DNA of 64,000 bases from contig DAVR01000029.1 of assembly GCA_002507545.1 (NCBI GenBank), forward strand, positions 62,001 to 126,000. Reading direction: 5' to 3'. The translations under genes were made by a program, and so were the position numbers. Origin of the DNA: Archaeoglobus sp. UBA230. GTDB taxonomy: Archaea; Halobacteriota; Archaeoglobi; Archaeoglobales; Archaeoglobaceae. The notes under the pieces are model-generated. The model saw only the letters and a program-made list of their open reading frames with translations, made no database searches and had not been told where the DNA came from. The number at the start of each line of letters is the position of its first letter. Within the stretch, counting starts at the first letter, position 1. This document shows positions 1 through 64,000 of the stretch, piece by piece.

Positions 1-513
1 GCGTTGCCAATTCACAGTGGAATCACTAAGCTCTACGCCTACATGTCACCTCTGAGTGCTGTGTTCTGCATGATGAGGTCGGGGATGGCATTGATGGCTA
101 CCGGAATCTCACAAGCAGCTCTTGATGCCTCTATTGCCTATGCAAAGCAGAGAAAAGCCTTTGGAAAGCCAATTGGAAAATTCCAGCTCATCCAAGATAT
201 GCTCTATAAGATGGTAGCAATTACCGAATCATCAAGGCTACTGGGATACAAGGCTCTCTACTTAGTCAGCAAGGGAGACCCTCAGGCGAGGTTGATGTCG
301 TCCTTAGCCAAGGGTTACGCATGTGAGGGATGTGTAAAGGTCACATACTACGGTATTCAGATACATGGCGGTCTTGGACTCAGCGATGAATATCCGCTGG
401 AGAGATACTTCAGAGATGCGAGAGTTATGACAATCCCCGACGGGACGACGGAGATTCAGAAGCTCATAGTCGGCAGAGAGTTACTTGGAAAAGGATTCTC
501 GGCATATTCCTGA
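1..513 (+). CDS. Acyl-CoA dehydrogenase, C-terminal part (5' end outside window)
   Basis: The frame is open from the first base, so this is the C-terminal ~170 residues of a longer protein. It matches the all-helical C-terminal domain of FAD acyl-CoA dehydrogenases: the segment with AYAKQRKAFGKPI, then QIHGGLGLSDEYPLER, then the closing RDARVMTIPDGTTEIQ, which contacts FAD and the adjacent subunit. The family introduces the alpha,beta double bond in acyl-CoA and passes electrons to ETF. The next gene, an acyl-CoA synthetase, starts 2 bases after the stop, which suggests one transcript that activates and then oxidises a carboxylic acid. The family is clear; chain-length specificity cannot be read. 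Confidence 0.9.
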   Translation, partial: ALPIHSGITKLYAYMSPLSAVFCMMRSGMALMATGISQAALDASIAYAKQRKAFGKPIGKFQLIQDMLYKMVAITESSRLLGYKALYLVSKGDPQARLMSSLAKGYACEGCVKVTYYGIQIHGGLGLSDEYPLERYFRDARVMTIPDGTTEIQKLIVGRELLGKGFSAYS

Positions 514-515
514 CC

Positions 516-2072
516 ATGAAGCCCTGGTTTAAAGCCTACCAGATACTTGGTCTCAGGGAGTCCCTTGAGCCTTACCCGGAGGTCCCCCTATATCATTTTC
601 TTGAGGAATCTGCGAGAAACTTTCCCAATTCAACGGCAGTTACATACCTCGAAAAGAAGATGACCTACTCAGAGATGCTTGATGCTGTCAACAGACTGGC
701 AAATGGCTTCTCAGAGCATCTAAGCAAGGGGGACAGAGTTCTGATAACCCTCAGGAACTGCCCTCAGCTTCTCATCGCCGAGCTTGCAGCGCTAAAGTGT
801 GGAGCTTCAGCCGTGCTCGTAAGTCCACTCCAGCCGGAAAAGGAGCTGAAGGATATAGCTGAGAAAACAGATCCAAAAATTGTAGTGGGAGAAAAGAACT
901 TTTCTGAATCTGGAATTTTTGTTGAAACCAAGCCATCTAATTTTATGGAGAGTGATGACTTCTGGAACTTGATCTCATCAAGCCAACCTGATCCACCTGA
1001 TATAGAAATAAATCCAAAAGAGGATGTTGCAGTTATTCTATTCACCGGTGGAGTTACAGGCGTGCCAAAGGGGGTTATGCTCACCCACTACAATCTGACA
1101 ACCAATGTTCTTCAGGTTTTGCCATGGCTTCTTGGTGGTGCAGCTGAGGCTGTCAGGGGTTCTGGCTCGGTTCTACTTGCATCTCCAATCTTCCACTCCT
1201 ATGGACACTGGGGTATGCATGTGGGAATTTACTGGGCATTCAACCTGCTGATAGTCTCTGATCCGAGAAACTACGATGAAATACTTGATTACATGAAGAA
1301 ATACAGTCCATGGGTTACTGTTGGTGTTCCGGGGCAGTATATGAAGCTCATACAGAGGGAAATCGAAGGGCTCTGGACCATAAGTGTGTCAGGTTCGGCA
1401 CCCCTGCCAAAGAGGACTGCAAAGGAGTATGAGAAAAAGGCTGGCATTCCAATAGTTGAAGGCTACGGCTTGACAGAAACTTCTCCAGTTACGCACATCA
1501 ACATCGCAAGTATTGCAAGATTTCTTGGCTTGGACGCTCCAGACAAGACAGGCTCAATAGGTGTGCCAGTCCCAGATACCGATGTTAGGGTCGTAAGAGA
1601 GGATGGTAGCGAGGCAGAAGTGGGAGAGGAGGGAGAGCTGCAGATAAAAGGTCCCCAGGTCATGAAGGGATACTGGAACGCTGAAAATCCCTTCATTGAC
1701 GGCTGGTTGCCAACGGGTGATATAGCCTACATGGACGAAGACGGGTTCTTCTACATCGTTGATAGAGTTAAGGACATGATAAACGTCTCTGGATACAAGG
1801 TGTATTCGAGGGTTGTTGAGGAAGTTCTGCACCAGCATCCTGCTGTTGAACTGGCTGCTGTCGTGGGAATTCCAGATAAGGAAAAAGAGGGATCAGAAAG
1901 GGTCAAGGCCTTTGTAAAGCTCTTTGATGGAGCGTCAGCAACGCCCGAAGAAATAAGGGAGTTCTGCAGGGAAAGACTTCCTCCTTACGCCGTTCCTGTT
2001 GAGGTTGAGATAAGGGAAAGACTGCCACAGGCAGAAACGCAGAAGATTCTAAAGAGACTACTCTTACAGTAA
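516..2072 (+). CDS. AMP-forming acyl-CoA synthetase (long/medium-chain fatty acid-CoA ligase type)
   Basis: A 518-residue ANL-superfamily enzyme of normal length. It activates a carboxylic acid with ATP to acyl-AMP and then acyl-CoA. Visible motifs: the phosphate-binding loop FTGGVTGVPKG near residue 175, the GYGLTETSP motif near 315, the TGDIAYMDEDG hinge region near 400, and a C-terminal lysine in QKILKR near 508 in the position of the adenylation lysine. The loop reads GGVTG where TSGTTG is more usual. It begins 2 bases after the acyl-CoA dehydrogenase and is probably cotranscribed with it. Substrate chain length is not deducible. Confidence 0.9.
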   Translation: MKPWFKAYQILGLRESLEPYPEVPLYHFLEESARNFPNSTAVTYLEKKMTYSEMLDAVNRLANGFSEHLSKGDRVLITLRNCPQLLIAELAALKCGASAVLVSPLQPEKELKDIAEKTDPKIVVGEKNFSESGIFVETKPSNFMESDDFWNLISSSQPDPPDIEINPKEDVAVILFTGGVTGVPKGVMLTHYNLTTNVLQVLPWLLGGAAEAVRGSGSVLLASPIFHSYGHWGMHVGIYWAFNLLIVSDPRNYDEILDYMKKYSPWVTVGVPGQYMKLIQREIEGLWTISVSGSAPLPKRTAKEYEKKAGIPIVEGYGLTETSPVTHINIASIARFLGLDAPDKTGSIGVPVPDTDVRVVREDGSEAEVGEEGELQIKGPQVMKGYWNAENPFIDGWLPTGDIAYMDEDGFFYIVDRVKDMINVSGYKVYSRVVEEVLHQHPAVELAAVVGIPDKEKEGSERVKAFVKLFDGASATPEEIREFCRERLPPYAVPVEVEIRERLPQAETQKILKRLLLQ

Positions 2073-2108
2073 TATTTTCAAAATTGGAATTAGTAATTTT
2101 TCACATTA

Positions 2109-2122
2109 AGGTTAAATTTTAT
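2109..2122 (+). promoter_or_regulatory. Putative archaeal TATA/BRE element for the histidine kinase gene
   Basis: The sequence AAGGTTAAATTTTATT lies about 25-35 bases before the ATG at 2145, the spacing expected for an archaeal BRE/TATA box and a nearly leaderless mRNA. It sits in the only gap between the acyl-CoA synthetase and the kinase. This is a pattern reading only. Confidence 0.4.
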
Positions 2123-2144
2123 TGGGTAATAGTGACTGTTTGAT

Positions 2145-3131
2145 ATGTTTGATTGGAAGGTTGCAGCAGATGAGTTTCCAGCAGCTTTAGTTGTGATTGA
2201 TAAGTATGGGAGAATAGTTTACACTAACAAAGTACTCTCGGAAAGGGGTAAAATAGACTTTAGCGAAGTGAGAGAAAGGCCTTTCAGATTTTTCACACCT
2301 GAAGATTTTACAAAGCTTGTAAATTTGATTTTAAAAACATTCGAGGAGAAAAAGAAAAACCCTGACCCTCCCGTAATCTTAAAGGTTAACATAAAAGGCG
2401 GAGAGGAGTTGTGGCTTGAGGCGAGAACGAGATATGCAGAGATAGTAGGAGAACCTTACTGTCTGCTTGCATTGACGGACGTTACAAAGATGATCAGACT
2501 TCAGAGAGAAGTGAAATCGCTGAACGAATACCTCAAATTTCTAAACAGTATGCTGAGGCACGATATACTGAACATTTTTACGAGAATGTTACCATACGTT
2601 GAGGTTATAGAGGAAGAGTGCAAGAGTGATGCCGTGACAAAAATAAGGGAGAATATAGAGGCTGGAGTAAACCTTATCCGCAAGGTTAGAGAGCTTGAAT
2701 CCGCTACAGATCAAAACAAGAAAATTTACAGCCTCAGAGAGGTTATTGATGAAGTTTCTAAGGGGTATAATGTAAATATCACAGTGAATGGGGATGCAAA
2801 GATTCTCGCCAATGAGGGAATATTCAGCATATTTGACAACATCATAGGCAATGCTGTGAAGCACGGTGAGGCGAGTGAAGTAAGAATAACGATAACTGAA
2901 AACCAAAAAGTCGTTGTCAGAGTAGAAGATAACGGAAAAGGTATCTCTGACAGAATTTTAGAAAAAATTTTCGAGAAGGGATTTACGACAGGGATGGGGA
3001 GTGGTCTTGGACTTTACATCGTTAAGAAGCTCATTGAAAGTTATGGAGGAAATATATGGGTTGAGAAGGCTGGAAATGGAGCTGTTTTTGTAATGGAATT
3101 ACCTCGAATCAAAGTTCATCAGGAAAAGTAA
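2145..3131 (+). CDS. PAS-domain sensor histidine kinase (soluble)
   Basis: A 328-residue kinase. Residues ~8-120 form a PAS-type sensor ([15 protein letters not shown] at the start). The dimerisation/phosphoacceptor helix has the H-box LRHDILN near residue 136. The ATPase domain has an N-box [11 protein letters not shown] near 231, G1 DNGKGI near 260 and G2 GSGLGLYIV near 285. No membrane segment is seen, so it should sense a cytoplasmic signal such as redox state or a small molecule. No response regulator is adjacent, so it is an orphan kinase, a common arrangement in Archaeoglobus and methanogens. Its own promoter is plausible just upstream. Confidence 0.88.
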
Positions 3132-3155
3132 AGGCCTTTGCAGCAAAGCGGAAGG

Positions 3156-3165
3156 ATTTTATAAA
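3156..3165 (+). promoter_or_regulatory. Putative TATA box for icd operon
   Basis: ATTTTATAAAG lies ~22-28 bases before the ATG at 3185. This is the expected TATA position for a leaderless archaeal transcript starting at or next to that ATG. It would drive icd and the two overlapping genes behind it. Confidence 0.45.
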
Positions 3166-3184
3166 GACCTGCTACCATGCCTCT

Positions 3185-4423
3185 ATGCAGTATGATAAGG
3201 TCAAACCCCCGGAGAATGGAGAAAAGATAAAATACGAAGATGGAAGACTTATAGTTCCCGATAATCCGATTATACCATATTTTGAAGGGGATGGAACGGG
3301 TAAAGATGTTGTTCCTGCTGCGATTAGGGTGCTTGATGCGGCAGCCAGCAAGATTGGAAAGGAAGTAGTCTGGTTCAAGGTCTATGCAGGCGAGGACGCA
3401 TACAAGCTCTATGGAACGCATTTGCCGGAGGATACGCTCAATGCGATAAAGGAGTTCAGAGTTGCCTTAAAAGGACCTCTAACCACTCCTGTTGGTGGGG
3501 GCTACAGAAGCCTCAACGTAACAATAAGGCAGGTTCTTGATCTCTACGCCAATGTGAGACCCGTTTACTACTTAAAGGGTGTTCCGAGTCCGATTAAGCA
3601 CCCTGAAAAGGTAAACTTTGTAATTTTCAGAGAGAACACCGAAGACGTTTACGCAGGCGTTGAATGGCCTATGGGCAGTGAGGAGGCGCTGAAAATAATC
3701 AGATTCCTGAGAGACGAATTTGGAGTTGAAATCAGAGAAGATTCGGGGATAGGGATCAAGCCAATAAGCGAGTTCGCAACCAAGAGGCTCGTAAGGATGG
3801 CGATAAAATATGCCATCGAGAATAGCAGAGGAAGTGTGACGCTCGTTCACAAAGGCAACATAATGAAGTACACTGAGGGGGCCTTCAGAGATTGGGGATA
3901 TGAGGTCGCCAAGGAGGAGTTTGGAGACTACTGCATAACCGAGAGCGAGTTATGGGATAAATACGGTGGAGAGCAGCCTGATGGCAAAATTGTGGTCAAG
4001 GACAGAATCGCGGACAACATGTTCCAGCAGATTCTGACGAGGACGGATGAGTACGATGTTATAGCTCTGCCAAATCTCAATGGCGATTATCTCAGCGATG
4101 CTGCAGCTGCATTGATAGGTGGACTTGGGATTGCTCCGGGCAGCAACATCGGTGACGGGATTGGTGTTTTCGAGCCAGTTCACGGTTCAGCACCTAAGTA
4201 CGCGGGACAGAACAAGGTAAACCCAACAGCAGAGATTCTGACCGGAGCACTGATGTTCGAATATATCGGCTGGAAAAAGGCGAGTGAAATGATCAAGAAG
4301 GCTGTAGAGATGACAATAAGCAGCGGAACCGTAACCTACGACATTCACCGCCATGTTGGGGGAAATCTTGTAGGAACAAGGGAGTTTGCTGATGCTGTTA
4401 TTGAGAATCTTGAGTCTCTATGA
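3185..4423 (+). CDS. icd: Isocitrate dehydrogenase (NADP type)
   Basis: A 412-residue isocitrate/isopropylmalate dehydrogenase family member. It oxidatively decarboxylates isocitrate to 2-oxoglutarate. Family marks: [13 protein letters not shown] near the N-terminus, [19 protein letters not shown] containing the substrate-binding serine and arginines, [26 protein letters not shown] (catalytic Lys), and the metal-binding aspartates in [18 protein letters not shown]. The C-terminal [19 protein letters not shown] is the cofactor-binding segment, and the following Lys/Tyr context fits NADP use. The length equals the usual single-domain enzyme. The next gene overlaps its stop by 4 bases (ATGA). 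Confidence 0.95.
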
Positions 4424-5361
4424 ATATCCAGATTTATGGTGCGGGGATAGCGGGAACCTACCTCTTCCATCTTTTATCCGAGAATGGTTACAAGGTTAGT
4501 ATATGGGATAAAAGAAAGGAGCCCGACTGCAGATGTGCTTGGGGAATCGTTTACAAGGAGGCAAAGAGATTTTATTCTGAGATTGGCTTGAATTTTGATG
4601 ACTACGTTCTCTTAAAACCCAGATATGTTGTGGCAAACGGTTTATGGCTTAAAAACAGAGACATAGTGATTTTTGACAAAAAGAGACTGCTTTCTGACCT
4701 CTGGGTTGATTTGAGCGTTTCCGATAATCCGGAACTTATTATTGACGCAACAGGAGTTTCGAGAGCTTTTCTGCCTCCAATCCACGAGGACAGAGTTTTG
4801 CCCACCTCTCAGTGCATAGAAAAGCATGATGTGGAAGAAAATATCTACATCCAGATGGAAAAGACCGGCTACGCGTGGGCATTCCCACTTGGAGAGAGAA
4901 AGTGGCACGTAGGAGCGGGAAATGTTGAAAGAGAAAAAATACCTGTTTTTATCAACAAACTGAGAGAGAAGTATGGTTTTGAAGAAAGTGAACGGGCTTG
5001 TCAGTGCTCAGCCAAAGTCAGACTGCTGCAACCCTCCAAATGCCTGCCCTTCGTGTCGGGCAACATTGTGGGGGTTGGAGAGGCGATAGGTTGCGTGAGT
5101 GGAGCGGGCGAGGGTAACGCGCCTTCTTTGGCCTCGGCAATGATTCTCTTCGACTGCATTAACAGAGGTAATCTGTCAGAGTATGAAGGCAGGATTTTGA
5201 AGGAGCTTGAGTGGGTAGAGGTTGAGCAGAGATTCGTTGATGCCATGCTCAATAACAAATATCTCTCTGCAATCAGACTTTTGCCCAAGATCATAGCGAT
5301 TGAAAACGGAAGGACTGTTCAACACTCGGTTAAGGACATAAGAAAGCTGATAAACATATGA
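4420..5361 (+). CDS. Geranylgeranyl reductase-like FAD-dependent oxidoreductase
   Basis: A 313-residue flavoprotein. An N-terminal Rossmann dinucleotide site ([14 protein letters not shown]) is followed by a DCRCAWG cysteine pair and, near residue 220, the second FAD-binding block [17 protein letters not shown] typical of geranylgeranyl reductase/digeranylgeranylglycerophospholipid reductase relatives. Archaeal members saturate isoprenoid chains of membrane lipids. This one is shorter than the ~390-400 residues common for lipid reductases, so its substrate is uncertain. It overlaps icd by 4 bases and is itself overlapped by 4 bases by the next gene, so the three are translationally coupled. 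Confidence 0.75.
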
Positions 5362-6059
5362 AGCGCTTTAAGTTCAGATACAAGGAGACAATTGTTACGA
5401 TTCTTTCGGAAAGTGAGGAATTCTTCGAGGTTGCCGTTGAGGCAATTCTTGAGGCGAGGAGTGAGATCGAGGAGTATATACTTCTCCATCCGGAGTTTCT
5501 CACGAGCTACGAACCAATTGATTGCCATGGTGGCGAGATAGTAAGCAGGATGTGCAAGGCTGCCAAAATCGCAAAGGTTGGCCCTATGGCATCTGTTGCT
5601 GGAACCATAGCTGGATTCGCAGTTGAAAGAATGGTTGACGCTGGAGCGGAAATTGCAATCGTTGATAATGGTGGTGATATTGCGATTCACACAAATCAAG
5701 AAATTCTTGTTGGAATCTACCCCACAGAATTTGCCTTTAAAGTTCCCCCAGTTGACTTCCTCGCCATCTGCACATCGAGCGGCAAGATTGGACATTCTGT
5801 CAGCTTTGGTCACGCCGATGCTGCTACGGTTATCTCAAAGGATTCGAGTGTTGCCGATGCTCTTGCCACAGCACTTGGCAATGAGATTGGAGATTTTGGG
5901 AAAGAAGAGCTTGAGAAGACGGTTTCAGATTTCTATAACAAGTATTCTGATTACATAGAGGGTGTTTTTGTTGTGAAGAACGATTTAATAGCTTACGCAG
6001 GAAGTAATCCAAAAATTGTAATCGCAAAAGGCAACGAAGATCTTATAACTAAAGGATAA
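5358..6059 (+). CDS. UPF0280 family protein (ApbE-like fold)
   Basis: A 233-residue protein matching the archaeal UPF0280 family. Visible features are the glycine-rich VGPMASVAGTIAGFAVE block, the following IVDNGGDIAI motif, and the later TSSGKIGHSVSFGHADAATV segment. These are shared with ApbE-type flavin transferases, whose equivalents bind FAD/Mg. The biochemical role of UPF0280 proteins is not established to my knowledge. It is coupled by ATGA overlap to the geranylgeranyl-reductase-like flavoprotein, so a flavin-related role is a fair guess and no more. Confidence 0.8.
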   Translation: MKRFKFRYKETIVTILSESEEFFEVAVEAILEARSEIEEYILLHPEFLTSYEPIDCHGGEIVSRMCKAAKIAKVGPMASVAGTIAGFAVERMVDAGAEIAIVDNGGDIAIHTNQEILVGIYPTEFAFKVPPVDFLAICTSSGKIGHSVSFGHADAATVISKDSSVADALATALGNEIGDFGKEELEKTVSDFYNKYSDYIEGVFVVKNDLIAYAGSNPKIVIAKGNEDLITKG

Positions 6060-6112
6060 CAATTTATTTTTGTGAGAGAAGTGTTAATGATAATAATAGT
6101 AATAAGTAGTAA

Positions 6113-6122
6113 CAGTTAAATA
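6113..6122 (+). promoter_or_regulatory. Putative promoter in the 6060-6207 gap
   Basis: CAGTTAAATAC resembles an archaeal TATA element. Downstream come a Shine-Dalgarno-like GAGGTG at about 6128 (followed by a possible 11-codon ATG frame) and a strong GGGGGTGAG just before the ATG at 6208. The leader would be roughly 60 bases long, unusual for a mostly leaderless archaeon. Confidence 0.35.
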
Positions 6123-6207
6123 CAAAGAGGTGTGAATATTGTTGATGATGGAAATAAGAATAATTGTAATGATGAGATGAGAAAAAGAGTAAAGGGGGTG
6201 AGGCAAG

Positions 6208-6570
6208 ATGATGAAGGCAGAATTTCTGACAGCACTGAATGGGTTTGTAGCAAGTAGTGCAAAAGCTCAAATGGCTGCTGATAATGTTATCGCTGTAGCT
6301 AACGTTGATACTTCAAAAATTAGTGAAGGGGTCTACGTGATTTTTACATGGGCGATGAAGATTGTAGGAATGCTGCTGGAGGAAATAAACAGAAATCCAG
6401 CCTTGAAAGAAAGAATGATTGAGACTGGTAGGTTGCTTTCAGATAACAGCTCTTTGATCCTTGGGGACCTTATAAAAACCGGGATGTTGTCTTCTTTACT
6501 TGAAGTGGCCAACAACCTTGGCATAGCACCATTGCTCGGAAAAATTATAGTTGCAATGGTTGGAATGTAG
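6208..6570 (+). CDS. Hypothetical protein (120 aa, helical)
   Basis: I do not recognise this protein. It is strongly predicted as helical: the first half holds alanine-rich amphipathic helices, and the C-terminal third (SSLLEVANNLGIAPLLGKIIVAMVGM) is hydrophobic and could associate with membrane or an oligomer interface. The start is well supported by a strong GGGGGTGAG ribosome site 6-7 bases upstream. It is preceded by its own promoter-like sequence and faces the convergent ftr gene only 11 bases away, so it appears to be a single-gene unit. Confidence 0.7.
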   Translation: MMKAEFLTALNGFVASSAKAQMAADNVIAVANVDTSKISEGVYVIFTWAMKIVGMLLEEINRNPALKERMIETGRLLSDNSSLILGDLIKTGMLSSLLEVANNLGIAPLLGKIIVAMVGM

Positions 6571-6581
6571 CTGGAATGTAG

Positions 6582-7487
6582 CTACCCAAATTTTTCTATG
6601 ATGTCCTTCAAGTAGATTTTGTGCTGCCCCAGCTTCCCTTCGTAATTGCCCGCAGATATCCTCACAACCCCATCAATTTTGCTCACAACGTCCATGCAGA
6701 CATACATGGCCTTCTCAACCGCTTCCCTTGTTATTCCGTTGATTACAATCTCCGGAATGGATTTGACCCCATCCGGAACCTTTGAGTCCGGAATTTTGCC
6801 CTTGAGTGTGGGGCAGAAGTAGTGGTTGGTTGTTGGCCCTATTTCTGGATACTTCGTTTCGGGTTTGCTGCCCGCTGAGCAGATGTCGAAGGATGTTATG
6901 ACTCCATCAACTTCCTTCAGAGCCTCTACTGCAGCCTCTCCCGCCTCTAAGGCAGCTTCCTCACTCTCACAGAAATACCAGATGTTTCCACCAGCTATAC
7001 CTTCAGCATAGCCAATGTATCGCTCTATTATGAACTCTCCGAACATAATCGGTATTCTGATCACCTTTCTTCCCCACATCTCTTCCTCCCATTCATACCC
7101 GTCTCCGCACCTACCAACGTTTATCTCTGCATCAAACTTATTTTCGCTGTCAGTGGCGTTGAAGACTCTGGTTGTGGGGACAACGAGAATGCCCTGCCTT
7201 ATCCTCTTGCCCATCTCCCTCATCAAAACATCAAGGAATTTTTTGGACTTTTGAACCCATATCTGACAGATAGCTCCCAGCCTTCCATCTGGAGTTTCCA
7301 GTGGTGAAAGCCAGCGCTCAACTCCACCTTCAGCCTCTCCAAAAACTGTTGATGGTAGGGCTGTTGCAGAGTAGGCAGCTCTCTTTAGCAGCCACTTGTG
7401 CTTTGCGGTCACAATAATTCTCGAATAGATGCCATCAAAAGCCTCGCAGTAGGTGTCATCAACCGGCACACCATTCAGCTCAAGCAT
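6582..7487 (-). CDS. ftr: Formylmethanofuran--tetrahydromethanopterin N-formyltransferase
   Basis: About 301 residues, the usual Ftr length (~297-300). Ftr moves the formyl group between methanofuran and N5 of tetrahydromethanopterin. In Archaeoglobus it works in the oxidative C1 (reverse methanogenesis-type) branch. Diagnostic blocks: ELNGVPVDDTYCEAF at the start, SPLETPDGRLGAICQIW, VVPTTRVFNA, GEFIIERYIGYAEGIAGGN and the closing VVRISAGNYEGKLGQH. I chose the ATG at 7487 over an in-frame GTG at 7502 because a TATA-like element lies ~22-28 bases upstream of it and Ftr proteins begin at this MxxNG position. The sequence diverges noticeably from methanogen Ftr, so it may be a second-copy isozyme. 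Confidence 0.88.
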   Translation of the reverse strand: MLELNGVPVDDTYCEAFDGIYSRIIVTAKHKWLLKRAAYSATALPSTVFGEAEGGVERWLSPLETPDGRLGAICQIWVQKSKKFLDVLMREMGKRIRQGILVVPTTRVFNATDSENKFDAEINVGRCGDGYEWEEEMWGRKVIRIPIMFGEFIIERYIGYAEGIAGGNIWYFCESEEAALEAGEAAVEALKEVDGVITSFDICSAGSKPETKYPEIGPTTNHYFCPTLKGKIPDSKVPDGVKSIPEIVINGITREAVEKAMYVCMDVVSKIDGVVRISAGNYEGKLGQHKIYLKDIIEKFG

Positions 7488-7507
7488 GTTAAAAGGTTTC
7501 ACAAAAC

Positions 7508-7516
7508 TATAAAAAA
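7508..7516 (-). promoter_or_regulatory. Putative TATA box for ftr
   Basis: On the minus strand TTTTTTATAG ends about 22 bases before the ATG at 7487. This predicts a transcript that starts on or next to that codon and supports the shorter start of Ftr. Confidence 0.45.
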
Positions 7517-7522
7517 GATTTG

Positions 7523-8638
7523 TTATGACTTCATAGCTTCAAGCATAACCTCAGATATGTCCCTCACCTCCAGCTCAACCCCCTCATCCCTCACAGCATT
7601 ATCAAACATCATCAGGCATGCTGGACAGGATGTAACAAGGATGTCAGCAACCTCGCCTGCCTCCCTAACTCTAACTCTTGCTGGGCTCTCTTTACCACCC
7701 AGATAATCCGTGTAAAAGTTTCCACTCCCACCTCCGCAACAGAAGGAATTTTTGCGATTCCTCGGCATCTCGTAGAGGCTTGCAATCCTTGAAAGAATTT
7801 TCCTTGGCTCCTCGTAAACTCCATTCCACCTTCCGAGGAAACAGGGATCGTGGTATGTTACTTTACCCTCCACTCTACCAAGTTTAAGCTCGCCGTTCTT
7901 TACAAGCTCCCAGAGAAGCTGTGTGTGATGTTTCACATCAACCCCATAATAGTTTTTAAAGGCGTTGAAGGAATGTGGGTCAGGAGTGAGAACTCTCTTA
8001 ACCCTCCTCTCCTCAAATTTCCGTTTGTTCTCCTCCATCAGGTGCTCAAAGAGTCCAAACTCACCCATAACCATGGCCTCATTCCCTTCACACCTCTCAT
8101 CGCTGAACACGCCATAATCCACACCAGCAGCATCGAGGAGCTCAACCAAAGCCTTCAGCGCAACCTTGCCCCTCTCATCGTAGGCAGCTACGCAGCCTGC
8201 ATGGAGTAGAAATTCGTTTCCTTCATACTCCTTCTCCACCCACTCCAGTCTTTTCCCAGAATATCCCCAGGGATTGCCGAACTTCGCCAAATTGTTGAAG
8301 AACTCTCCAACCTTCTTCGGAACCAATCCCTTCTCAACCATGTCGCTTCTCGCAGAAATAAACACATCAACAAGTTGCTCGTTGAACTTGAAAACGCAAT
8401 GCTCAACGCAATTTCTGCAGGTTGAGCAGGAATACATGATTTCTCCAAAATGTTCGCTCCATTCCAGTTCCTCATTCATCCAAGCACGAATCAGCCACAT
8501 TCTACCGCCTGAGAAGTAGGTTTCAAAGCGATACACAGCATAGCTCGGACAGTTTATCGCTGAATAGTCAGAAGAGAACTTGCAGTATCCGCATCTGAAG
8601 CAGCGGTGAACAATTTCGGCATAGTTAATTTTTTCCAT
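7523..8638 (-). CDS. CCG-domain iron-sulfur protein (HdrD/GlpC/GlcF-like), subunit of a 2-hydroxyacid dehydrogenase-type complex
   Basis: 371 residues. The N-terminus has two cysteine clusters, CFRCGYC...NC and CSTCRNCVEHC, fitting 4Fe-4S binding. The C-terminal half has the CCG domain with FCCGGGSGNF and then TSCPACLMMFDNA. Such domains bind the noncubane 4Fe-4S cluster in heterodisulfide reductase or mediate electron transfer in lactate/glycolate oxidases. The first CCG repeat is weaker (LLHAGCVAAYDERGK). Its start codon abuts the stop of the FAD dehydrogenase upstream, so they are coupled. Expected role: electron transfer from the flavin subunit to a quinone, ferredoxin or disulfide partner. 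Confidence 0.85.
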   Translation of the reverse strand: MEKINYAEIVHRCFRCGYCKFSSDYSAINCPSYAVYRFETYFSGGRMWLIRAWMNEELEWSEHFGEIMYSCSTCRNCVEHCVFKFNEQLVDVFISARSDMVEKGLVPKKVGEFFNNLAKFGNPWGYSGKRLEWVEKEYEGNEFLLHAGCVAAYDERGKVALKALVELLDAAGVDYGVFSDERCEGNEAMVMGEFGLFEHLMEENKRKFEERRVKRVLTPDPHSFNAFKNYYGVDVKHHTQLLWELVKNGELKLGRVEGKVTYHDPCFLGRWNGVYEEPRKILSRIASLYEMPRNRKNSFCCGGGSGNFYTDYLGGKESPARVRVREAGEVADILVTSCPACLMMFDNAVRDEGVELEVRDISEVMLEAMKS

Positions 8639-10011
8639 TATTTCACCTCCCAGTTTCCGGGATTCATTATGCCATGAGGGTCAAGCAAATCCATTACCCT
8701 TTTCATCAGAATCTTTGCCCCCTCATCCATCCTTTCAAGTATTAGTTGCTGTGCAGGCTCTTCTGCCTTCCACGGAATTCCTCCCATCTCCAGAACTGCA
8801 AGGTTAGTCTCGTGCAAAGCCTTTCTCGCCTTTTCCACATCTTCATCATCAGCCCTGTTGAAGGGATAGGCATACGCGAACATCATGCAGTGAGATCGGC
8901 CAATTATCCTGACACTGAAAGCCCAGTCCACTCCAAGCTTCTCAACAATCTCCAGACCTTTTCTGTATGCTTTATCAAACAGATCAACAGGCAGAATTGC
9001 TCCAACATACTCAAACCCCCCTCCCTTCCTGACGTCTGCAAATCTGACAAGTTGAGACATTGGCTCCTGAAGAAACGTTGCCTTCATTCCTGGCGTGAGG
9101 TAAAGAAAACCGCCCTCCTTCTGTTTTATGTAGTCTCTAAGCGCATTACGGATGATCCTTTCCTTAAACTTAAGCTCCTCCTCGCTATCAGCCGTGATGT
9201 AAATCGTAGTGTGCTGGAATCCCTCAGCCCATTCCGGTCTTGGCTGTGCCCAGACAGTAATGTCCTCAGCCATTTCAGTGTGAGCAACTCTCCAGATTAC
9301 ATCACTCACGTAGGATGGATTTTCGGTTACGAAAATCATGACATCTCTGTAGCGATGCTTCGGGAACAGCTTGATTCCGAGCTTTGTAACTATCCCTGTC
9401 CTTCCGAACCAGCCGATAAACAAGCCCGCGAGGTCGGGCAGGGGGGAGCGAGAGAACCAGTAGGGAGAGATGCTGCAGGAACCAACTCTGCAAATCTCAC
9501 CAGTAGGGAGAACTACCTCCATCCCAGTTACCATCTCAGAGTGAAAGCCATACATCTGAGAAAGCCTTCCGGAACCATGGATCAGTGCGTTGGCAGTGAC
9601 GGTGGCTATTGGTGGTGCGTCTGGAGTTGACAGGCGTAGATTCGGGTAGTTTCTTTCCAGATAAGCCTTGAGCATACCCTCGGTTACTCCAGCCTCAATC
9701 ACAGCGTATCTTGCCTTCTCATTCACCTCGAGGATACTGTCCATCCTCTTCATGTCCATAACTATTCCTCCCTTCAGCGGTCTTACAAGTCCACTGAGAG
9801 CTAAAGCCCCACCCATAGGTACGATCGGAATTTTGTGTTTGTTCGCCACTACCACAATCTTCTGAACCTCCTCAGTTGTTTTCGGCATCACAACGTAGTC
9901 AGGCTCTGTTGCTGGCATCGTGCCCGGGTCAGAGGAGTAGATGTGAAGCTCCTCTGGCTCTTTTGAAACATACTCTTCTCCAACAATCGCCTTAAGCTCC
10001 TCGTAAACCAT
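8638..10011 (-). CDS. FAD-binding oxidoreductase (GlcD/D-lactate dehydrogenase family)
   Basis: About 457 residues. The N-terminal FAD-binding type 4 (PCMH) domain shows VVMPKTTEEVQKIV, PIVPMGGALALSG and the HGSGRLSQMYG region. The C-terminal half is the FAD-oxidase C domain ending in LLDPHGIMNPGNW, the classic GlcD tail. It should oxidise a 2-hydroxy acid or similar C-OH substrate. I place the start at the ATG at 10011, one base after the stop of the preceding gene; an upstream extension would overlap that gene. Sandwiched between two CCG Fe-S proteins and downstream of an aldehyde oxidoreductase, it probably belongs to one multi-subunit redox complex. The exact substrate is not deducible. 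Confidence 0.88.
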   Translation of the reverse strand: MVYEELKAIVGEEYVSKEPEELHIYSSDPGTMPATEPDYVVMPKTTEEVQKIVVVANKHKIPIVPMGGALALSGLVRPLKGGIVMDMKRMDSILEVNEKARYAVIEAGVTEGMLKAYLERNYPNLRLSTPDAPPIATVTANALIHGSGRLSQMYGFHSEMVTGMEVVLPTGEICRVGSCSISPYWFSRSPLPDLAGLFIGWFGRTGIVTKLGIKLFPKHRYRDVMIFVTENPSYVSDVIWRVAHTEMAEDITVWAQPRPEWAEGFQHTTIYITADSEEELKFKERIIRNALRDYIKQKEGGFLYLTPGMKATFLQEPMSQLVRFADVRKGGGFEYVGAILPVDLFDKAYRKGLEIVEKLGVDWAFSVRIIGRSHCMMFAYAYPFNRADDEDVEKARKALHETNLAVLEMGGIPWKAEEPAQQLILERMDEGAKILMKRVMDLLDPHGIMNPGNWEVK

Positions 10012-10012
10012 C

Positions 10013-11044
10013 TCAACCACGCCCCGGAAGTCTTGGCATCTCACCAACTGCGAGCCTGCATAAGTCACTGACGAGGATCGGCATCAGACCTGCTTTCGCA
10101 GACCTCTCAGCCAGAGCAACATAGCACATCGGACAGTTGAAGACTGCGAATCTTGCACCAGATTTTGCCATATCATCAACATTCTTCTTCTGAATTTCAT
10201 CAGCAAACTCGTCTTCTCCCCACATTTTGAAAACAGCACCACAGCAAATCCCATTTTCGCGATCGTACTCTCTTTCAACTCTCTCAACACCTATAAGCTC
10301 GAAAATATCATCAAGCACTCTATCAGTTTCAGGACTCAGTCTGTTCGAGCAATTACGCTGATACGCGACCTTTACATTCAGCTTTCTAATGCTGTCCTCA
10401 TGCTCTTTCAGCCAGTTATAGAGGTACTCGTAAAGATGCACAGTTTTGAAAGGCACCTCAAGTCCATAGGCCTTGGCGTAGGAGTTGAAAAATCCATAGC
10501 ACTCATCGTGGAAGCATACAAGCTCCTCAACCCCATATTTCCTCACATTCTCTATTGTCTGCTGCGCCCTCTCCTTTATCACAGACATATTGGCGAAATG
10601 CAAATACACAAGGTTACAGAATACCTGTCTCCCCATTATCACAGGCAGACCTTCAAACAGTTTACTTCTCACATTGTCCTTCAGATCGGGGAAGAGGCAG
10701 AGAGATAGGGCTTTCTCGCCCACCCCTGTTATTGATGCGATATCCTTCTCTCTCGGAGCATACATCTTCAAAAGCTGCTTTGCAATTGGTTTGGGGGCAA
10801 GATTAATCCCATACTCCTCCTGAAGCTCGACTATGCGGTAAAAGGGATGGTTGTCGTAGGGACAGTATTCTTCACAGGAATAGCAGGTTTTGCACTCCTC
10901 AAGAACTTTGCTGTACTCTCCTTTAGCGATTTTAATTCTCTCCTCCCTCGCAGACTCAAAATCATAATTCAGATACTGACATTTCGTCAAACAGGCATAG
11001 CTGTCGCAGCTAAAACACCTGTCTGGATCAAATTTCAGGTTCAT
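10013..11044 (-). CDS. CCG-domain iron-sulfur protein, second subunit (HdrD-like)
   Basis: 343 residues. N-terminal cysteine clusters CFSCDSYACLTKC and CKTCYSCEEYC resemble two 4Fe-4S sites. Two CCG-type regions follow: a partial one near FCNLVYLHFAN...CFHDECYGFF, and a complete one with YQRNCSNRL, GICCGAVF and NCPMCYVAL. It differs clearly from the CCG protein two genes downstream, so the pair is not a recent duplication. Its stop is followed after one base by the ATG of the FAD dehydrogenase. It is likely the second electron-transfer subunit of the same complex. Confidence 0.83.
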   Translation of the reverse strand: MNLKFDPDRCFSCDSYACLTKCQYLNYDFESAREERIKIAKGEYSKVLEECKTCYSCEEYCPYDNHPFYRIVELQEEYGINLAPKPIAKQLLKMYAPREKDIASITGVGEKALSLCLFPDLKDNVRSKLFEGLPVIMGRQVFCNLVYLHFANMSVIKERAQQTIENVRKYGVEELVCFHDECYGFFNSYAKAYGLEVPFKTVHLYEYLYNWLKEHEDSIRKLNVKVAYQRNCSNRLSPETDRVLDDIFELIGVERVEREYDRENGICCGAVFKMWGEDEFADEIQKKNVDDMAKSGARFAVFNCPMCYVALAERSAKAGLMPILVSDLCRLAVGEMPRLPGRG

Positions 11045-11048
11045 AACA

Positions 11049-12782
11049 TCACCTCCTCATAAACTCCTCCAAACCCATCTCCCTGTAATACTCATCCATC
11101 ATCCTCTCCACATCCTCCTTAGTTAGTGGTTCGCCAGTAACGTAATCCCGAAAACCGTCATCAAACCAGTCCTCAGGTGGTAAATCATCTTCCCGCGTGA
11201 AACCAGCCCTGAAGTTTGCAAGCTTTAGCATCCTCCATATCTCCCTTGCCTTATCCAAGAGCTGATTCTTGCTCATCTCGATTCCGGTGGCAGCAGAGTA
11301 TAGTTCAGCGCAAATGTCAGCACTGTAGAAGCGATTGATCTGAGCCCTCGCACATATGCCGAGAGAGGCGAGGATTGTGAACCAGATGTGGGAGTGGCAG
11401 AGCAGCTTTCCGATCTTAATTCCACTGCTCAAAATTTCCCCTATTTTTTCATCTGGTATACCCATTCTGGCAAGGTGCTTTCTGAAGCTCTCTGGGGGTC
11501 TCTTGGCGAAATAAGTTGGAGAACCGCCAGCAGCAACATGAGGGCCACGAGGGTCGAGGATTTGGCCAAGCTCCATCGTGCCGAAGAGGTTCCATATCAA
11601 TGGCCCTTTGGGAGTTGTGTAAGCCCTCATACCTTTAACAACGCTTTTTGGTTTGACTCCAAATTTCCTCTCCATCTCAGCAAAGCCGTTGGCGAGCAAA
11701 TCTCCGGTGCCTTCTCGAGAGGCAATCTTCTTCGCCCAGAATAGCATTGAGTCAAGAGATGTGAAATCTATCTCACTATCAAGTTCAAGCTTCCCTTTCT
11801 CGCTCAGTTCCTTTGCAAAGTTGAGAATCCCCAAAAATTCGAACATGTCCATTCCGTAGTCATCGAGTTTTGCTGTAAGTCTCATCGCATCCTTGTAGTT
11901 CATGCCCATAACAGCCGGTGTCATCAAATTTACGGCCGAGGTTGTGTAAATCTCCCCTCCATCAAGCTCAAGGACATCCTTGTCCCCTATTGGACACGAA
12001 ACACAGGCTATTCTCCTCTTTCTGAGCTTCAGATAAACGTCTCGCGGAATCGCTGGAAGAGATTTTAGCAGACCGAGTTCCTGCCATTCCTTGAGGTAGG
12101 GGTAGCTTTTCATTCTTTCAAGCAGCTCCTTAACGGCTTTATCGAACCTCTTCCTATCCTTAACTTCAACACTTCCGCTTCCTCTGACGAACAAAGCCTT
12201 GAGATTCTTCGATCCCATTACAGCCCCAATACCTCCTCTTCCAACAGTTGAAAGTCTGTCAATATACATCATCGAGAACCTGACGAGGTTCTCCCCAGCC
12301 TGACCTACTGCCAGAATTCCTCCCTCGCCGCATTCCTCCCATATCTTCTCGCACGTCTCGTTAATTCCCGAACCCCAGATGTCTTCAGCGTCACGGATAT
12401 CAATATCATCATCCTCTATTCTGATAAAAACTGGTTTGTCCGCTTTTCCTTCAATTATCACCGCATCGTATCCTGCAAATTTAAGATTGCATGCAAAGGT
12501 AGCCCCTCCACCACCGCCCCATCCAATAGCCCCATTTGCGGGTAGCTTGGTGAAGGCGTAAATTCTCGATGTTGCAGGAGCGTTTGTTCCAACAAGTGCT
12601 CCAGCACCGATTATGAGTGGATTTAAAGGACTTAGAGGAGTCACTTCAGACTTAATAAGATCGCAGGCAAGTTTTGCACACAACCCGAACCCGCCGATGT
12701 AGTCCTTGGCTAAATCGGCATCATATTTGTTAATTTTGCGATTAGTTAAATCAACACGGAGAATTTTTCCAGCAAAGCTCAT
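11049..12782 (-). CDS. Aldehyde:ferredoxin oxidoreductase (tungstopterin, AOR family)
   Basis: About 577 residues with the full AOR layout. The N-terminal tungstopterin-binding domain has YIGGFGLCAKLACDLI, GAGALVGTNAPATSRI, the glycine-rich WGGGGGATFACNLKFAGYD and DRLSTVGRGGIGAVMGSKN. The cluster region CVSCPIGDKD lies mid-protein, with the distal cysteine in LGICARAQINRF. The normal CxxCxxxC has an Asp in place of the third Cys (codon GAC). Start taken at the ATG at 12782, which overlaps the ferredoxin stop as ATGA; a longer frame would begin inside the ferredoxin gene. It oxidises an aldehyde to acid, passing electrons to the ferredoxin encoded just upstream. The modABC-type transporter at 57.5-59.7 kb could supply tungstate. 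Confidence 0.93.
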   Translation of the reverse strand: MSFAGKILRVDLTNRKINKYDADLAKDYIGGFGLCAKLACDLIKSEVTPLSPLNPLIIGAGALVGTNAPATSRIYAFTKLPANGAIGWGGGGGATFACNLKFAGYDAVIIEGKADKPVFIRIEDDDIDIRDAEDIWGSGINETCEKIWEECGEGGILAVGQAGENLVRFSMMYIDRLSTVGRGGIGAVMGSKNLKALFVRGSGSVEVKDRKRFDKAVKELLERMKSYPYLKEWQELGLLKSLPAIPRDVYLKLRKRRIACVSCPIGDKDVLELDGGEIYTTSAVNLMTPAVMGMNYKDAMRLTAKLDDYGMDMFEFLGILNFAKELSEKGKLELDSEIDFTSLDSMLFWAKKIASREGTGDLLANGFAEMERKFGVKPKSVVKGMRAYTTPKGPLIWNLFGTMELGQILDPRGPHVAAGGSPTYFAKRPPESFRKHLARMGIPDEKIGEILSSGIKIGKLLCHSHIWFTILASLGICARAQINRFYSADICAELYSAATGIEMSKNQLLDKAREIWRMLKLANFRAGFTREDDLPPEDWFDDGFRDYVTGEPLTKEDVERMMDEYYREMGLEEFMRR

Positions 12783-12979
12783 TTTACCATCTCCAGCGCC
12801 CCGTAAAAGCACTGTTCAACACACTTCCCACATTCATTACAATCTTCAGTGAATTCCGCTCTGTATTCCTTTATTTTTATCCTTGGAGTAGAAATGCTGA
12901 ATTTTTTGGTGTAAGTGTAAGAACAGATGAGCACACAACGCATACAGCCCGTGCAGTTTTCAGAATGGACAGCAATCAT
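12779..12979 (-). CDS. 4Fe-4S ferredoxin, AOR-associated
   Basis: A 66-residue ferredoxin with cysteine groups CTGCMRCVLIC and CNECGKCVEQC. The usual proline after the last cysteine of each group is replaced (SY, FY), as in several dedicated electron-input subunits. It is the first gene of the AOR operon and overlaps the AOR start by 4 bases. It is the likely direct electron acceptor of AOR and donor to the CCG/FAD proteins downstream. Confidence 0.85.
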   Translation of the reverse strand: MIAVHSENCTGCMRCVLICSYTYTKKFSISTPRIKIKEYRAEFTEDCNECGKCVEQCFYGALEMVK

Positions 12980-13087
12980 CCACGAATCCCTCCATCAGTC
13001 TTGCTTGTGTAGAAAAGACCTTACCCGGGAGACGGTAATGACAGTCCATGAAAGAATTCGTTAATTTTCCTTAAAAATTTAACTGAG

Positions 13088-14152
13088 TCAACCAAGTATG
13101 GTTATCAAAATCCCGGCAGCAACTGCAGAACCTATCACACCCGCTACATTCGGCCCCATCGCATGCATAAGAATGTGGTTGTGTGGGTCCTCCTCAATTG
13201 CAAGCCTCTGGACGACCCTTGCTGACATTGGAACAGCTGAAACTCCTGCAGCACCAATCATGGGATTGATCTTCTCCTCAAGAAATAGGTTCATAAACTT
13301 GGCAAGCAGTACTCCTCCAGCAGTGGCGGTTGCAAATGCTATAACTCCCAAGACCAAAACCAAGAGAGTTTTGTAGGTCAAAAAGCTCTCAGCTCTCATA
13401 GTACTCCCTATGGTCAATCCAAGAATTATTGTCATGATATTCATAAGTTCATCACTTGCTCCCTTCGCCAATCTATCAGTCACACCGCTCTCTCTGAAGA
13501 GGTTGCCTGTCATGAGCATTCCAACAAGAGGTAGTGCTTTCGGGGCTATGAAGCCAGTTATTATCATCGTTGCTATCGGGAAAACAACCTTCTCCCTCTT
13601 GGATACTATCCTAAGCTGCCTCATTTTGATTTTTCTCTCACTTCTCGTTGTCAGAGCCTTTATTACGGGTGGCTGAATAATTGGGACAAGAGACATGTAG
13701 CTGTAGGCTGCAACTGCGGTGGCTGCGAGCAAGTGGGGCGCGAGAATCGTGGTCGTGTAGATCGTTGTTGGTCCATCTGCTCCACCGATTATGCCTATGG
13801 ATGCCGCCTCTTGAGGAGTGAAGCCGAGAAACAGAGCAGATAACAGGGCAGCAAAAATTCCTATCTGCGCCGCTGCTCCGAGCAGAAAGGTTTTGGGGTT
13901 CGCCAGTAGAGGTGAAAAATCGGTTAAAGCTCCAAGGCCGAGAAAGATTAGCAGGGGAACAATTTCGGTGTGAATAAGATACTCAAGAAAGTATCCGAAA
14001 ATGCTCTCCTCCTCTTCCAGCCCTCCACCGGGAATGTTCACAAGAATCGCACCAATTCCAATTGGAACAAGCAATAAAGGTTCCATTTTCCGGTATATCC
14101 CAAGATAAACAAGTAGAAGACCCACGGTGATCATTAAAAGGTTTTCAATCAT
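13088..14152 (-). CDS. oadB: Na+-translocating carboxylic-acid decarboxylase beta subunit (OadB/MmdB type)
   Basis: A 354-residue polytopic membrane protein with about 9-11 hydrophobic segments. The conserved GIIGGADGPTTIYTTTILAPHLL region and the C-terminal MHAMGPNVAGVIGSAVAAG are signatures of the beta subunit that couples decarboxylation of carboxybiotin to Na+ export. The gene overlaps the biotin-carrier gene upstream by 4 bases, and the gamma-like subunit precedes that. The carboxyltransferase alpha subunit is not in this cluster, so whether the substrate is oxaloacetate, methylmalonyl-CoA or another acid is open. Confidence 0.9.
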   Translation of the reverse strand: MIENLLMITVGLLLVYLGIYRKMEPLLLVPIGIGAILVNIPGGGLEEEESIFGYFLEYLIHTEIVPLLIFLGLGALTDFSPLLANPKTFLLGAAAQIGIFAALLSALFLGFTPQEAASIGIIGGADGPTTIYTTTILAPHLLAATAVAAYSYMSLVPIIQPPVIKALTTRSERKIKMRQLRIVSKREKVVFPIATMIITGFIAPKALPLVGMLMTGNLFRESGVTDRLAKGASDELMNIMTIILGLTIGSTMRAESFLTYKTLLVLVLGVIAFATATAGGVLLAKFMNLFLEEKINPMIGAAGVSAVPMSARVVQRLAIEEDPHNHILMHAMGPNVAGVIGSAVAAGILITILG

Positions 14153-14577
14153 TCGATCACCGCGAGCACATCCCCCGCTTCAATCCTTTGCCCCTCCTTA
14201 ACAAGGATTTCCGAAACCACACCGTCCTTATGGCTGACAATTTCGTTTTCCATTTTCATGGACTCGACTATAATTATCGGATCCCCAGCCTGAACACGAT
14301 CTCCGGGCTTCACAAGGATTTTCAGAACAACACCGGGAAGCATGGATGTAACAACATCCTTTAGCTCCTCTTTTACTGAACTCTCGGTGGGTGTGACAGG
14401 AACTGGTTCCTCAAAGCTTTGTCCCGCAAATTCGGTTCTCTCCTGAATATCCTCAACAACGACCTCTGCCTCCTTCTCTCCCACCTTAACCCTGTAAAGC
14501 CCCTCCCTTAGCTTCTCAATCCCTACTTTGAAATCTGTACCATCAATTCTGATTCTGTAAAACTTCATTCCAACCAC
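14149..14577 (-). CDS. Biotin carboxyl carrier protein of the decarboxylase pump
   Basis: 142 residues. The C-terminal biotinyl domain carries VESMKMENEIVSHKDG, where the lysine of MKM is biotinylated, and ends in the usual EAGDVLAVIE. The N-terminal ~60 residues form a small beta-rich region as in OadA C-termini. A short linker (EEPVPVTPTESS) separates the two. It is a free-standing carrier and not fused to the carboxyltransferase. It overlaps oadB by 4 bases and the preceding OadG-like gene by about 13 bases. Confidence 0.9.
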   Translation of the reverse strand: MVGMKFYRIRIDGTDFKVGIEKLREGLYRVKVGEKEAEVVVEDIQERTEFAGQSFEEPVPVTPTESSVKEELKDVVTSMLPGVVLKILVKPGDRVQAGDPIIIVESMKMENEIVSHKDGVVSEILVKEGQRIEAGDVLAVIE

Positions 14578-14852
14578 CCCGTAGCATAAACTCTGGCATA
14601 CCTTTTCCAGTTTTCGGGACTCCTCACTTCTGGAACTTTAACGCTTTCATGCTGAATTATAGCTGCTGCTATAGCAGATAATTCAAGTTCACTGAAGGAA
14701 CTGTAATCGAGATTTTTAGAGTTATCTTTATTCTCCGATCTTCCACCTCCCAGAATCCTACCCATAACCCACATGACAAATGCCAGTAGGGATAGAACAA
14801 CGAAAACACCACCCATTCCTGAGACCGTGAGCATCAGGCCAATTTCATTCAT
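14565..14852 (-). CDS. OadG-like gamma subunit of the decarboxylase pump
   Basis: 95 residues with one N-terminal membrane helix (LMLTVSGMGGVFVVLSLLAF) followed by a hydrophilic tail including LSAIAAAIIQHE and a closing segment with tryptophans. This is the OadG/MmdD layout, in which the subunit anchors the complex. The assignment leans on position: first gene of the biotin carrier/beta subunit cluster with overlapping frames. Confidence 0.72.
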   Translation of the reverse strand: MNEIGLMLTVSGMGGVFVVLSLLAFVMWVMGRILGGGRSENKDNSKNLDYSSFSELELSAIAAAIIQHESVKVPEVRSPENWKRYARVYATGWLE

Positions 14853-14876
14853 CTCATTGCGAGCCAGTTGGAGAGA

Positions 14877-15515
14877 TTAAAAAAGTTTAGCATGCACAAA
14901 TAGGTGGTCTTTGTGATAGGGTTCAAGGTTTCCGTGCTTCATAACTTTAAATCTGCTCTTTATTTTTTTCAGCACATTATCAAAAACCTCTTCTGGTTCC
15001 ACTGTAGAATCAATGCTCCTTGCTTTTACCATTATAAGAATCTCCCCTCCTTTCTTCAAGAAAAACTCCGTGTTTCTCTCCAGAATATCCACTTGGTTTT
15101 TCTGAGCTATGTCCTGATAGATGAAGTCCACCTTCTCCACAATCCCGCTGTATTTCCAAGGCTTAGATGCGTCGAAGAGAAGGGGTATGATGTTGTTCCT
15201 CTCCCTTACGAGTTCAAGCAGCTTCTCGAAGGGCTTAGCCGCATATTCAACAGCATAGATGAAACCCTCATCAATGATATCGGCAAGATGGCTTAAAGTT
15301 GTGCCACTCGCTGCTCCAAGATACAGAACCTTCTCTTCTCCCTTGAAATCAATTGTGTATCCCTTCAGAATCATTGCAGCGAGCTTGCTCCTCCAAGGAA
15401 TCCACTCTCTAAAGCCATCAAAAACCTTCTCGCCGTAATGGCTGCCGTATCTACTTTTGGTCACAAGCATCCCGTCTGTGAGGTAAACGTTCCTCATTAC
15501 CTTCTCAAGCTTCAT
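14877..15515 (-). CDS. flpA: Fibrillarin-like rRNA/tRNA 2'-O-methyltransferase
   Basis: 212 residues, normal for archaeal fibrillarin. It is the SAM-dependent methyltransferase of box C/D RNPs. Seen: the N-terminal NVYLTDGMLVTKS, the SAM motif I LYLGAASGTTLSHLADI, motif II IYAVEYA, the DASKPWKY region and DFIYQDIAQKNQ. It overlaps the nop5 gene by 4 bases, the conserved archaeal pairing in which Nop5 recruits fibrillarin to L7Ae-bound guide RNAs. Confidence 0.95.
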   Translation of the reverse strand: MKLEKVMRNVYLTDGMLVTKSRYGSHYGEKVFDGFREWIPWRSKLAAMILKGYTIDFKGEEKVLYLGAASGTTLSHLADIIDEGFIYAVEYAAKPFEKLLELVRERNNIIPLLFDASKPWKYSGIVEKVDFIYQDIAQKNQVDILERNTEFFLKKGGEILIMVKARSIDSTVEPEEVFDNVLKKIKSRFKVMKHGNLEPYHKDHLFVHAKLF

Positions 15516-16294
15516 TTTCTTCTCAACTCCTCGTAACGCTTCCTCAAACTCTCATAAAGGCTTTCGTCAACTTCTCCCCTAAAATAGTCTATTTTTGCGG
15601 CTATAGCGATTTTTGCTGCAAGAAATCTTGCCATTTTTCCCCTCTTCGACTTCGGCAATGTTCTTATGAAGGGGTGGAGAAAGATTATGCCGTGTTTGGG
15701 AATCTTTGCTTTCTTACCCCTTTTCATTCTTGCAAACGCCTTGTAAAGGCTCTTCTCCGCTCCTATCACCTGAATCTTGCTTGCCGGTAGCTTTACAAAC
15801 CGCTCCATGCTCCCAGCTCTTTCAAGAAGCTTAGCAGCAACTTTTGCCCCTGCAATTTCCGTCAGGTTGGGAGCTATTTTGGTCATTATCTCTTCAATCT
15901 CTCTTTCAATTTTCTTTCTCAGATTTTTGAGTTCTTCAATCTTGTTTTCAAAGTCTGCAGCAATTTCAGTGTCTTTAACAGTCCTGATGTCCTCAAGCTT
16001 CTCATTCAGCATGTTTATTGCTTCCTCAACCTCCTCAAGAGCTTTCACGAGTGCAACCACGTATCTGTCCTCTTTCCTCAACTCTCGTTCTACGAGTCTC
16101 TCGGCAACAGCCAAAGCGACTTTCCTTAAGGAGGCGTAGTATCCAGTCTTTCCGCCAAAAACCTCGATTCCGACCTCAGAAATGCTGAAAGGAAGTGGTT
16201 CCTCATTTTCAGCATTAAGAAAGGATTCTTCGAGATTTGAACTCTTATCAACCCTTCCATCCTCGTAAATACCGAACCAAAGATTATACTTCAA
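15512..16294 (-). CDS. Nop5/Nop56-like C/D RNP core protein
   Basis: About 260 residues. The N-terminal fibrillarin-binding part is followed by a long coiled coil (EEVEEAINMLNEKLEDI to RKKIEREIEEIM). The Nop domain follows, with ITKIAPNLTEIAGAKVAAKLL, GSMERFVKLPASKIQVIGAEK and HGIIFLHPFIRTLP. The open frame runs 39 codons further upstream into the GHMP kinase gene. I chose the TTG at 16294, six bases after GAGGTG, giving MKYNLWFGIYEDG, since Nop5 proteins begin near this point. It is tightly coupled to flpA. Confidence 0.9.
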   Translation of the reverse strand: MKYNLWFGIYEDGRVDKSSNLEESFLNAENEEPLPFSISEVGIEVFGGKTGYYASLRKVALAVAERLVERELRKEDRYVVALVKALEEVEEAINMLNEKLEDIRTVKDTEIAADFENKIEELKNLRKKIEREIEEIMTKIAPNLTEIAGAKVAAKLLERAGSMERFVKLPASKIQVIGAEKSLYKAFARMKRGKKAKIPKHGIIFLHPFIRTLPKSKRGKMARFLAAKIAIAAKIDYFRGEVDESLYESLRKRYEELRRK

Positions 16295-17228
16295 TTTCAA
16301 CACCTCTGTTCCTCGCCTTTGTGATGTAGATCGAGCACTCAAAACCTTTGTCGGCAAAGTAATCCTCAATGTCCCTTGCAATACCTTTTGAGTTTGTGTC
16401 TGTAACTGCATATATCGCAGGACCGGTTGAGCTCATCCCGATACAATCTGCAAGGTTAAAGCTACCCCTGATTAACTCCCCATACTGCTCGACCTCTGCC
16501 TTCTTGAACCCGAGTTCCTGAATTCTTCTTATTGCCTCCCCGAATTCATCGAGATCCGCCTCGACCACCGATGGGAGCATTTTCATCAGAACTATGTGGC
16601 AGAGTTCCCTCACGTCATCAAGCGGTACAGGACAGTACTGCTGAAACAAATTTACCTCCTTCTTACCGGAAAAGCCCTTGAGGTTTGGCACTGCGATAAT
16701 AACTTCCCAGTCTGGGAAGTCGTGACGGGCAATCAGAGGTGCGGGTTTTGCTCTGCTTGCAGAAGAGGGCAGAAAGTCCTTTTTCTCTTTCCGAGAATGA
16801 CCTCCATCAACAACAAACCCGCCGTGGTCAAAAACAGCAACACCTATTCCAGAAGTCCCGCCTCTGCCCATTATCTCGGCAATTTGTCTTGTTGTCAAAT
16901 TCAATCCGTAAAGCTCGCTGAATGCCCTACCCACTGCAAGACTGATCTGAGTTCCACTTCCAAGTCCAACATGAGCCTCGTAGTCAGAGAGAACGTTTAT
17001 CTCAGCCCCCTTACCACAAAATTCCATCATTTTACTTGCCGAATTTTTAAATCTGCTTAAATTTAATGCAGAACCCTTTATAACAACATCTTCACTTTCT
17101 TTAGCGGTGAGTTCAACGCGAGGTTCATCCAAAGCCAACCCCACACCACCATCAACTCTTCCTATACTTCCATTGAGGTCAATGAGTGTGATGTGAATTC
17201 TTGATGGCGTTCTTAACCTTAATGGCAT
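16284..17228 (-). CDS. Beta-ribofuranosylaminobenzene 5'-phosphate synthase (beta-RFAP synthase)
   Basis: 314 residues of the GHMP-kinase fold. The glycine-rich loop HVGLGSGTQISLAVG lies near residue 85-100, preceded by an N-terminal RLRTPSRIHITLIDLNG typical of beta-RFAP synthases. The enzyme joins p-hydroxybenzoate/p-aminobenzoate and PRPP in the first committed step of tetrahydromethanopterin biosynthesis, which fits the Ftr gene in this window. Later conserved pieces: MGRGGTSGIGVAVFDHGGFVVDGGH and MSSTGPAIYAV. It overlaps the start of nop5. Although GHMP-fold, this family acts as a synthase and not a kinase. Confidence 0.88.
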   Translation of the reverse strand: MPLRLRTPSRIHITLIDLNGSIGRVDGGVGLALDEPRVELTAKESEDVVIKGSALNLSRFKNSASKMMEFCGKGAEINVLSDYEAHVGLGSGTQISLAVGRAFSELYGLNLTTRQIAEIMGRGGTSGIGVAVFDHGGFVVDGGHSRKEKKDFLPSSASRAKPAPLIARHDFPDWEVIIAVPNLKGFSGKKEVNLFQQYCPVPLDDVRELCHIVLMKMLPSVVEADLDEFGEAIRRIQELGFKKAEVEQYGELIRGSFNLADCIGMSSTGPAIYAVTDTNSKGIARDIEDYFADKGFECSIYITKARNRGVEIEV

Positions 17229-17313
17229 GTTTAGTAATCCATTGTAGGTTAAAAAATGCTTTCCAACGTTTATGAAATTAGTCTAAATAATTATTGTTGT
17301 TATGAAGTAAAGA

Positions 17314-17322
17314 TTTTAATAT
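17314..17322 (+). promoter_or_regulatory. Putative TATA box for the large secreted protein
   Basis: TTTTAATATA lies 26-34 bases before the ATG at 17348 in an AT-rich gap shared with the divergent RFAP synthase gene. This predicts a near-leaderless transcript. Confidence 0.4.
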
Positions 17323-17347
17323 AGTGTAATTACTTTAAGGGCATAGG

Positions 17348-20300
17348 ATGAAAGTTAATGCCGGGATAATTGCGATAATCCTCGTAATAATCCTATTTCC
17401 ACCATTAGCTGGAGGTATAAATAATTCATTGGGAAATGAAACGCTCATGGTTGACAAACTCTATTTTCCGGGTGATGTGGTAGTTATAAAATCCAACTTT
17501 TTGCCTGATAAAGCCTACATTGCTGACCCTACCGGAAAAATGTATGACCTGCAGTTTAAGGAAGAGAATGGCACGTATGTAGCAAAATTTTACCTTGATA
17601 AGGGCATAGTGCTTGGAAACTACACAGTGGTGGCTAACAACGCAACAGCAGAGTTCGTGGTTGATAGCTGGTTGATCGCTGCTGAATACAGCAATGGAAA
17701 AGTTTCGGGGAGTGTTAGATACTTTTACGTGAAGCCGGACTTTATCGAATACACCATCAAGCCCGATGGTGTTTCGGGTAGGCTCGAGATTAAAAACGGG
17801 AGTTTTGAAATCCCTGTAGAGCTGGGAGAGTATGAGATTGTTCTGAAATGCGGAAATGCTATTAAGGAAGTTGAAGTGTCACCAGAGCTGACAATAGCTG
17901 TTGATAATGTTTTGACTGAGAATGGAACGGCTGTGATTGAGGGCAGGGTGTTGCTGGACGGTTATCCCGCAAAGGCCAATTTAACATATTGGTTGGAAGG
18001 GGGAAAGATTAGGCAGGAAGAAATAAATGGAGCCTTTAACCTGAGTTTTTCAAAGTTAACGGGAGTTTTGCATATAAGGGCTGAAGCCTTTGGGCTTGTT
18101 GCAGAGAGAACGGTGGAGGTTGAGGCATTGGAGAAAGTTGTTGAAATTAAAAAGGTCTACTTTGCAAATGATGCTATCTTCATTAATGCTAATTTCAAGC
18201 CAAAAAAAGCTTTCCTGATAAATCCAGTCGGTAAAAAGATTACACTCAAGTTTAAGGACGAGAATGGCACGTATGTAGCAAAATTTTACCTTGATAAGGG
18301 CATAGTGCTTGGAAACTACACTGTCTACGTGGACGGAATTGTTAAACAGTTTATGGTTGACTTCTGTGAAATTTCTGCAAAATTTGATGGCGACGCAATA
18401 GAGGGGCAGGCAAGATGTTACTTCACAAAGCCAGAAGCCGTGAAATATACGATAATGGGCAAGAACTTCTCCGACGAGGGGTTTGCAGAGTTGATGGCAG
18501 GGAATTTCAGCATACCACTTCACGCACCACCTGGAGATTACACAGCATTGCTTGAATGTGGGAATGCCAAGCAGAAGGTTAACTTTAGCCTTGTAAAGGC
18601 TGAGGAGAAAATTTCAGCAAAGGACTTTTACTTTTTAAATGAAACGGTGTTGATCAACTCAACCTTCATACCCTCGGAAGCATATGTGGTTACACCATCC
18701 AACAGAACGGTGGAGTTAAACTTTTCAAGACAGGGTAAGTTCTACGTTGCCAAACTTTTGGCTGAAGAGGTCGGGAGGTATGAATTGCATGTTGATGGAC
18801 TTAACCTAAGCTTTTTCGTTGATGATTACAGCATTAAAGCCAGCTACAATGGATCAGCGATCGTTGGTGAAGTTAAATGGCACTTCGTTAAGCCTGAGTT
18901 TGTTTATTACACTGCCGGAAAAGAGAGAGGGAGGGTTGAAGTGGATGAGGAGGGCAGTTTCGTTATTCCTGTTAAAGCAACTGAAACAGTAATGGTTGAA
19001 TGCGGAAATGCTGTCAAAAGAATTGACACAGGCAAACCTAAAACAGAAAGGAAGGAAATTATTGCCTTTGACCCCGTTAAAAAGGTAATAGTGATAAAGA
19101 AGCATCAGAAAGATGAGGAGGCAAGATTCCAGATTAAAACAGTTAAAAAACTAATAAAACAACTTATTGAAGAAGAAATACCAGCCACGGAGGAAAACCT
19201 TAAAAAATTCAACCTGTCACTCGACGTTTTAAACACAAAAATTCAGTCGAAAAGGATTAAAGAGGATCTGATCAGGGTTGAGGTTTCAAACAAGCTTGAA
19301 ACATGGTATCGGTTTAGCGTTAAGATACCTGAGGGATACAGGATTAAGGAGATTGTGGGAGATGACGGAAGGAGGATTGTAAATACAGTTCACATCAACA
19401 GGACGACTGGAGAGGTTGAAGGGGATTTGAGGTGGTACATCGAGAACGGAACGCTTTACTTCTACGACGACCCCATTTACGGATACAACATATCCCTCAC
19501 CCCACCACAGCCCAACAGGTCAATAGCGATAGAACTCGCATATAGTGGAGCAAATGCTGGTGCAGGGCAGATTTCGGCAATCGTTTTTCCGTATTCTGCT
19601 GGGGATAGTCCAGCAACAATAGCAACCTACGACCATGCAGGCAGAACTGGGGATGGCGGATACGGATATAATATAGACATGGATGCTGGTTCAAAAATTG
19701 CAATTAAATTCCAGAGTGGCAACAGAGCAAGACAGTTCGGCAATCCCTACAGCGGGGGTAATCTTGGTAATGCCCAAATAAACCACATATCCAGAGACGA
19801 TATTCTTCTCAACACTGTTCCCGGCGGGGAGCTTGAGAGTGTTATCGTAACGGATATGCAGACCCCTGCATGGAGGAGGGTTCAGCTAAACATAACTCAA
19901 AAGGTGATAATCAGAGACAACAACCGCTGGTTCGCAACTGTGTATTATGTGGAAAACATTGGAGCAAGAACTGCCACCAACCTCAGATTCTTCCAAGGAA
20001 TGGATTGGAATTTCAGGGGAAGTTACTGGAACGATGACGCCTACTACGACTCCAACAATGACACGATTTATGGATACGACTCCAATGCTCCTGCGGGAGA
20101 CATCCAATATGGTGGGTTCAGCTCAAACCTGCCAAGTTCCCAGCATGACGTGGGTTGGTACTATACAATCTGGAATAGAATAGCGGCGGACAATCTGAGA
20201 AACACAAACAGTTATATTGGAGATGCTGGAACAGCCTTAGCTTGGGACTTTCCCTCTCTTGCTCCTGGAGAGAAGATCGTTATACCGATAATCTGGGGTC

Positions 20301-22180
20301 TCGGTTACGATCACGATGATATGATTAACCAGATCAATGACGGGAAATCAAAGCTGTTCGATGCTGGCATTCTATCCATAGATGCTCCCGCAAACAATTC
20401 CAAGTATAATCCATCCACTGCAGGTGTCGTTTACTTCAACGCAACTGCTGCGCTTTTCGGGTTAGTTGATGCCGAGAACCTTGAGGTGGTATTTAACGTT
20501 ACGAGGGTTGGTGGAGGGTGGAGTTACCAGAACACAACCTATGTTAACCTCTACGTGCCTTACGCCGAGACCTCTACAGTCTCATTCCCTCTCAATCTGT
20601 CTTCCCTGCCCTACGGGAAATACAAGGCTGAGTTCAGGACGAATTTACCAAACGATCAGAACTCAACAAACGATGTAAAGTGGATATACTTTTACATAGT
20701 GGCGTTTACAGTAGAGCCTGACCAGCAAAAAACAGCCAATCCCGGATCGGAGGTTTATTACAACTTCACCTCAGCAAACTATTTCGCAGCAGGTAGGTTT
20801 GATGTCAGCATTACCTCATCAACCAAAGGGTGGGCAACGAGACTCTACAATGGATCGAACCTTATAGCAGAGGATTCGGACGGGGATGGGGTGTGGGATA
20901 CAATCAATGAGGACTCCAACGGAAACGGAGTTCCGGACATTTTCCTACCCTACGGGATTGGCTACGTCAACGTTTCCAAGGTGATTCCCTCAACTGCCCC
21001 TCTTGGGGAGACAGATACCACAACACTCAACTTTTCCAGCATCTCATCACCGGACATCAACGATGATGTTAGAATGTCAACCTCCACACCACAACCGCCA
21101 ACTGAACAAAAGCAGTTTTATCTACACCCAGACTCGGTCATGAACACGTCAAAGGCTGTTCAAGGGATTACGGCTGTTGAAGCCTCGACGATAGAGTCAT
21201 GGTATCAATCCCCACCGTTTGCCTCAACCTTTAGGATTTATGGTAGAGTTTTCGTAAATCTGTGGATGAACTCTTCTGCAGCTGCAACGAATCAGGTTGC
21301 AGTCTCTGTGATAAAGACGGATGGTGTTAGCTCTGAGGTGATTGGAACAAACGTCTCTCAGCTTACCATGACTACCTCACCCAATCTCTACACCTTGACA
21401 ATACCCCTCACTTCCCCAATCACCTTTAATCGGGGAGAGTATGTAATTCTGAGGATTGACAATCCCAGCACCAACGATATTTTCGTGTTTCAGTCCACAA
21501 CTTATGACTCTAATATTACCCTCAACACCACCACCTATGTTAAAGTTGCTACTGTTTATTCTTCCGAATGTCTTTCTGGAGAACCCGTCAGGATTTACAC
21601 AAACGTTACAGACCCAATAGGCTCTTACGACATATCCTCGGCAACCATCAGAATATATTTTGAGAACGGTTCTCTGGCAGAGAGTGGAGTTATGAACATG
21701 AACACAACCGACCCTTCATCTCCGTCCTTCTGGAAGCTTTTTGATTATTCAACCGTACTATCTCAGGGGAACTATACCGTGAACGTTACTGCTGTGGAGA
21801 GCAATGGGGTAAATTACACAGCAAGCCTAAAACTCTCCTGCTCTGTTCCAATAACTCCGAGAAACGTTACCGCAACCTTATCTATGAACAGCAGCATGAT
21901 CAAACTCGATATTTACGCGGCGGAGGATGTTTCAGGTATCAGAGTATACTGGATAAAACCCGGCAATCTGTCCATAACATCAATGACCGGTGATTTTGAC
22001 GTAAACGGCACATCGGGAAGTGTTTACTGGTGGGAGTTCAACAACATCGCCGCTGGAACAACAAAGCATGTATACATAACCGTTTCTGGAACAGGGGATT
22101 TTAGCATGCTTCAAGCCTTCAACATCGGTGTTGATCCAATCACAGCAAACCACGAAAGGAATATAACCAACTCTGGATAG
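17348..22180 (+). CDS. Large secreted/surface protein with three tandem N-terminal repeats and Ig-like/CARDB-type regions (1,610 aa)
   Basis: An N-terminal hydrophobic segment (residues ~5-23, IIAIILVIILFPPLAGG) fits a signal peptide. Three related units of roughly 150-230 residues follow (starting near 30, 255 and 415). Each has a Y/F-F-x-N/D strand set, a KFYLDKGIVLGNY-type turn and an AVKYTI/FIEYTI end. A lysine-rich linker (near 560-620) is followed by many N-glycosylation-like NxS/T sites, a CARDB-like region, and an acidic Ca-binding-like stretch EDSDGDGVWD...NGNGVPD near residue 1,180. No C-terminal membrane helix, LPXTG-like or PGF motif is visible, so attachment is unknown. It could be an S-layer-associated or adhesion protein; no function is recognised. 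Confidence 0.8.
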   Translation: MKVNAGIIAIILVIILFPPLAGGINNSLGNETLMVDKLYFPGDVVVIKSNFLPDKAYIADPTGKMYDLQFKEENGTYVAKFYLDKGIVLGNYTVVANNATAEFVVDSWLIAAEYSNGKVSGSVRYFYVKPDFIEYTIKPDGVSGRLEIKNGSFEIPVELGEYEIVLKCGNAIKEVEVSPELTIAVDNVLTENGTAVIEGRVLLDGYPAKANLTYWLEGGKIRQEEINGAFNLSFSKLTGVLHIRAEAFGLVAERTVEVEALEKVVEIKKVYFANDAIFINANFKPKKAFLINPVGKKITLKFKDENGTYVAKFYLDKGIVLGNYTVYVDGIVKQFMVDFCEISAKFDGDAIEGQARCYFTKPEAVKYTIMGKNFSDEGFAELMAGNFSIPLHAPPGDYTALLECGNAKQKVNFSLVKAEEKISAKDFYFLNETVLINSTFIPSEAYVVTPSNRTVELNFSRQGKFYVAKLLAEEVGRYELHVDGLNLSFFVDDYSIKASYNGSAIVGEVKWHFVKPEFVYYTAGKERGRVEVDEEGSFVIPVKATETVMVECGNAVKRIDTGKPKTERKEIIAFDPVKKVIVIKKHQKDEEARFQIKTVKKLIKQLIEEEIPATEENLKKFNLSLDVLNTKIQSKRIKEDLIRVEVSNKLETWYRFSVKIPEGYRIKEIVGDDGRRIVNTVHINRTTGEVEGDLRWYIENGTLYFYDDPIYGYNISLTPPQPNRSIAIELAYSGANAGAGQISAIVFPYSAGDSPATIATYDHAGRTGDGGYGYNIDMDAGSKIAIKFQSGNRARQFGNPYSGGNLGNAQINHISRDDILLNTVPGGELESVIVTDMQTPAWRRVQLNITQKVIIRDNNRWFATVYYVENIGARTATNLRFFQGMDWNFRGSYWNDDAYYDSNNDTIYGYDSNAPAGDIQYGGFSSNLPSSQHDVGWYYTIWNRIAADNLRNTNSYIGDAGTALAWDFPSLAPGEKIVIPIIWGLGYDHDDMINQINDGKSKLFDAGILSIDAPANNSKYNPSTAGVVYFNATAALFGLVDAENLEVVFNVTRVGGGWSYQNTTYVNLYVPYAETSTVSFPLNLSSLPYGKYKAEFRTNLPNDQNSTNDVKWIYFYIVAFTVEPDQQKTANPGSEVYYNFTSANYFAAGRFDVSITSSTKGWATRLYNGSNLIAEDSDGDGVWDTINEDSNGNGVPDIFLPYGIGYVNVSKVIPSTAPLGETDTTTLNFSSISSPDINDDVRMSTSTPQPPTEQKQFYLHPDSVMNTSKAVQGITAVEASTIESWYQSPPFASTFRIYGRVFVNLWMNSSAAATNQVAVSVIKTDGVSSEVIGTNVSQLTMTTSPNLYTLTIPLTSPITFNRGEYVILRIDNPSTNDIFVFQSTTYDSNITLNTTTYVKVATVYSSECLSGEPVRIYTNVTDPIGSYDISSATIRIYFENGSLAESGVMNMNTTDPSSPSFWKLFDYSTVLSQGNYTVNVTAVESNGVNYTASLKLSCSVPITPRNVTATLSMNSSMIKLDIYAAEDVSGIRVYWIKPGNLSITSMTGDFDVNGTSGSVYWWEFNNIAAGTTKHVYITVSGTGDFSMLQAFNIGVDPITANHERNITNSG
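17564..17625 (+). repeat. 62-bp exact direct repeat, copy 1 (inside surface-protein gene)
   Basis: The 62 bases from GAGAATGGCACG to AACTACAC are identical to 18260-18321. Both copies lie in the same reading frame and encode ENGTYVAKFYLDKGIVLGNY. Flanking bases match only partly. Identity at the DNA level, including third positions, indicates recent gene conversion or duplication between the first two protein repeats. Confidence 0.9.
18260..18321 (+). repeat. 62-bp exact direct repeat, copy 2
   Basis: Identical to 17564-17625, 696 bases (232 codons) away, so it keeps frame. The third protein unit (near 18.6-18.9 kb) does not share this DNA identity. Confidence 0.9.
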
Positions 22181-22187
22181 TTAAAGC

Positions 22188-22925
22188 ATGGACGTTGGAA
22201 TAGTTGAGGAACTCTCAAGAATGCTTGCTGGAAGAAGAGTTGTAACTGAAGAAGAAGTTAGAAGAAAGGCAATAAGGTGTGCCTTCAAGATTCTTGGTCC
22301 CAAACTCGCTGATGTGGATGATGTTTTGATTGAAGAAGTTGCTTGCAGCCTTATTGATTGTCCAATCAGCCTCAAAAGTCTCCACTTCTCTGAGAAAGTT
22401 AAGATTGGAGACGTTTTCTTTTACCACCTGCACACAGAGAGGCCTGAAAGAGAGGATTTTGAGGAGGCTCATGAGGAATACTTAAAATCGAAAGAATTTC
22501 TTAACAACCTTAAACCAATGCAGGATACCACGGACAGGTTTTTTCAAGGTTACAGCGTAAGAGGGAATTATTTAAGAGAGTATTTTAAGGAGAACAGAAG
22601 GTACTACGTTTTCTACTCCACAATCGAGGATGTATACGAGGACGTGGAGAAACATCTGGAAATTGCCCGAAAAGCTGACGGAGAGTATGTTGTGGTGGTG
22701 CCGACGGAGAAAGAGCTGAATCCCTTCCTCAAGTTCTTCAAAAGATACTCTGAAGATGCTAAGAGGAGCGAATTGAAGGTATGGGTTGTCAATCCTGAGA
22801 CAAAAACGATTGACCCGTTCATCGGATACCCAAAGGATTTCAAGCTGCTAAAGGGGTTCAAAAATCCCAAGGCCGCCGCATTGGTGAGCACCTACTGGAG
22901 GGTTGATGTCAAGGAGTTGGACTGA
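22188..22925 (+). CDS. Hypothetical protein (245 aa)
   Basis: I do not recognise the family. It is soluble, acidic and mixed alpha/beta. It has an N-terminal helical region (~1-70), a charged middle with [17 protein letters not shown], and a C-terminal part containing [17 protein letters not shown] and [15 protein letters not shown]. No membrane segment or cysteine cluster is visible. It starts 7 bases after the stop of the large surface protein, so it may be cotranscribed, and it is the last chromosomal gene before tRNA-Ala. Confidence 0.7.
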
Positions 22926-22970
22926 GATTTGGGGGATATATTTCTACACTCTTCACACCTGAAGGCAACC

Positions 22971-22978
22971 TTTATAAT
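22971..22978 (+). promoter_or_regulatory. Promoter of tRNA-Ala
   Basis: TTTATAAT lies 25-32 bases before the mature 5' end of the tRNA. With a TBP-dependent start about 25 bases downstream, the transcript would begin just ahead of the tRNA. Confidence 0.55.
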
Positions 22979-23002
22979 CCCATTTGAATCTCCTCCATCA
23001 AG

Positions 23003-23076
23003 GGGCCGGTAGCTCAGTCTGGTAGAGCGTCGCCTTGGCATGGCGAAGGCCTGGGGTTCAAATCCCCACCGGTCCA
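23003..23076 (+). tRNA. tRNA-Ala (anticodon GGC)
   Basis: A full 74-nt cloverleaf: acceptor GGGCCGG pairs with CCGGTCC and includes the G3:U70 wobble that marks alanine tRNAs. D stem is GCTC/GAGC, anticodon stem TCGCC/GGCGA with loop TTGGCAT (anticodon at 23037-23039), T arm TGGGG-TTCAAAT-CCCCA, discriminator A. CCA is not encoded. No intron is seen. It marks the left boundary of the accessory island; its last 8 bases and the next two are repeated near 53.84 kb. Confidence 0.97.
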
Positions 23077-23078
23077 TG
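23069..23078 (+). other. Candidate left attachment core (CCGGTCCATG) at the tRNA-Ala 3' end
   Basis: These 10 bases cover the final 8 bases of the tRNA and two flanking bases. The same 10 bases in the same orientation occur at 53835-53844, at the right side of the plasmid-like gene set. Archaeal tyrosine recombinases commonly integrate in tRNA 3' ends. Ten bases is short for an att core, so this is suggestive only. Confidence 0.35.
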
Positions 23079-23322
23079 CTTTTAAGACTTTTGCTCGATT
23101 GTCTTACTAGGTTGTTGGAAATTTTTTAGAACCTTCCAGCACAAATCCAACCCATGCTTCGCTCTGCGTCACCAAACAGGGACAAGTTAGCTGTCATTTC
23201 CTGAAGACAAACTCTGTGAAAGCTTGTCACCTTTCGAATGAGAGATTACTCAGAACTTTCGAACCCCTGACATGATCAAAAATTAGCCTTTTGGTAGCTC
23301 TCTTAAACGACGAATAAACGGA

Positions 23323-23880
23323 TCAGAAATAACTTCTTCCCGTTCTTGTGAGTATTTCATTCATCCTGTCAACACTTTCTCTCAGATTCGATATCTCTTT
23401 CAGAATTTTGCAAGGTACCTCTCAAACATTTCAGCATCAGCTCCCTCCCCTCTTCTTGGGATAGATGCGAGATTTTCTGAGTCTCCATCCAAATTAAAAA
23501 GTCTGAAGTAGTATGTCGCCTTAACAACAAGCCCAATTCTCTTCAAACTTTTGAGAACCCTGCTCAGGGTCTTGTTCAGAGAGCTCTCGCTAAGCCCTGC
23601 AAAGCTTTTTAAGCCATCTTGCCTTCTTTGCAATCTCACCAAAGCTCATGGGCTCATCTCTTACCGCAAGCATTAATGCTATATCAAAACATCTTTCTCT
23701 GCCCTCCCCCCTTAACCTCTCTTTCAATAAATTCTCTCAGCTCACCTCTTGTAAAACAAGGCAGGCATTCAAGCAGCTCATCCCAAGCGCATACAAGTTC
23801 ATCAAGCTTGTGCCTGTATCTTATGTATTCATTTCTGTGAGTGGATTTTGGCGGTTTCTCCCCAAGTTCCTTAATTTAAA
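23323..23880 (-). pseudogene. Decayed winged-helix DNA-binding protein gene
   Basis: On the minus strand a coherent protein can be read only by switching frames at least three times. The pieces are KELGEKPPKSTHRNEY...RHKLDELV, then DIALMLAVRDEPMSFGEIAKKA, then GLSESSLNKTLSRVLKSLKRIGLV (a winged-helix recognition region), then the coiled tail ISNLRESVDRMNEIL. The longest intact piece is 23400-23642. The layout (helical N-terminus, winged helix, coiled coil) fits a small transcriptional regulator. It lies just inside the island boundary, divergent from the ATPase remnant at 23883. The bases from 23077 to 23322 hold only T-rich sequence after the tRNA and a short unassigned frame. Confidence 0.6.
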
Positions 23881-23882
23881 GG

Positions 23883-24941
23883 ATGAAATCATTAAAATTT
23901 TCCAGTCTCCTTTTCACATACTCGGTTCTGCTCCAGAAGATAAGGAATTACAGGCTCTCAAGACCGGAAAGGGACGAACTCAGGCATATGATAGTGATTG
24001 AAGAAGCGCAGAATGTGCTCAAGCGCGACAGCGAGGCTAGCTCGATAATCACCGCAACCTACCGCGAGATAAGGAGCCTCTGCGAGGGGGTAATTGCGAT
24101 AACCCAGATGCCGAGCGAGTTCAGCAAGGATGCTCTCGCGAATACAAACACCTTCTTCGTCATGCGCCTTGTGCATGGTGAGGATAAGAGAGCTATCCGC
24201 GACATTCTGGGACTGGGCGATGAGCATCTCCGCATACTCGAGCACCTCGAGAAAGGTGTTGCGTTCATGAAAACAGATGGGCTCTGCCTGGTGAAGGTGC
24301 CGCTTGTGAAAGTGGAGCAGAAAGCTGAGCAGAAAACCGAGCACAGAGCTGAACGCAGAACCTCTCAAACACTCTCTGCACGGAGAGCAAGGGCAAGGGA
24401 GGTTGATAAACATGCAAGCGATCTGACAGAGAAAGAGTGGCTCGTGCTCAAGTGCATTGCCGAATCCACAGCATGCAACAACTCCCAGCTGCAGCGTGCC
24501 TGCAGAATTTCCAATGACGAGCTGAAAAGAATCATCGGCAGACTTATCGAGAGGGGTTTTGTCAGGTATGCCTATGCAAAGAAAAAAGGAGCAGGCAGGA
24601 GACAGAAGATCTTCTTCCTGTTTCCCTATGGAGGGGAAGCTTACAGGCAGAGGTTTGGTGAATGGCCCGATGTCGTCAGAACCAGAAAGAGAAGGAAGAG
24701 ATTGAGCCACAGGGAGATGAAAAGAATGGTCATGGAAACTCTCGGAATCAGAGGAGGCAGATTCGGAAGGTTTGACATAATCGCAGAGGATGGGCCTATC
24801 GAGATCGAAACAGGGAGCAACAGAAATGATCAGATCTACGAGAACATCAAGAAGAGTGTTGAAGAATTCGGGTTTGCGAGGTTTGTAGTTGTGGATGAGA
24901 TTACCTTTAACGCTGTGCTGCAGCAGGCGGCGAGGGTATAG
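23883..24941 (+). pseudogene. HerA/TraG-like ATPase, C-terminal remnant with winged-helix and nuclease-like tail
   Basis: The 352-residue frame lacks any Walker A motif. It begins about 40 residues before a Walker B-like HMIVIEEAQNVL, and continues through ITQMPSEFSKDALANTNTFFVMRL, the usual HerA core end, to LGDEHLRILEHLEKGVAF. A charged linker (VEQKAEQKTEHRAERR) precedes a winged-helix segment (EKEWLVLKCIAESTACNN). A C-terminal domain has FDIIAEDGPIEIET, in the pattern of a PD-(D/E)XK core (D...ExE). The same order (ATPase, winged helix, nuclease-like tail) occurs in the broken ATPase at 34.3-38.9 kb, so this is a second, truncated relative. The N-terminal half is missing upstream, so I treat it as a fragment. 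Confidence 0.6.
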
Positions 24942-25039
24942 GTTTGATAATAAGAAAAAAATTCAATGTAAAGATAAATATGTATTCAAAAGTTAGAATT
25001 TGCAATTCAGAAAAGTTTCATGAATTTTTATTCTAATTC

Positions 25040-26494
25040 TCATATATTTAGTTTTTCGATGATCTCTGCAAATCTTGCAAGTCTCTCTGAATGGATTGTA
25101 GATTTTAACGATAAAAGAAATTTCATAAAATTGAATTGTTTTTGTAGGCTTTTACCGATAGGCCCGAGATGATGAAATTCACATTCTTTACAAAGTTCTG
25201 CACCTTCTCGGAGTTTTATTCTGTGTAGAGGACAATAGACTAAACTTCCGATTGAATCTTTTTCAATTATTTTGCAATCTTTATGTAAGCAAAATAAATC
25301 AATAATCTCTATGCTATCTCCAAATCGTAGTTTTTGATCAAAACGTAAAATAATATCGAGAGAATCTCTAATTTTACTTCTAAGGTAGAATGGTTTAAAA
25401 TATATTTCATCACCGTGGATCATAAAGAATGGGGATAGATATGCCGAGAAAAACAGGTCTACGTTCTCTAGAAATTGTGGATGTATGTCGCTGACATCTT
25501 TACAAAAACGATAAGTGATGTTTTGTAGAAAATTAAAGACTTTTTTGAAGTCTGTACGTTCCATGACTAGCAATCTTTTCCTTAACAGATAATAATTGTA
25601 CAAAAAAAATGATAAGATATGCCCTAGTATGTATCCGGTGTCTACGCGTTCCATTTGAAAAATTACGTGCTCAGGTATGTGCGAGTCTTCATTACTGGAA
25701 TTTACTTCTTCAAATACTAAGAACGCCACTTTATCACCTTTTTTTAATGTTTCAACTTTATTCTGAATTCTACGGTGATATTTGACGATATAGCTTCGTT
25801 TTCTGCTTTGAGAGTCTAAGTACGGTATTTTCAAAGAAACTTCTCCATCTCGAATGTTTTTTACAATACCAACACATGTTTTAAGATTTACATACTTTTT
25901 TTCGTATTCCTCGCCTATAGTGCGTATGTATATTTTTCTGAAATTTATAGGGCTAACGCGAGCAAAGATCGTTTCCCCTATTTCTTTGAAGTATGGAGCA
26001 TAAAGCCATTCGTAGACTTTACTCTCTTCCACAGATATTCTTTCTGCTCGATAAGGATGAACTTCGTTAGGCAAACGTATTCTATAATTACCTTCAAATT
26101 TTAATGCACGATCTTTTCTACCAGATACTTCTAACAAAATTTTCTCTAACGTCTGTTTGGATTTCTTTGAAGGCCAAAGGACAATAGAAACGAAATTTTC
26201 TAGTTCAGGTGAAATCCCGTGATAGTGTATCCTAAAACTTAAAATTCCGACAAAAGTCTCTTCTCCTGGTGTTTCACCCTTTTCACTGAGCAATGAAACG
26301 GTTATGGGAGCGAGCTCGTCTCCAGAAATTAACCCATTCTTGTCAACATGTATACCATTTTGATTTACAATTTCTAGAACTTTCTCTAAATCTAATTTCA
26401 ATGTCAGGAGAAAATTTTTGCCTCTCTTTATTTTATAAATCTGTAGTTCTTCACGATTCCAAATTTTGTCTAGGAGTTTAACAAAATCTGTCAT
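25040..26494 (-). CDS. Hypothetical protein with C-terminal zinc-binding-like cluster, third gene of Dpd-like operon
   Basis: 484 residues, no recognised domain. The C-terminal ~100 residues carry Cys/His groups [16 protein letters not shown] and LCKECEFHH that could bind one or two zinc ions. The middle is basic and beta-rich ([17 protein letters not shown]), possibly a nucleic-acid-binding barrel. Its start overlaps the stop of the helicase gene by 4 bases, so the two are translationally coupled, pointing to a shared complex. Codon usage looks AT-rich like its operon partners. It may fill the place of one of the uncharacterised Dpd restriction components, but I see no sequence proof. Confidence 0.65.
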
Positions 26495-29400
26495 AATTTT
26501 CCGAACCTTTTTGAATGTATAAGCAGCTTCCTAATCTCCTCGTAAGTTTTTCTAACACATTCTTCATCAGTTGAGAAATGAAACGTCTCGTGGTTTTTCC
26601 ACATTTCTGGAGAGAAATTTGCTGAAGTAAAAATGACCGTCCTATTCTTTGATGAATGAGGATCAATTAATATTATTTTTGAGTGTACAATTCCAGGAAG
26701 ATGATTCTTTAATTCTTCTTTGTAGGTGTACACCTTAATACCGTTCCGGGTTAACTTCTCGAGAGCTTCTTTGTGTCTTATAACCGTTGGTTCTTTTACG
26801 ATGACGTTTATATCTATCTCCCGGTCTAATGATAACTTAATAGCTGAAAGAATGTCAGCCCAACTACGAGGCGGTTCATCAGGCCAATGGATTTTGTCAT
26901 CAGTTATATACAGGCTTGTGATGTAAATTTTTTCCTTTGCACTTCTTAGTAATTCTTTCAATTCTAAAACCCCATCAAAACTATAAACGTCAGAAATTAT
27001 TGTTTTAACGTTTTTACAATTGAAGTAGTTTATAATTTCTGTTGTAGATTCAGGTATCCTCGTTTTAAGATATGTTAATGCTAGTGCTAGTACCCTTTTG
27101 TCGATATATGGAACATCTCTTTTTCTTCTATAAGACCACAGGCAGTTTGGACATCCAGTTTCACAATCACATGAAAGAATCATTTCTGCAGCTTCTCTTA
27201 GTATTGTTCCGAATTTCTCGATAATTTGTGAAACGTAGCCTACTCCTCCATCAACATTGTCGTATAGAATAATCTCTCTTTCTTCCACTTTCACTTCGCC
27301 GTCTATCTCTCCATCTTGTGCAAAGAGTACTTTTTGAGCTGCATTTATGATCGCATTTTTCAAAGTGGTCAAGAAAACTTTCAGATCCTCTTCACGAAGT
27401 TCTGTTCCAAGTATCTTGCTAACGTTTTTTGGGATCTTTATAGAGATAACGTTAGTTGGCATCCTGTGATATAGAGCTATTTTCTTAAACTTCCCATCGC
27501 AGATTTCTTTTCCTTTTCCGCCCATTTTTCTGTGTTTAGTTTCTGACAGTTTTTCTCTCATTTTTCCGCACTTTTCGCATAACTCAATTGGTCTCTCTTC
27601 ACCATTGATAACGACTTTGTCAACAATTTTTATGAGTTCAATGTTTCCATAATCTACAAGTTTAAGATTAGGGTCGAGTGAGCAATCTATTACCCTTCGT
27701 GGCTGTTCAGTAAAAAATATATTAGAAACAGCTTCCTGGTAATATCTCAACTCAAATACATTTTCAGGCACTCTCTGAACGTAGATTATGTTTGGCTCGA
27801 TTGCCTCTAATTTATGTAATTCAACATTATTTTTGGTGTTGTGGCTTCCGCATAGTGGACATTTAGGTATAAGATCATCCACGTCTGTTGTAATAAATCT
27901 CTCACAACGCGGACATATGTAGAAGATTTGCTGATTTGGTTTTAAGATTTCCATGTCGATTCCTACAGACTTGTAGATCTTCTTTTTTAGAAAGATTCTC
28001 ATGAGTGGAGCACATTCTGTAATTGCAATACTTCTAGAACGGCCTTCAAAACTTTCATACTCGTACAAGTCTCTTATTTCTACATATACCCCCGGAAAAG
28101 CGTAGCGTGGTAGGACATTGACGTCCATTAAATACGATATTACTGAATTTTCCTCTAAGCGCTTGATAAGCTCGTCTATTCTTTTAACTTTTTCCCAGTC
28201 TCTCTTTTGTTCAAAGTATTCTCTATAGTTTCTATAAGTTTCGATTTCACGGTTAAATCTCTCTAAAGCTTCTTTGAGCTGTTCTTTGAATTTTTCGACC
28301 ATTTCTAGGATTTTCTGGTCATTGAGGTAAGGATATGGGAGATCTCCAAATACTCTACTAATTTTTTCTATTATCTCTATTTTACGACTCTCTATCTCTT
28401 TAAACATATTTTGTAGGATATCCTCGTCAAACTCGGAGATTTTATTGGGATACAAATTTTTGGAGTGTACAAAGAGTATTTCAATGATGGTTGCATTTAC
28501 ATGTTTTTGAAGAAGATATTGATTTGTTACGTCTATCTTGGGCGCTTCGAATTCTCCTCTGATTAGTTCTTCGGGGTGTTCATAGTAGTATCTGTCTATG
28601 GGCGAAAGGTACAAGAAAGTATTATTGAAGGCTGTTCTTTCTTTTCTACCTGCTCTACCAACCCGTTGGATATAATTAGCAGGAGAAGGTGGAGCTTTGT
28701 ACAAACCTACAGAAATTAAATCGCCAATATCTATTCCTAATTCAAGAGTTGGTGTTGCAGCTATAACGTCATACTTCCTTCCTTCAACCATGTTTTTCTT
28801 AAATTCTGTTTCGACTTCATGTCTCTCGTCAAGCGGTAGTGCGCCTGTATCTTCTGCGGTGGACATTTTTACTGGTTCATCTTTTTGGTAAAGTTGGAAG
28901 TAGTAGTTCGAATTCTGCATTGCAAATTCTCTATAATCCAGGGCTTCCAAAGTGCCTTGGCAACCGTATCGGGGGCAGATATTAGATGGAGAAGCCGTGA
29001 ATACGCGCTTACACTTCTTGCAACGGAGTATTCTTGTGGGAATCTTTATAATTATTTTGTTATCATTGATTACATATCCATTTGCCTCATCGCGGTAATA
29101 TTTTAACTTTTCACTAATTAAAATATTCATCTGCTTTAAAAACTCAAAACTAGCTTTGAGTATCTGTTCTATCTTGCCTTTATTCGAAGTGTTGAAGGCT
29201 TTTTTGGTTAGAGATGAAGCTGTCCTCTTAGCTAATAGATCTCTTATTCTTACGCCGCCTTCTCCTTTTCTAAAACCTACTGAGTATCCGACAACATAGT
29301 CTCTAGTAGGAGGAGTTTTGTCTAGACCTTTTATCGCTCCATCATGTCGCAAAATATGTAACAAAGAAATTAAGTACTCTCTCCAGAGTGAAATATTGTC

Positions 29401-30654
29401 CTTCTTTGGAAGGTCTTTTTCAGAAGAGAAGATTCTCCACACAGAGGAAAACTCATCATAGTCTTCGAGTCCTAAATAAGTAACTTCTATCAAGCCTAAA
29501 CTCTCTAGTGATCTCTGTGCAGCAGTAGAGCAAATCTCTTCTAGGAGTTTTGATCTAATCCAAATTTTTGTATCTCGATCCAGGCCTATATACCAGTCAT
29601 AGATATTTCTATACAATGCATCTTCAAGAAGTTCAGGAAGAAATATTCGCTGCTTAAACTTTACTATTTTGTATAATAAGGTTCTTATAGTGTGATCAAA
29701 ATGTGTATCTTCAAGTCTTTTTGCAAGGTATGAAGCAATTTGTCTATTGTCTGTGAATATTAGAAGTTTTTTGAATTGTTTCGGTAATACTGTATAGATT
29801 TTATCAAACACAACTGTACTTGCTGTGTCTGAGCTCATGAGTATTGGGCTTAGCGCCGAGTATGGTCCGTAGCTATTACCGCAATAAGGGCAATTAATAA
29901 CTCGAGTATCCTTTTTAAGTACAATTTTCCTTTCCACTTCGTAAACTCTTGGTCTAACAAATATGTACGCTTTTCGAATATCTATAGAGCTACAGAGTGG
30001 GCATGTTGCGTCTTCAGGAGTTAGTATTGCTCCGCAATCTAAGCATCTATTTACTTGTACATAACCCTTCTTTATCTCAGGAGGCTCCTCGTACGAGATC
30101 CATAATGGAATTGAATTTGCGGAGTACTCAGATGAATACGAAAGTTTTGCAATTCTTTTAGAGATCCCATTATGCTTAGGAAGATCGAAATATTTTGATA
30201 TTTTCTTCTTCAACTTATTTTTGTCTGAGTACTCGTTAAACCATTCTACAAACTCGTTTTCGGCGACGTAGATAATATAGAATTCATGACCGCAAAATCT
30301 GCAAACTCCAACTTCGTCAACTGAGGCTTTACAGATTTCACACTTATCTCTTGGTGTGATAAAGATTTTTGAGCATTTGTTGCATTTGTATACTCTTTCA
30401 ATCGTCTTAAAGAAGTTATGTACAGTGACGCTAATCAAAGGAAGTGTGGGACTATTCGGGTTTGGAAGCCTACTGCCGAGTTTTAGGTAGCTCCATATCA
30501 CGTTTTCTAAAGTTTCAGAATCCATATTTGCTATTAGTTCAGATAGTTCTCTCCTGCTACGAATTTTATGTAAAATTTCCTCCAAACTTTGTGGTTTTTG
30601 TAGTTCGGTAATTAAAAATTGAAATAGAGGATTTTGAAGTAGGGCCTCGCTCAA
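26491..30654 (-). CDS. SF2 helicase C-terminal half with DUF1998 (MZB) and phospholipase D domains; continues the 30966-31901 frame across a frame break
   Basis: The annotated ATG at 30654 gives 1,387 residues, but the frame is open further up and encodes helicase motif III ([10 protein letters not shown] at about 30,930), so the true protein continues from the upstream frame (total about 1,800 residues). Seen in order: several zinc ribbons ([46 protein letters not shown]); helicase motifs V/VI ([13 protein letters not shown]...[12 protein letters not shown] near residue 650); a DUF1998 block ([14 protein letters not shown] with [12 protein letters not shown] near 1,100-1,160); and a C-terminal PLD domain with one HKD motif (HSKIILID...[11 protein letters not shown] near 1,330). 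A single HKD implies a dimeric active site. Helicase, DUF1998 and PLD are separate genes in DISARM; helicase and PLD are also found in Dpd clusters. Confidence 0.85.
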
Positions 30655-30965
30655 GATCTCTAATTTTGATTTACCCTCCTTTGAAGCGTATTCTGAATTG
30701 ATTTTTCTTAGTATATTCCTAAAAGTAGTCTCATCAATCGATTTCTCTAAATCTACTATATCAACTTCTTCTATTGGTTCGAGGGTTTTTAGTTCTATAG
30801 GTTTAGGAAAACTGTACGGTTCGAATGTAGCTTCGACTACATCTTCAATACTAAATTGAGAGCCGAAAATACTACTCGCAAATTCTGCTATCTTCTTCTT
30901 TCTTTCTTGCTCATTTTGTATACTTGAAAGTGTGGCGCTTGTTCCTATACAAATTATGTTGTTTC

Positions 30966-31901
30966 CTATATTCTTTCTTTTAATCTTCTTATTAAAAAGG
31001 CAATGTCTATTCCTTTGGAACCTGTATATGTATGAATTTCATCCAAAACGACGAATTTAACAGCTTTCTTATCCAGCCAAGAACTATCCTTCTTTCTAGT
31101 TAGTATGTGCTCTAGTTGGACGTAATTAGTAATTAGAATATCTGGGGGGTTTTTCCTCATTCTATCCCTTGTTAGTATCTGATATCCAAACTTTACACTT
31201 TTGTTTAGTGGACAATACAAAACCTCATCATTAGCAGAATATCTAATTTGCTTTGTATCACAGTTTTCGGGGCAACCATAAATTCTCCTTTCCAAATCAG
31301 TTAAAAAACAATTTTCTGTAAACCTTTCTAATTTTTCGAGTTCTCGTTTATCTTTGGGGGTATCGCCAGTATATATAGCAAAAGTGATTTTCTCACTTTC
31401 TGGCAAGTCTTTATTAAGTGTCCACAGGATTTTGCGCAATCTTTCTACTTGATCTTTAGCGAGCGCATTCATGGGGTAAATTAAGATAGCTTTAACACCT
31501 GGCTCTCCTCTGTGCTCATAGCAGTATTGTAGTATAGGTATCATGAAGATCTCTGTTTTACCGCTTCCTGTAGGTACTGCTGCTATTACGTTCCTACTAT
31601 CTATAATTTTGCTAATTGCTTCTTCCTGATGTACGTAAAGTCGTTGTATGTTGGAAAAAGCCTTTTTAACAGCTTGACTGATTCTTTCCCTCTCAAATTC
31701 TATGAAGAGATCTCCTTGTTTTATGGGTGGTAGAATGGAGATATAAGGTCCGCGCCAAAGATACTTTGTAGGAATTTGCTCTCTAAGAAGTTCTTGAAGC
31801 TCTTCGTTATTAGGTGCGAATGATGTTAGGAAGAATTCAAAGTACTCTCTTTGGATGTTTTCAGTAGCTTCAAGAGGATTAAACACGCTTTTTATCAACA
31901 C
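30966..31901 (-). CDS. SF2 helicase N-terminal half (DEAD/DEAH ATPase core), broken from its C-terminal half by a frameshift
   Basis: 311 residues with Walker [12 protein letters not shown] near 112, motif Ia [13 protein letters not shown], a cysteine set CPENCD/CPLNK, motif Ib/Ic region [15 protein letters not shown] and a DEIH box [14 protein letters not shown] near 285. It ends abruptly at LIRRLKERI-stop just before motif III would be expected. Motif III is present a few codons later in the -1 frame. Both frames are open between about 31,040 and 30,968, so a single lost base (or -1 recoding) there explains the split. No canonical X-XXY-YYZ slippery heptamer in phase is visible. The start overlaps the end of the DpdA-like gene by about 23 bases. 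Confidence 0.85.
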
Positions 31902-33135
31902 TTGTAGACACCTCGAGGGACTTGAGTGAATCCAACCACTTTTTCATTTGACCAAGTCTCTCCCCTATTTTTCCCTTTAAACATATTACATTTATTCTTC
32001 TATTATTTGAAACTAACTCTTCCAACCATCCATCAAGTACTACAAGATAATCATTTCCCAAATTAATTAAAATATCAGAATAATTATTAGTTTTTATTAT
32101 TGTCTCTAAATGTTTTGTGATTGAAGCCCTTAGTTCGCTGGCTCTTCTAGAATTCATGCGTAAGTCATACTTTTTAATTGGTTCAAAAGCTTCTATGAGA
32201 CCGTATTTAGCAGAAATTATGTAAACATCCAGAAATGGTATGTTGGCGTATTTTCTTAGAAGTTTAAAGAAGGGACCATCATAAAGGTCTATCGCTGGGA
32301 GCTCGCCTTTTATGTTCTTTTTTGTTTTCGAGCAAGGAATTATAAGTAATTTCCTTTTTATTTCAAGGTAATTTGAAAATACGTTAGTGTAAAGATATTT
32401 TTTAACTTGAATAAATCTTCTTTCCCTCAATTCCTCTTTACTTTTAGTGCTTTTTTCTTCGGGGGTAGGAGGTTTATAATTTAGAATCCAGCCCTTATAA
32501 TCAGCTCCAAATATTTTGTAACTTCTGAATAATTCAATCCTTTTGGGGTGGAAACAGCCCAACAAAAATAGCCAATCGTTGGGATATTTTGCTCTAATTT
32601 TTGCAACTATGTTTTTTAGAAAGTTCTCATCCCTAACTCGAACGTATCTGCTTGAATTCTCTATTTTTTTCAAAAGACCACCAATTGCTATGTACTCATA
32701 TCCTAGTTTTTTCAGTTCTTTATAACACTCAAGATATTCTTTTACGTCATTTCCTTGTGCTACACCAACTAATTTAAAACGATAATCACCATCTTTATAA
32801 ATTCTCATCGCTTCGTTTGCACTCTTTATTGTTTTATCTTTATTTTTGAGAACATCAATAATAACTCCAAATTCTACATCCATTTTTTCATAAGTTTCAA
32901 ACAAGCTAAAGTAGTCATGTTTACAACCATCTTTTGAGAAAACGCCAGAATCCACCATTTTTATAATATTTTTCTCTTTATAATTTTTGAATTCTCTTTG
33001 GAAATTTTTCGATGTGTTTGCATGACCCATAAGACCGATTCTGAACGGTAGTTTGTTTATTTCACAGAACTTTAGAAGTTCTAGAGACATAGGCCTGTCA
33101 ACAACAAAAAACGGAATGGGGTATACTGTTCTCAT
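31879..33135 (-). CDS. TGT-like DNA/RNA base transglycosylase (DpdA-like) fused to YaaA/DUF6884-like domain
   Basis: 418 residues from the ATG at 33135; the frame also allows a GTG at 33153. Residues 1-240 follow the tRNA-guanine transglycosylase barrel order: VDSGVF (62-66, cf. DSGGFQ), GVIIDV, VGVAQG (125-128, cf. VQG), IAIGGLL (152), LLGCFHP and FGADYKGW, with Asp212 where the catalytic Asp is expected. The CxCxxC zinc site of tRNA enzymes is not visible. Residues ~262-400 begin LLIIPCSKTKK and contain DLYDGPFFKLLRK and IISAKYGLIEA, the pattern of YaaA/DUF6884-like proteins. In bacterial Dpd systems DpdA inserts preQ0 into DNA, and DUF328 (YaaA) protein DpdC converts it to the amide form. 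The fusion may do both, on DNA, and not in tRNA archaeosine synthesis. Confidence 0.75.
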   Translation of the reverse strand: MRTVYPIPFFVVDRPMSLELLKFCEINKLPFRIGLMGHANTSKNFQREFKNYKEKNIIKMVDSGVFSKDGCKHDYFSLFETYEKMDVEFGVIIDVLKNKDKTIKSANEAMRIYKDGDYRFKLVGVAQGNDVKEYLECYKELKKLGYEYIAIGGLLKKIENSSRYVRVRDENFLKNIVAKIRAKYPNDWLFLLGCFHPKRIELFRSYKIFGADYKGWILNYKPPTPEEKSTKSKEELRERRFIQVKKYLYTNVFSNYLEIKRKLLIIPCSKTKKNIKGELPAIDLYDGPFFKLLRKYANIPFLDVYIISAKYGLIEAFEPIKKYDLRMNSRRASELRASITKHLETIIKTNNYSDILINLGNDYLVVLDGWLEELVSNNRRINVICLKGKIGERLGQMKKWLDSLKSLEVSTSVDKKRV

Positions 33136-33136
33136 T

Positions 33137-33283
33137 CTAGGTCCCTTTTTCACAATTTAAAAATGAATTAGAGAATTTCTCAGTGTTTTTAGTCCCATTT
33201 TTGTACATAGATCCACATCTCTCTACTGATCTATCCAGAGCTCCTTCGTAACACATTAAAATTTTTGGAGTTTCTTGAATCAT
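33137..33283 (-). CDS. Small ORF (48 aa) leading the Dpd-like operon
   Basis: A short frame from an ATG at 33283 (MIQETPKILMCYEG...) to a TAG one base before the ATG of the DpdA-like gene. A good GAGAGGTG ribosome site lies just upstream, and a TATA-like region further upstream. It holds three cysteines (MCYEG, RCGSM, NCEKG) but no recognised motif. It may be a real small subunit, or a leader frame that couples translation to the DpdA-like gene. Its stop/start arrangement also supports choosing the ATG at 33135 for the latter. Confidence 0.5.
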   Translation of the reverse strand: MIQETPKILMCYEGALDRSVERCGSMYKNGTKNTEKFSNSFLNCEKGT

Positions 33284-33316
33284 ACAAACACCTCTCTTAG
33301 AATATAGCATCACACA

Positions 33317-33329
33317 AATTTAAGAATTT
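33317..33329 (-). promoter_or_regulatory. Putative promoter of the Dpd-like operon
   Basis: On the minus strand GAAATTCTTAAATTT lies ~35-48 bases before the ATG at 33283 and resembles BRE plus TATA. The transcript would carry a short leader containing the GAGAGGTG ribosome site. Confidence 0.35.
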
Positions 33330-33379
33330 CACCCTATATGGCATTTTGAAGTAAATAACTATTGAAAGTTTCACGCGTT

Positions 33380-33500
33380 TTAATCTGCAACCCATTCTGC
33401 AAATCCATCAAAATTCCTTTTCTGGGCTTTCTGGAATTTTCTGTATTTGTATGCGATGCGCAAAGCCTGCAACTCACTCTCACAGCTACAAACCCATTAA
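33380..33500 (-). pseudogene. Remnant of an unidentified coding sequence
   Basis: The gap 33284-33596 has no intact gene. On the minus strand a ~38-codon open stretch without start reads WVCSCESELQALRIA, then YKYRKFQKAQKRNFDGFAEW and VAD-stop, with a protein-like composition. It looks like the C-terminal end of a lost gene between the Dpd-like operon and the HEPN gene. Confidence 0.3.
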
Positions 33501-33596
33501 TAACATAACCATTTCTCCCATCGCTCCTCTTTTTTCCAGAACAAGAATCTTTTATCCTCTTTTTTCAATCACAATGACAAGGTCACTTAATTTTCT

Positions 33597-33943
33597 CTAA
33601 TTCTCCATCTCCTCAAGAATTCTCTCAATCTTCTCCTTCAGTTCCGGCAAATCCCTCTCAACAATTTCCCACACGAGATCAAGATCAACTCCGAAATACT
33701 CATGGATGAGTATATCCCTCGTTCCAGCAATCTGCTTCCATGGCACATCCGGGTACCCTATCCCTGAAAGTCCTGCGGAATGTTCTTGACAGCCTCTCCT
33801 ATTATCTCGAGTCTTCTCAGAACTGCATCCTGAACCTGATGATTTTCCATGAACTCCTCTCTGCTCACACCCTCTGTGTACTCCTCTATCCTCTCTATGC
33901 TCTCAAGAACGTGCAGCAAAAAAGTTTTCACATCCTTCTTCAT
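33597..33943 (-). pseudogene. HEPN-domain toxin of an MNT/HEPN pair, frameshifted
   Basis: The intact frame (33758-33943) gives 61 residues ending KNIPQDFQG. In the -1 frame the protein continues as YPDVPWKQIAGTRDILIHEYFGVDLDLVW to EEMEN, the normal second half of DUF86/HEPN proteins. That half includes the Rx4H motif RDILIH needed for RNase activity. The break lies at about 33,760-33,770. Rejoined, the protein is ~115 residues, the usual size. It overlaps the MNT antitoxin gene upstream by 4 bases. As it stands the toxin's active-site half is out of frame, so it is probably inactive. Confidence 0.8.
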
Positions 33944-34233
33944 AGAATATCAACCTTCTCCCTGAGAATTCTCTCCCTGAGAAGGGGATGGAGGGATTTG
34001 TAGGTTAAAACATCAACGTCTCTCTTCAGCTTCTCCTCGAGCTCTATCTTAAGCCCTGCAAGATCAAGCAAGCTCTTTCTTCCCTCGAATTCCACCAGCA
34101 AATCAATGTCGCTATCTTCGCTCATCTCCCCTCGCACGACAGAGCCGAATAGACTTGCTCTCTTCACTCCATACTTCCTGAGCACCGGAATCATTGCATC
34201 CCTTATTTCCTCAATGGTCTCCATCTCCAGCAC
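33940..34233 (-). CDS. MntA-like minimal nucleotidyltransferase antitoxin
   Basis: 97 residues with the polymerase-beta nucleotidyltransferase motif GSVVRGEMSEDSDIDLLVEF (GS-x-R-G ... D-x-D). In MNT/HEPN pairs this protein AMPylates a tyrosine near the Rx4HxY motif of the HEPN RNase and blocks it. The partner HEPN gene follows with a 4-base overlap but is frameshifted, so the antitoxin remains without a functional toxin. Confidence 0.88.
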   Translation of the reverse strand: MLEMETIEEIRDAMIPVLRKYGVKRASLFGSVVRGEMSEDSDIDLLVEFEGRKSLLDLAGLKIELEEKLKRDVDVLTYKSLHPLLRERILREKVDIL

Positions 34234-34267
34234 CTGATTATTATTTTCCTCGATAACTTAAAAAGAT

Positions 34268-34894
34268 TCACCTGACTATCTCAATTCTGCAGCCCTGCTT
34301 CTCACCGATAATCCTCTTCACCCTCTCAGCAACAACTTCATCGGGAACTACAAGGATGACATCCATACCTCTCCGCACGTTTTTCTCGTAATTTCTCAAA
34401 ACCTGCTCGGGATGATCCGCTCTCACCTCAACCTCTATCGCAGTTTTTCTCCATCCATCATCAGTTCTTTTGAATGCAATCATATCCGGCTGCTCCTCCC
34501 TGCCTCGCTGCGGTGGGAATATGACAGCGTAGCCCTGAGCTCTCAGCATGTCAGCATAAGCCCTTGCAAGCTTTGTGTGCAACTCGCCGCCTGTCCTTGC
34601 AGCTCCACTATGCCCGCAGCAGAGCCCAAGTCCCTTCTCCGATAATTCTGCCATGATTCTCGGTCTTCCCTTCTTCTTTCTTTCAACCCTCCTCGTAACA
34701 AAACCGAGTTTCTCTGCCCTCCCAACCAGAGCTGACACATCACCAGCGCTAATTCCAGGTCTGATTTTCCTGTACTCCTCAAACAGCTCGCTCATGCTCA
34801 TGCTACCTTTCAGCAGGATGTTGAGAAGCTCGTATATCTCCGGCTCTTCCTGAGCGATCTCTTCATCATCACCGATCTCAAACATCGCGCGCAT
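34268..34894 (-). pseudogene. TraG/HerA-like ATPase, third piece: winged helix and nuclease-like C-terminus
   Basis: A 208-residue frame, but the frame stays open upstream of its ATG and reads EELAEKLVSLPDGKAIACI then RGEFGGEARIVELTTLPVIY, the natural continuation of the ATPase in 34948-36027 after a one-base frame change near 35,030-35,045. It contains a winged-helix region (SMSELFEEYRKI...VSALVGRAEKLGFVTRR), a GLCCGHSGAAR loop, and a C-terminal domain with PDMIAF and TAIEVEVR, a PD-(D/E)XK-like core. Together with the other two pieces it forms one gene of about 840 codons that is now broken twice. Confidence 0.6.
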
Positions 34895-34947
34895 TCTTTC
34901 CAGAACGTGGGAAAGAAAGGAATTCCTGTAGATTACCGGAAGGGTCG

Positions 34948-36027
34948 TTAGCTCGACAATCCTTGCCTCACCGCCAAACTCTCCGCGAATGCATGCAATT
35001 GCCTTTCCATCTGGGAGAGATACAAGTTTCTCAGCAAGCTCCTCCCTCCGAAACTCCTTGCAATCACCCTTGCATCATCTCCTGAGACTCTGAATGCAAT
35101 CTTTATGCCTGCGTTGCCAAGTATGTCATTCAGAAGCGCCTCAGGGAGTTGCTTAGTGTGCTGGTGTGCGAGCACCGCTCCCAGACTGTACTTCCTGCCC
35201 TCCGAGATTATGTTTCCCAGGGTTTCGAGATGGGAGAACAGCTGGAACTCATCCAAAAAGAGCACGACTGGAAACCGCCCACCCCTCGAAAGAGCTGCAA
35301 ACCACACCCTTGTTATCACCGCAGAACCAAGAAGTGTGCTCACAGCTTCAGATAGCTCACCTCTCGGCAGCCTGAAGATAACGAGTACTCTCTCTTTAAT
35401 GAGCTCCTCGATCCTCACCGAGGACGGCTTTCTGCAGAGTATCCTGCTCAGAAACCTGTTGTTCACAAATGGCGCGAGTTTGTTGAGAACAGCATCTGTT
35501 CTTCCTCTGGGCAGCTTTTTCAGCTCCTCCTGAAACTCCCTGTCATGCATTTTACCGCTCACGAGGTTGTAGAGATCTTTCATCGTTGGGGAATCGTCTC
35601 TCTCGTACAGAACTCGAAGCCCATCCTGAAATATCCTGTTCAGCGACGGTCCCCAGTACTGCCTGCCGTAGAACTTTCTGAAAAACTCCGTGATCTCTCC
35701 GATGATTCTCTCAACAGCAATCTCCCTGTTCTCATAGCTCTCCAGTTCCAGCGGATTCAGGGAGAACCTCACCCTGAGAGGATCAAAGAGATAGACGTTT
35801 CTCAGGTCAGCAGGATTCACAGCTCTCACGACGTCGAAAGCAAGCTCTCCATGCGGATCGATCACAATGCAGCATGCTTTTTCCTCAAACGCCTGCACAG
35901 CCTCATTTGCCAGAAGTGTGCTCTTTCCAGTTCCTGTAGCACCGATGACATGCTGGTGCTGCATCAGCTCATTGCTTACGTCTATTTCTATTTTTGAGAG
36001 ACCTCGAACTCCCAGTACCACGCCCAT
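34948..36027 (-). pseudogene. TraG/VirD4-HerA-like DNA-transfer ATPase, central ATPase domain
   Basis: 359 residues with Walker A HVIGATGTGKSTLLANEAVQ, ACCIVIDPHGELAFDVV, and Walker B VVLFLDEFQLFSH followed by GAVLAHQHTKQL. Such ATPases pump DNA in conjugation or partitioning. The protein starts at the GVVLGVRG segment that in family members follows an N-terminal ~250-residue region; that region lies at 38091-38882, beyond an inserted opposite-strand gene. Near 35,035 (a GGAGGGAGGAG run) the frame slips so that the last ~30 residues are out of frame relative to the natural C-terminus. The Walker motifs are intact, so a truncated product is conceivable, but I regard the gene as disrupted. Confidence 0.7.
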
Positions 36028-36109
36028 AAAAATTCAAAAATAAACAGATCTATAGAAAAATTTGAGAGAGCTCGGTGCAAATGGATTGGTGGGTTGGCTG
36101 GTGTTGAAT

Positions 36110-38140
36110 ATGAGTGGAAATAGCATAAAGTACTATGATGAGAGTGACTTAGCAAAAATAATCTCAGAGTGCTTTATAATTGAGATGGCTACCAATCTCG
36201 AAGAGTTTAGGGAATGGCTTAAAAACTTCCATAAAAAGGAGTTTGACGATGAAGTCTTTCTCGGATACAGATTCTTCATAGAAACCGCGATGAGAACGCT
36301 ACTGATCTCAGTGAAAGAGGGAAATATAGGTTTCCAGCAAGATTTTGAGTTCTATAGAGCAAGTTTTAGGGGCGTTAGGATTGAAGATGTCCCAAACACT
36401 TGTGAGAAAGTTATTGTGGTGAAGAGGATATGGAATATTTGTAAAAAGCTCAGAAAAAGTAGAATTTCAACAATAACGTCAGTATTGGATCAGATAAGGC
36501 AAGAAATAGTTAAGCCATTCATGTTCGTATTCGAGAAACACGCGTCACCCGTGGTGAAGGAAATGGACAAGTTTCAGGCACTGAAGTACTCCGCAATGTT
36601 CTTTCTCAACTTATACCTAAACGACTCACATAGGGGCTTACCATATGGTTATTTTCTGTCTGTTCCCATGTTTGAAGGGAGTCTTACAGGAAAGTATCTA
36701 AAAATGGTCTACCAAGGATATGTGTATACCCTTCAGTTCGTCTGGTTCAAGTTGCTGGGGAACAAATTTGCGGAAACTAAGCTTGTTGACCTTCACAGGG
36801 CATGTGAGATTTATGCTGAGAAGGCAAAGCAATCAATCGAACTTGAACTAGGAATCCCGGTAAGTGAGGAGGAGCTGTTGGAGGAGGAGCGCGTTTTTCA
36901 TGATGAGGATGCTGCGGACATTCAAGCAGAGGTTCGACCAATGACTAAAGAGGAGGTTAACCTTTTAAACAAGCATAGAGAAGAACTTGAAGAGATAATT
37001 TGCTGGTACGCACTCGATGAGTTTTTCACGGTCATTAACGAAGAGATCGTAAAACCCATGATGCGGAAATTCTCGATTAAACTTCCATTTGACAGCTCTC
37101 TCAAGCTGAAAGGCGAGATTGATAAGGGTATATTTTCTGAACTCCTCAATCCAGAAGGAGTGGATGATCCAGAGTACATGAGCAAGAATGATGAGAACTC
37201 AATAAAAAAGAGATTGGAACAATTATTCCTCTGGTACGATGTTGAAGTCCTTGATACACAGAAGATTACACTCTTCAGCGGTGTACCGGCGTTTATCACC
37301 ATGCTATCAGGGTCTGTAAATCTGAAAAAGATGGAAGACGGAGACAAGGTACTTGTGAGGAGAATTAAACACCCGGCAAACGGCGGGTATGATTATAGCT
37401 ATGCAATCCTAATTGGAGTTTATGGGGTCATTTATGACGCTTCTGGCTGGATAGTCTTCTTTGACTGTGCCACAGATTACTCTGGAGCTGGTAGCAGTGA
37501 TCACGAAATGGCTGAAATGTTCATAGAGGAATTTAGCAGGAAGGAGCTTGTTGAAGTAAAGGAAATAATTGTTGACAAAGAAATTTTTAAGAAGTTTCTT
37601 GTGGAAAAAAGCACGTCAACAGTCTTCAATGCGAAAATATCCTGTCTACCATTTGGGAAGCTTGTACTTGATCTTGAGGAAATCACAAAAAGGATAAATG
37701 ATTTTGTAGGGGATACAAAGGGAAAACTCCTCGAATTGCTAGTATATTACCATCTAACCAAGCAAAAAGACGAGCTAGGATACAGGGAAGTTGAGTGGGA
37801 CAAAAGGTTGGGTGGAAAGCAAATAGACGTTCTGGCAATAACACAGGATGGCACGGCACATATTTTTGAGTGTAAGGCCAGCTTTGGCAATCCCTTGGAG
37901 AGGATCGGTGAGCTACAGGAAAAAGTAAAGGCTGTGAAGAAGCACTATAACAAAGTAGTTCCACACCTCGTCGTCTGGAAAGTGGGTGATCTCTATAGGA
38001 AGAGGGAAATTGAAAAAGCTGGAATAAAGCTCGTAATAGCAGAGAACTTGTTGAAGGAAAGGACTTTCTCCAATAAAGAGAGGGAAAAGCTCAAGAACGT
38101 CTTTGACTTCCGGTTTGGGAGGTATTTGAGCTATCTCTGA
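36110..38140 (+). CDS. Large hypothetical protein with C-terminal PD-(D/E)XK nuclease-like domain, inserted within the ATPase gene
   Basis: About 676 residues from the ATG at 36110; a TTG at 36062 would add 16. The first ~500 residues are unrecognised and helix-rich, with an acidic stretch (EEELLEEERVFHDEDAAD). Near 550-610 the order GKLLELLVYYHL, GGKQIDVLAI and AHIFECKAS matches the E...D...ExK core of restriction-endonuclease-fold domains, as in Mrr-like or CARF-nuclease proteins. It lies between the N-terminal and central parts of the TraG-like ATPase, on the opposite strand, so it is later-arriving cargo. A defence nuclease is a reasonable guess; no partner gene is adjacent. Confidence 0.7.
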   Translation: MSGNSIKYYDESDLAKIISECFIIEMATNLEEFREWLKNFHKKEFDDEVFLGYRFFIETAMRTLLISVKEGNIGFQQDFEFYRASFRGVRIEDVPNTCEKVIVVKRIWNICKKLRKSRISTITSVLDQIRQEIVKPFMFVFEKHASPVVKEMDKFQALKYSAMFFLNLYLNDSHRGLPYGYFLSVPMFEGSLTGKYLKMVYQGYVYTLQFVWFKLLGNKFAETKLVDLHRACEIYAEKAKQSIELELGIPVSEEELLEEERVFHDEDAADIQAEVRPMTKEEVNLLNKHREELEEIICWYALDEFFTVINEEIVKPMMRKFSIKLPFDSSLKLKGEIDKGIFSELLNPEGVDDPEYMSKNDENSIKKRLEQLFLWYDVEVLDTQKITLFSGVPAFITMLSGSVNLKKMEDGDKVLVRRIKHPANGGYDYSYAILIGVYGVIYDASGWIVFFDCATDYSGAGSSDHEMAEMFIEEFSRKELVEVKEIIVDKEIFKKFLVEKSTSTVFNAKISCLPFGKLVLDLEEITKRINDFVGDTKGKLLELLVYYHLTKQKDELGYREVEWDKRLGGKQIDVLAITQDGTAHIFECKASFGNPLERIGELQEKVKAVKKHYNKVVPHLVVWKVGDLYRKREIEKAGIKLVIAENLLKERTFSNKEREKLKNVFDFRFGRYLSYL

Positions 38141-38882
38141 CCAATGGAAAGCGCGCTATGGAAGCGAGCTCCTCAGCAGTAACGCGAAAGCTATCTTCAG
38201 GGAGAAATCTCCGCTCCAGCATCGCTCTGAGCACTGCGAATGATCCGGGAATTCTCGGAATCACAGGTTCCAGCAAAGAATGGGATGAGCTCAGAACCGT
38301 GAAGCTCTCGAGCACACGCCTGCATGCAATTGCAGCTTCTCTCCAGTCATCTGCGAAAACAGCAACAGCCACCCGCAACCTGTAAACAGGGCTTTCGCGA
38401 GCAACTCTCTCTACCACAAGCTTCTCAGGCCTGAAGAGGAACTGTATCAGCAGGTTATCGGCTGCTGAGAGAGCATGCTCCAGAGCCTCGCCCTCTCCAA
38501 GCATGTATGCCTGTCCTCTCAGCCTGAGATAGCCTGCGGAAACGTAGCAGTTCACGGGCAGCGGTATGCTCGCAGCTTCCATGCGCGGAAATGGGTAAAC
38601 CGCCATCAGCCTCTTCACAAGCTCATCAAGTGACTCTCGATTCTCTGCTGAGACAAAACAGAGCGCTTCTCCCTCCTTTCGGATCTCAAGCGAGTAAACT
38701 AATCTTCGCCTCCAGAGAAGTCTGTAGACACTCTCGAGCAGATGGTGGTTTGCTGTCTCGGGAAGTTCCAGCTTCAACACTTCCTCGGTCTTTACGCTTC
38801 TCAGAAGTTCAGGTGTGAGCCTGCAGACACCGCTGAAAAACCTTTTCAGTGTCTCGAACAGTTTAACCACCCCTCCTTGCAA
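38091..38882 (-). pseudogene. TraG/VirD4-HerA-like ATPase, N-terminal part, cut off by insertion
   Basis: 263 residues as an open frame, of which ~247 belong to the ATPase. The end EELASIARFPL is the conserved junction that in TraG-like ATPases leads within ~30-50 residues into GVVLG...HVIGATGTGKST. Here the frame instead runs into the end of the opposite-strand gene 36110-38140 at about 38,141 and stops. The region contains two alpha/beta units as in family N-termini. It is preceded by two small membrane-protein genes with overlapping frames. Without the ATPase core it cannot function. Confidence 0.6.
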
Positions 38883-39051
38883 TCAGAATGAGCGGAATGC
38901 TGAGCAGGCTGATCTCGGTTCTGTCAGTCAGTATACCTGCTATTGCGATAACTGCTGCTGCCGTGAGAAGCAAACCTGTAAAGCTCCTTGCGAGTGTTCT
39001 CGCAATGAATCCCAGCACCAGCCCTGCGAAAAATCCCAGGAGTGCCTTCAT
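38863..39051 (-). CDS. Small membrane protein (62 aa) of the DNA-transfer operon
   Basis: Two hydrophobic helices (LLGFFAGLVLGFIARTL and GLLLTAAAVIAIAGIL) with a short basic C-terminus (ARRGG). It overlaps the ATPase N-terminal gene by 20 bases and the preceding small membrane gene by 4. It is presumably a membrane partner of the TraG-like ATPase; no homology recognised. Confidence 0.6.
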   Translation of the reverse strand: MKALLGFFAGLVLGFIARTLARSFTGLLLTAAAVIAIAGILTDRTEISLLSIPLILIARRGG

Positions 39052-39263
39052 TTTCTGCTCACCTTCCTGACCATGTTTTTCGTGATCTCAAATTGGTAGA
39101 GCTGAAGGAAGAGGAGCGAGAATATCTCGTGCTGCATCGCACTTATCAGATCTCCTGCAAGTCCGTACATGACTGCGAAAATCCCGAACAACAGTGCGGC
39201 TGCAGCGAACAAAGCTGCCTTCAGGGTTAATCTTCTCAGTGCGGTGAACGGATTTGCGGTCAT
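39048..39263 (-). CDS. Small membrane protein (71 aa) of the DNA-transfer operon
   Basis: Starts at the ATG at 39263 (MTANPFTALRRL). A longer TTG frame to 39329 would overlap the upstream gene and has no supporting composition. One strong hydrophobic helix (AALFAAAALLFGIFAVMYGL) is followed by an amphipathic one (HEIFSLLFLQLYQFEI) and a basic end. It is first gene of the interrupted ATPase operon. Confidence 0.55.
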   Translation of the reverse strand: MTANPFTALRRLTLKAALFAAAALLFGIFAVMYGLAGDLISAMQHEIFSLLFLQLYQFEITKNMVRKVSRK

Positions 39264-39325
39264 GTTTTTTATTGTGCAGGAGCGAGAAGAAAAATGGGAA
39301 GAGAGAGGAGGGTGCAAAGTTCTAC

Positions 39326-41248
39326 TCAAAACACCTTTTCAATTAATATTGGATTGATGGCAACAGGATATGTTTTTGAATGCATAAAATAAGGCCGAGA
39401 TGTATCAAGCCATCTTTTTCTGATTATCCATCTCTCCCCTTTTTCGTCAACAGCCTCAAAGTATTCAATCCCATATCCATTCTCAATTTTGTGTATCAGC
39501 TTGATTACTCGGGGCCAAATTTCCTGTGTCTCTAATTTATGTGATATATCGATAAGTTTGTTTATGACCTCGTTGATATCTTCTCTGGAAATCGTTGTAT
39601 CTTTTTTATGCCTTATTCCTGATGAGGAGAGTTTGGGAGATATCTCATCCAATTCATTTAAAAGCCGTTGAGGTATAAGTTGACTTCTTCCGAACTCTTT
39701 TCTTAATTTATTCAGCAGGGTTCTATCTTTTTTCACAATTTTATTCAATCTCCTCAGCAAATTAATAAAATGGCCGAGACCCCATTTTTCAAATGGTTTC
39801 TCACGCAATCTAACCTTTTCTCTTATAACTTGATCAATATTGTTAAGAGTTGTATTGTACAGAAAACACAGGTAAAAATAACTCAAATTTCGAAGGACCC
39901 CTTCGGTTTCCCTGTAAAGATCAGTAACAATTGCTGATGGCGACTCTCTTCCCAATTTTTTACGACATTCATTCAGAAACTTCCTGTATTCCTCCAGACC
40001 TGTTATTACAGGTGGTAAGTTGAAACCTAGTTGAAGAAGTATGATTTTCACAATCTCATCTTTATCATCGATGAGAGACGCAGCTCTAATCTGTAGATCT
40101 TCAGCTATTTTTCGTAACTGAGGCGTTCCGAATAAATTTCTCAGAATATTTTCTGGATTTTCTTTAATGCAGTATTCTAGAAGTTTCTGGTCAAATTCTC
40201 CTTTGTATTCCTTTAATTCAGGTTCGAGGCTTCTCTCATCAAACCATCCCCTTTTTATGGCTTTTTTGATTAGATTTGCCAGTTCCTGTGAAGGATCTCT
40301 TTCTACCCTAGATATCTGTTGGAAAATTCCGTGAGGAGTAATAATCCATTCTGAAAATGAGTATGGAAATCTTTCGTAGAGGCCTCTAACTCTTGGAGGC
40401 GAAATTTTTATTCTCTTACCGTCTGGTCCTTTTACATTTCCTGCTAAGAGCTCATTTACAATGAAACATAACTCGGCATCATTAAAGTATGTGTGTATCA
40501 ATTGAAGAATTTTGGCATATCTTATTGAATCGTCTTTTTCAATTTCTACCTTTCTGAATAATTCCCTTATCTTCTCGGATTCGTCTACGGGGATACCGTA
40601 TTTACTAGGATTAAGACTCGCCTGTTGTAGTGTACCCAGCCACGTGCGAACTATGATCTCTTGAGAAAATGGATCAAACTTCTTTTCCACAATTTCAATT
40701 ACGGTGGAATATAACTCCCATACTCCACCCTCCCTGCTGTGAAAAGATTTCAGCCATCCGAGCGGCCCAATTGTAATGTTTTTATAATGGATGAATGGTG
40801 GCAACACACCCTTCTTGTACAGTTTCGTCCAAGCAGAGATATATTCGTTTTCACTGACATGAAATGCAATTTCAAAGGCTGGTAATTTTTTATCAACCTT
40901 TCGTTTTATTTTTATTTTCTTTCCCATTAATTCTTCATAAAGTGGAGAGAATGAGGATTGCCAAGACGTTTCCGGTAAACCATAGTATAGAGCATCAGAG
41001 AGGAGAATTCTGATGTCGGCTTCAGTAACAGATTTAACACCAAGTATTGACAGTAATTTCTCACTGCTTGATTTATCGCAGATTCTTGAAAATATGGTTT
41101 CATAACCTGCACGTGAAGATAAACGTATTCCCAATTTCTCTCTTACAACATCCAGAAAATTCTTTTTATTACCGTATTTTCTTGTAATGAATTTTGCCAG
41201 TATTTTGACACTCTCCTTATCAAATCTCTCATTGATTTTTGTAGACAT
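39326..41248 (-). CDS. Orphan 640-residue protein, probable defence cargo
   Basis: I do not recognise a domain. The protein is charged, helix-rich and soluble, without Walker, HKD, HNH or cysteine-cluster motifs that I can see. Notable segments: a C-terminal SSGIRHKKDTTISREDINEVI region and a final beta-rich block EYFEAVDEKGERWIIRKRWL. Its base composition is AT-rich like the Dpd-like operon and unlike the neighbouring GC-richer backbone genes, and it stands alone between the small membrane gene and a decayed gene. A single-gene antiviral protein is possible but unsupported beyond context. Confidence 0.6.
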   Translation of the reverse strand: MSTKINERFDKESVKILAKFITRKYGNKKNFLDVVREKLGIRLSSRAGYETIFSRICDKSSSEKLLSILGVKSVTEADIRILLSDALYYGLPETSWQSSFSPLYEELMGKKIKIKRKVDKKLPAFEIAFHVSENEYISAWTKLYKKGVLPPFIHYKNITIGPLGWLKSFHSREGGVWELYSTVIEIVEKKFDPFSQEIIVRTWLGTLQQASLNPSKYGIPVDESEKIRELFRKVEIEKDDSIRYAKILQLIHTYFNDAELCFIVNELLAGNVKGPDGKRIKISPPRVRGLYERFPYSFSEWIITPHGIFQQISRVERDPSQELANLIKKAIKRGWFDERSLEPELKEYKGEFDQKLLEYCIKENPENILRNLFGTPQLRKIAEDLQIRAASLIDDKDEIVKIILLQLGFNLPPVITGLEEYRKFLNECRKKLGRESPSAIVTDLYRETEGVLRNLSYFYLCFLYNTTLNNIDQVIREKVRLREKPFEKWGLGHFINLLRRLNKIVKKDRTLLNKLRKEFGRSQLIPQRLLNELDEISPKLSSSGIRHKKDTTISREDINEVINKLIDISHKLETQEIWPRVIKLIHKIENGYGIEYFEAVDEKGERWIIRKRWLDTSRPYFMHSKTYPVAINPILIEKVF

Positions 41249-41314
41249 GTTTATAGTTTTGCAAAAAACAAGATATAATTTTTATTTTCAACAGTCTTAC
41301 ATACCTAATTTCAA

Positions 41315-41935
41315 TTAACCTCTGTTTTTGGGACTTTTTCCATTTACCTTCAAAACCCTTCTCCCCCACGAATCAACTCTTTCAGTCAGAGGCAGCGGGT
41401 CAAACTTCCCTGAGTAGATATATTCCCACATCTCTTCCTCGAGAAAAACACTGCATGCTTCATCTCCATATTCTTCTATCAGGTAATCGTCAAACCTGTA
41501 AACACGGTTGTCAACTCTGAAAACTATCTTTTTACCCTCTACTGAAAGCCGCTCCAGAAAAACGTCGTAGTAATCAAAAATCTCGTTTCTGTTGAGCATG
41601 AAGTACGGCAACTCCGGAGCATCGCTGTCGTTAACGAAGAGGTAGACAAAAAATCGCAGAAAACGTTTCCCGATCCCCTGAAAACCAGCTTGTGGTGTTC
41701 GTGCTCGACAGCATGCTTCGCCAGATTTCTCACCACATCTCTCTGGCTTTCGTGCATGTAAAGAAGTGCATCGCAGTAAGCCAGCTTCAAGCCGAGCCAG
41801 TCGCTTTTGAAGGTTATGCTTTCAGGCAGGTACTGTGTTTTCCTCCAGAAAGCGAGCGAGTTTTTCTGTATCCATGAATTTGAAATATCCGCGCTGGGAT
41901 AAAACTGAAAAGAACGAGTAAACTGCAATCTTCAC
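41315..41935 (-). pseudogene. Decayed hypothetical gene (about 200 codons, two frame breaks)
   Basis: Three frames must be joined: a GTG start at 41935 giving VKIAVYSFFSVLSQRG...KLARFLEEN; then (break near 41,835) YLPESITFKSDWLGLKLAY to HHKLVFRGSG; then (break near 41,665, at a GGG run) KRFLRFFVYLFVNDSDAP through LNRNEIFDYYDVFLERL to the stop at 41315. The two longer pieces remain open as 41539-41928 and 41315-41611. No domain is recognised. Confidence 0.6.
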
Positions 41936-41976
41936 TCTGCAATCAGCTCTCTTCTCTGTTATAACGAAAAAAGGAA

Positions 41977-42291
41977 ATGGAAAATATCATGGAGCTGAGA
42001 GATCTGCTCAAAGAGTACATTGAAAAGATCGAGAGGATCTGGATAATCTACGACATCGATCGCGGTGAGATAGAACTCAACAATGATCGCTACGAAATCG
42101 GTGAGAAATCTTTCAGCGAAGTAGGCAATGCTGTTAAAGATGTGCTGAAAGAAGTTTTCGGAGAGTACAGAACAGTTCCGGTGACCTTTAACTCTGAAAT
42201 CTACGAGAACGAGAAGTTCAGGGCAGAAGTACTGGCTCTTGGATTTGAAGGACTGCTGAGGTTCAGGGTGGAAAAGAAGTTAATTTTTTAA
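41977..42291 (+). CDS. Hypothetical protein (104 aa)
   Basis: A small acidic alpha/beta protein (IWIIYDIDRGEIELNNDRYEIG, then VKDVLKEVFGEYRTVPVTF). It is divergent from the decayed gene at 41.3-41.9 kb, and the two may once have shared a promoter region and a function. No recognised family. The start could be the first ATG or the second, four codons on. Confidence 0.5.
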   Translation: MENIMELRDLLKEYIEKIERIWIIYDIDRGEIELNNDRYEIGEKSFSEVGNAVKDVLKEVFGEYRTVPVTFNSEIYENEKFRAEVLALGFEGLLRFRVEKKLIF

Positions 42292-42362
42292 TTTTTATTT
42301 TTATATTGCTCTATCTTGAGGTTTAAAAAAATTTAAATTTCATTATTAGTAAAAATCGTTTC

Positions 42363-44045
42363 ATGGTCAGGATTGCTACAGCCGTTGACAAAAAGAACGT
42401 TGAGGATATTATTAGAGAGACTGAAATCAATTACTACTGTTTGCCTACCTTTCAGAGAGATTTTGTGTGGGACGAAGATGACATAAAAGAATTCATCGAT
42501 TCAATAATAAAAGGTTGTCCCATAGGCAGCATAATACTTTGGAGGCCCTCTAGAGAATTTTACAAAAATGATCCATTTACAAGATCCCTTATAGGATCCC
42601 CGGAAAATGCTGAAAATAAGGACATTTACTATGTTATAGATGGGCAACAGAGACTTACAAGCTTACTACTGTTATTTAATAACTGGAAAATTAAAAGAGA
42701 TGATGAAGAGATCGCCAAAAGTCCGATCTCAATTGTTGTTGGAAAGGACTCTTATAGACTGTACAAATCCGAAAAGAAGGGAACAAATTTATATGAGGCA
42801 ATTAAAGCCTTTGCTAGCAATCCTGCAATGCGCGACTACGAAATCCAGCGAAAAATAGAACGACAGCTAAGTTCTGAAGCTCAAGAAATGTTATACAAAA
42901 TTATCGGTAAAATCTTAAGCTACGAAATTCCAATTTATATCCTAAGAACAACACATGAGGATGAAACGACGTTCTCCGAGATGGCTGAGGCTTTTACTAG
43001 GGTAAATAAGGCTGGTGTGAGAATCGGGAATGTAGAACTTATGCTTTCATTCATAGCCGGGAGGATAAGGGGCCCACTAAAAAACGAAATAATATCAATC
43101 TACAAAAATCTAGAGGCGTTCAAAATAGACCTGCAGCCAATCATCAGATGTGTCCTTTCTCAATTTGAAATACCACAGACCGATATAACGAAAGTTAAAC
43201 AATTTGATAGAGTCATTGATAGAATATTAAGTATTCCTGAAAAAGAAATACTAGCAAGACTGGCGGACGCGAGAAATTCATTACAACTGGCTGTTAACTT
43301 TTTAGGAGAACGACTGGGGATAAAGGATACGAGGATTCTACCAAGCCAAGTACCCATCATTACAATTGCTAGGTACTTTTCATCAAATGGAATAACAAAT
43401 CTTAGTCAACTAGACGAGAGGAGTTTGGAGTTAATTGAGACTTGGTTCGTACTTGTGAACTTTAATGGGTATTACAGTTCTAACACAGACACGAAGCTAG
43501 AATCGGATTTAAAGATCGTAAAAGAGAGAGGAAGTTTTCCGTTTGAAGAACTATTAGAAAACATAGAGAGGAGGAGAGCTAGGGTAAAAATAGGTAGGAA
43601 AGATTTGGAAGAGGGTTTAAGAATAAATGTGTTGAGAGGGAGAGTCGGAAAATCTTATCTGTTTTTGTTATACATATTATTAATAAAAAATGAAGCAGAT
43701 GATTGGACAAACAGAAAAATTAGGGAGAGAGATTTTGACGATTTGGCAAAGCACCACATATTTCCTAGAGAGTTTTTGCTAAAGAACTTGGAAATAGAGG
43801 ACGAGAATCCTGACATCTACGTTAATAATATAGGCAATATAACTTTCATTGACAAATCATTGAACTCAGAAATCGGAGATTCAGATCCAATTTACCTGAG
43901 AAACCATAGTCTGTCATTAGAAAGACATTTTATTCCTAGAGAAGAAAACTTGTGGAAAATTGATACTTACGAAGCCTTTCTGAAGAGTAGAATAACTATG
44001 ATCCATACCAAAGCAAAGGAAGTGTATCCACACATTTTTGAATAA
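42363..44045 (+). CDS. GmrSD-like DUF262/DUF1524 nuclease (type IV restriction-like)
   Basis: 560 residues. The N-terminal DUF262 domain has PTFQRDFVWDEDDIKEFIDSI, GCPIGSIILW and the ParB/Srx-like IDGQQRLTSLLLL near residue 95, used for NTP binding/hydrolysis. The C-terminal DUF1524-type HNH region has AKHHIFPREFLLKN near 465 and NNIGNITFIDKSLNSEIGD. GmrS and GmrD halves are thus in one chain, as in single-protein GmrSD enzymes and relatives that cut DNA with modified bases. Its presence beside a base-modification-type operon is notable, because such enzymes can attack modified phage DNA. AT-rich, apparently monocistronic. Confidence 0.88.
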   Translation: MVRIATAVDKKNVEDIIRETEINYYCLPTFQRDFVWDEDDIKEFIDSIIKGCPIGSIILWRPSREFYKNDPFTRSLIGSPENAENKDIYYVIDGQQRLTSLLLLFNNWKIKRDDEEIAKSPISIVVGKDSYRLYKSEKKGTNLYEAIKAFASNPAMRDYEIQRKIERQLSSEAQEMLYKIIGKILSYEIPIYILRTTHEDETTFSEMAEAFTRVNKAGVRIGNVELMLSFIAGRIRGPLKNEIISIYKNLEAFKIDLQPIIRCVLSQFEIPQTDITKVKQFDRVIDRILSIPEKEILARLADARNSLQLAVNFLGERLGIKDTRILPSQVPIITIARYFSSNGITNLSQLDERSLELIETWFVLVNFNGYYSSNTDTKLESDLKIVKERGSFPFEELLENIERRRARVKIGRKDLEEGLRINVLRGRVGKSYLFLLYILLIKNEADDWTNRKIRERDFDDLAKHHIFPREFLLKNLEIEDENPDIYVNNIGNITFIDKSLNSEIGDSDPIYLRNHSLSLERHFIPREENLWKIDTYEAFLKSRITMIHTKAKEVYPHIFE

Positions 44046-44219
44046 GATTTAAATTTTTTAAAGTTGGGGAATTATCCGTTATTTGACTTGAGAATAAAAA
44101 ACAAGCAGAGAAAGCAGAAAGCTGGGGCTCACGTAAAATAAACTTCTTATTAAGAAAAGCTGTAGATTGCACCGAACTCACTCTTAATTCTATTTTTCTC
44201 GTGTTTTCCATTCTCTCTC

Positions 44220-44438
44220 ATGCCTGGAATATTCAGAAAATGTCCTTTTTGTGGAGAGGATGCAATACTGAAGACAATAGAACCGGATTTCAGCAAGGGC
44301 GTGTTCAGGAGAATCTTCCGCTGCAGAAATGGGCATGAGTTCGACGAAGAGAGCAGCCTTGAAGAGGAGAAGAGATGGGTAAGGGAGGTTTTCAGCGAGC
44401 TGGCAGAGGAACTCCTGAGGAGGAAACAGCTAGATTAG
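44220..44438 (+). CDS. Small zinc-ribbon protein (72 aa)
   Basis: An N-terminal zinc-ribbon-like arrangement (CPFCGEDAILKT then FRCRNGHEF: two Cys, then Cys and His) is followed by a charged helix. It is convergent with the recombinase gene and overlaps its end by 9 bases. Such small proteins are common on archaeal plasmids; role unknown. Confidence 0.65.
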   Translation: MPGIFRKCPFCGEDAILKTIEPDFSKGVFRRIFRCRNGHEFDEESSLEEEKRWVREVFSELAEELLRRKQLD

Positions 44439-45623
44439 AGCTTTCACTTCCCTAACTTTTTTCATGAATATTTCCCTGAACTCTCTGTCGTTCCACAGGG
44501 TTTCAATCACGGCGTCGATCAGTTCTCTTTTCACTTCTTTTTCAAGAATAACTTCAGCGCCTCCATCCAGCGGGAAGAAGCATCGTCTGCAAACTTTATT
44601 TGTAGCTGGATTAATCTCGCCGCAGCGCAGGCACTTTTTCGGCATGAGTTTACCATTTTCTTCTTTTTCATCCTCAACCTCCATTCCGTAGAGCTGCAGT
44701 ATAGCCCTGTCGACATCCCTTCCGCTGAGATGAACATATACAGACGCCATATCACTGTCCTGAACCCAGCCAAAGAACTCCTTCATCTGCGCTTCTGTGA
44801 GGAACTTAGCTAAATGCGTTGCCCTTGCATGCCTGAAAGCGTGCGGGTTCACTTTCTTCTTTACCCCTGCTCTCTCTGCAATATTTCTGAGGATTGTGCG
44901 GAGAGAGTTGTACGGTATCCTTTTAAAGCTGCTCAGCGAAATCCACAGCCACGCTTCCGGATCATCGCGAAAGGGATGTGAGTTGAGCCACTCAGCCAGA
45001 TATGGTGTTGAGAGCACTAGCCTTATTCTCCTGTACCCTGTTTTCCCGTGAACAATAGCAACAGCCCCGTACCTGTCAAATGAGATGTTTTTGATTCTCA
45101 TAGAGAGAAACTCTCCTGCCCTGCAGCCAGATTCGTAGAGAACAGCAACTATTGCTTTGTCTCTTGCGCTCTGCGCAGCATCTATCATTTTCTTTATGTC
45201 TTCTTCGTTGAGAATTTCTTCAGGAAGTTTTCTGTTCCTCGGTCCTGTGCATTTTATCCAGGAAACTAGCTCCTCTTTTCCCAGCCATTTGAAGAACTTC
45301 TTGATAGAGCGTTTGTAATCGTGCTTTGTCCACTCCGTGAAGGGGGATGTGTGAATCAGTGCAACTACTCTTTTGAGGTCATCCTCTCCTGCGCTGTCAA
45401 AATCCTTTCCAAGCCATTCAGCAACTCTCCTGAGAATGTACGCATACTTCTGAACCCTTCCCGCCTTTATTCCCTGTGCAAAGCAGTCGTTGCAGAATTT
45501 TTCTATCAGCTGTTTGTTCCTCTGAGAAATGCCTGATTCCCTGAGAAGTCTGATTGCAATCTCGTAGCGTTTTCTGTATGCGTGCACATCTTCCATATCA
45601 TCAAATGTGCTTTTCACCCGCAT
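44430..45623 (-). CDS. Tyrosine recombinase/integrase with C-terminal zinc ribbon
   Basis: 397 residues. Catalytic residues in order: Arg168 (ESGCRAGEF), Lys194 (HGKTGYR), His261-x-x-Arg264 (HAFRHARATH), Trp286 region and Tyr296 (ASVYVHLSG). An N-terminal SAM-like core-binding domain (residues ~30-120) precedes these. After the catalytic domain is a four-cysteine ribbon (CLRCGEINPATNKVCRRC) and a helical tail, as in other archaeal XerA/integrase variants. It is intact and the best candidate for the enzyme that inserted this island at tRNA-Ala. It lies mid-island and is not next to either att candidate, which hints at rearrangement or that it serves plasmid dimer resolution. Confidence 0.9.
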   Translation of the reverse strand: MRVKSTFDDMEDVHAYRKRYEIAIRLLRESGISQRNKQLIEKFCNDCFAQGIKAGRVQKYAYILRRVAEWLGKDFDSAGEDDLKRVVALIHTSPFTEWTKHDYKRSIKKFFKWLGKEELVSWIKCTGPRNRKLPEEILNEEDIKKMIDAAQSARDKAIVAVLYESGCRAGEFLSMRIKNISFDRYGAVAIVHGKTGYRRIRLVLSTPYLAEWLNSHPFRDDPEAWLWISLSSFKRIPYNSLRTILRNIAERAGVKKKVNPHAFRHARATHLAKFLTEAQMKEFFGWVQDSDMASVYVHLSGRDVDRAILQLYGMEVEDEKEENGKLMPKKCLRCGEINPATNKVCRRCFFPLDGGAEVILEKEVKRELIDAVIETLWNDREFREIFMKKVREVKALI

Positions 45624-45632
45624 ATATTGGGG

Positions 45633-45693
45633 GAGGCTCTGTTAATTGCAAGTGGCGCCGCGGGCCGACAGGAATAACACCTAGCAGAGCCTC
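45633..45693. repeat. Inverted repeat upstream of the recombinase gene
   Basis: GAGGCTCTG (45633-45641) is exactly complementary to CAGAGCCTC (45685-45693), with a 43-base spacer that includes a GC-rich GGCGCCGCGGGCCG segment. It sits just before the recombinase start, in an otherwise AT-rich gap. It could be recombinase arm sites, an origin/resolution site or a regulatory structure. Confidence 0.5.
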
Positions 45694-45751
45694 TTTCCCC
45701 ACACAGAGAGTTGATTACAAATCTTTAATACATTAAAATATTTAAAATTAT

Positions 45752-46846
45752 TCAAAATTCAAAAAATGAATTGAATTCATTCTTACGCACTTCACAGTAT
45801 TGAATTCTGTCATCAATGTCAAATCTGTTTTTGAGAAGAATAAAATAGCTACAAAGAACCATTGAAAGGTTTCTTAGGGTGTAAATTAGACCTTCGTAAT
45901 TCAGGAAGTCAACATCTTTCTTTAGAAGCTGTGCAATGTGCTCAGAATCGACATCCGTTGCAAAATGTACAAAATAGTTGCTTAGCACTGAGTACGTTTT
46001 TTCAAGATTGCTGACAGCATTGACAACTCTATCCTCAAGAAGAACTTTCAAGATCTTGAAGACTGTTTTCATTTCCAGTACATGAAACACTAACCCAAAA
46101 GCTTTATGCTCCTCGCAGAATTCACATTTAATGTAGTCTTTCCAGTAGTTAAAGACGGGTTCAATAACATCGCCTTCAGATGGAAATTCCTCAAACTTTA
46201 TGGGTTCTATTTTTAGATGCTTCTTTTTCTCAGCACATACTTTGCAAATGGATTTATACATTAACATCAGGAAATCGGCTTCGTTCCCCTCTCTGAAAAA
46301 TCTCTCCCTAAATTCCTGTAGACTTTCTTCATCTTTTTTATTTAGTTCATAAATTTTTTTCAGTTTTGCACTGATGTCATCTTCTGAAACTCGCTGACCT
46401 CTCAACAGTTTTTTCCACTCCCTAGGAAGCCAGTAAATTTCAAAAACATTAAATCTTGCAGTACCAAATCTGGAGAGAAGATCTAGACATACAGAGTAAA
46501 GTGTATATTCAACTACACGTCTCAACAGTACATTTGCTTGTTGTAAGTGACCAGTGAGAGCAAGCGTTAGTATGCTTCTGATGTCTTCCGATATGAAGCT
46601 ATGAAGTACATATCCAAAAAAACTCGCATATTCGTAGTCATAATCTCTTAAAATCTCTTCCTGAGTGAAATGGTATTCTTGGTCCCACCAGCTCAGAAAA
46701 TCCATAATGTAGTTTAAGGCATTTCTGGCATTGTCTGTAATATCTACCTCTCTGACACCCAGAGTTTCTGGTAGCTTTTCTAGTCTTTCTTCTGGCTCAA
46801 TATCACGGCAAAAATGGATGAACTCAACTCCTGGGAACTCCCCCAT
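45752..46846 (-). CDS. Hypothetical protein with paired CxxC motifs (364 aa)
   Basis: Helix-rich, soluble, no recognised domain. Mid-protein SICKVCAEKKKH and IKCEFCEEHK could form one zinc site. A segment LLRRVVEYTLYSVCLDLLSRFG and a later NYFVHFATDVDSEHI recall helical HEPN-like or DUF5677-type proteins, but no Rx4-6H motif is clear. AT-rich, between the recombinase and the Cdc6 gene, transcribed away from Cdc6. Probable cargo. Confidence 0.55.
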   Translation of the reverse strand: MGEFPGVEFIHFCRDIEPEERLEKLPETLGVREVDITDNARNALNYIMDFLSWWDQEYHFTQEEILRDYDYEYASFFGYVLHSFISEDIRSILTLALTGHLQQANVLLRRVVEYTLYSVCLDLLSRFGTARFNVFEIYWLPREWKKLLRGQRVSEDDISAKLKKIYELNKKDEESLQEFRERFFREGNEADFLMLMYKSICKVCAEKKKHLKIEPIKFEEFPSEGDVIEPVFNYWKDYIKCEFCEEHKAFGLVFHVLEMKTVFKILKVLLEDRVVNAVSNLEKTYSVLSNYFVHFATDVDSEHIAQLLKKDVDFLNYEGLIYTLRNLSMVLCSYFILLKNRFDIDDRIQYCEVRKNEFNSFFEF

Positions 46847-46884
46847 ATTTAATGAATAATGAGGTAGAACTTAAATTTTTAGCT

Positions 46885-46905
46885 AGTAGATCTTTGCAAT
46901 CTACT
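46885..46905. repeat. Inverted repeat in the cdc6 upstream region
   Basis: AGTAGAT (46885-46891) and ATCTACT (46899-46905) are perfect inverted copies with a 7-base spacer, within the AT-rich gap between two divergent genes. The region next to an Orc1/Cdc6 gene is where an element's replication origin and initiator sites would be expected, but no clear ORB consensus is seen. Confidence 0.35.
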
Positions 46906-46944
46906 CTTTACATCTTTAAAAATTCTTCCAAGTAAATTTTAATC

Positions 46945-48045
46945 ATGTACTCACACGAAGATCCAGTTTTCAGGCAGAAGGAAGTTTTGTTTCCGGATTA
47001 CATTCCGGATCACCTTCCTCACCGAGAAAAGGAGATCAAGGCAGTTTCATCTCTGATAAACTCTGCACTGAAGGATCCAGCAGGCATAGTTAACATCTTC
47101 ATTTACGGTCCGCCAGGCACGGGTAAAACAGCTTCAATCAAATTCATCTTCAGAAAGCTGGAAGAGGAAACAGCAGCATTTCCTGTTTACATCAACTGCT
47201 TTCGTATAAACACAAGAATGGGCGTTATCTACGCGATAATCTTCGAGTTCTTCCGCAAGGTAAGACCAACCCGCAGAATACCATCGCGGAGAGGAGTTGC
47301 CTATGATGAGCTCTTCGACCTTCTCGTTTCGGAACTCAGAAAGAGCAGGATATTTCCCGTGATATGCTTCGATGAAGTCGACCATCTTCTTCCAAGAGGT
47401 GCAGAGGTGCTCTACGACCTCTCGAGGCTCAAGGAAGAATCCATACCCGTGCAGCTGATCATGATCACCAACGACCAGTTCATTTTCATGAATGTCGACC
47501 CGCGGATAAGAAGTTCCCTCCGCCCGGTCGAGGAAATTCCCTACAGAGCATACACCCTCGATGAGATGCGTGAGATAATAAAACTGCGCGTTGAGTTCGC
47601 CTTCCAGAAGGATGTTGTAGATGAGAAAGCAGTAGATTACCTTGCGGAGGTTGCCTGCGAGATGGGAGGAGATGTGAGAATTGCAAGAGAGACGCTGCTC
47701 AGAGCAGGAGAGCTGGCAAAGAAGGATGGAAAGTTCAGGGTAACGGTTGAGCACATAAAGCAGGCTTTGTCAGAATCCCAGTTCGCAAAGGCAAAAAGCA
47801 TGGTAGAGCAGCTCTCATCAAAGGAAAGGAAGATAATCTCACTCATTCCGGAGAACGGAATTTTCTATCCAGAGTTCTATGAGCTGTACAGAAAGGTGTA
47901 TCCTTCCGGGGTGAGGGACAGGATGTTAAGATATTACCTTGAGAGGCTAGCGAGATACGGTCTGATAACAATGGAGAGAAGAGGGATTGGAGGGAGTTAT
48001 TTTATAAGGTTAAACGTGCCGAGAAAGGTTCTGAACTCTTTTTAG
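46945..48045 (+). CDS. Orc1/Cdc6-family replication initiator of the element
   Basis: 366 residues of AAA+ plus winged helix. Walker A IYGPPGTGKTA near residue 54, Walker B VICFDEVDHLL near 141, sensor 1 LIMITND, sensor 2/arginine region MGGDVRIARETLLRAGELA near 235, and a C-terminal winged helix (KERKIISLIPENG to YRKVYPSGVRDRMLRYYLERL). The YRxVYPxGVRDRxxR stretch and shorter N-terminus resemble plasmid-type Orc/Cdc6 proteins more than chromosomal Cdc6. It suggests the island derives from an autonomously replicating plasmid. The histone gene follows after ~58 bases. Confidence 0.85.
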   Translation: MYSHEDPVFRQKEVLFPDYIPDHLPHREKEIKAVSSLINSALKDPAGIVNIFIYGPPGTGKTASIKFIFRKLEEETAAFPVYINCFRINTRMGVIYAIIFEFFRKVRPTRRIPSRRGVAYDELFDLLVSELRKSRIFPVICFDEVDHLLPRGAEVLYDLSRLKEESIPVQLIMITNDQFIFMNVDPRIRSSLRPVEEIPYRAYTLDEMREIIKLRVEFAFQKDVVDEKAVDYLAEVACEMGGDVRIARETLLRAGELAKKDGKFRVTVEHIKQALSESQFAKAKSMVEQLSSKERKIISLIPENGIFYPEFYELYRKVYPSGVRDRMLRYYLERLARYGLITMERRGIGGSYFIRLNVPRKVLNSF

Positions 48046-48090
48046 AGGCGGTACAAGTTTTATTAAGGATTTAAGTCAGTATTCTTTGTA

Positions 48091-48098
48091 GAGGTGGT
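48091..48098 (+). promoter_or_regulatory. Ribosome-binding site of the histone gene, with a nearby near-copy
   Basis: GAGGTGGT lies 5 bases before the ATG at 48104. The longer string TAGAGGTGGTAC almost repeats TAGAGGCGGTAC at 48044-48055, which overlaps the cdc6 stop. The repeat may be coincidental, or a bound site. Confidence 0.45.
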
Positions 48099-48103
48099 AC
48101 TAA

Positions 48104-48328
48104 ATGCCAAGAATAACCAGAAGCATGCCTTTACAGACTGTGGAAAGAATTCTGCAAGAGAATGGAGTTGAAAGAATCTCTAGAAAAGCTTTAGAGGTTC
48201 TGTCTGAATTTCTGGAAGGTTTAATACGAGATATTGGGAAAGAGGCAAAGGCGCTCGCAGAGCATGCGGGCAGGAAAACTGTCAAGGAGAGGGATGTCAG
48301 ATTCGTACTGGAGAGATTGAATCAATAG
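48104..48328 (+). CDS. Archaeal histone (HMf family), element-encoded
   Basis: 74 residues, one histone fold: LPLQ-type start (SMPLQTVERILQENGVERISRKA), central helix LEVLSEFLEGLIRDIGKEAKALAEHA and the closing AGRKTVKERDVRFVLERL. It is slightly longer at the N-terminus (MPRITRS) than the usual 66-69 residue histones. It is placed directly behind the element's Cdc6 gene with a promoter-like TTTTATTA at about 48,057. A plasmid-borne histone may coat the element's DNA or reduce its fitness cost; this role is inference. Confidence 0.9.
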   Translation: MPRITRSMPLQTVERILQENGVERISRKALEVLSEFLEGLIRDIGKEAKALAEHAGRKTVKERDVRFVLERLNQ

Positions 48329-48383
48329 CGTGAATTTATTATGTAAAATTTTCCATAACGATTTGCATGTTAATAGATGCATT

Positions 48384-48398
48384 TAGTAAAGATTACTA
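48384..48398. promoter_or_regulatory. Short palindrome TAGTAA-AGA-TTACTA, possible operator
   Basis: A perfect 6-base inverted repeat with 3-base centre in the gap before the SF1 helicase-nuclease gene. It is AT-rich; with no regulator known, only position supports a role. Confidence 0.3.
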
Positions 48399-48465
48399 AT
48401 CATTTTGATTCTAGACAAAAAATTGACAAAAAATGTTATAACGAACCAAATGGATAAAAAATATC

Positions 48466-48687
48466 ATGGAAGTTAGGCATATTACAGCTCGTTTTGCTTG
48501 GCACGATAGTGACTGGAATGGCAAGATATGTAGAAGTCCTTCAGATAATATCTACTGTCGAGGAAACCACTCTTTATTATCAGCTAGACTTCAGAGAAGA
48601 ATGAATCTTGAAATTGAAAATGAATACAAAGAAAAACCTCTAGGTGAAGTTATAGGAAGTAATGGATACTCTCCACCTTGTTATTGG
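48466..48687 (+). CDS. N-terminal piece of the SF1 helicase-nuclease, out of frame with the main ORF
   Basis: The frame from the ATG at 48466 encodes ITARFAWHDSDWNGKICRSP, CRGNHSLLSARLQRRMNLE and PLGEVIGSNGYSPPCYW. The HDSxWNGxIC pattern is the typical opening of a family of large AAA/RecD-like ATPases. It then runs out of register: the remaining protein (LLVIDPHPFSDLEW onward) is in the -1 frame, with the change near a TTGGTT run at 48,680-48,690. The frame itself stays open, meaninglessly, to 48876. One lost base would explain the split. Confidence 0.65.
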
Positions 48688-51600
48688 TTATCGATCCTCA
48701 TCCATTTTCTGACCTTGAGTGGGCAAAAGAAGATTTTAAATCTGTGGAACCTTTACAAGAAGAACTCGAGGAGTTCTCTATATTCACGTGGTGCTTTAAG
48801 TTATCCTTTGCTGAAGAGGGCTCACCTGAAGGAAGATATCCAGCAAATCTTGAAGAGAGGGTCGAGAAATACCTAAATAAGATAATTCCCGGAAAATCTG
48901 TAGTATTTTTTTACGCTAATTACAGCAACCCCATTACAGGTGACGACTACAAAAGATTGCTCCTTGGTGCTGCACTTGTTAAAGAAGTGAAACCTCCTAA
49001 AAGATACAGATTTCCCAGTGATCTACTGGAAAAGATAAGAAGAGGAAAAGGTATGCAGAATTTCCCTGATATTGCGTGGCAGTTCAGAATAAAACTTGAC
49101 TATGAAACAGCGTTCGTATTGCCATATAGTAGGTATCTAAAGTGGATTGACGAAGCAAAAGACGATGGGGAAAAAGGGAGGAGACAGAAGCTCTTAACCG
49201 AAGTGGCAATACCCATTGATGAGCCAACCTTACAGCCAGCTTTCAAATACGTCTCAATGCAGCTATCACACGATCAGGCACTTTACCTTGTTTACTTATT
49301 GAAAAGATCTTGGAAAAGAATGAAAGAACATGGTTTAATTCCTAGAGACATCTTGAACGACATTTCTAATAAACTTGAAAAAATTTTGAGTGAACTCTGG
49401 AAACAGAGAGGAAAATATCCTGGATTCAGGAATGCAGTAAAGGTTCTTTTAAAGCATGATTTTGGCGAAAAGTCCGAAGAGATAGCTGAAAAACTTGAGG
49501 AATTGATAATTGATAAATTTGGTGATATAACCCCATATCTTGAAAAATCTGAGAAGATTGAAGTTGACGACTACAGGATTAAAAAAGCTCTAGATAAGCT
49601 TGGGAAAGAGAAGGAAAAGCTCGCTTTCATTTCTCTCTTTGACTTCTCAGTTCTGCAAATGGAAAGGGTAATGGAAATAATTGATAGAAAAGGCTTCAGA
49701 ACTGTAAAGACAAATCCATATTTGCTGGTAGAGGAATATACGCACGACCAGAAAGAAGACTGGCTTTTAGATCAGAGCGATCCCGGCATTGACGTTTATA
49801 ATATTGATATGGCTCTTATTCCAGATCCCAATTTTGCTGAATGGTATTTTGAAGGATTCGATGCAACCTCTCCTTTTAGAATTAGAGCTATCATCTCAAA
49901 AATTCTCTTAGAAACTGCACTTTTTACGGGAGATACATATCTTACTAGGGGAGAAATTCTAGAGGAAATCAAGGACTATCCACTGTATTATATTGGTGAA
50001 GATCTACAAATAGAAGAGTCAAAGCTCAGGGATTATGAAGCATTACAGACATTCAAAGAAAAATTCGTCTTAGATACTGAGCCAGAAACAGGTGAAACCA
50101 TCTACCAGCTTAAGTTAATCAGAAATGTCGAGGAAACCATTGAAAAATTCATTAAAACTATGCTCAAGAAGAAATATTCTATTTCCACTGATGATGAGAC
50201 TTTCATCCATGAAGCGATAAAAGATGACCTCTCACGAGCACAAATAGAAGTCGATGAAGATTCTCTGAAAAAGGAAAGAGGGCTACTGTATCGAAATGCG
50301 TTTGAAAATGGTCTCTTCATCGTATCTGGAGGGGCAGGAACTGGGAAAACTCAAGCTATCATTAATCTGATAAAACATTTCAGAAAAAAGGAGAAAGGAC
50401 GGATATTTGTTTTTTCACCAACAGGAAAGTCGAATCTGGTAATTAGGAATAGATTGAGGGATTTAGGCCTACACAATGATCCCATGGTCAAAGTTTCCAC
50501 AATTCATAGGTTTTTATATGGGGGATTAATTGATTCCATGAGGGAGGCTGGAATTAGCATTAACAGGTATTTTGTCGATATTAAAAAATTGAACGAATTT
50601 ATTACAAAAATACTGGACGGAAAAATAAACATATTTGTTGAGTTCCAAAAACTGGCAGCCAGATGGAAATTCAATCCGTCTGTTGTGATACTTGATGAAG
50701 CCTCAATGGTAGATGAAGTCACTTTAGCTGTTTTGTTTTCTATGATAAATGAGCAATCATTAAAACATCTCATTTTGGTTGGAGACGTAAAACAATTACC
50801 TCCGATTGGGGCGGGAAGACCGTTCTCTGACATAATATTCTTCCTCAAAAAAGAAGGATACGAAGAAAACATGGTGTGTTTAAAGAATAATCTGAGATTT
50901 TTGCCAAATTCATCCATTGGCGGACTTTCTGGCATCTTTGCAGATGATGAAAAACCGACAATTCAAGAACTGGAACACTTCTGCGTCCAAAATGATGATA
51001 CAATGGAAATTATCAGTTTCAAAGAGCTGGAAGATCTGAAGAAAACTTTACAAAAAATACTTGCGAAGATTTCTGGAAAAGACCACTCTGATAGAAGTTT
51101 GTTCGAATTATTCAAGGAAGTCTTCAAGGATGGAGAGAACATTGAATACGTTCAAGTACTCACCCCAAGAAGGGTTGGCGAGTTCGGGAGCTGGGGTCTG
51201 AACTTGAAAGCTGTTATGGAGGGGCGATCTGGCATTCTACCCGGTTCTAAACTCATCTGTGAAGAAAATATCTACATAGATGTCGAGAAAGCTGGTAGAA
51301 AACAGAGAGTACTTGGATTGGCAAATGGGTCTATAGGATATCTAAAAGAAAATAGATATCTCAAGTTTAGGGAGATTGGGGAAATATACCAAGAATACGG
51401 TAAAAGTGGTGGCTACCAGATTGTTGAAAGAATTCGACAAGATATAGAAAATCCACTAAAAACTGATAGGAGTATAGATTTAGCATACGCAATCACGGTG
51501 CATAAATCTCAGGGAAGCGATTTCGATTACGTTATTCTTGTTCTTAAGGATGTAACATCATTTGTTACTCGAGAACTCATTTATACTGCTTTAACGAGAG

Positions 51601-52142
51601 CGAAGAAGAAAATTTATCTTCTTATTCATGAGGATCTTGCAGGAGAACTGCCTTTCATTCTATGGGAAATCTATCAAAACTCTGCAACAGAGAAAATCAA
51701 AACTATGCTTTTCAACGCCAAGAGATCGCCATTCAGACCTTATCTTCTTGAACTCAGAGACGGAAGGAAGATTACAGTAAGATCTAAAATTGAGTATGTT
51801 ATTGCAAAAACTCTTGATGAACTCGGAATAGAGTTTGAGTATGAGCCAGAAGATTTCCGTGATAAAAGAATATATCCCGATTTCAGAATCAGCATTAATG
51901 GTGAAATCTACTACTGGGAACATTTGGGTAGACTTGATGACTTGAGCTATCGTGAACGCTGGATCAGAAAACTTTGGATTTACCGAAACCTCGGCTTGGA
52001 AGATCAACTTATCACAACAACCGAATCTGAAGAAGTTTCAAGCATAGAGAATGCGGTGCAACAGATAATTGAGGATTTGAAAAAAGGAAAACCGAGAACC
52101 ACAGAAGACGGTTATCCGTCTAAACACCATTATGAACTGTAG
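48678..52142 (+). CDS. SF1 (RecD/UvrD-type) helicase with C-terminal nuclease-like domain
   Basis: 1,154 residues from a TTG, but probably ~1,225 with the 48466 piece. Residues ~1-500 are unrecognised. SF1 motifs: I SGGAGTGKTQA near 550, II VVILDEASMVDE near 672, III LVGDVKQLPPIGAGRPFSDI near 700, V/VI AYAITVHKSQGSDFDYVIL near 940 and IYTALTRAKKKIY. The last ~110 residues read KIEYVIAKTLDELGIEFEYE, RIYPDFRI and YYWEHLG, the pattern of a PD-(D/E)XK or Vsr-like nuclease (E...D...E). Large helicase-nuclease fusions of this type are common in archaeal and bacterial defence islands. The end overlaps the convergent 566-residue gene by 23 bases. Confidence 0.82.
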   Translation: MLLVIDPHPFSDLEWAKEDFKSVEPLQEELEEFSIFTWCFKLSFAEEGSPEGRYPANLEERVEKYLNKIIPGKSVVFFYANYSNPITGDDYKRLLLGAALVKEVKPPKRYRFPSDLLEKIRRGKGMQNFPDIAWQFRIKLDYETAFVLPYSRYLKWIDEAKDDGEKGRRQKLLTEVAIPIDEPTLQPAFKYVSMQLSHDQALYLVYLLKRSWKRMKEHGLIPRDILNDISNKLEKILSELWKQRGKYPGFRNAVKVLLKHDFGEKSEEIAEKLEELIIDKFGDITPYLEKSEKIEVDDYRIKKALDKLGKEKEKLAFISLFDFSVLQMERVMEIIDRKGFRTVKTNPYLLVEEYTHDQKEDWLLDQSDPGIDVYNIDMALIPDPNFAEWYFEGFDATSPFRIRAIISKILLETALFTGDTYLTRGEILEEIKDYPLYYIGEDLQIEESKLRDYEALQTFKEKFVLDTEPETGETIYQLKLIRNVEETIEKFIKTMLKKKYSISTDDETFIHEAIKDDLSRAQIEVDEDSLKKERGLLYRNAFENGLFIVSGGAGTGKTQAIINLIKHFRKKEKGRIFVFSPTGKSNLVIRNRLRDLGLHNDPMVKVSTIHRFLYGGLIDSMREAGISINRYFVDIKKLNEFITKILDGKINIFVEFQKLAARWKFNPSVVILDEASMVDEVTLAVLFSMINEQSLKHLILVGDVKQLPPIGAGRPFSDIIFFLKKEGYEENMVCLKNNLRFLPNSSIGGLSGIFADDEKPTIQELEHFCVQNDDTMEIISFKELEDLKKTLQKILAKISGKDHSDRSLFELFKEVFKDGENIEYVQVLTPRRVGEFGSWGLNLKAVMEGRSGILPGSKLICEENIYIDVEKAGRKQRVLGLANGSIGYLKENRYLKFREIGEIYQEYGKSGGYQIVERIRQDIENPLKTDRSIDLAYAITVHKSQGSDFDYVILVLKDVTSFVTRELIYTALTRAKKKIYLLIHEDLAGELPFILWEIYQNSATEKIKTMLFNAKRSPFRPYLLELRDGRKITVRSKIEYVIAKTLDELGIEFEYEPEDFRDKRIYPDFRISINGEIYYWEHLGRLDDLSYRERWIRKLWIYRNLGLEDQLITTTESEEVSSIENAVQQIIEDLKKGKPRTTEDGYPSKHHYEL

Positions 52143-53736
52143 CAACTGAGAAAAGACTTTCCTCAAACTCAAACCTCCACTCTCCTTTCTTTAACTTTTC
52201 TCTTAGCTCTTTTACCGTGATTTCTCCTCTATTAAGCATCTCCTCAACACGCTTCCACTCATCCTCGTGCCTGTACCGCCTTCCCGTTATCTCGCTGATA
52301 AGCCTGTCAACAGCCGAGAAGTAGAGAGTCATTATTCCAAGTCTCCTCGCGATGTGCAGAGCCTCATTGTTCCAGCCAAGACCGATCATCAGGGGGAGAA
52401 CGTTTCTGCTATCCCCAAAGGCAGCTTTTATCCTGTCATCGAAAGCTGTAACGTCTTCGGGCTTAACCATCCTGTACTTGCACTCGATGGGTATGATTAT
52501 GTCGAGCGATTGCCTTCCGCCTGCCATGATGTCAAAGGGATAGAAGGTTCCCCTTATCAGCACATCGAATTCAAGTTTTCTGCCGTTCTCAGTCACAATC
52601 CAGACATTCGTCACCCTCTCATCCCTGAACACGAAGGGAAGGGAAAATTTTGAGAGAGCAGGACTGTCAGCCCTGCTGCATATGATCTCGAATAACCTTG
52701 CAACAAGCTTCTCGTAAAAGCTGCCTATTACCGTCTTGATGTTAACTCTTGCAAGCGACTTCCTCACAGCTATTTTCAGTGCATCAACCCAGTCAGATTC
52801 GAGATCAACGAGAAAGCTCTCATAACCAAAGCCGGACTGCGATCTTGGAACAACATAGCCCAGCCAGTCAATGAATGAGTCTCTCCTGAATTCAGGAACA
52901 GAAACGTGAACCTCCATTTTCCCGTTTTCGGTCTCAACCCTGATATCAACCGGTATGTACTTCGCAACCCTCTTTAAATGGTACTTCGCTTCATCAGGAG
53001 TTGCTGCGATTTCGGAAAGCACCCTGCTAAGCGGCACCGCTTTTTCGCTCTTAACAAGATCTCTTGCAGTCCTGAGCAGTACACTCTTCCTTATGTACTC
53101 CTCCCTGTAATTTTCGAGCTGCTCGTCCGTGAAGTACCAGACCCACTTTCCGTCAAGCTTCAGTCCTCGAAGCCCCTCTTTACGCAGTGGCTTGAGAACA
53201 GCCCTTGTGATGGAGCTCACCGCATTGTAGAAATCGCGCCTTGTCTCGATTTTATATGCATTATACCTCCTGCATATCTCGTCGACTATCTCGCCGGCTG
53301 TCATTGCCCTCTCAGAGTTCTTCAGCACTTCCAGGATCATCTCCTTCTTCGGTTTTTCCTTCACCCTCTCGGCATAGCTTATGAATCTGACAGAGACAGC
53401 ATTCCCGTTCACCTGAAAGCTCAGGGTTTTTCCCGCACAGTCAGCGGGAGCGTAGAAGTACACATTCACAGTCCTGCTCTTAACACTCGCGTAAGGTGAG
53501 GCGGGATAGTTCTCGAGTTTGACCTGCTTTTCGGATCTGGAAAGCTCACCTTTTTTGAAAAGCTCTCTCAGAGCATGCTCTATCTGGTCGGTCTTCCTCC
53601 AGCCACGGGATTTTACAACATCTCTTTTCTCCACGACGTTGAAGGCCTCTTTCAGGTCACCTATGTGAATCGGTCTTTTCTTTTTCTCATGAAGCTCCAG
53701 AAGTTTTTCAAGCACAGACTTCTGGGTAATTCGCAT
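52120..53736 (-). CDS. Winged-helix protein with C-terminal PD-(D/E)XK nuclease-like domain
   Basis: About 538 residues from the ATG at 53736 (MRITQKSVLEKLLELHEKKK). A longer frame to 53820 adds low-complexity sequence (SCHPKRHVIPELSKG) that looks non-native. Several winged-helix-like units occupy residues ~1-230 (e.g. MTAGEIVDEICRRYNAYKIE). Near 420-470 the order LEFDVLIRG, IIIPIECKYRMVKPEDV and FDDRIKAAFG matches a D...ExK nuclease core. GC-richer than the adjacent helicase gene, so it probably belongs to the plasmid backbone. It lies next to the right attachment candidate. Confidence 0.7.
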   Translation of the reverse strand: MRITQKSVLEKLLELHEKKKRPIHIGDLKEAFNVVEKRDVVKSRGWRKTDQIEHALRELFKKGELSRSEKQVKLENYPASPYASVKSRTVNVYFYAPADCAGKTLSFQVNGNAVSVRFISYAERVKEKPKKEMILEVLKNSERAMTAGEIVDEICRRYNAYKIETRRDFYNAVSSITRAVLKPLRKEGLRGLKLDGKWVWYFTDEQLENYREEYIRKSVLLRTARDLVKSEKAVPLSRVLSEIAATPDEAKYHLKRVAKYIPVDIRVETENGKMEVHVSVPEFRRDSFIDWLGYVVPRSQSGFGYESFLVDLESDWVDALKIAVRKSLARVNIKTVIGSFYEKLVARLFEIICSRADSPALSKFSLPFVFRDERVTNVWIVTENGRKLEFDVLIRGTFYPFDIMAGGRQSLDIIIPIECKYRMVKPEDVTAFDDRIKAAFGDSRNVLPLMIGLGWNNEALHIARRLGIMTLYFSAVDRLISEITGRRYRHEDEWKRVEEMLNRGEITVKELREKLKKGEWRFEFEESLFSVATVHNGV

Positions 53737-53834
53737 GTCATTTTCTCTACCCTTAGACAGTTCAGGGATCACGTGACGCTTCGGGTGACAGCTTCTCAGA
53801 AAGCTGCTGTTCGAGCCCATCAGTGTACACTAAT

Positions 53835-53844
53835 CCGGTCCATG
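53835..53844 (+). other. Candidate right attachment core (CCGGTCCATG)
   Basis: The same 10 bases in the same orientation as the 3' end of tRNA-Ala at 23069-23078. It is followed in both places by T-rich sequence (CTTTTAAG versus GTTTTTTCC). If real, the island proper is 23077-53844 and the HicAB-like genes to its right belong to the flank or to another insertion. Confidence 0.35.
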
Positions 53845-54136
53845 GTTTTTTCCTTGTAATCGGGTGATTTATCGAATGCAGGAACTCTATAAGCTTAGTT
53901 TCGAAGAAATGGCTCAGATTGGAGATATCTTTTCTGGCAATGTATGAGTTCGAGAGGATGGTTAGAAGAATAAGAAATAGAAGAGCATATCTATGACGAG
54001 GAAATGCGGAGGGCTTCTCCTAAGAGAAGAGATTTTTGTTCATGGGGACTGATTAGAAATCGAAAAATTTAAAATAGTATGCCGTAGGTATCCTTAAACA
54101 CTATAGTACGTGTAAATTTTTAAGAGGATATCCGTG
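53845..54136 (+). other. Gap with coding remnants only
   Basis: No intact gene. Two short out-of-frame plus-strand pieces (MQELYKLSFEEMAQIGDIF from about 53877 and MYEFERMVRRIRNRRAYL from about 53941) would join into a ~40-residue helical peptide by one frame change, suggesting a decayed small gene. A promoter-like AAATTTAAAATAG lies near 54,064. Confidence 0.3.
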
Positions 54137-55185
54137 ATGGGTGATGAACCAAAAAAAATCTGGCTAAAAATTGATGGAAAAGTAGTTGCCGATGGCAGGA
54201 TTGAAATCTACACATTCGGCAATTTATTGGTAAATTTACAAAAGATAATTAACATCATCTCTAGATACAGATGGATACGTCGTAAAAAGGATGAATTTAA
54301 GCTGTTTTTTAACGCAAATCTCTAAAGGAAGTGTACTTGCTGAATTTCAACCACAATATTACTATTCTTACGATATGGAAAAGGTCGCCCCCCTCAATAT
54401 CGTCATAGACGAATTTTCGGAGCTGGTCACAACCTTAATTAGAGATCCAGAAGAATTTAAGAGATCTATTGAAGAAAAAATCCCTCTACCCAACAGGCGG
54501 GTACAATTCCTTCAGAACTTGAAAAATATCTGGTCTAAAGAGAAATATCACGTCTATACTGCTGCTGACACGAAAGAACCGAAGAATTTTATTTATCTGG
54601 ACCCATCTCGTGAAGAATACATAGAGAGTCTCATAAAAGAGTACAAGGGCGAAGACCAAGTATCTCTTAGAGGCGTGATTATAAGGATTAAGGGGGATGA
54701 CTCAAGACATTTTGTGGTTGAGACCACTACTGGGGAAAAAGTCAAATGTTATTATCACCCAGACTTAGAGAGTCGTGTAAAGAAATTTTACAAAACACCT
54801 GTTTATAGTAGAAGGGTTTCTAAGGAAGGGAGCTAAAACTGCTGAGATAAAAAAGTTGTCTAAAATTGAACCATTTACTATGTACCTTACCGACAGAATT
54901 GGTAGATTTGAACTCAAAACTTCTGTAATATTCAATGTTTCTTATGATGCACAAGAAGGCCTGTGGTGTATCGGAAATGAAGAACTTGCGTTAGGAGGGT
55001 ACGGATCAAGTTATCAAGAAGCCCTACTGGATTTGGAGTCGAGTTTAGAATCGCTAATTATAGGATTTCTCAGTATCCCAGACGAGAAACTAAACGATAA
55101 ATCAAAAGGAATAAAGTCCAAATTATTGAAGTATCTTGATTTAGAGCAACTCAGAAATTCCTACGATTTAGTTCTAAAAACTTGA
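54137..55185 (+). pseudogene. HicB-like antitoxin/partner gene, split by two frame changes
   Basis: Three consecutive frames read as one ~345-residue protein: MGDEPKKIWLKIDGKVVADG to FKLFFNA; then (about 54,310) ISKGSVLAEFQPQYYYSYD through VVETTTGEKVKCYYHP; then (about 54,820) FLRKGAKTAEIKKLSKIEPF and onward to the stop at 55185. Both changes are +1. The C-terminal part (NVSYDAQEGLWCIGNEELAL, then GGYGSSYQEALLDLESSL) has the HicB look: a beta strand set, a G-x-G-x-S/T-xxEA turn and a helix. A HicA-like gene follows after 16 bases. Open pieces: 54134-54325, 54291-54836 and 54856-55185. If the pieces are separate genes, the last alone could serve as a short HicB. Confidence 0.5.
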
Positions 55186-55200
55186 TGTGAGGTCTCGAAA

Positions 55201-55545
55201 ATGTCTTTGAAAAAAGACAGAGTAATCAAAAGTCTGACAGGTAAGGGCTTCGTGGAAATAGTAGATAGAAAACGCGACCACAGGATTTTTTGCCTTAGAG
55301 ATCCTCAAGACCCTGACAAATACATTCCTCACATCCGAACGCAAGTAAGCATGGGTAGCAGAAAATACAAGGCTTTATCCGAAGATTTAGTCTCAAAAAT
55401 GAGGAAACAATTGCATTTCGATAGTAAAAAACAGTTTCTTGACTTTCTTAAGTGCGATTACACCCTCGAGGAGTATTATGCCTTACTGAAGGCCAAGGAT
55501 TTTGATCTAATTATCCCTCTTATCAAATTCAGAAGCTCTAATTAG
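55201..55545 (+). CDS. HicA-like toxin (extended, 114 aa)
   Basis: The N-terminal ~70 residues follow the HicA pattern: KKDRVIKSLTGKGFVEIVDRK, DHRIFCLRD in the position of the catalytic HxxY/F strand, then HIRTQVSMGSRKYKALSEDLVSKM. The HicA active-site His may correspond to the H of DHRIF, but the typical G-S-H-x-x-(Y/F) is not exact. A C-terminal extension (FLDFLKCDYTLEEYYALLKAK) is typical of longer archaeal versions. It is in operon order behind the HicB-like gene. Assignment is moderate. Confidence 0.55.
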   Translation: MSLKKDRVIKSLTGKGFVEIVDRKRDHRIFCLRDPQDPDKYIPHIRTQVSMGSRKYKALSEDLVSKMRKQLHFDSKKQFLDFLKCDYTLEEYYALLKAKDFDLIIPLIKFRSSN

Positions 55546-55690
55546 GTTCATGAACTTTCTAATAGTTATTTCATCTGGAACCAACTTCATTTTTCCCCAT
55601 GCTGCCATGTACTGCTCATAGATTTCAGAGGGGAGTTTTTCATCATAACTAACGTTAAAGTTTGTCAGTATTGTGCTGTTTTTTAATTGC
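55507..55690 (-). pseudogene. C-terminal remnant of an unidentified gene
   Basis: In the gap after the HicA-like gene the minus strand holds ~58 codons without a proper start (STILTNFNVSYDEKLPSEIY, then QYMAAWGKMKLVPDEITIRK, ending SEFDKRDN). It overlaps the end of the HicA-like gene tail to tail. Protein-like composition suggests a truncated gene at the island's right edge. The rest of the gap to 55806 shows nothing else. Confidence 0.35.
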
Positions 55691-55806
55691 TAAGATATTA
55701 AGCAATGGAAACTGCTTTTATGTGTTCAAGAAAAAAGAGAAGAACCTCGAGCTACCGAAATCCACAGAAAGGTGTGAATACCTCTGTTTGAATAGGCTTC
55801 TCTAAG

Positions 55807-56916
55807 CTATTTCATTAACTTCAAGCTCTCAGCAGGTCTGAAGACCTCAAGCCCAGTCTTGGCGTAGATTTCTTCCAGTGCTTCAAGTATTCTCTCGTAG
55901 CCAAGCATCTCGGCAATATCGAAAACGCCTGCAGGAGAGTTAGTTGCCAGCTTGTAAACCTCATTGACCGTCTCTCTGTCTGCAATCTCATCCTCCACTA
56001 TCCTAAACGCTTCATTAACGATTGCAGCAATGAGGGGAGTTAAGTCTGCTGGCTCAGCCTCTGATATGATTGCCTTTCCGTCAACCCACTTGTAAAACCC
56101 TTCTCCCGTCTTCTTCCCCAGCTTTCCCCACTCAATCATCTTTTTGATGATTGTTTCCGTCACCTTGAATCCAGCAAATTTTTCTCCATACACCTCTCTG
56201 TAGCTCATCAGAACGTCGTATACAACATCAAGACCTATTAGATCGAGAGTTTCGAAAAAGCCAAAGGGGGAGCCAAGATTTTTCATTGCTGCATCTATCT
56301 CCTCCGGACTGTAGTAGAGGAGGCAGTAGCCAACTCCCGCACCAGCGGCACCGAGAATGCGATTCAACACATGTCCTCTGCACTCTTTTTTGAGCATGAT
56401 CGGTGATTTTCCAATATACTTCGCTATCTCTACGGCTTTTGCAACAACATCCTCTGCCACCCTCTCCCCGCCAACCTCAACAAGCGGCATGAGTATCGGA
56501 GGGTTCGAGAAATGGAAAAGAGTTAGTCTTTCAGGCTTTCTTAGATGTATCGCCATCTCAGAGGGTTTAAAGCTTGAGGAGTTGGTTGCGAGAATCGTGT
56601 CTTCTCCAACAATCTCTTCAACCCTTTTTAGAAGCTCTATTTTGTCCTTAAGTCTTTCCTTTATGCATTCAACAACAAAGCTACAACCCTTAAGTTCTTC
56701 CAGATTCGTTGTATACTTTATCTTGGAGACCAAATCTTCTTTTCTCTTCAACCCGGCCTGCTCAAGCTCCTCTAAACACTCCCCTCTGTGTCTTTCCTTA
56801 GCTCTCTTCAACACATCTTCACTAACGTCAACAAGAACCACATCATAATCGGCATTGGCAAAAAGGGCGGCTATCGCAGCACCCATCGTTCCTGCCCCAA
56901 CAATACCCACTTTCAT
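55807..56916 (-). CDS. 3-Hydroxyacyl-CoA dehydrogenase
   Basis: About 369 residues. The N-terminal NAD site VGIVGAGTMGAAIAALFA is followed by VVECIKERLKDKIELL, ATNSSSFKPSEMA and LFHFSNPPILMPLVEV, where the catalytic His of the HFFNP motif is kept. The C-terminal domain has GFFETLDLIGLDVVYDVL and GKKTGEGFYKW. It oxidises 3-hydroxyacyl-CoA to 3-ketoacyl-CoA in beta-oxidation. Start chosen at the ATG at 56916 (MKVGIVGAG), 5 bases after GAGTGAG; an ATG at 56934 is possible. First core gene to the right of the island; apparently monocistronic. Confidence 0.92.
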   Translation of the reverse strand: MKVGIVGAGTMGAAIAALFANADYDVVLVDVSEDVLKRAKERHRGECLEELEQAGLKRKEDLVSKIKYTTNLEELKGCSFVVECIKERLKDKIELLKRVEEIVGEDTILATNSSSFKPSEMAIHLRKPERLTLFHFSNPPILMPLVEVGGERVAEDVVAKAVEIAKYIGKSPIMLKKECRGHVLNRILGAAGAGVGYCLLYYSPEEIDAAMKNLGSPFGFFETLDLIGLDVVYDVLMSYREVYGEKFAGFKVTETIIKKMIEWGKLGKKTGEGFYKWVDGKAIISEAEPADLTPLIAAIVNEAFRIVEDEIADRETVNEVYKLATNSPAGVFDIAEMLGYERILEALEEIYAKTGLEVFRPAESLKLMK

Positions 56917-57038
56917 ATTCTCACTCTCAAACATTTATTTATGATAGTTTCGGTTTTTGTGCCACATTGTTGTTACACCACTGCCATACTGGATCGTGTG
57001 GAAGTTTAAGTCGAGAAAATAAACGACTTTCTGGCCAT

Positions 57039-57452
57039 TTACAGTATAACTACCGATCCATCTCGACTGATAGCTATCCTCATTTTTCCAACAACCTTCC
57101 TACCACGAAGTTTGCCGCCACAGTTGTCAACCAAGTATTTTAGCAATACCGGTCCGCTCATTGATATTTTTATCCCCATCTCATCTCCTTTTTTGTAAAT
57201 AACTCCCGGCACATCGTAAATATCTGTCTCAGGATGAATTTCAACCACCGTTTCATACATAAGACTCTCCAAGAGCTTTATGGTGTTGTAAGCTCTCTCT
57301 ACGTTCCTCTTCGCCGACTTTTCGATTGCACATATGTTGCTCTTCGTGGTTCCCAAATCTCTTGCTATCTTTTCCAGAGTTTCACCCTTAAGTCTTCTCA
57401 CATACACTTCCAGTTGCCTTTCCGTCAGGAAAGTATCGTTAAACGATTTCAT
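57039..57452 (-). CDS. tfx: Tfx family DNA-binding transcriptional regulator
   Basis: 137 residues. The N-terminal helix-turn-helix starts FLTERQLEVYVRRLKGETLEKIARDLGTTKSNICAIEKSA, the typical Tfx arrangement. The C-terminal ~70 residues form a beta-rich domain (EIHPETDIYDVPGVIYK...) that may bind a ligand. Tfx of Methanothermobacter binds downstream of the molybdenum formylmethanofuran dehydrogenase promoter. Here the gene diverges from the molybdate/tungstate transporter, so it likely regulates uptake in response to metal. Confidence 0.88.
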   Translation of the reverse strand: MKSFNDTFLTERQLEVYVRRLKGETLEKIARDLGTTKSNICAIEKSAKRNVERAYNTIKLLESLMYETVVEIHPETDIYDVPGVIYKKGDEMGIKISMSGPVLLKYLVDNCGGKLRGRKVVGKMRIAISRDGSVVIL

Positions 57453-57492
57453 TTAACAAAAGCTTTAAGTTCAGTATTTAAGGGTAACGATA
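57436..57492 (+). promoter_or_regulatory. Divergent tfx/modA control region with TAACGAT-like repeats
   Basis: A perfect 11-base palindrome TCGTTAAACGA (57436-57446) overlaps the first codons of tfx, and a second TAACGAT occurs at 57485-57491, directly before the modA ATG at 57493. A TATA-like GCTTTAAG at about 57462-57469 fits a leaderless modA transcript. The paired half-sites are good candidates for Tfx autoregulation and modABC control. Confidence 0.4.
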
Positions 57493-58323
57493 ATGTCAAA
57501 ACGTATAATTCTACCAATCGGAATCATGCTGATCCTCGGAATTTTTATCGGCTGGTATGCGGCAGGGCTTTTCCATCCAACAGGTGAAGAAAGAATTGTT
57601 GTTTTTGCAGGAGCCGCAGCCACACCCGTTTACGAGGAGGCTGCAAAGCTGTTTGAAAAGAGGTATGGTATAAAAGTTGAGCTGATACTGAGCGGTTCGG
57701 GTAAAGTGCTGTCTGCGATGACAATAACAAAAAGAGGTGATCTGTTTATTCCCGGCTCACCAGAGTATATGCTTAAAGCCATGCGGCAAGGCGTGGTGGA
57801 TAACTCGACGGTCCAAAAACTCGCTTACTTGATGCCAGCAATAATAGTACAGAAGGGGAATCCGAAAAACATAACATCTCTGGAGGACTTGTCCAAGCCG
57901 GGGGTGAGGGTTGGAATTGGCGATCCTCAATCGGTTTGCGTGGGCTTGTACGCAAAGGAGATTCTGGAGAGATCCGATTTGTGGGAAAGGGTTAAACCGA
58001 ACATAGTGACCTACGCTCCAAGCTGTTCCGCAACAGCTTCACTCATACCAACGAAATCAGTAGATGCCATCGTTGGATGGCATGTTTTCCACTACTGGTA
58101 TCCGAACAAGTCAGAGATAGTGTGGATAAAGCCTGAAAGAATACACAAGATATCTTGCATAACGGGGACTGTTACAAATTTTACGCAAAATAGAGAAGGA
58201 GCCCTGATGTTTCTGGAGTTCTTGAAGTCAAAGGAAGTTAAGGAGATATGGAGAAAATACGGGTATTTCGCGACTTTTGAGGAGGCAAAAGTACATGCAC
58301 CAAACGCTACGACTGCGATTTGA
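57493..58323 (+). CDS. modA: Molybdate/tungstate-binding periplasmic (extracytoplasmic) protein
   Basis: 276 residues with an N-terminal membrane helix/signal (IILPIGIMLILGIFIGWYAAGLF). The ModA fold is seen in VVFAGAAATPVYEEAAKLFE, VELILSGSGKVLSAM, DLFIPGSPEYM and IIVQKGNPKNITSLEDL, with later VGIGDPQSVCVGLYAKEIL, which supplies oxyanion ligands. It probably binds molybdate or tungstate at the cell surface, supplying pterin enzymes such as AOR. Metal preference cannot be read. It opens the modABC operon. Confidence 0.88.
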   Translation: MSKRIILPIGIMLILGIFIGWYAAGLFHPTGEERIVVFAGAAATPVYEEAAKLFEKRYGIKVELILSGSGKVLSAMTITKRGDLFIPGSPEYMLKAMRQGVVDNSTVQKLAYLMPAIIVQKGNPKNITSLEDLSKPGVRVGIGDPQSVCVGLYAKEILERSDLWERVKPNIVTYAPSCSATASLIPTKSVDAIVGWHVFHYWYPNKSEIVWIKPERIHKISCITGTVTNFTQNREGALMFLEFLKSKEVKEIWRKYGYFATFEEAKVHAPNATTAI

Positions 58324-59101
58324 GAATTTTGTCTTCAGAGCAATTACTACGCTCAGCCTCTTTCTTCTGCTATTTTTTGCAACTTCAATTGTCCTCTCGA
58401 TATACATATTTACAGAGCCTCTTGCAATTGTATCCTCTTTACTCTCTCCCGAAATCCGGTTTGCCGTCTTTCTTTCTGTAACAACTTCAACAACTTCTAC
58501 GCTACTCGCATTGCTGGTCGGTTTGCCTGCTGCATACGCTCTGTCCCGACTAAACATTAAAGGGAAAAACATAATTGAATCAATCTTAAACATTCCAATC
58601 GCTTTACCACCAGTAGCCATCGGTGCTGCGCTCCTAATATTTTTCACAAACACACCATCTGGTATCTTCATAAATAGAATTCTGAACGTTGTGTATGAGG
58701 TTCCAGGAATAATCATTGCTCAGTTCAGTGTTGTTACACCTTACATCATCAGACTGACTAAACCTGTATTTGACAAAATTGATCCCAGATACGAAAAAAT
58801 TTCAAGGAGTTTTGGTTATTCTTCGTTGGAAACGTTCTTTAAGGTAACAATACCGCTTGCGAGAGTTGGTATTTTAAGTGCGACCACTCTGGCGTGGGCG
58901 AGAGCAATGGGGGAGTTTGGAGCGACTGTCACCTTGGCGGGAGCTACCAGATACAAAACGGAAACACTCCCGATCGCAGTATACCTCAACCTGGCTCAGG
59001 CAGATATCCACAAGGCCATGGCAACAATACTTGTACTGATTCTCGTGGCGCTTGTGGTATTCGTGGTTCTGCAAACAACAGGCGGTGGTGAAGAGTTATG
59101 A
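58295..59101 (+). CDS. modB: Molybdate/tungstate ABC transporter permease
   Basis: About 268 residues with ~6 membrane helices. It has the EAA-loop region RYEKISRSFGYSSLETFFKV then IPLARVGILSA, contacting the ATPase, and the ModB-typical AWARAMGEFGATVTLAG. I chose the ATG at 58295, preceded by GAGGAGG at 9 bases; a TTG at 58277 is also in frame. The start overlaps the end of modA by 29 bases, and the stop overlaps modC as ATGA, so all three are translationally coupled. Confidence 0.9.
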   Translation: MHQTLRLRFENFVFRAITTLSLFLLLFFATSIVLSIYIFTEPLAIVSSLLSPEIRFAVFLSVTTSTTSTLLALLVGLPAAYALSRLNIKGKNIIESILNIPIALPPVAIGAALLIFFTNTPSGIFINRILNVVYEVPGIIIAQFSVVTPYIIRLTKPVFDKIDPRYEKISRSFGYSSLETFFKVTIPLARVGILSATTLAWARAMGEFGATVTLAGATRYKTETLPIAVYLNLAQADIHKAMATILVLILVALVVFVVLQTTGGGEEL

Positions 59102-59718
59102 TTAAACTGCAAAACGTCACGGTTGTGCTGGGCGACTTTCTTCTGAAAGCGAATTTGGACGTGCAGAATGGGGAAGTTGTCGCGATCTTTGGACCAAATG
59201 GCTGCGGAAAGACGACGTTGCTTGAAACAATTGCCGGTTTTTACAAACCCACACATGGTCGCATAATAATAAATGGTAGAGACGTAACGAGAGAGCCTCC
59301 AGAAAACAGAAATGTTGGATACGTGCCTCAAGATTTGTTGCTCCTTCCTCACCTGACTGTAGTGGATAACATAAAATTTGCTACGAGGAACAGAATTTCT
59401 GAAAGTAGAATTGCAGAACTTACGCGGATGTTTTCTATAGATAAATTACTTAACAGATTCCCCAGAACGCTAAGCGGAGGAGAGAAACAAAGGGTGGCAA
59501 TTGTAAGAGCGATCGCCCGAAATCCCGATATTCTACTTCTCGACGAGCCTTTTTCATCAGTTGACCATAGCACAAAACTCGAACTTCAGGAAAAATTCAG
59601 GAAGATTTACCGCACGCTAAATATTCCGGTAATTCATGTAACTCACGACCTTGATGAGGCAGAATATCTTGCAGATCGTGTTATCTTCATGAAAGATGGT
59701 AAAATCATTGATGAATAG
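59098..59718 (+). CDS. modC: Molybdate/tungstate ABC transporter ATP-binding protein (short form)
   Basis: 206 residues: Walker A FGPNGCGKTTLLE, Q-loop YVPQDLLLLPHLTV, signature LSGGEKQRVAIVRAI, Walker B ILLLDEPFSSVD and H-loop VTHDLDEAE. It stops right after the nucleotide-binding domain and lacks the C-terminal TOBE/MOP regulatory domain found in ModC/WtpC of ~340 residues. The frame looks complete (FMKDGKIIDE end), so trans-inhibition by bound metal would be absent and Tfx control may substitute. The gap 59719-59828 contains a tandem TAATAGAGTTAT(C/T)C repeat and an ATCTTTAATCCCG repeat, perhaps terminator-related. Confidence 0.92.
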   Translation: MIKLQNVTVVLGDFLLKANLDVQNGEVVAIFGPNGCGKTTLLETIAGFYKPTHGRIIINGRDVTREPPENRNVGYVPQDLLLLPHLTVVDNIKFATRNRISESRIAELTRMFSIDKLLNRFPRTLSGGEKQRVAIVRAIARNPDILLLDEPFSSVDHSTKLELQEKFRKIYRTLNIPVIHVTHDLDEAEYLADRVIFMKDGKIIDE

Positions 59719-59723
59719 AGTTA

Positions 59724-59828
59724 TTCTTAATAGAGTTATCCTTAAACGAAATGTCAAAGTTGCATAACCAGCTTTATCGTGACTGCTTGAATCTTTAATC
59801 CCGATCTTTAATCCCGAATGGGAAAAAA
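59724..59828. repeat. Short tandem repeats in the modC / ADC convergent gap
   Basis: GAGTTATTCTTAATAGAGTTATCCTTAA (from about 59718) contains two GAGTTAT(T/C)CTTAA copies, and AATCTTTAATCCCGATCTTTAATCCCGAATGGG (from about 59789) contains two ATCTTTAATCCCG copies. Both lie between convergent genes, where transcription terminators are expected; T-rich stretches on both strands fit that. Confidence 0.5.
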
Positions 59829-60644
59829 TTAAAGTCTCCACTCCTTCACAACCTTATCAGGCCTCAGACCCATGTCATACTGCATGTATGCTCCCAGCAA
59901 AACGTCTTTGACTTCAATCTTGTGCACTGGATCGGAGAGAGAGGGAGAATCATAAAGAACGGTGGTCTCTCCACCCCATATTCTCTTCGTTCCGAGCTTC
60001 ACGTGATGGTATGTCACCCTCTCCTCGTCATCTTCGTGTAGCCTAATGTATCCATACCATTTGACGAGCTGAGCTAAACCGTCTCCTCCCTCAATCGGTG
60101 GAAGAAGCCTGATTGAGTATATTGGCGTAGCCTCCTGCAAGAATGCCTCAACCATAGCGTCAGGTATTCTCTGTTCGGGCTTGATGGTTATGGACAGAAG
60201 TCTCTTACCCGGTGGCCTTTCCAAATAACCCATCACGAGATCATTGTATTTCACGATCCCCATTTTGGCAAATTTCTTCGGAGCGCCCACGACCTCTCTT
60301 CCACCCGCCATTGCTGCATCGTTGTCTACGTAGATGTAGGGCAAGTAGTAGGCAAGCTCACCCTCAAAATCCACCTGAATCAACGTGAACATCTCATAGT
60401 ACGGGCCGAGAGTTGAGAATGGATAGTGGGCTATAAAGATTGCTGCGTTTGGAGGTTTAGCAGCTAACTCCATTCCTTCAGGCAGCAATCCCTCAACATC
60501 CTCAGTTGTTGTGAAAAAGGCCATGACACACTCGCAGTTAAGATATTCAGTTACAGCATCCCTTGCAACCATCCCTGCACCTAATGCACCATACAAGCTT
60601 GCATCTAAAGGGATAGAGAGACCCTCTCTGCTTCTTTTCAGCAT
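59829..60644 (-). CDS. Acetoacetate decarboxylase-family protein, copy 2
   Basis: 271 residues of the ADC fold. The central motif AGGREVVGAPKKFAKMG has the paired lysines (PKK) that supply the Schiff-base lysine in acetoacetate decarboxylase, followed by GYLERPPGKRLLSI. A later SIRLLPPIEGGD segment fits the family. Related ADC-like proteins act on other 2-oxo or beta-keto acids, so the substrate is open. It begins 10 bases after the sibling gene upstream and shares most blocks with it. Last gene of the SCP2/acyl-CoA dehydrogenase/ADC operon. Confidence 0.82.
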   Translation of the reverse strand: MLKRSREGLSIPLDASLYGALGAGMVARDAVTEYLNCECVMAFFTTTEDVEGLLPEGMELAAKPPNAAIFIAHYPFSTLGPYYEMFTLIQVDFEGELAYYLPYIYVDNDAAMAGGREVVGAPKKFAKMGIVKYNDLVMGYLERPPGKRLLSITIKPEQRIPDAMVEAFLQEATPIYSIRLLPPIEGGDGLAQLVKWYGYIRLHEDDEERVTYHHVKLGTKRIWGGETTVLYDSPSLSDPVHKIEVKDVLLGAYMQYDMGLRPDKVVKEWRL

Positions 60645-60654
60645 TGTTTCACCA

Positions 60655-61401
60655 TCAGTATTCTCTTAAAATGTCAACAAATCCGAGCTTCATGTCAAAC
60701 TGGAAGTACACGGCGGTCATGAGACTGTCAATTTCAACCTTGTGAACAGGATCAATTACCGACGGCGAGTCGTAAGTCACCGTTCCCGGTCCATTGAATA
60801 TCACTTTCTCTCCATTCGGATCAACGTGGAAATCAATCTCAGCATACCACTTGATAAGCTGCGTAACACCACCCTTTCCCTTTATTGGTGGAAGATGTCT
60901 TACAGAATACAGGTAGGTTGGTTTGGGAAGTACGAAGTCAATCAAGCCACCGGCAGCCCGCGTGTTCGGCTTCATGACGAAGGTTACAAGTCTCTTTCCG
61001 GTAGGTCTTTCAAGGTAGCCCATCACAACATCGTTCTCCTTTACCAGACCAATCGTAGCCAGTTTCTTTGGTGCTCCGGCAAGCTCTCTGCCAGCAGCAA
61101 GAGCAGAATCGTTCGTTACGTAAATGTATGGTATATAGTAACCCATATCTCCCTGCTCGTCCTCAACCTGAATCACGGTAATGTACTCATGATACTCCCC
61201 AACAGTGCTGAAGGAGTAATGGGATATCCATATCCCACCCTGAGCCGGTTCGCTGTAGGGCTTGAGACCTTCTGGTAGCAAATCGCTGATGTCATTCTTA
61301 ATTGTAAAAAACCCAGTTATGGCATCACAATTCCTATACTCAATCCCCCTATCCTCATCCACCTCATAAAGAGGCGAATCAAACGGAATTCCCCTCAACA
61401 T
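60655..61401 (-). CDS. Acetoacetate decarboxylase-family protein, copy 1
   Basis: 248 residues, close in size to classical ADC (~244). The PKK lysine pair is in AAGRELAGAPKKLATIG; GYLERPTGKRLVTFVMKPN and SVRHLPPIKGKGG follow, parallel to the downstream copy. The tandem pair has diverged, which fits two subunits or two substrate ranges. It lies 6 bases after the acyl-CoA dehydrogenase gene. In a beta-oxidation organism a role in handling beta-keto acids or their CoA esters is plausible, not shown. Confidence 0.83.
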   Translation of the reverse strand: MLRGIPFDSPLYEVDEDRGIEYRNCDAITGFFTIKNDISDLLPEGLKPYSEPAQGGIWISHYSFSTVGEYHEYITVIQVEDEQGDMGYYIPYIYVTNDSALAAGRELAGAPKKLATIGLVKENDVVMGYLERPTGKRLVTFVMKPNTRAAGGLIDFVLPKPTYLYSVRHLPPIKGKGGVTQLIKWYAEIDFHVDPNGEKVIFNGPGTVTYDSPSVIDPVHKVEIDSLMTAVYFQFDMKLGFVDILREY

Positions 61402-61407
61402 AACACA

Positions 61408-62724
61408 TCACCTCTCAAAATGATCCATCAACTTCGTTATATGTTCAACATCGTAATAATCTTTCTCGTAGTTCGAGATAACGTCATCTGCAGCCTCCAA
61501 ACTCAAAACTTCTACCGTTCCATCCTCAATTAGCATACATCTCGCATCTCTAAAAAGCTTCTCGATTATGAACTCCTTGCTCAAGCCATAAGCCCCAAAA
61601 ATCTGGACTGCTTCATGCGCAACTTCGAATGCAACTTTTTTAGCATATATCTGCGCTGCCCTTGCATGTCTTGGTGATGCATCTGTTGTTTTCTGTTCTA
61701 TAACCTTTCTGTGAGTATATTCAGTTGCTTTTCTAACATAATAACGAGCTGTCTCGATTTTCTCGAACATCTCGTAAAGTTTGAGCTTTATGTTCTTGTG
61801 CTTGACAATTGGCACACCACCCTGAACCCTCTGCCTCGCATAGTTCAAAGCCTCTTCAAAGCAAGCTCTTGCTAACCCAACTGCAAAGGCGCCCATTCCG
61901 CAGCTTGTTAAACATAGCAACTGGTCGGCAAACACACCGTAGAAGAATCCGGGAGCAACGATAGTGTAATGGTCGGGAATCCTTACATTGTCGAAGAATA
62001 GCTCTCCCTGAGGATCATCACGCATTCCAAGCATATCAACTGGCTTACCCTTCTTCACTCCATCGAGGTCAAGTGGGACAAGGCAGAAGGCTCCGTCAGC
62101 GAAGAATTTCGCATCCTTGATCTGAGCATGGAGTCCACAGTGTGTGGCAACTGGCGCGGAAGACACCCATGCAGATTTCTGTCCATTGATGACCCACTCA
62201 TCTCCATCTTTCTCTATGATGACGTTGCCTTTACCAAACTTTCTGAGTAGATCCGGTTCCTCTCTTAAAGCTATTAGGTAATCACTGCCATGTTCAGGTT
62301 CCGTAACTCCCCAACACCCGTGATACTTCCCTTTGTCGTCCTCAATCCAAGGTATGACTGCCTCCTCGTAAAGCTTCTCTGATCCAAATAGTGCTGCCGT
62401 TGCAAAGGGTATCTGGTCAACACCTATGGCTGTGGCAAGCCCAAGACTGCCCCAACCGAGTTCCTCGAATATCATGTAGCGCTGAAGAGGTGTCAAACCC
62501 AGTCCGCCCTTCTCTTCTGGTAGATTTATTTTGTGGTATCCAAGCTTTTTCATCTGCTTGAAAACCTTAAAGTAGGGCGAATCTGGCTTAATCCTGTCTT
62601 CAGGACTCATTCTGTCCAGCTCTACGGATGCGGGTCTCATCACCTCGGCAGCAAATCTATGAACCTCCTCTTTGAGCATCTTATCTTCTTCAGTAAGCTC
62701 ATCTAAATCAAGAAACTTTGGCAT
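61408..62724 (-). CDS. Acyl-CoA dehydrogenase
   Basis: 438 residues, full length. N-terminal helical domain with VMRPASVELDRMSPED, then KINLPEEKGGLGLTPLQ; the middle beta domain has GCWGVTEPEHGSDYL and VINGQKSAWVSSAPVATH; the C-terminal domain has ARQRVQGGVPIVKHKNIKLK, VQIFGAYGLSKEFIIEKLFR and DARCMLIEDGTVEVL. The end of the family motif reads EDGTVEVL where DGTTEIQ-like is usual, and the catalytic-Glu position varies in this family, so the exact base is uncertain. It is different from the partial enzyme at the left end. It follows the SCP2 gene by ~25 bases in one operon. Confidence 0.92.
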   Translation of the reverse strand: MPKFLDLDELTEEDKMLKEEVHRFAAEVMRPASVELDRMSPEDRIKPDSPYFKVFKQMKKLGYHKINLPEEKGGLGLTPLQRYMIFEELGWGSLGLATAIGVDQIPFATAALFGSEKLYEEAVIPWIEDDKGKYHGCWGVTEPEHGSDYLIALREEPDLLRKFGKGNVIIEKDGDEWVINGQKSAWVSSAPVATHCGLHAQIKDAKFFADGAFCLVPLDLDGVKKGKPVDMLGMRDDPQGELFFDNVRIPDHYTIVAPGFFYGVFADQLLCLTSCGMGAFAVGLARACFEEALNYARQRVQGGVPIVKHKNIKLKLYEMFEKIETARYYVRKATEYTHRKVIEQKTTDASPRHARAAQIYAKKVAFEVAHEAVQIFGAYGLSKEFIIEKLFRDARCMLIEDGTVEVLSLEAADDVISNYEKDYYDVEHITKLMDHFER

Positions 62725-62749
62725 GTTTTTCCCCTTTTAAAATAAAAAA

Positions 62750-63379
62750 TTAAGATTCGATTGGAATTGAAGCCATCAACTCAGTGAATTTTCTTACAGC
62801 GGCCATGTTGCGCATCATGTAGCCCATATCACCCTGCAGTTTTAGCTTTCCACTCACAACAAGTGTTATGGCATCTGCCTTACCCATAACAAGCTGCTTG
62901 AATACTGAATACGGGCCAATAAGTTTAAACTTCGCATCCTCGTGCTCTCCCGGAGCAGCTACCTCGATATTTCTCAACTCACCATGCCAGAAGTCCATCC
63001 AGAGATTTAGCGATGCTCCCTTTGCAGCGTCTAATACGACTTTTGGATCCATTTCAGCAATTTTTTTGGCAAGCTCATCAACATTCACACTGCTTATGTC
63101 CATGTCAACTGAAAGACCGAGAGCTATTAGCAACCCCTCGTTTACAGTTCCCTTGAACCTTTCCCTCTTTTCCTTCGGAATGCTGTCCAGCATTTCAAGA
63201 AAGCCCTTTAAAATCTTCGGGTTCTGGAAGTCCTTCAGAGCCTCCTCATCCAACTCTACAACGCACAGGTAGTCGCCTTCCCAGTTTGCAGCCACCTTCT
63301 TATATTCTTCATCGCTGTTCACTTTCTTATAGAGTTCTTCCATCCATTCCTTTGACGGATAAACCACTGCCATGTGCAC
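62750..63379 (-). CDS. SCP-2 sterol-carrier-like (lipid/acyl-CoA binding) protein
   Basis: 209 residues. The C-terminal ~100 have the SCP2 pattern: ASLNLWMDFWHGELRNIEV, FKLIGPYSVFKQLVMGKAD and VVSGKLKLQGDMGYMMRNM. SCP2 folds bind fatty acyl chains or acyl-CoA. First gene of the operon with acyl-CoA dehydrogenase and ADC-family proteins, so it may present acyl-CoA substrates. The start may be this ATG or the one two codons later (MAVVYPSKEW). Confidence 0.82.
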   Translation of the reverse strand: MHMAVVYPSKEWMEELYKKVNSDEEYKKVAANWEGDYLCVVELDEEALKDFQNPKILKGFLEMLDSIPKEKRERFKGTVNEGLLIALGLSVDMDISSVNVDELAKKIAEMDPKVVLDAAKGASLNLWMDFWHGELRNIEVAAPGEHEDAKFKLIGPYSVFKQLVMGKADAITLVVSGKLKLQGDMGYMMRNMAAVRKFTELMASIPIES

Positions 63380-63483
63380 TTCTAATAATGAGCAAATATT
63401 TTAACTTTTTGACATTACACTGATTAAAAATTAGTTTTCCAACGCATAAATTAACATGCAGAAGTATATATGTGTATATTTAC

Positions 63484-64000
63484 TCATAAACGCGGTTTTT
63501 TGAGTATTATGTTGAAACCATGACTATAGATTGAGTAATCAGTTTTTAACCCGAATTTAGACTCCGCGAAATGTTTCACCGCTTTGCAGAAAATTTCACT
63601 GAGATTTTTCCCTACATTGGATCTGACAAGCACGTGAACTTCATCCCCCTCGTCGTTTATTTTTACATCCGACGCCCAGTTTCTTGCAAGAAGAGCAACT
63701 TTGAGGAAATTCACAGCCTCCTCAAAAGATATCTTGCTCAGAGGTTTGCCGTAATACCACTCCAACATAAACTCAATCTCATTCTCCTTTACAGCCTTCT
63801 CGACGTCACCACTCGCAGCATGTTCAGCACTTTCAAACCCGATAGCGACCATACCAACCTCTTTCATCATTCTAATCAGAAGGTGATCCAGTTCTGTAAC
63901 TTCACCCATTTCCTTTGCGTAGAGATACTTTACCGCCTCCTCAATAAGTTTATTCAAATGACCATATTTTGGGAGTAGCTTTTTGATTATACTGCTGTAA
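63484..64000 (-). CDS. Hypothetical protein, probably 5' partial at the window edge
   Basis: A TTG at 63957 would give 157 residues, but the frame is open to the window end and reads naturally (YSSIIKKLLPKYGHLNKLIE), so the gene probably begins outside. Mixed alpha/beta, with FESAEHAASGDVEKAVKENE, MLEWYYGKPLSKISFEEAVN and a C-terminal beta part ending SIYSHGFNIILKKP. The C-terminal half (an ~80-residue unit with NFLKVALLARNWASDVKIND and VRSNVGKNLSEIFCK) could be a small ligand or dimerisation domain. No family recognised. Confidence 0.6.
   Translation of the reverse strand, partial: YSSIIKKLLPKYGHLNKLIEEAVKYLYAKEMGEVTELDHLLIRMMKEVGMVAIGFESAEHAASGDVEKAVKENEIEFMLEWYYGKPLSKISFEEAVNFLKVALLARNWASDVKINDEGDEVHVLVRSNVGKNLSEIFCKAVKHFAESKFGLKTDYSIYSHGFNIILKKPRL

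Follow-up and report, generated by a model that had tools for sequence, protein, structure and literature searches.

A putative minimal Dpd-like modification-restriction system in Archaeoglobus, with a DpdA-type transglycosylase fused to a DUF6884 domain beside a YprA-family helicase-nuclease gene

Multi-gene bacterial islands and viruses are known to mark DNA with deazaguanine, and the haloarchaeal BRIGADE loci are predicted to do so. For the bacterial dpd islands, one account gives dpdC as DUF6884 (PMC11888242), while another describes DpdC as performing the step from dPreQ0 to dADG and DpdB as dispensable in some clusters (PMC12839542). BRIGADE loci are haloarchaeal hybrids of Dpd and ARMADA, and DISARM systems carry a PglX-like methyltransferase (PMC12458937).

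Here we describe an operon within a stretch of 64,000 nucleotides from Archaeoglobus sp. UBA230 (the window), which we read, with moderate confidence, as a DNA modification-restriction system of the Dpd/BRIGADE kind. A first-pass annotation had proposed one minus-strand operon with overlapping frames, and this layout is borne out: the operon runs from 33153 to 25040, where the end of the transglycosylase gene overlaps the beginning of the helicase gene by 23 nt and the helicase end overlaps the start of the 484-aa gene by 4 nt (Table 1). Its GC content is 0.348, compared with 0.423 for the window. A 48-aa ORF that had been counted as part of the operon begins at ATG 33283 (the ORF listing has GTG 33313, 58 aa) and gave zero matches in Pfam, NCBIfam and PHROGs; its membership finds no support. 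It also lacks a counterpart in the NurA-HerA loci described below, because HerA precedes the transglycosylase there. The window contains a single 31-nt repeat family (within 48539-50139), and among repeats of at least 20 nt none was linked to the tRNA-Ala.

Table 1. Positions of the operon features within the window.
Feature	Position	Strand	Remarks
48-aa ORF	33137..33283	-	named in the first-pass annotation; nothing supports gene status
DpdA-like transglycosylase + DUF6884 fusion	31879..33153	-	424 aa from GTG, 418 aa from ATG 33135
TGT (DpdA-type) domain	32464..33126	-	residues ~10-230; D68 (DSGVF), D218 (DYKGW)
DUF6884/YaaA-like domain	31942..32352	-	residues 268-404; CxxxK (C274, K278), ISAKYG motif
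Helicase N-terminal ORF	30966..31901	-	311 aa; RecA1, Walker A, DEIH (motif II)
Helicase frame overlap	30966..31038	-	break between motifs II and III
Helicase C-terminal frame	26491..31038	-	1515 aa open; first listed start TTG 30654
MrfA zinc-binding domain (MZB)	27139..27363	-	Pfam, 6.2e-16
PLD-like nuclease domain	26527..26961	-	PLDc_2 3.6e-14; single HxKxxxxD, residue 1452 of the C-terminal frame
484-aa protein	25040..26494	-	CPLH...CKEC patch; no credible family match

Family searches and fold comparison identify the first operon protein as a divergent DpdA domain joined to a DUF6884/DpdC-type domain. Comparison with its nearest relative (L041) makes the ATG appear the likelier start. The best PADLOC match of the protein is DpdA (2.2e-13), and its C-terminal domain matches DUF6884 (1.4e-15) and DpdC (1e-5). 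A score of 47 bits against the NCBIfam DpdA model, for which the cut-off is 200, places it as a distant member. In a profile search of the PDB, the DpdA structure 7ui4 was the sole match with E < 1 (0.0013); with the single sequence, DpdA was matched only at E 0.22. The same structure took rank 1 in Foldseek (E 1.3e-8). In VIA-align it tied with the tRNA transglycosylases for first place by Z score (18.8 for 7ui4, near-equal for the others) at a better rmsd, 3.1 over 235 residues with 17% identity, compared with 4.2-4.8 over 267-273 residues with 10-11% identity. Matching is hence not restricted to tRNA archaeosine enzymes, as DpdA is best or tied-best.

Alignment with its relatives points in the same direction. 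The DpdA model matches all 14 aligned sequences and the DUF6884/PDC-M57A model 11 of them. Both D68 and D218 are invariant in the 16 alignment rows (window included), and C274 and K278 are both retained in 11 of 14 (window included). The CxxxK motif is gone in three relatives, the Heimdall one and the two from cyanobacteria, all of which lack the Cys, indicating that the module can do without the second step. The earlier proposal of a TGT-fold protein with a fused YaaA-like C-terminal domain, uniting the modification enzymes in one gene, is thus upheld at the level of domains, and both known DNA-deazaguanine steps would therefore be present in one chain.

The second gene encodes a YprA-family helicase with a fused one-HKD PLD nuclease; within the family it falls to the ARMADA/BRIGADE/Druantia side, at the end of a long branch. 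Its C-terminal frame carries motif III, CxxC-rich insertions, RecA2, MZB/DUF1998 and PLD, in agreement with the predicted SF2 helicase with DUF1998 and a C-terminal single-HKD domain, and with the view of these domains as restriction-type parts. The likeness formerly drawn to DISARM and Dpd has to be shifted to that side of the YprA family. The best PADLOC match is DruE1 (7.6e-87), although this match is weakly specific, because DruE models also match all three other archaeal YprA-type helicases scanned. For the C-terminal part, DruE scores 7.6e-87 against 2.8e-12 for DpdJ, and for the N-terminal part 5.1e-43 against 4.7e-30. FastTree (14 helicases, 1134 columns) grouped the window helicase with the BRIGADE clade at a support of 0.46, a value at which we do not claim BRIGADE membership by phylogeny. 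The genome itself yields one YprA-type helicase match at E <=1e-20 (best 2 of 11 candidates scored), and other YprA-type helicases of the phylum share 25-38% identity over parts (2 candidates scored per genome).

Rather than the single ORF of about 1,800 residues first described, the helicase occupies two ORFs, and all 12 full-length YprA-family relatives aligned at the break read continuously there. The restriction arm may be broken in this copy. A true frameshift, leaving the marking enzyme solitary, is a serious possibility, if somewhat short of an even one, and is compatible with our preferred reading. The position of the break speaks for it, as does another apparently interrupted gene (read by eye) 0.3 kb upstream, at 33597-33943. 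On the other hand, motifs are kept in both helicase halves and the PLD motif is intact; the break, if real, would therefore be recent. Assembly error or translational frameshifting are the alternatives.

Comparison with the described systems places the operon near several of them. It shares with Dpd a DpdA-type transglycosylase, a DpdC-type (DUF6884) domain, a YprA-family helicase and a PLD nuclease, but holds DpdA and DpdC in one chain, has helicase and PLD fused, and its helicase is closer to DruE than to DpdJ. DpdB, D, E, G, H, I and K are absent from the PADLOC matches listed for the operon, with DpdF appearing only as a weak helicase cross-match. The 484-aa and transglycosylase proteins gave no DpdB match, and none is among the matches listed for the two parts of the helicase and for six further proteins of the window.

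With BRIGADE, the operon has in common its archaeal origin, an ARMADA-side YprA helicase, a PLD nuclease and a TGT chain ending in a DUF6884 domain. A locus that we label BRIGADE-like from its gene content (L062/L054) encodes two YprA-family helicases and a TGT-DUF6884 chain of 967 aa (L054); as the two helicases are not near-identical, we give it no BRIGADE type. In contrast, the window operon has one helicase, split in two ORFs, a PLD domain fused to it instead of a separate gene, and no second TGT. Its TGT is a distant DpdA (2e-13), whereas the BRIGADE-like locus has a close one (3.8e-73).

Druantia III likewise relies on a lone YprA-family helicase with C-terminal PLD (DruE helicase-PLD), but DruE III has two PLD domains where the window protein has one, and the window operon includes a base-modifying partner. 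Neither DruH nor another Druantia partner was detected: the 484-aa protein has no PADLOC match, and the six PADLOC matches of the transglycosylase include no Druantia family. DISARM is approached through a Heimdallarchaeota MAG (L045), in which DrmA (1.3e-77), DrmB (1.6e-24) and DrmC (1e-25) lie beside a relative of the window TGT. The window helicase differs in its DruE-type rather than DrmA-type best match and in its fused domains, and no methyltransferase match falls within the operon. In L045, whose contig ends ahead of the first gene, the TGT may replace the methyltransferase. Lastly, BREX-Related Capture is described as a case of a TGT recruited to a DNA-translocase (HerA/FtsK) defence system, with PglZ, DUF6079, DUF4007 and STAND parts of its own; the same account gives DpdB and DpdC homologs as undetected there (PMC12839542), whereas NurA-HerA-TGT loci mostly keep the DUF6884 CxxxK.

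The 484-residue zinc-motif protein of the first-pass annotation is present and carries a short patch of Cys and His residues (CPLH at 421, CKEC at 435). It has no credible match in Pfam, PADLOC, NCBIfam or PHROGs, is unmatched in 391 other genomes of the phylum, plasmids and viral contigs, and shows no resemblance to the gene that comes first in L045. Weak PDB matches (best: retinoic-acid-binding protein, E 0.016) were judged to be chance, and a single-sequence structure model (pLDDT 31) was discarded.

A wider distribution was seen for the transglycosylase. A contig scan with two conserved TGT peptides gave 13 loci, which are a sample and not a census. From 54 matching genomes, the partner count took those whose TGT relative covers most of the query (G113, G120, G130, G158 and G387), with G120 = L044, G387 = L046 and G113 = L051 each counted once. 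Left out were DUF6884-only matches (e.g. L007-L020, and also L026 and L027, whose loci were read), a partial match in G296, and TGT matches within frames of 737-970 aa (G046, haloarchaeal to judge by its acidic proteins, G078, G161, G185, G225, G235, G288, G331 and G334); among the latter, the G046 locus was read and the ORFs of G235 were listed. In 12 of the 15 other loci read, the DpdA-type enzyme lies behind NurA-like and HerA-like genes; one further copy follows HerA, where the contig end cuts the locus, one follows DrmABC (L045), and one follows SIR2 and CARF-like genes. The nearest relative (L041, support 0.93) has NurA-HerA in place of the YprA helicase. These NurA-HerA-TGT loci consist of three genes, with the CxxxK kept in 10 of 12 TGTs; NurA itself is assigned weakly (a Pfam NurA match in 8 of the 12, 1.4e-4 at best), and the function of these loci may be anti-viral. 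The TGT-DUF6884 fusion thus occurs with NurA-HerA, SIR2/CARF-like and BRIGADE-like genes as well, and is not unique to the window.

Recurrence of the three genes together, whose absence the first-pass annotation had named as speaking against its proposal, was not found: the exact trio appeared once across the phylum genomes, the contig scan, and the neighbourhoods of the 15 counted loci and a few helicase loci. Neighbourhoods were listed for some of the other YprA-type helicases of the phylum, and a relative of the trio could therefore have escaped notice. Neither the TGT nor the helicase had a relative among viral contigs. Phage matches to the TGT protein were partial in 10 of 10 records, covering the DUF6884 part, as were plasmid matches (all 25 listed of 60 records).

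It is an evenly balanced proposition that a portable one-polypeptide self-mark (DpdA-type plus DUF6884) plugs into unrelated DNA-destroying machines in archaea and some cyanobacteria: YprA helicase-PLD, NurA-HerA, SIR2/CARF-like genes and, in place of methylation, DISARM. It is unlikely that the TGT-DUF6884 protein instead acts as a type IV-like sensor or eraser, recognising or removing viral deazaguanine so that the adjoining helicase-nuclease or NurA-HerA destroys that DNA. Archaeal viruses are described as encoding such enzymes, with dADG detected in Halovirus HVTV-1 (PMC6884629), an interaction with DNA lesions is reported for YfjM, which belongs to DUF6884 (PMC11701544), and the region also encodes a type IV enzyme, GmrSD (42363-44045). 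However, the active-site Asp residues are retained as in inserting transglycosylases, and 13 of the 15 sampled genomes of relatives have a strong QueC (in G120 and G396, QueC-family matches are weak and partial only). The corresponding Dpd gene, moreover, is presented as the self-marking enzyme (PMC12839542).

As expected by the first-pass annotation, preQ0 should be available in the host, which has QueC and QueD-type synthesis genes; it also has further TGT-family genes of archaeosine type, one of them ArcS-type, so that the window TGT is an extra one with its substrate at hand. ArcS itself combines a TGT-like chain with DUF5591. The window enzyme resembles the host ArcS-type protein (L068; TGT 5.5e-11, DUF5591 6.5e-50) in broad architecture and in its PCxxxK string, and has a weak DUF5591 match (1e-4, under cut-off), which could hint at an enzyme that modifies RNA (tRNA modification of the archaeosine type, or some variant of it) and lies beside DNA genes by accident. 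We consider this quite improbable: archaeosine-type genes are already in the host, DpdA ranks first among the PADLOC families and first or joint first by fold, and relatives form tight operons with NurA-HerA or DrmABC. While L068 has a PUA domain and a TGT score over the cut-off, the Pfam scan of the window protein gives 13.2 bits for TGT (cut-off 26.3) and no PUA match. A DNA repair or end-processing operon unrelated to invaders, in which an enzyme that handles bases works with a helicase/nuclease or with NurA-HerA, is just as improbable, for although NurA-HerA is described as an archaeal end-resection pair and DUF6884/YaaA members as tied to DNA damage or oxidative stress, the distribution is patchy (of the 59 genomes in the class, one has the full protein), GC is low, and the partners vary and include the DISARM core.

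Under the preferred modification-restriction reading, the marking enzyme probably acts on guanines of host DNA, and the helicase-nuclease probably destroys unmarked invading DNA. The TGT domain would exchange guanine for preQ0 from the host archaeosine pathway, and the DUF6884 domain would convert the nitrile, probably via Cys274 and most likely to the amide (dADG), like bacterial DpdC. The helicase would load on unmarked DNA, which the fused PLD nuclease would then cut; the 484-aa protein may, as a guess, determine DNA specificity or link the two arms. What we observe are the domain make-up, the conserved residues, the recurrence next to DNA-processing or defence-type genes and the preQ0 genes of the host; DNA as substrate, the product base, the self/non-self role and activity of the interrupted helicase are what we infer, and 'minimal Dpd-like modification-restriction system' is meant in that sense. 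Weighing against this reading are the single instance of the trio, the absence of DpdB from the matches listed for the operon, the broken helicase frame, the loss of CxxxK in three relatives, the weak QueC-family matches in G120 and G396, the E of 0.22 in the single-sequence PDB search, the weak NurA assignment and a 484-aa protein that fits no family. The marking enzyme would be the portable part, with relatives elsewhere beside NurA-HerA, DISARM DrmABC or SIR2/CARF-like genes.

The marking chemistry seems to be down to one gene, beside four effector kinds, three of which were found once each. The ArcS-like CxxxK motif suggests a nitrile chemistry shared by RNA and DNA enzymes, and a single-gene writer of DNA deazaguanine would be easily tested and a useful tool. 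Judged by sequence, the best reading is a one-polypeptide deazaguanine self-mark paired with interchangeable restriction motors. If true, modular defence can use base hypermodification instead of methylation to signal self, and restriction systems based on deazaguanine would form a family whose effectors are interchangeable, the window holding its YprA-PLD form.

The first protein of the operon is a DpdA-like transglycosylase (TGT) with a C-terminal domain of the YaaA/DUF6884 type, as the first-pass annotation had proposed. Pfam recognizes DUF6884 (1.4e-15), with YaaA (1.8e-6) just below its cut-off and DUF5591 (1e-4) and TGT (0.047) also sub-threshold; the PADLOC matches are DpdA (2.2e-13), PDC-M57A (1.1e-12) and DpdC (1e-5), and the NCBIfam DpdA match (1.2e-12) falls below its cut-off. 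The structure model, built from 14 sequences (pLDDT 85), has a pTM of 0.63, which leaves the arrangement of the two domains relative to each other uncertain. Its top Foldseek match in the PDB is DpdA (7ui4, 1.3e-8), before tRNA TGTs. In VIA-align both are tied at Z 18.8, with an rmsd of 3.1 over 235 residues and 17% identity for DpdA versus 4.2-4.8 over 267-273 residues and 10-11% for tRNA TGTs. By sequence alone the PDB link is weak: the single protein reaches DpdA at E 0.22 and the profile at 0.0013. D68 and D218, which we take to be the two catalytic aspartates of TGTs, are invariant in all 16 aligned rows.

The first protein is probably distinct from the host's tRNA-modifying enzymes. Elsewhere in the host genome there are three TGT-model matches; the window protein itself gave none at E 0.001 in that search. 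About 0.7 kb ahead of the host ArcS-type gene lies a second TGT gene; from their domains, we take the two to be an ArcTGT/ArcS pair. The host carries QueC (8e-71) with a QueD-type gene 0.8 kb away. The QueC family cut-off is passed in all 15 genomes carrying a relative of the first protein, in 13 at E below 1e-50, but the matches in G120 (1.5e-4) and G396 (3.5e-4) are weak and partial.

The motifs described for DUF6884, CxxxK and LSAxxG (PMC11701544), take the form C274-S-K-T-K278 and ISAKYG in the window protein. Cysteine and lysine of CxxxK are jointly kept in 11 of 14 rows; the cysteine is absent at L045, L050 and L053, and Pfam did not find DUF6884 in L045 and L050. DUF6884 is the dpdC of dpd islands in GATOR-GC (PMC11888242), and DpdC converts dPreQ0 to dADG (PMC12839542). 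The host ArcS-type protein (L068; TGT, DUF5591 and PUA domains) contains a string, PCTARKPY, that resembles PCSKTKK of the window protein. ArcS transfers lysine to preQ0 (PMC11298593), and a term search did not find the motif in the text of that paper. We infer that the DUF6884 and ArcS domains both attack the preQ0 nitrile; the product of the DUF6884 step in the window would most likely be an amide.

The helicase, initially read as a single protein of ~1,800 residues, is in fact two ORFs, the frame being broken between motifs II and III. The N-terminal ORF stops just past motif II and 'RRLKERI', and the second frame takes up at a 15-residue stretch containing motif III. In an alignment of 14 helicases the frame is continuous across the break in 12 full-length relatives, the Heimdall DrmA being poorly aligned there. 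The break may be genuine, or it may reflect misassembly or recoding. Motifs are intact in both halves, and the C-terminal frame has 11 CxxC pairs and one HxKxxxxD. In PADLOC the DruE families score best: the C-terminal part matches DruE1 at 7.6e-87 and the N-terminal part DruE2 at 5.1e-43, with DpdJ at 2.8e-12 and 4.7e-30, respectively, and DrmA also lower. Helicase references were named by gene order (ARMADA II, E. coli, L076; ARMADA I, Natrinema, L078). At the BRIGADE-like locus in G046, also named by gene order, the two helicases stand clearly apart on the tree, in contrast to BRIGADE Type II, for which a near-identical pair is described; this locus is therefore given no type. Next to these two G046 helicases the window helicase forms a long branch (support 0.46); we assign it a deep position on the ARMADA/BRIGADE/Druantia side, with no closer placement. 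Druantia III DruE, reported to be a helicase-nuclease acting on ssDNA-containing intermediates (PMC13192584, preprint), is a fair model for its mechanism.

Gene ends overlap by 23 nt (gene 1/gene 2) and 4 nt (helicase/484-aa gene). The GC content of 0.348, versus 0.423 for the window, and a complete first protein in only one of 59 genomes of the host's class, the host itself, point to acquired DNA. Fragments or partial matches occur in four others of these genomes, e.g. G296 (residues 94-142). The stretch at 44430-53820 is likely an integrated element within a defence-rich stretch; the window repeat search found no flanking repeat for it.

Features of the window and of compared loci
Location	Strand	Feature	Remarks
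33153-25040	minus	operon, three genes, tight	ORF listing
5'-most of operon	minus	gene 1, 424 aa	or 418 aa from ATG at 33135
middle of operon	minus	gene 2, helicase	
last of operon	minus	gene 3, 484-aa protein	
23003-23076		tRNA-Ala	
33597-34233	minus	ORF, then apparently interrupted gene, which we take to be MNT-type nucleotidyltransferase and HEPN-like	just upstream of operon; read by eye
34268-36027	minus	small protein with weak CARF_TM match (9.2e-5), adjoining HerA/Mad8-like ATPase (mad8 1.3e-17)	
42363-44045	plus	GmrSD type IV restriction enzyme (GmrSD_N 3e-31)	same region as operon
44430-53820		phage-type integrase, Cdc6-like ATPase, large UvrD-type helicase	
G000:C28:72696-73859 (L066)		strong TGT-family gene (7.7e-132)	host genome; other contig than ArcTGT/ArcS-type pair
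L045:294-9942		DISARM core (DrmABC) + DpdA-type transglycosylase	Heimdallarchaeota MAG
L054:8539-12574		967-aa DpdA with C-terminal DUF6884, second TGT (344 aa)	BRIGADE-like locus
G046 (L062, L054)		two tandem helicases, PLD gene, DpdA with DUF6884, second TGT	BRIGADE-like reference
L052:9917-14776		convergent HerA-like gene and SIR2-like gene beside NurA-HerA-TGT operon	Methanoculleus; read by eye
L026:8549-12537		lone DUF6884-type gene that overlaps a series of UvrD/AddAB-like genes	read by eye

BRIGADE, as described in 2025, joins YprA helicases to a deazaguanine cluster that is itself a prediction, and is reported only from halophilic archaea (PMC12458937). As in the window, the TGT chain of the G046 locus ends in DUF6884, and the window operon is therefore a compact relative of an already known kind. 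A text search of open-access main texts found no publication joining DpdA with NurA, and 'tRNA-guanine transglycosylase' with HerA and defense led to the BREX-Related Capture paper alone. Two papers name DUF6884, PMC11888242, which deals with bacterial dpd islands, and PMC11701544; their passages on DUF6884 describe no such operons.

Recurrence of the gene trio, proposed earlier as a check, failed to appear: the exact trio was not found again at the 15 other distinct loci read or around a few further helicase genes, but the TGT enzyme recurs at these 15 loci with other partners. The loci, each with a TGT relative covering most of the first protein, comprise 5 of 54 matching genomes among 392 of the phylum and 13 from one scan of the genomes of 84,980 species (73 stretches matched), three being shared. 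At 12 of the 15, NurA-like, HerA-like and TGT genes stand in constant order; HerA DUF87 is found by Pfam in all 12 second genes, and 8 of the 12 first genes match NurA with E values no higher than 0.01, weakly (best 1.4e-4). Apart from G130 and G158, the hosts are methanogens, Methanoperedens, Methanophagales, other Euryarchaeota and two cyanobacteria. The contig of L047 begins within HerA, whose end precedes TGT. L048 has a SIR2 (ThsA-like) gene and a CARF-like gene overlapping TGT, and at L024 a SIR2 homolog (30% identical) lies two genes off TGT on the opposite strand. At L045, DrmA, DrmB, DrmC and then TGT follow with overlapping frames; the 761-aa product of its first gene shows sub-threshold similarity to Alba over one stretch. 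With its YprA helicase-PLD as partner, the window makes a sixteenth locus.

The two-domain enzyme, its conserved active-site residues, the defence-type or DNA-processing partners and the host preQ0 genes are established at the level of sequence or model. By analogy with Dpd, the TGT domain would insert preQ0 into DNA, the inserted preQ0 would be converted to dADG, and the modified base would mark DNA as self. The helicase, if it behaves as YprA/DruE, would load on exposed strands and the PLD domain would cut DNA; any role assigned to the 484-aa protein is a guess. Counted against this mechanism are the single trio, the broken helicase, the absence of DpdB among the PADLOC matches listed for the operon proteins, the DUF6884 motif lost in three relatives, the weak NurA score and two hosts (G120, G396) without clear QueC.

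A TGT tree of 14 sequences and 220 columns pairs the window with L041 as its sister (support 0.93), itself a NurA-HerA locus, and L045 falls within the window's six-member clade (support 0.996). The sister has NurA-HerA and the DrmABC locus shares the clade, so the enzyme was retained as its partners changed.
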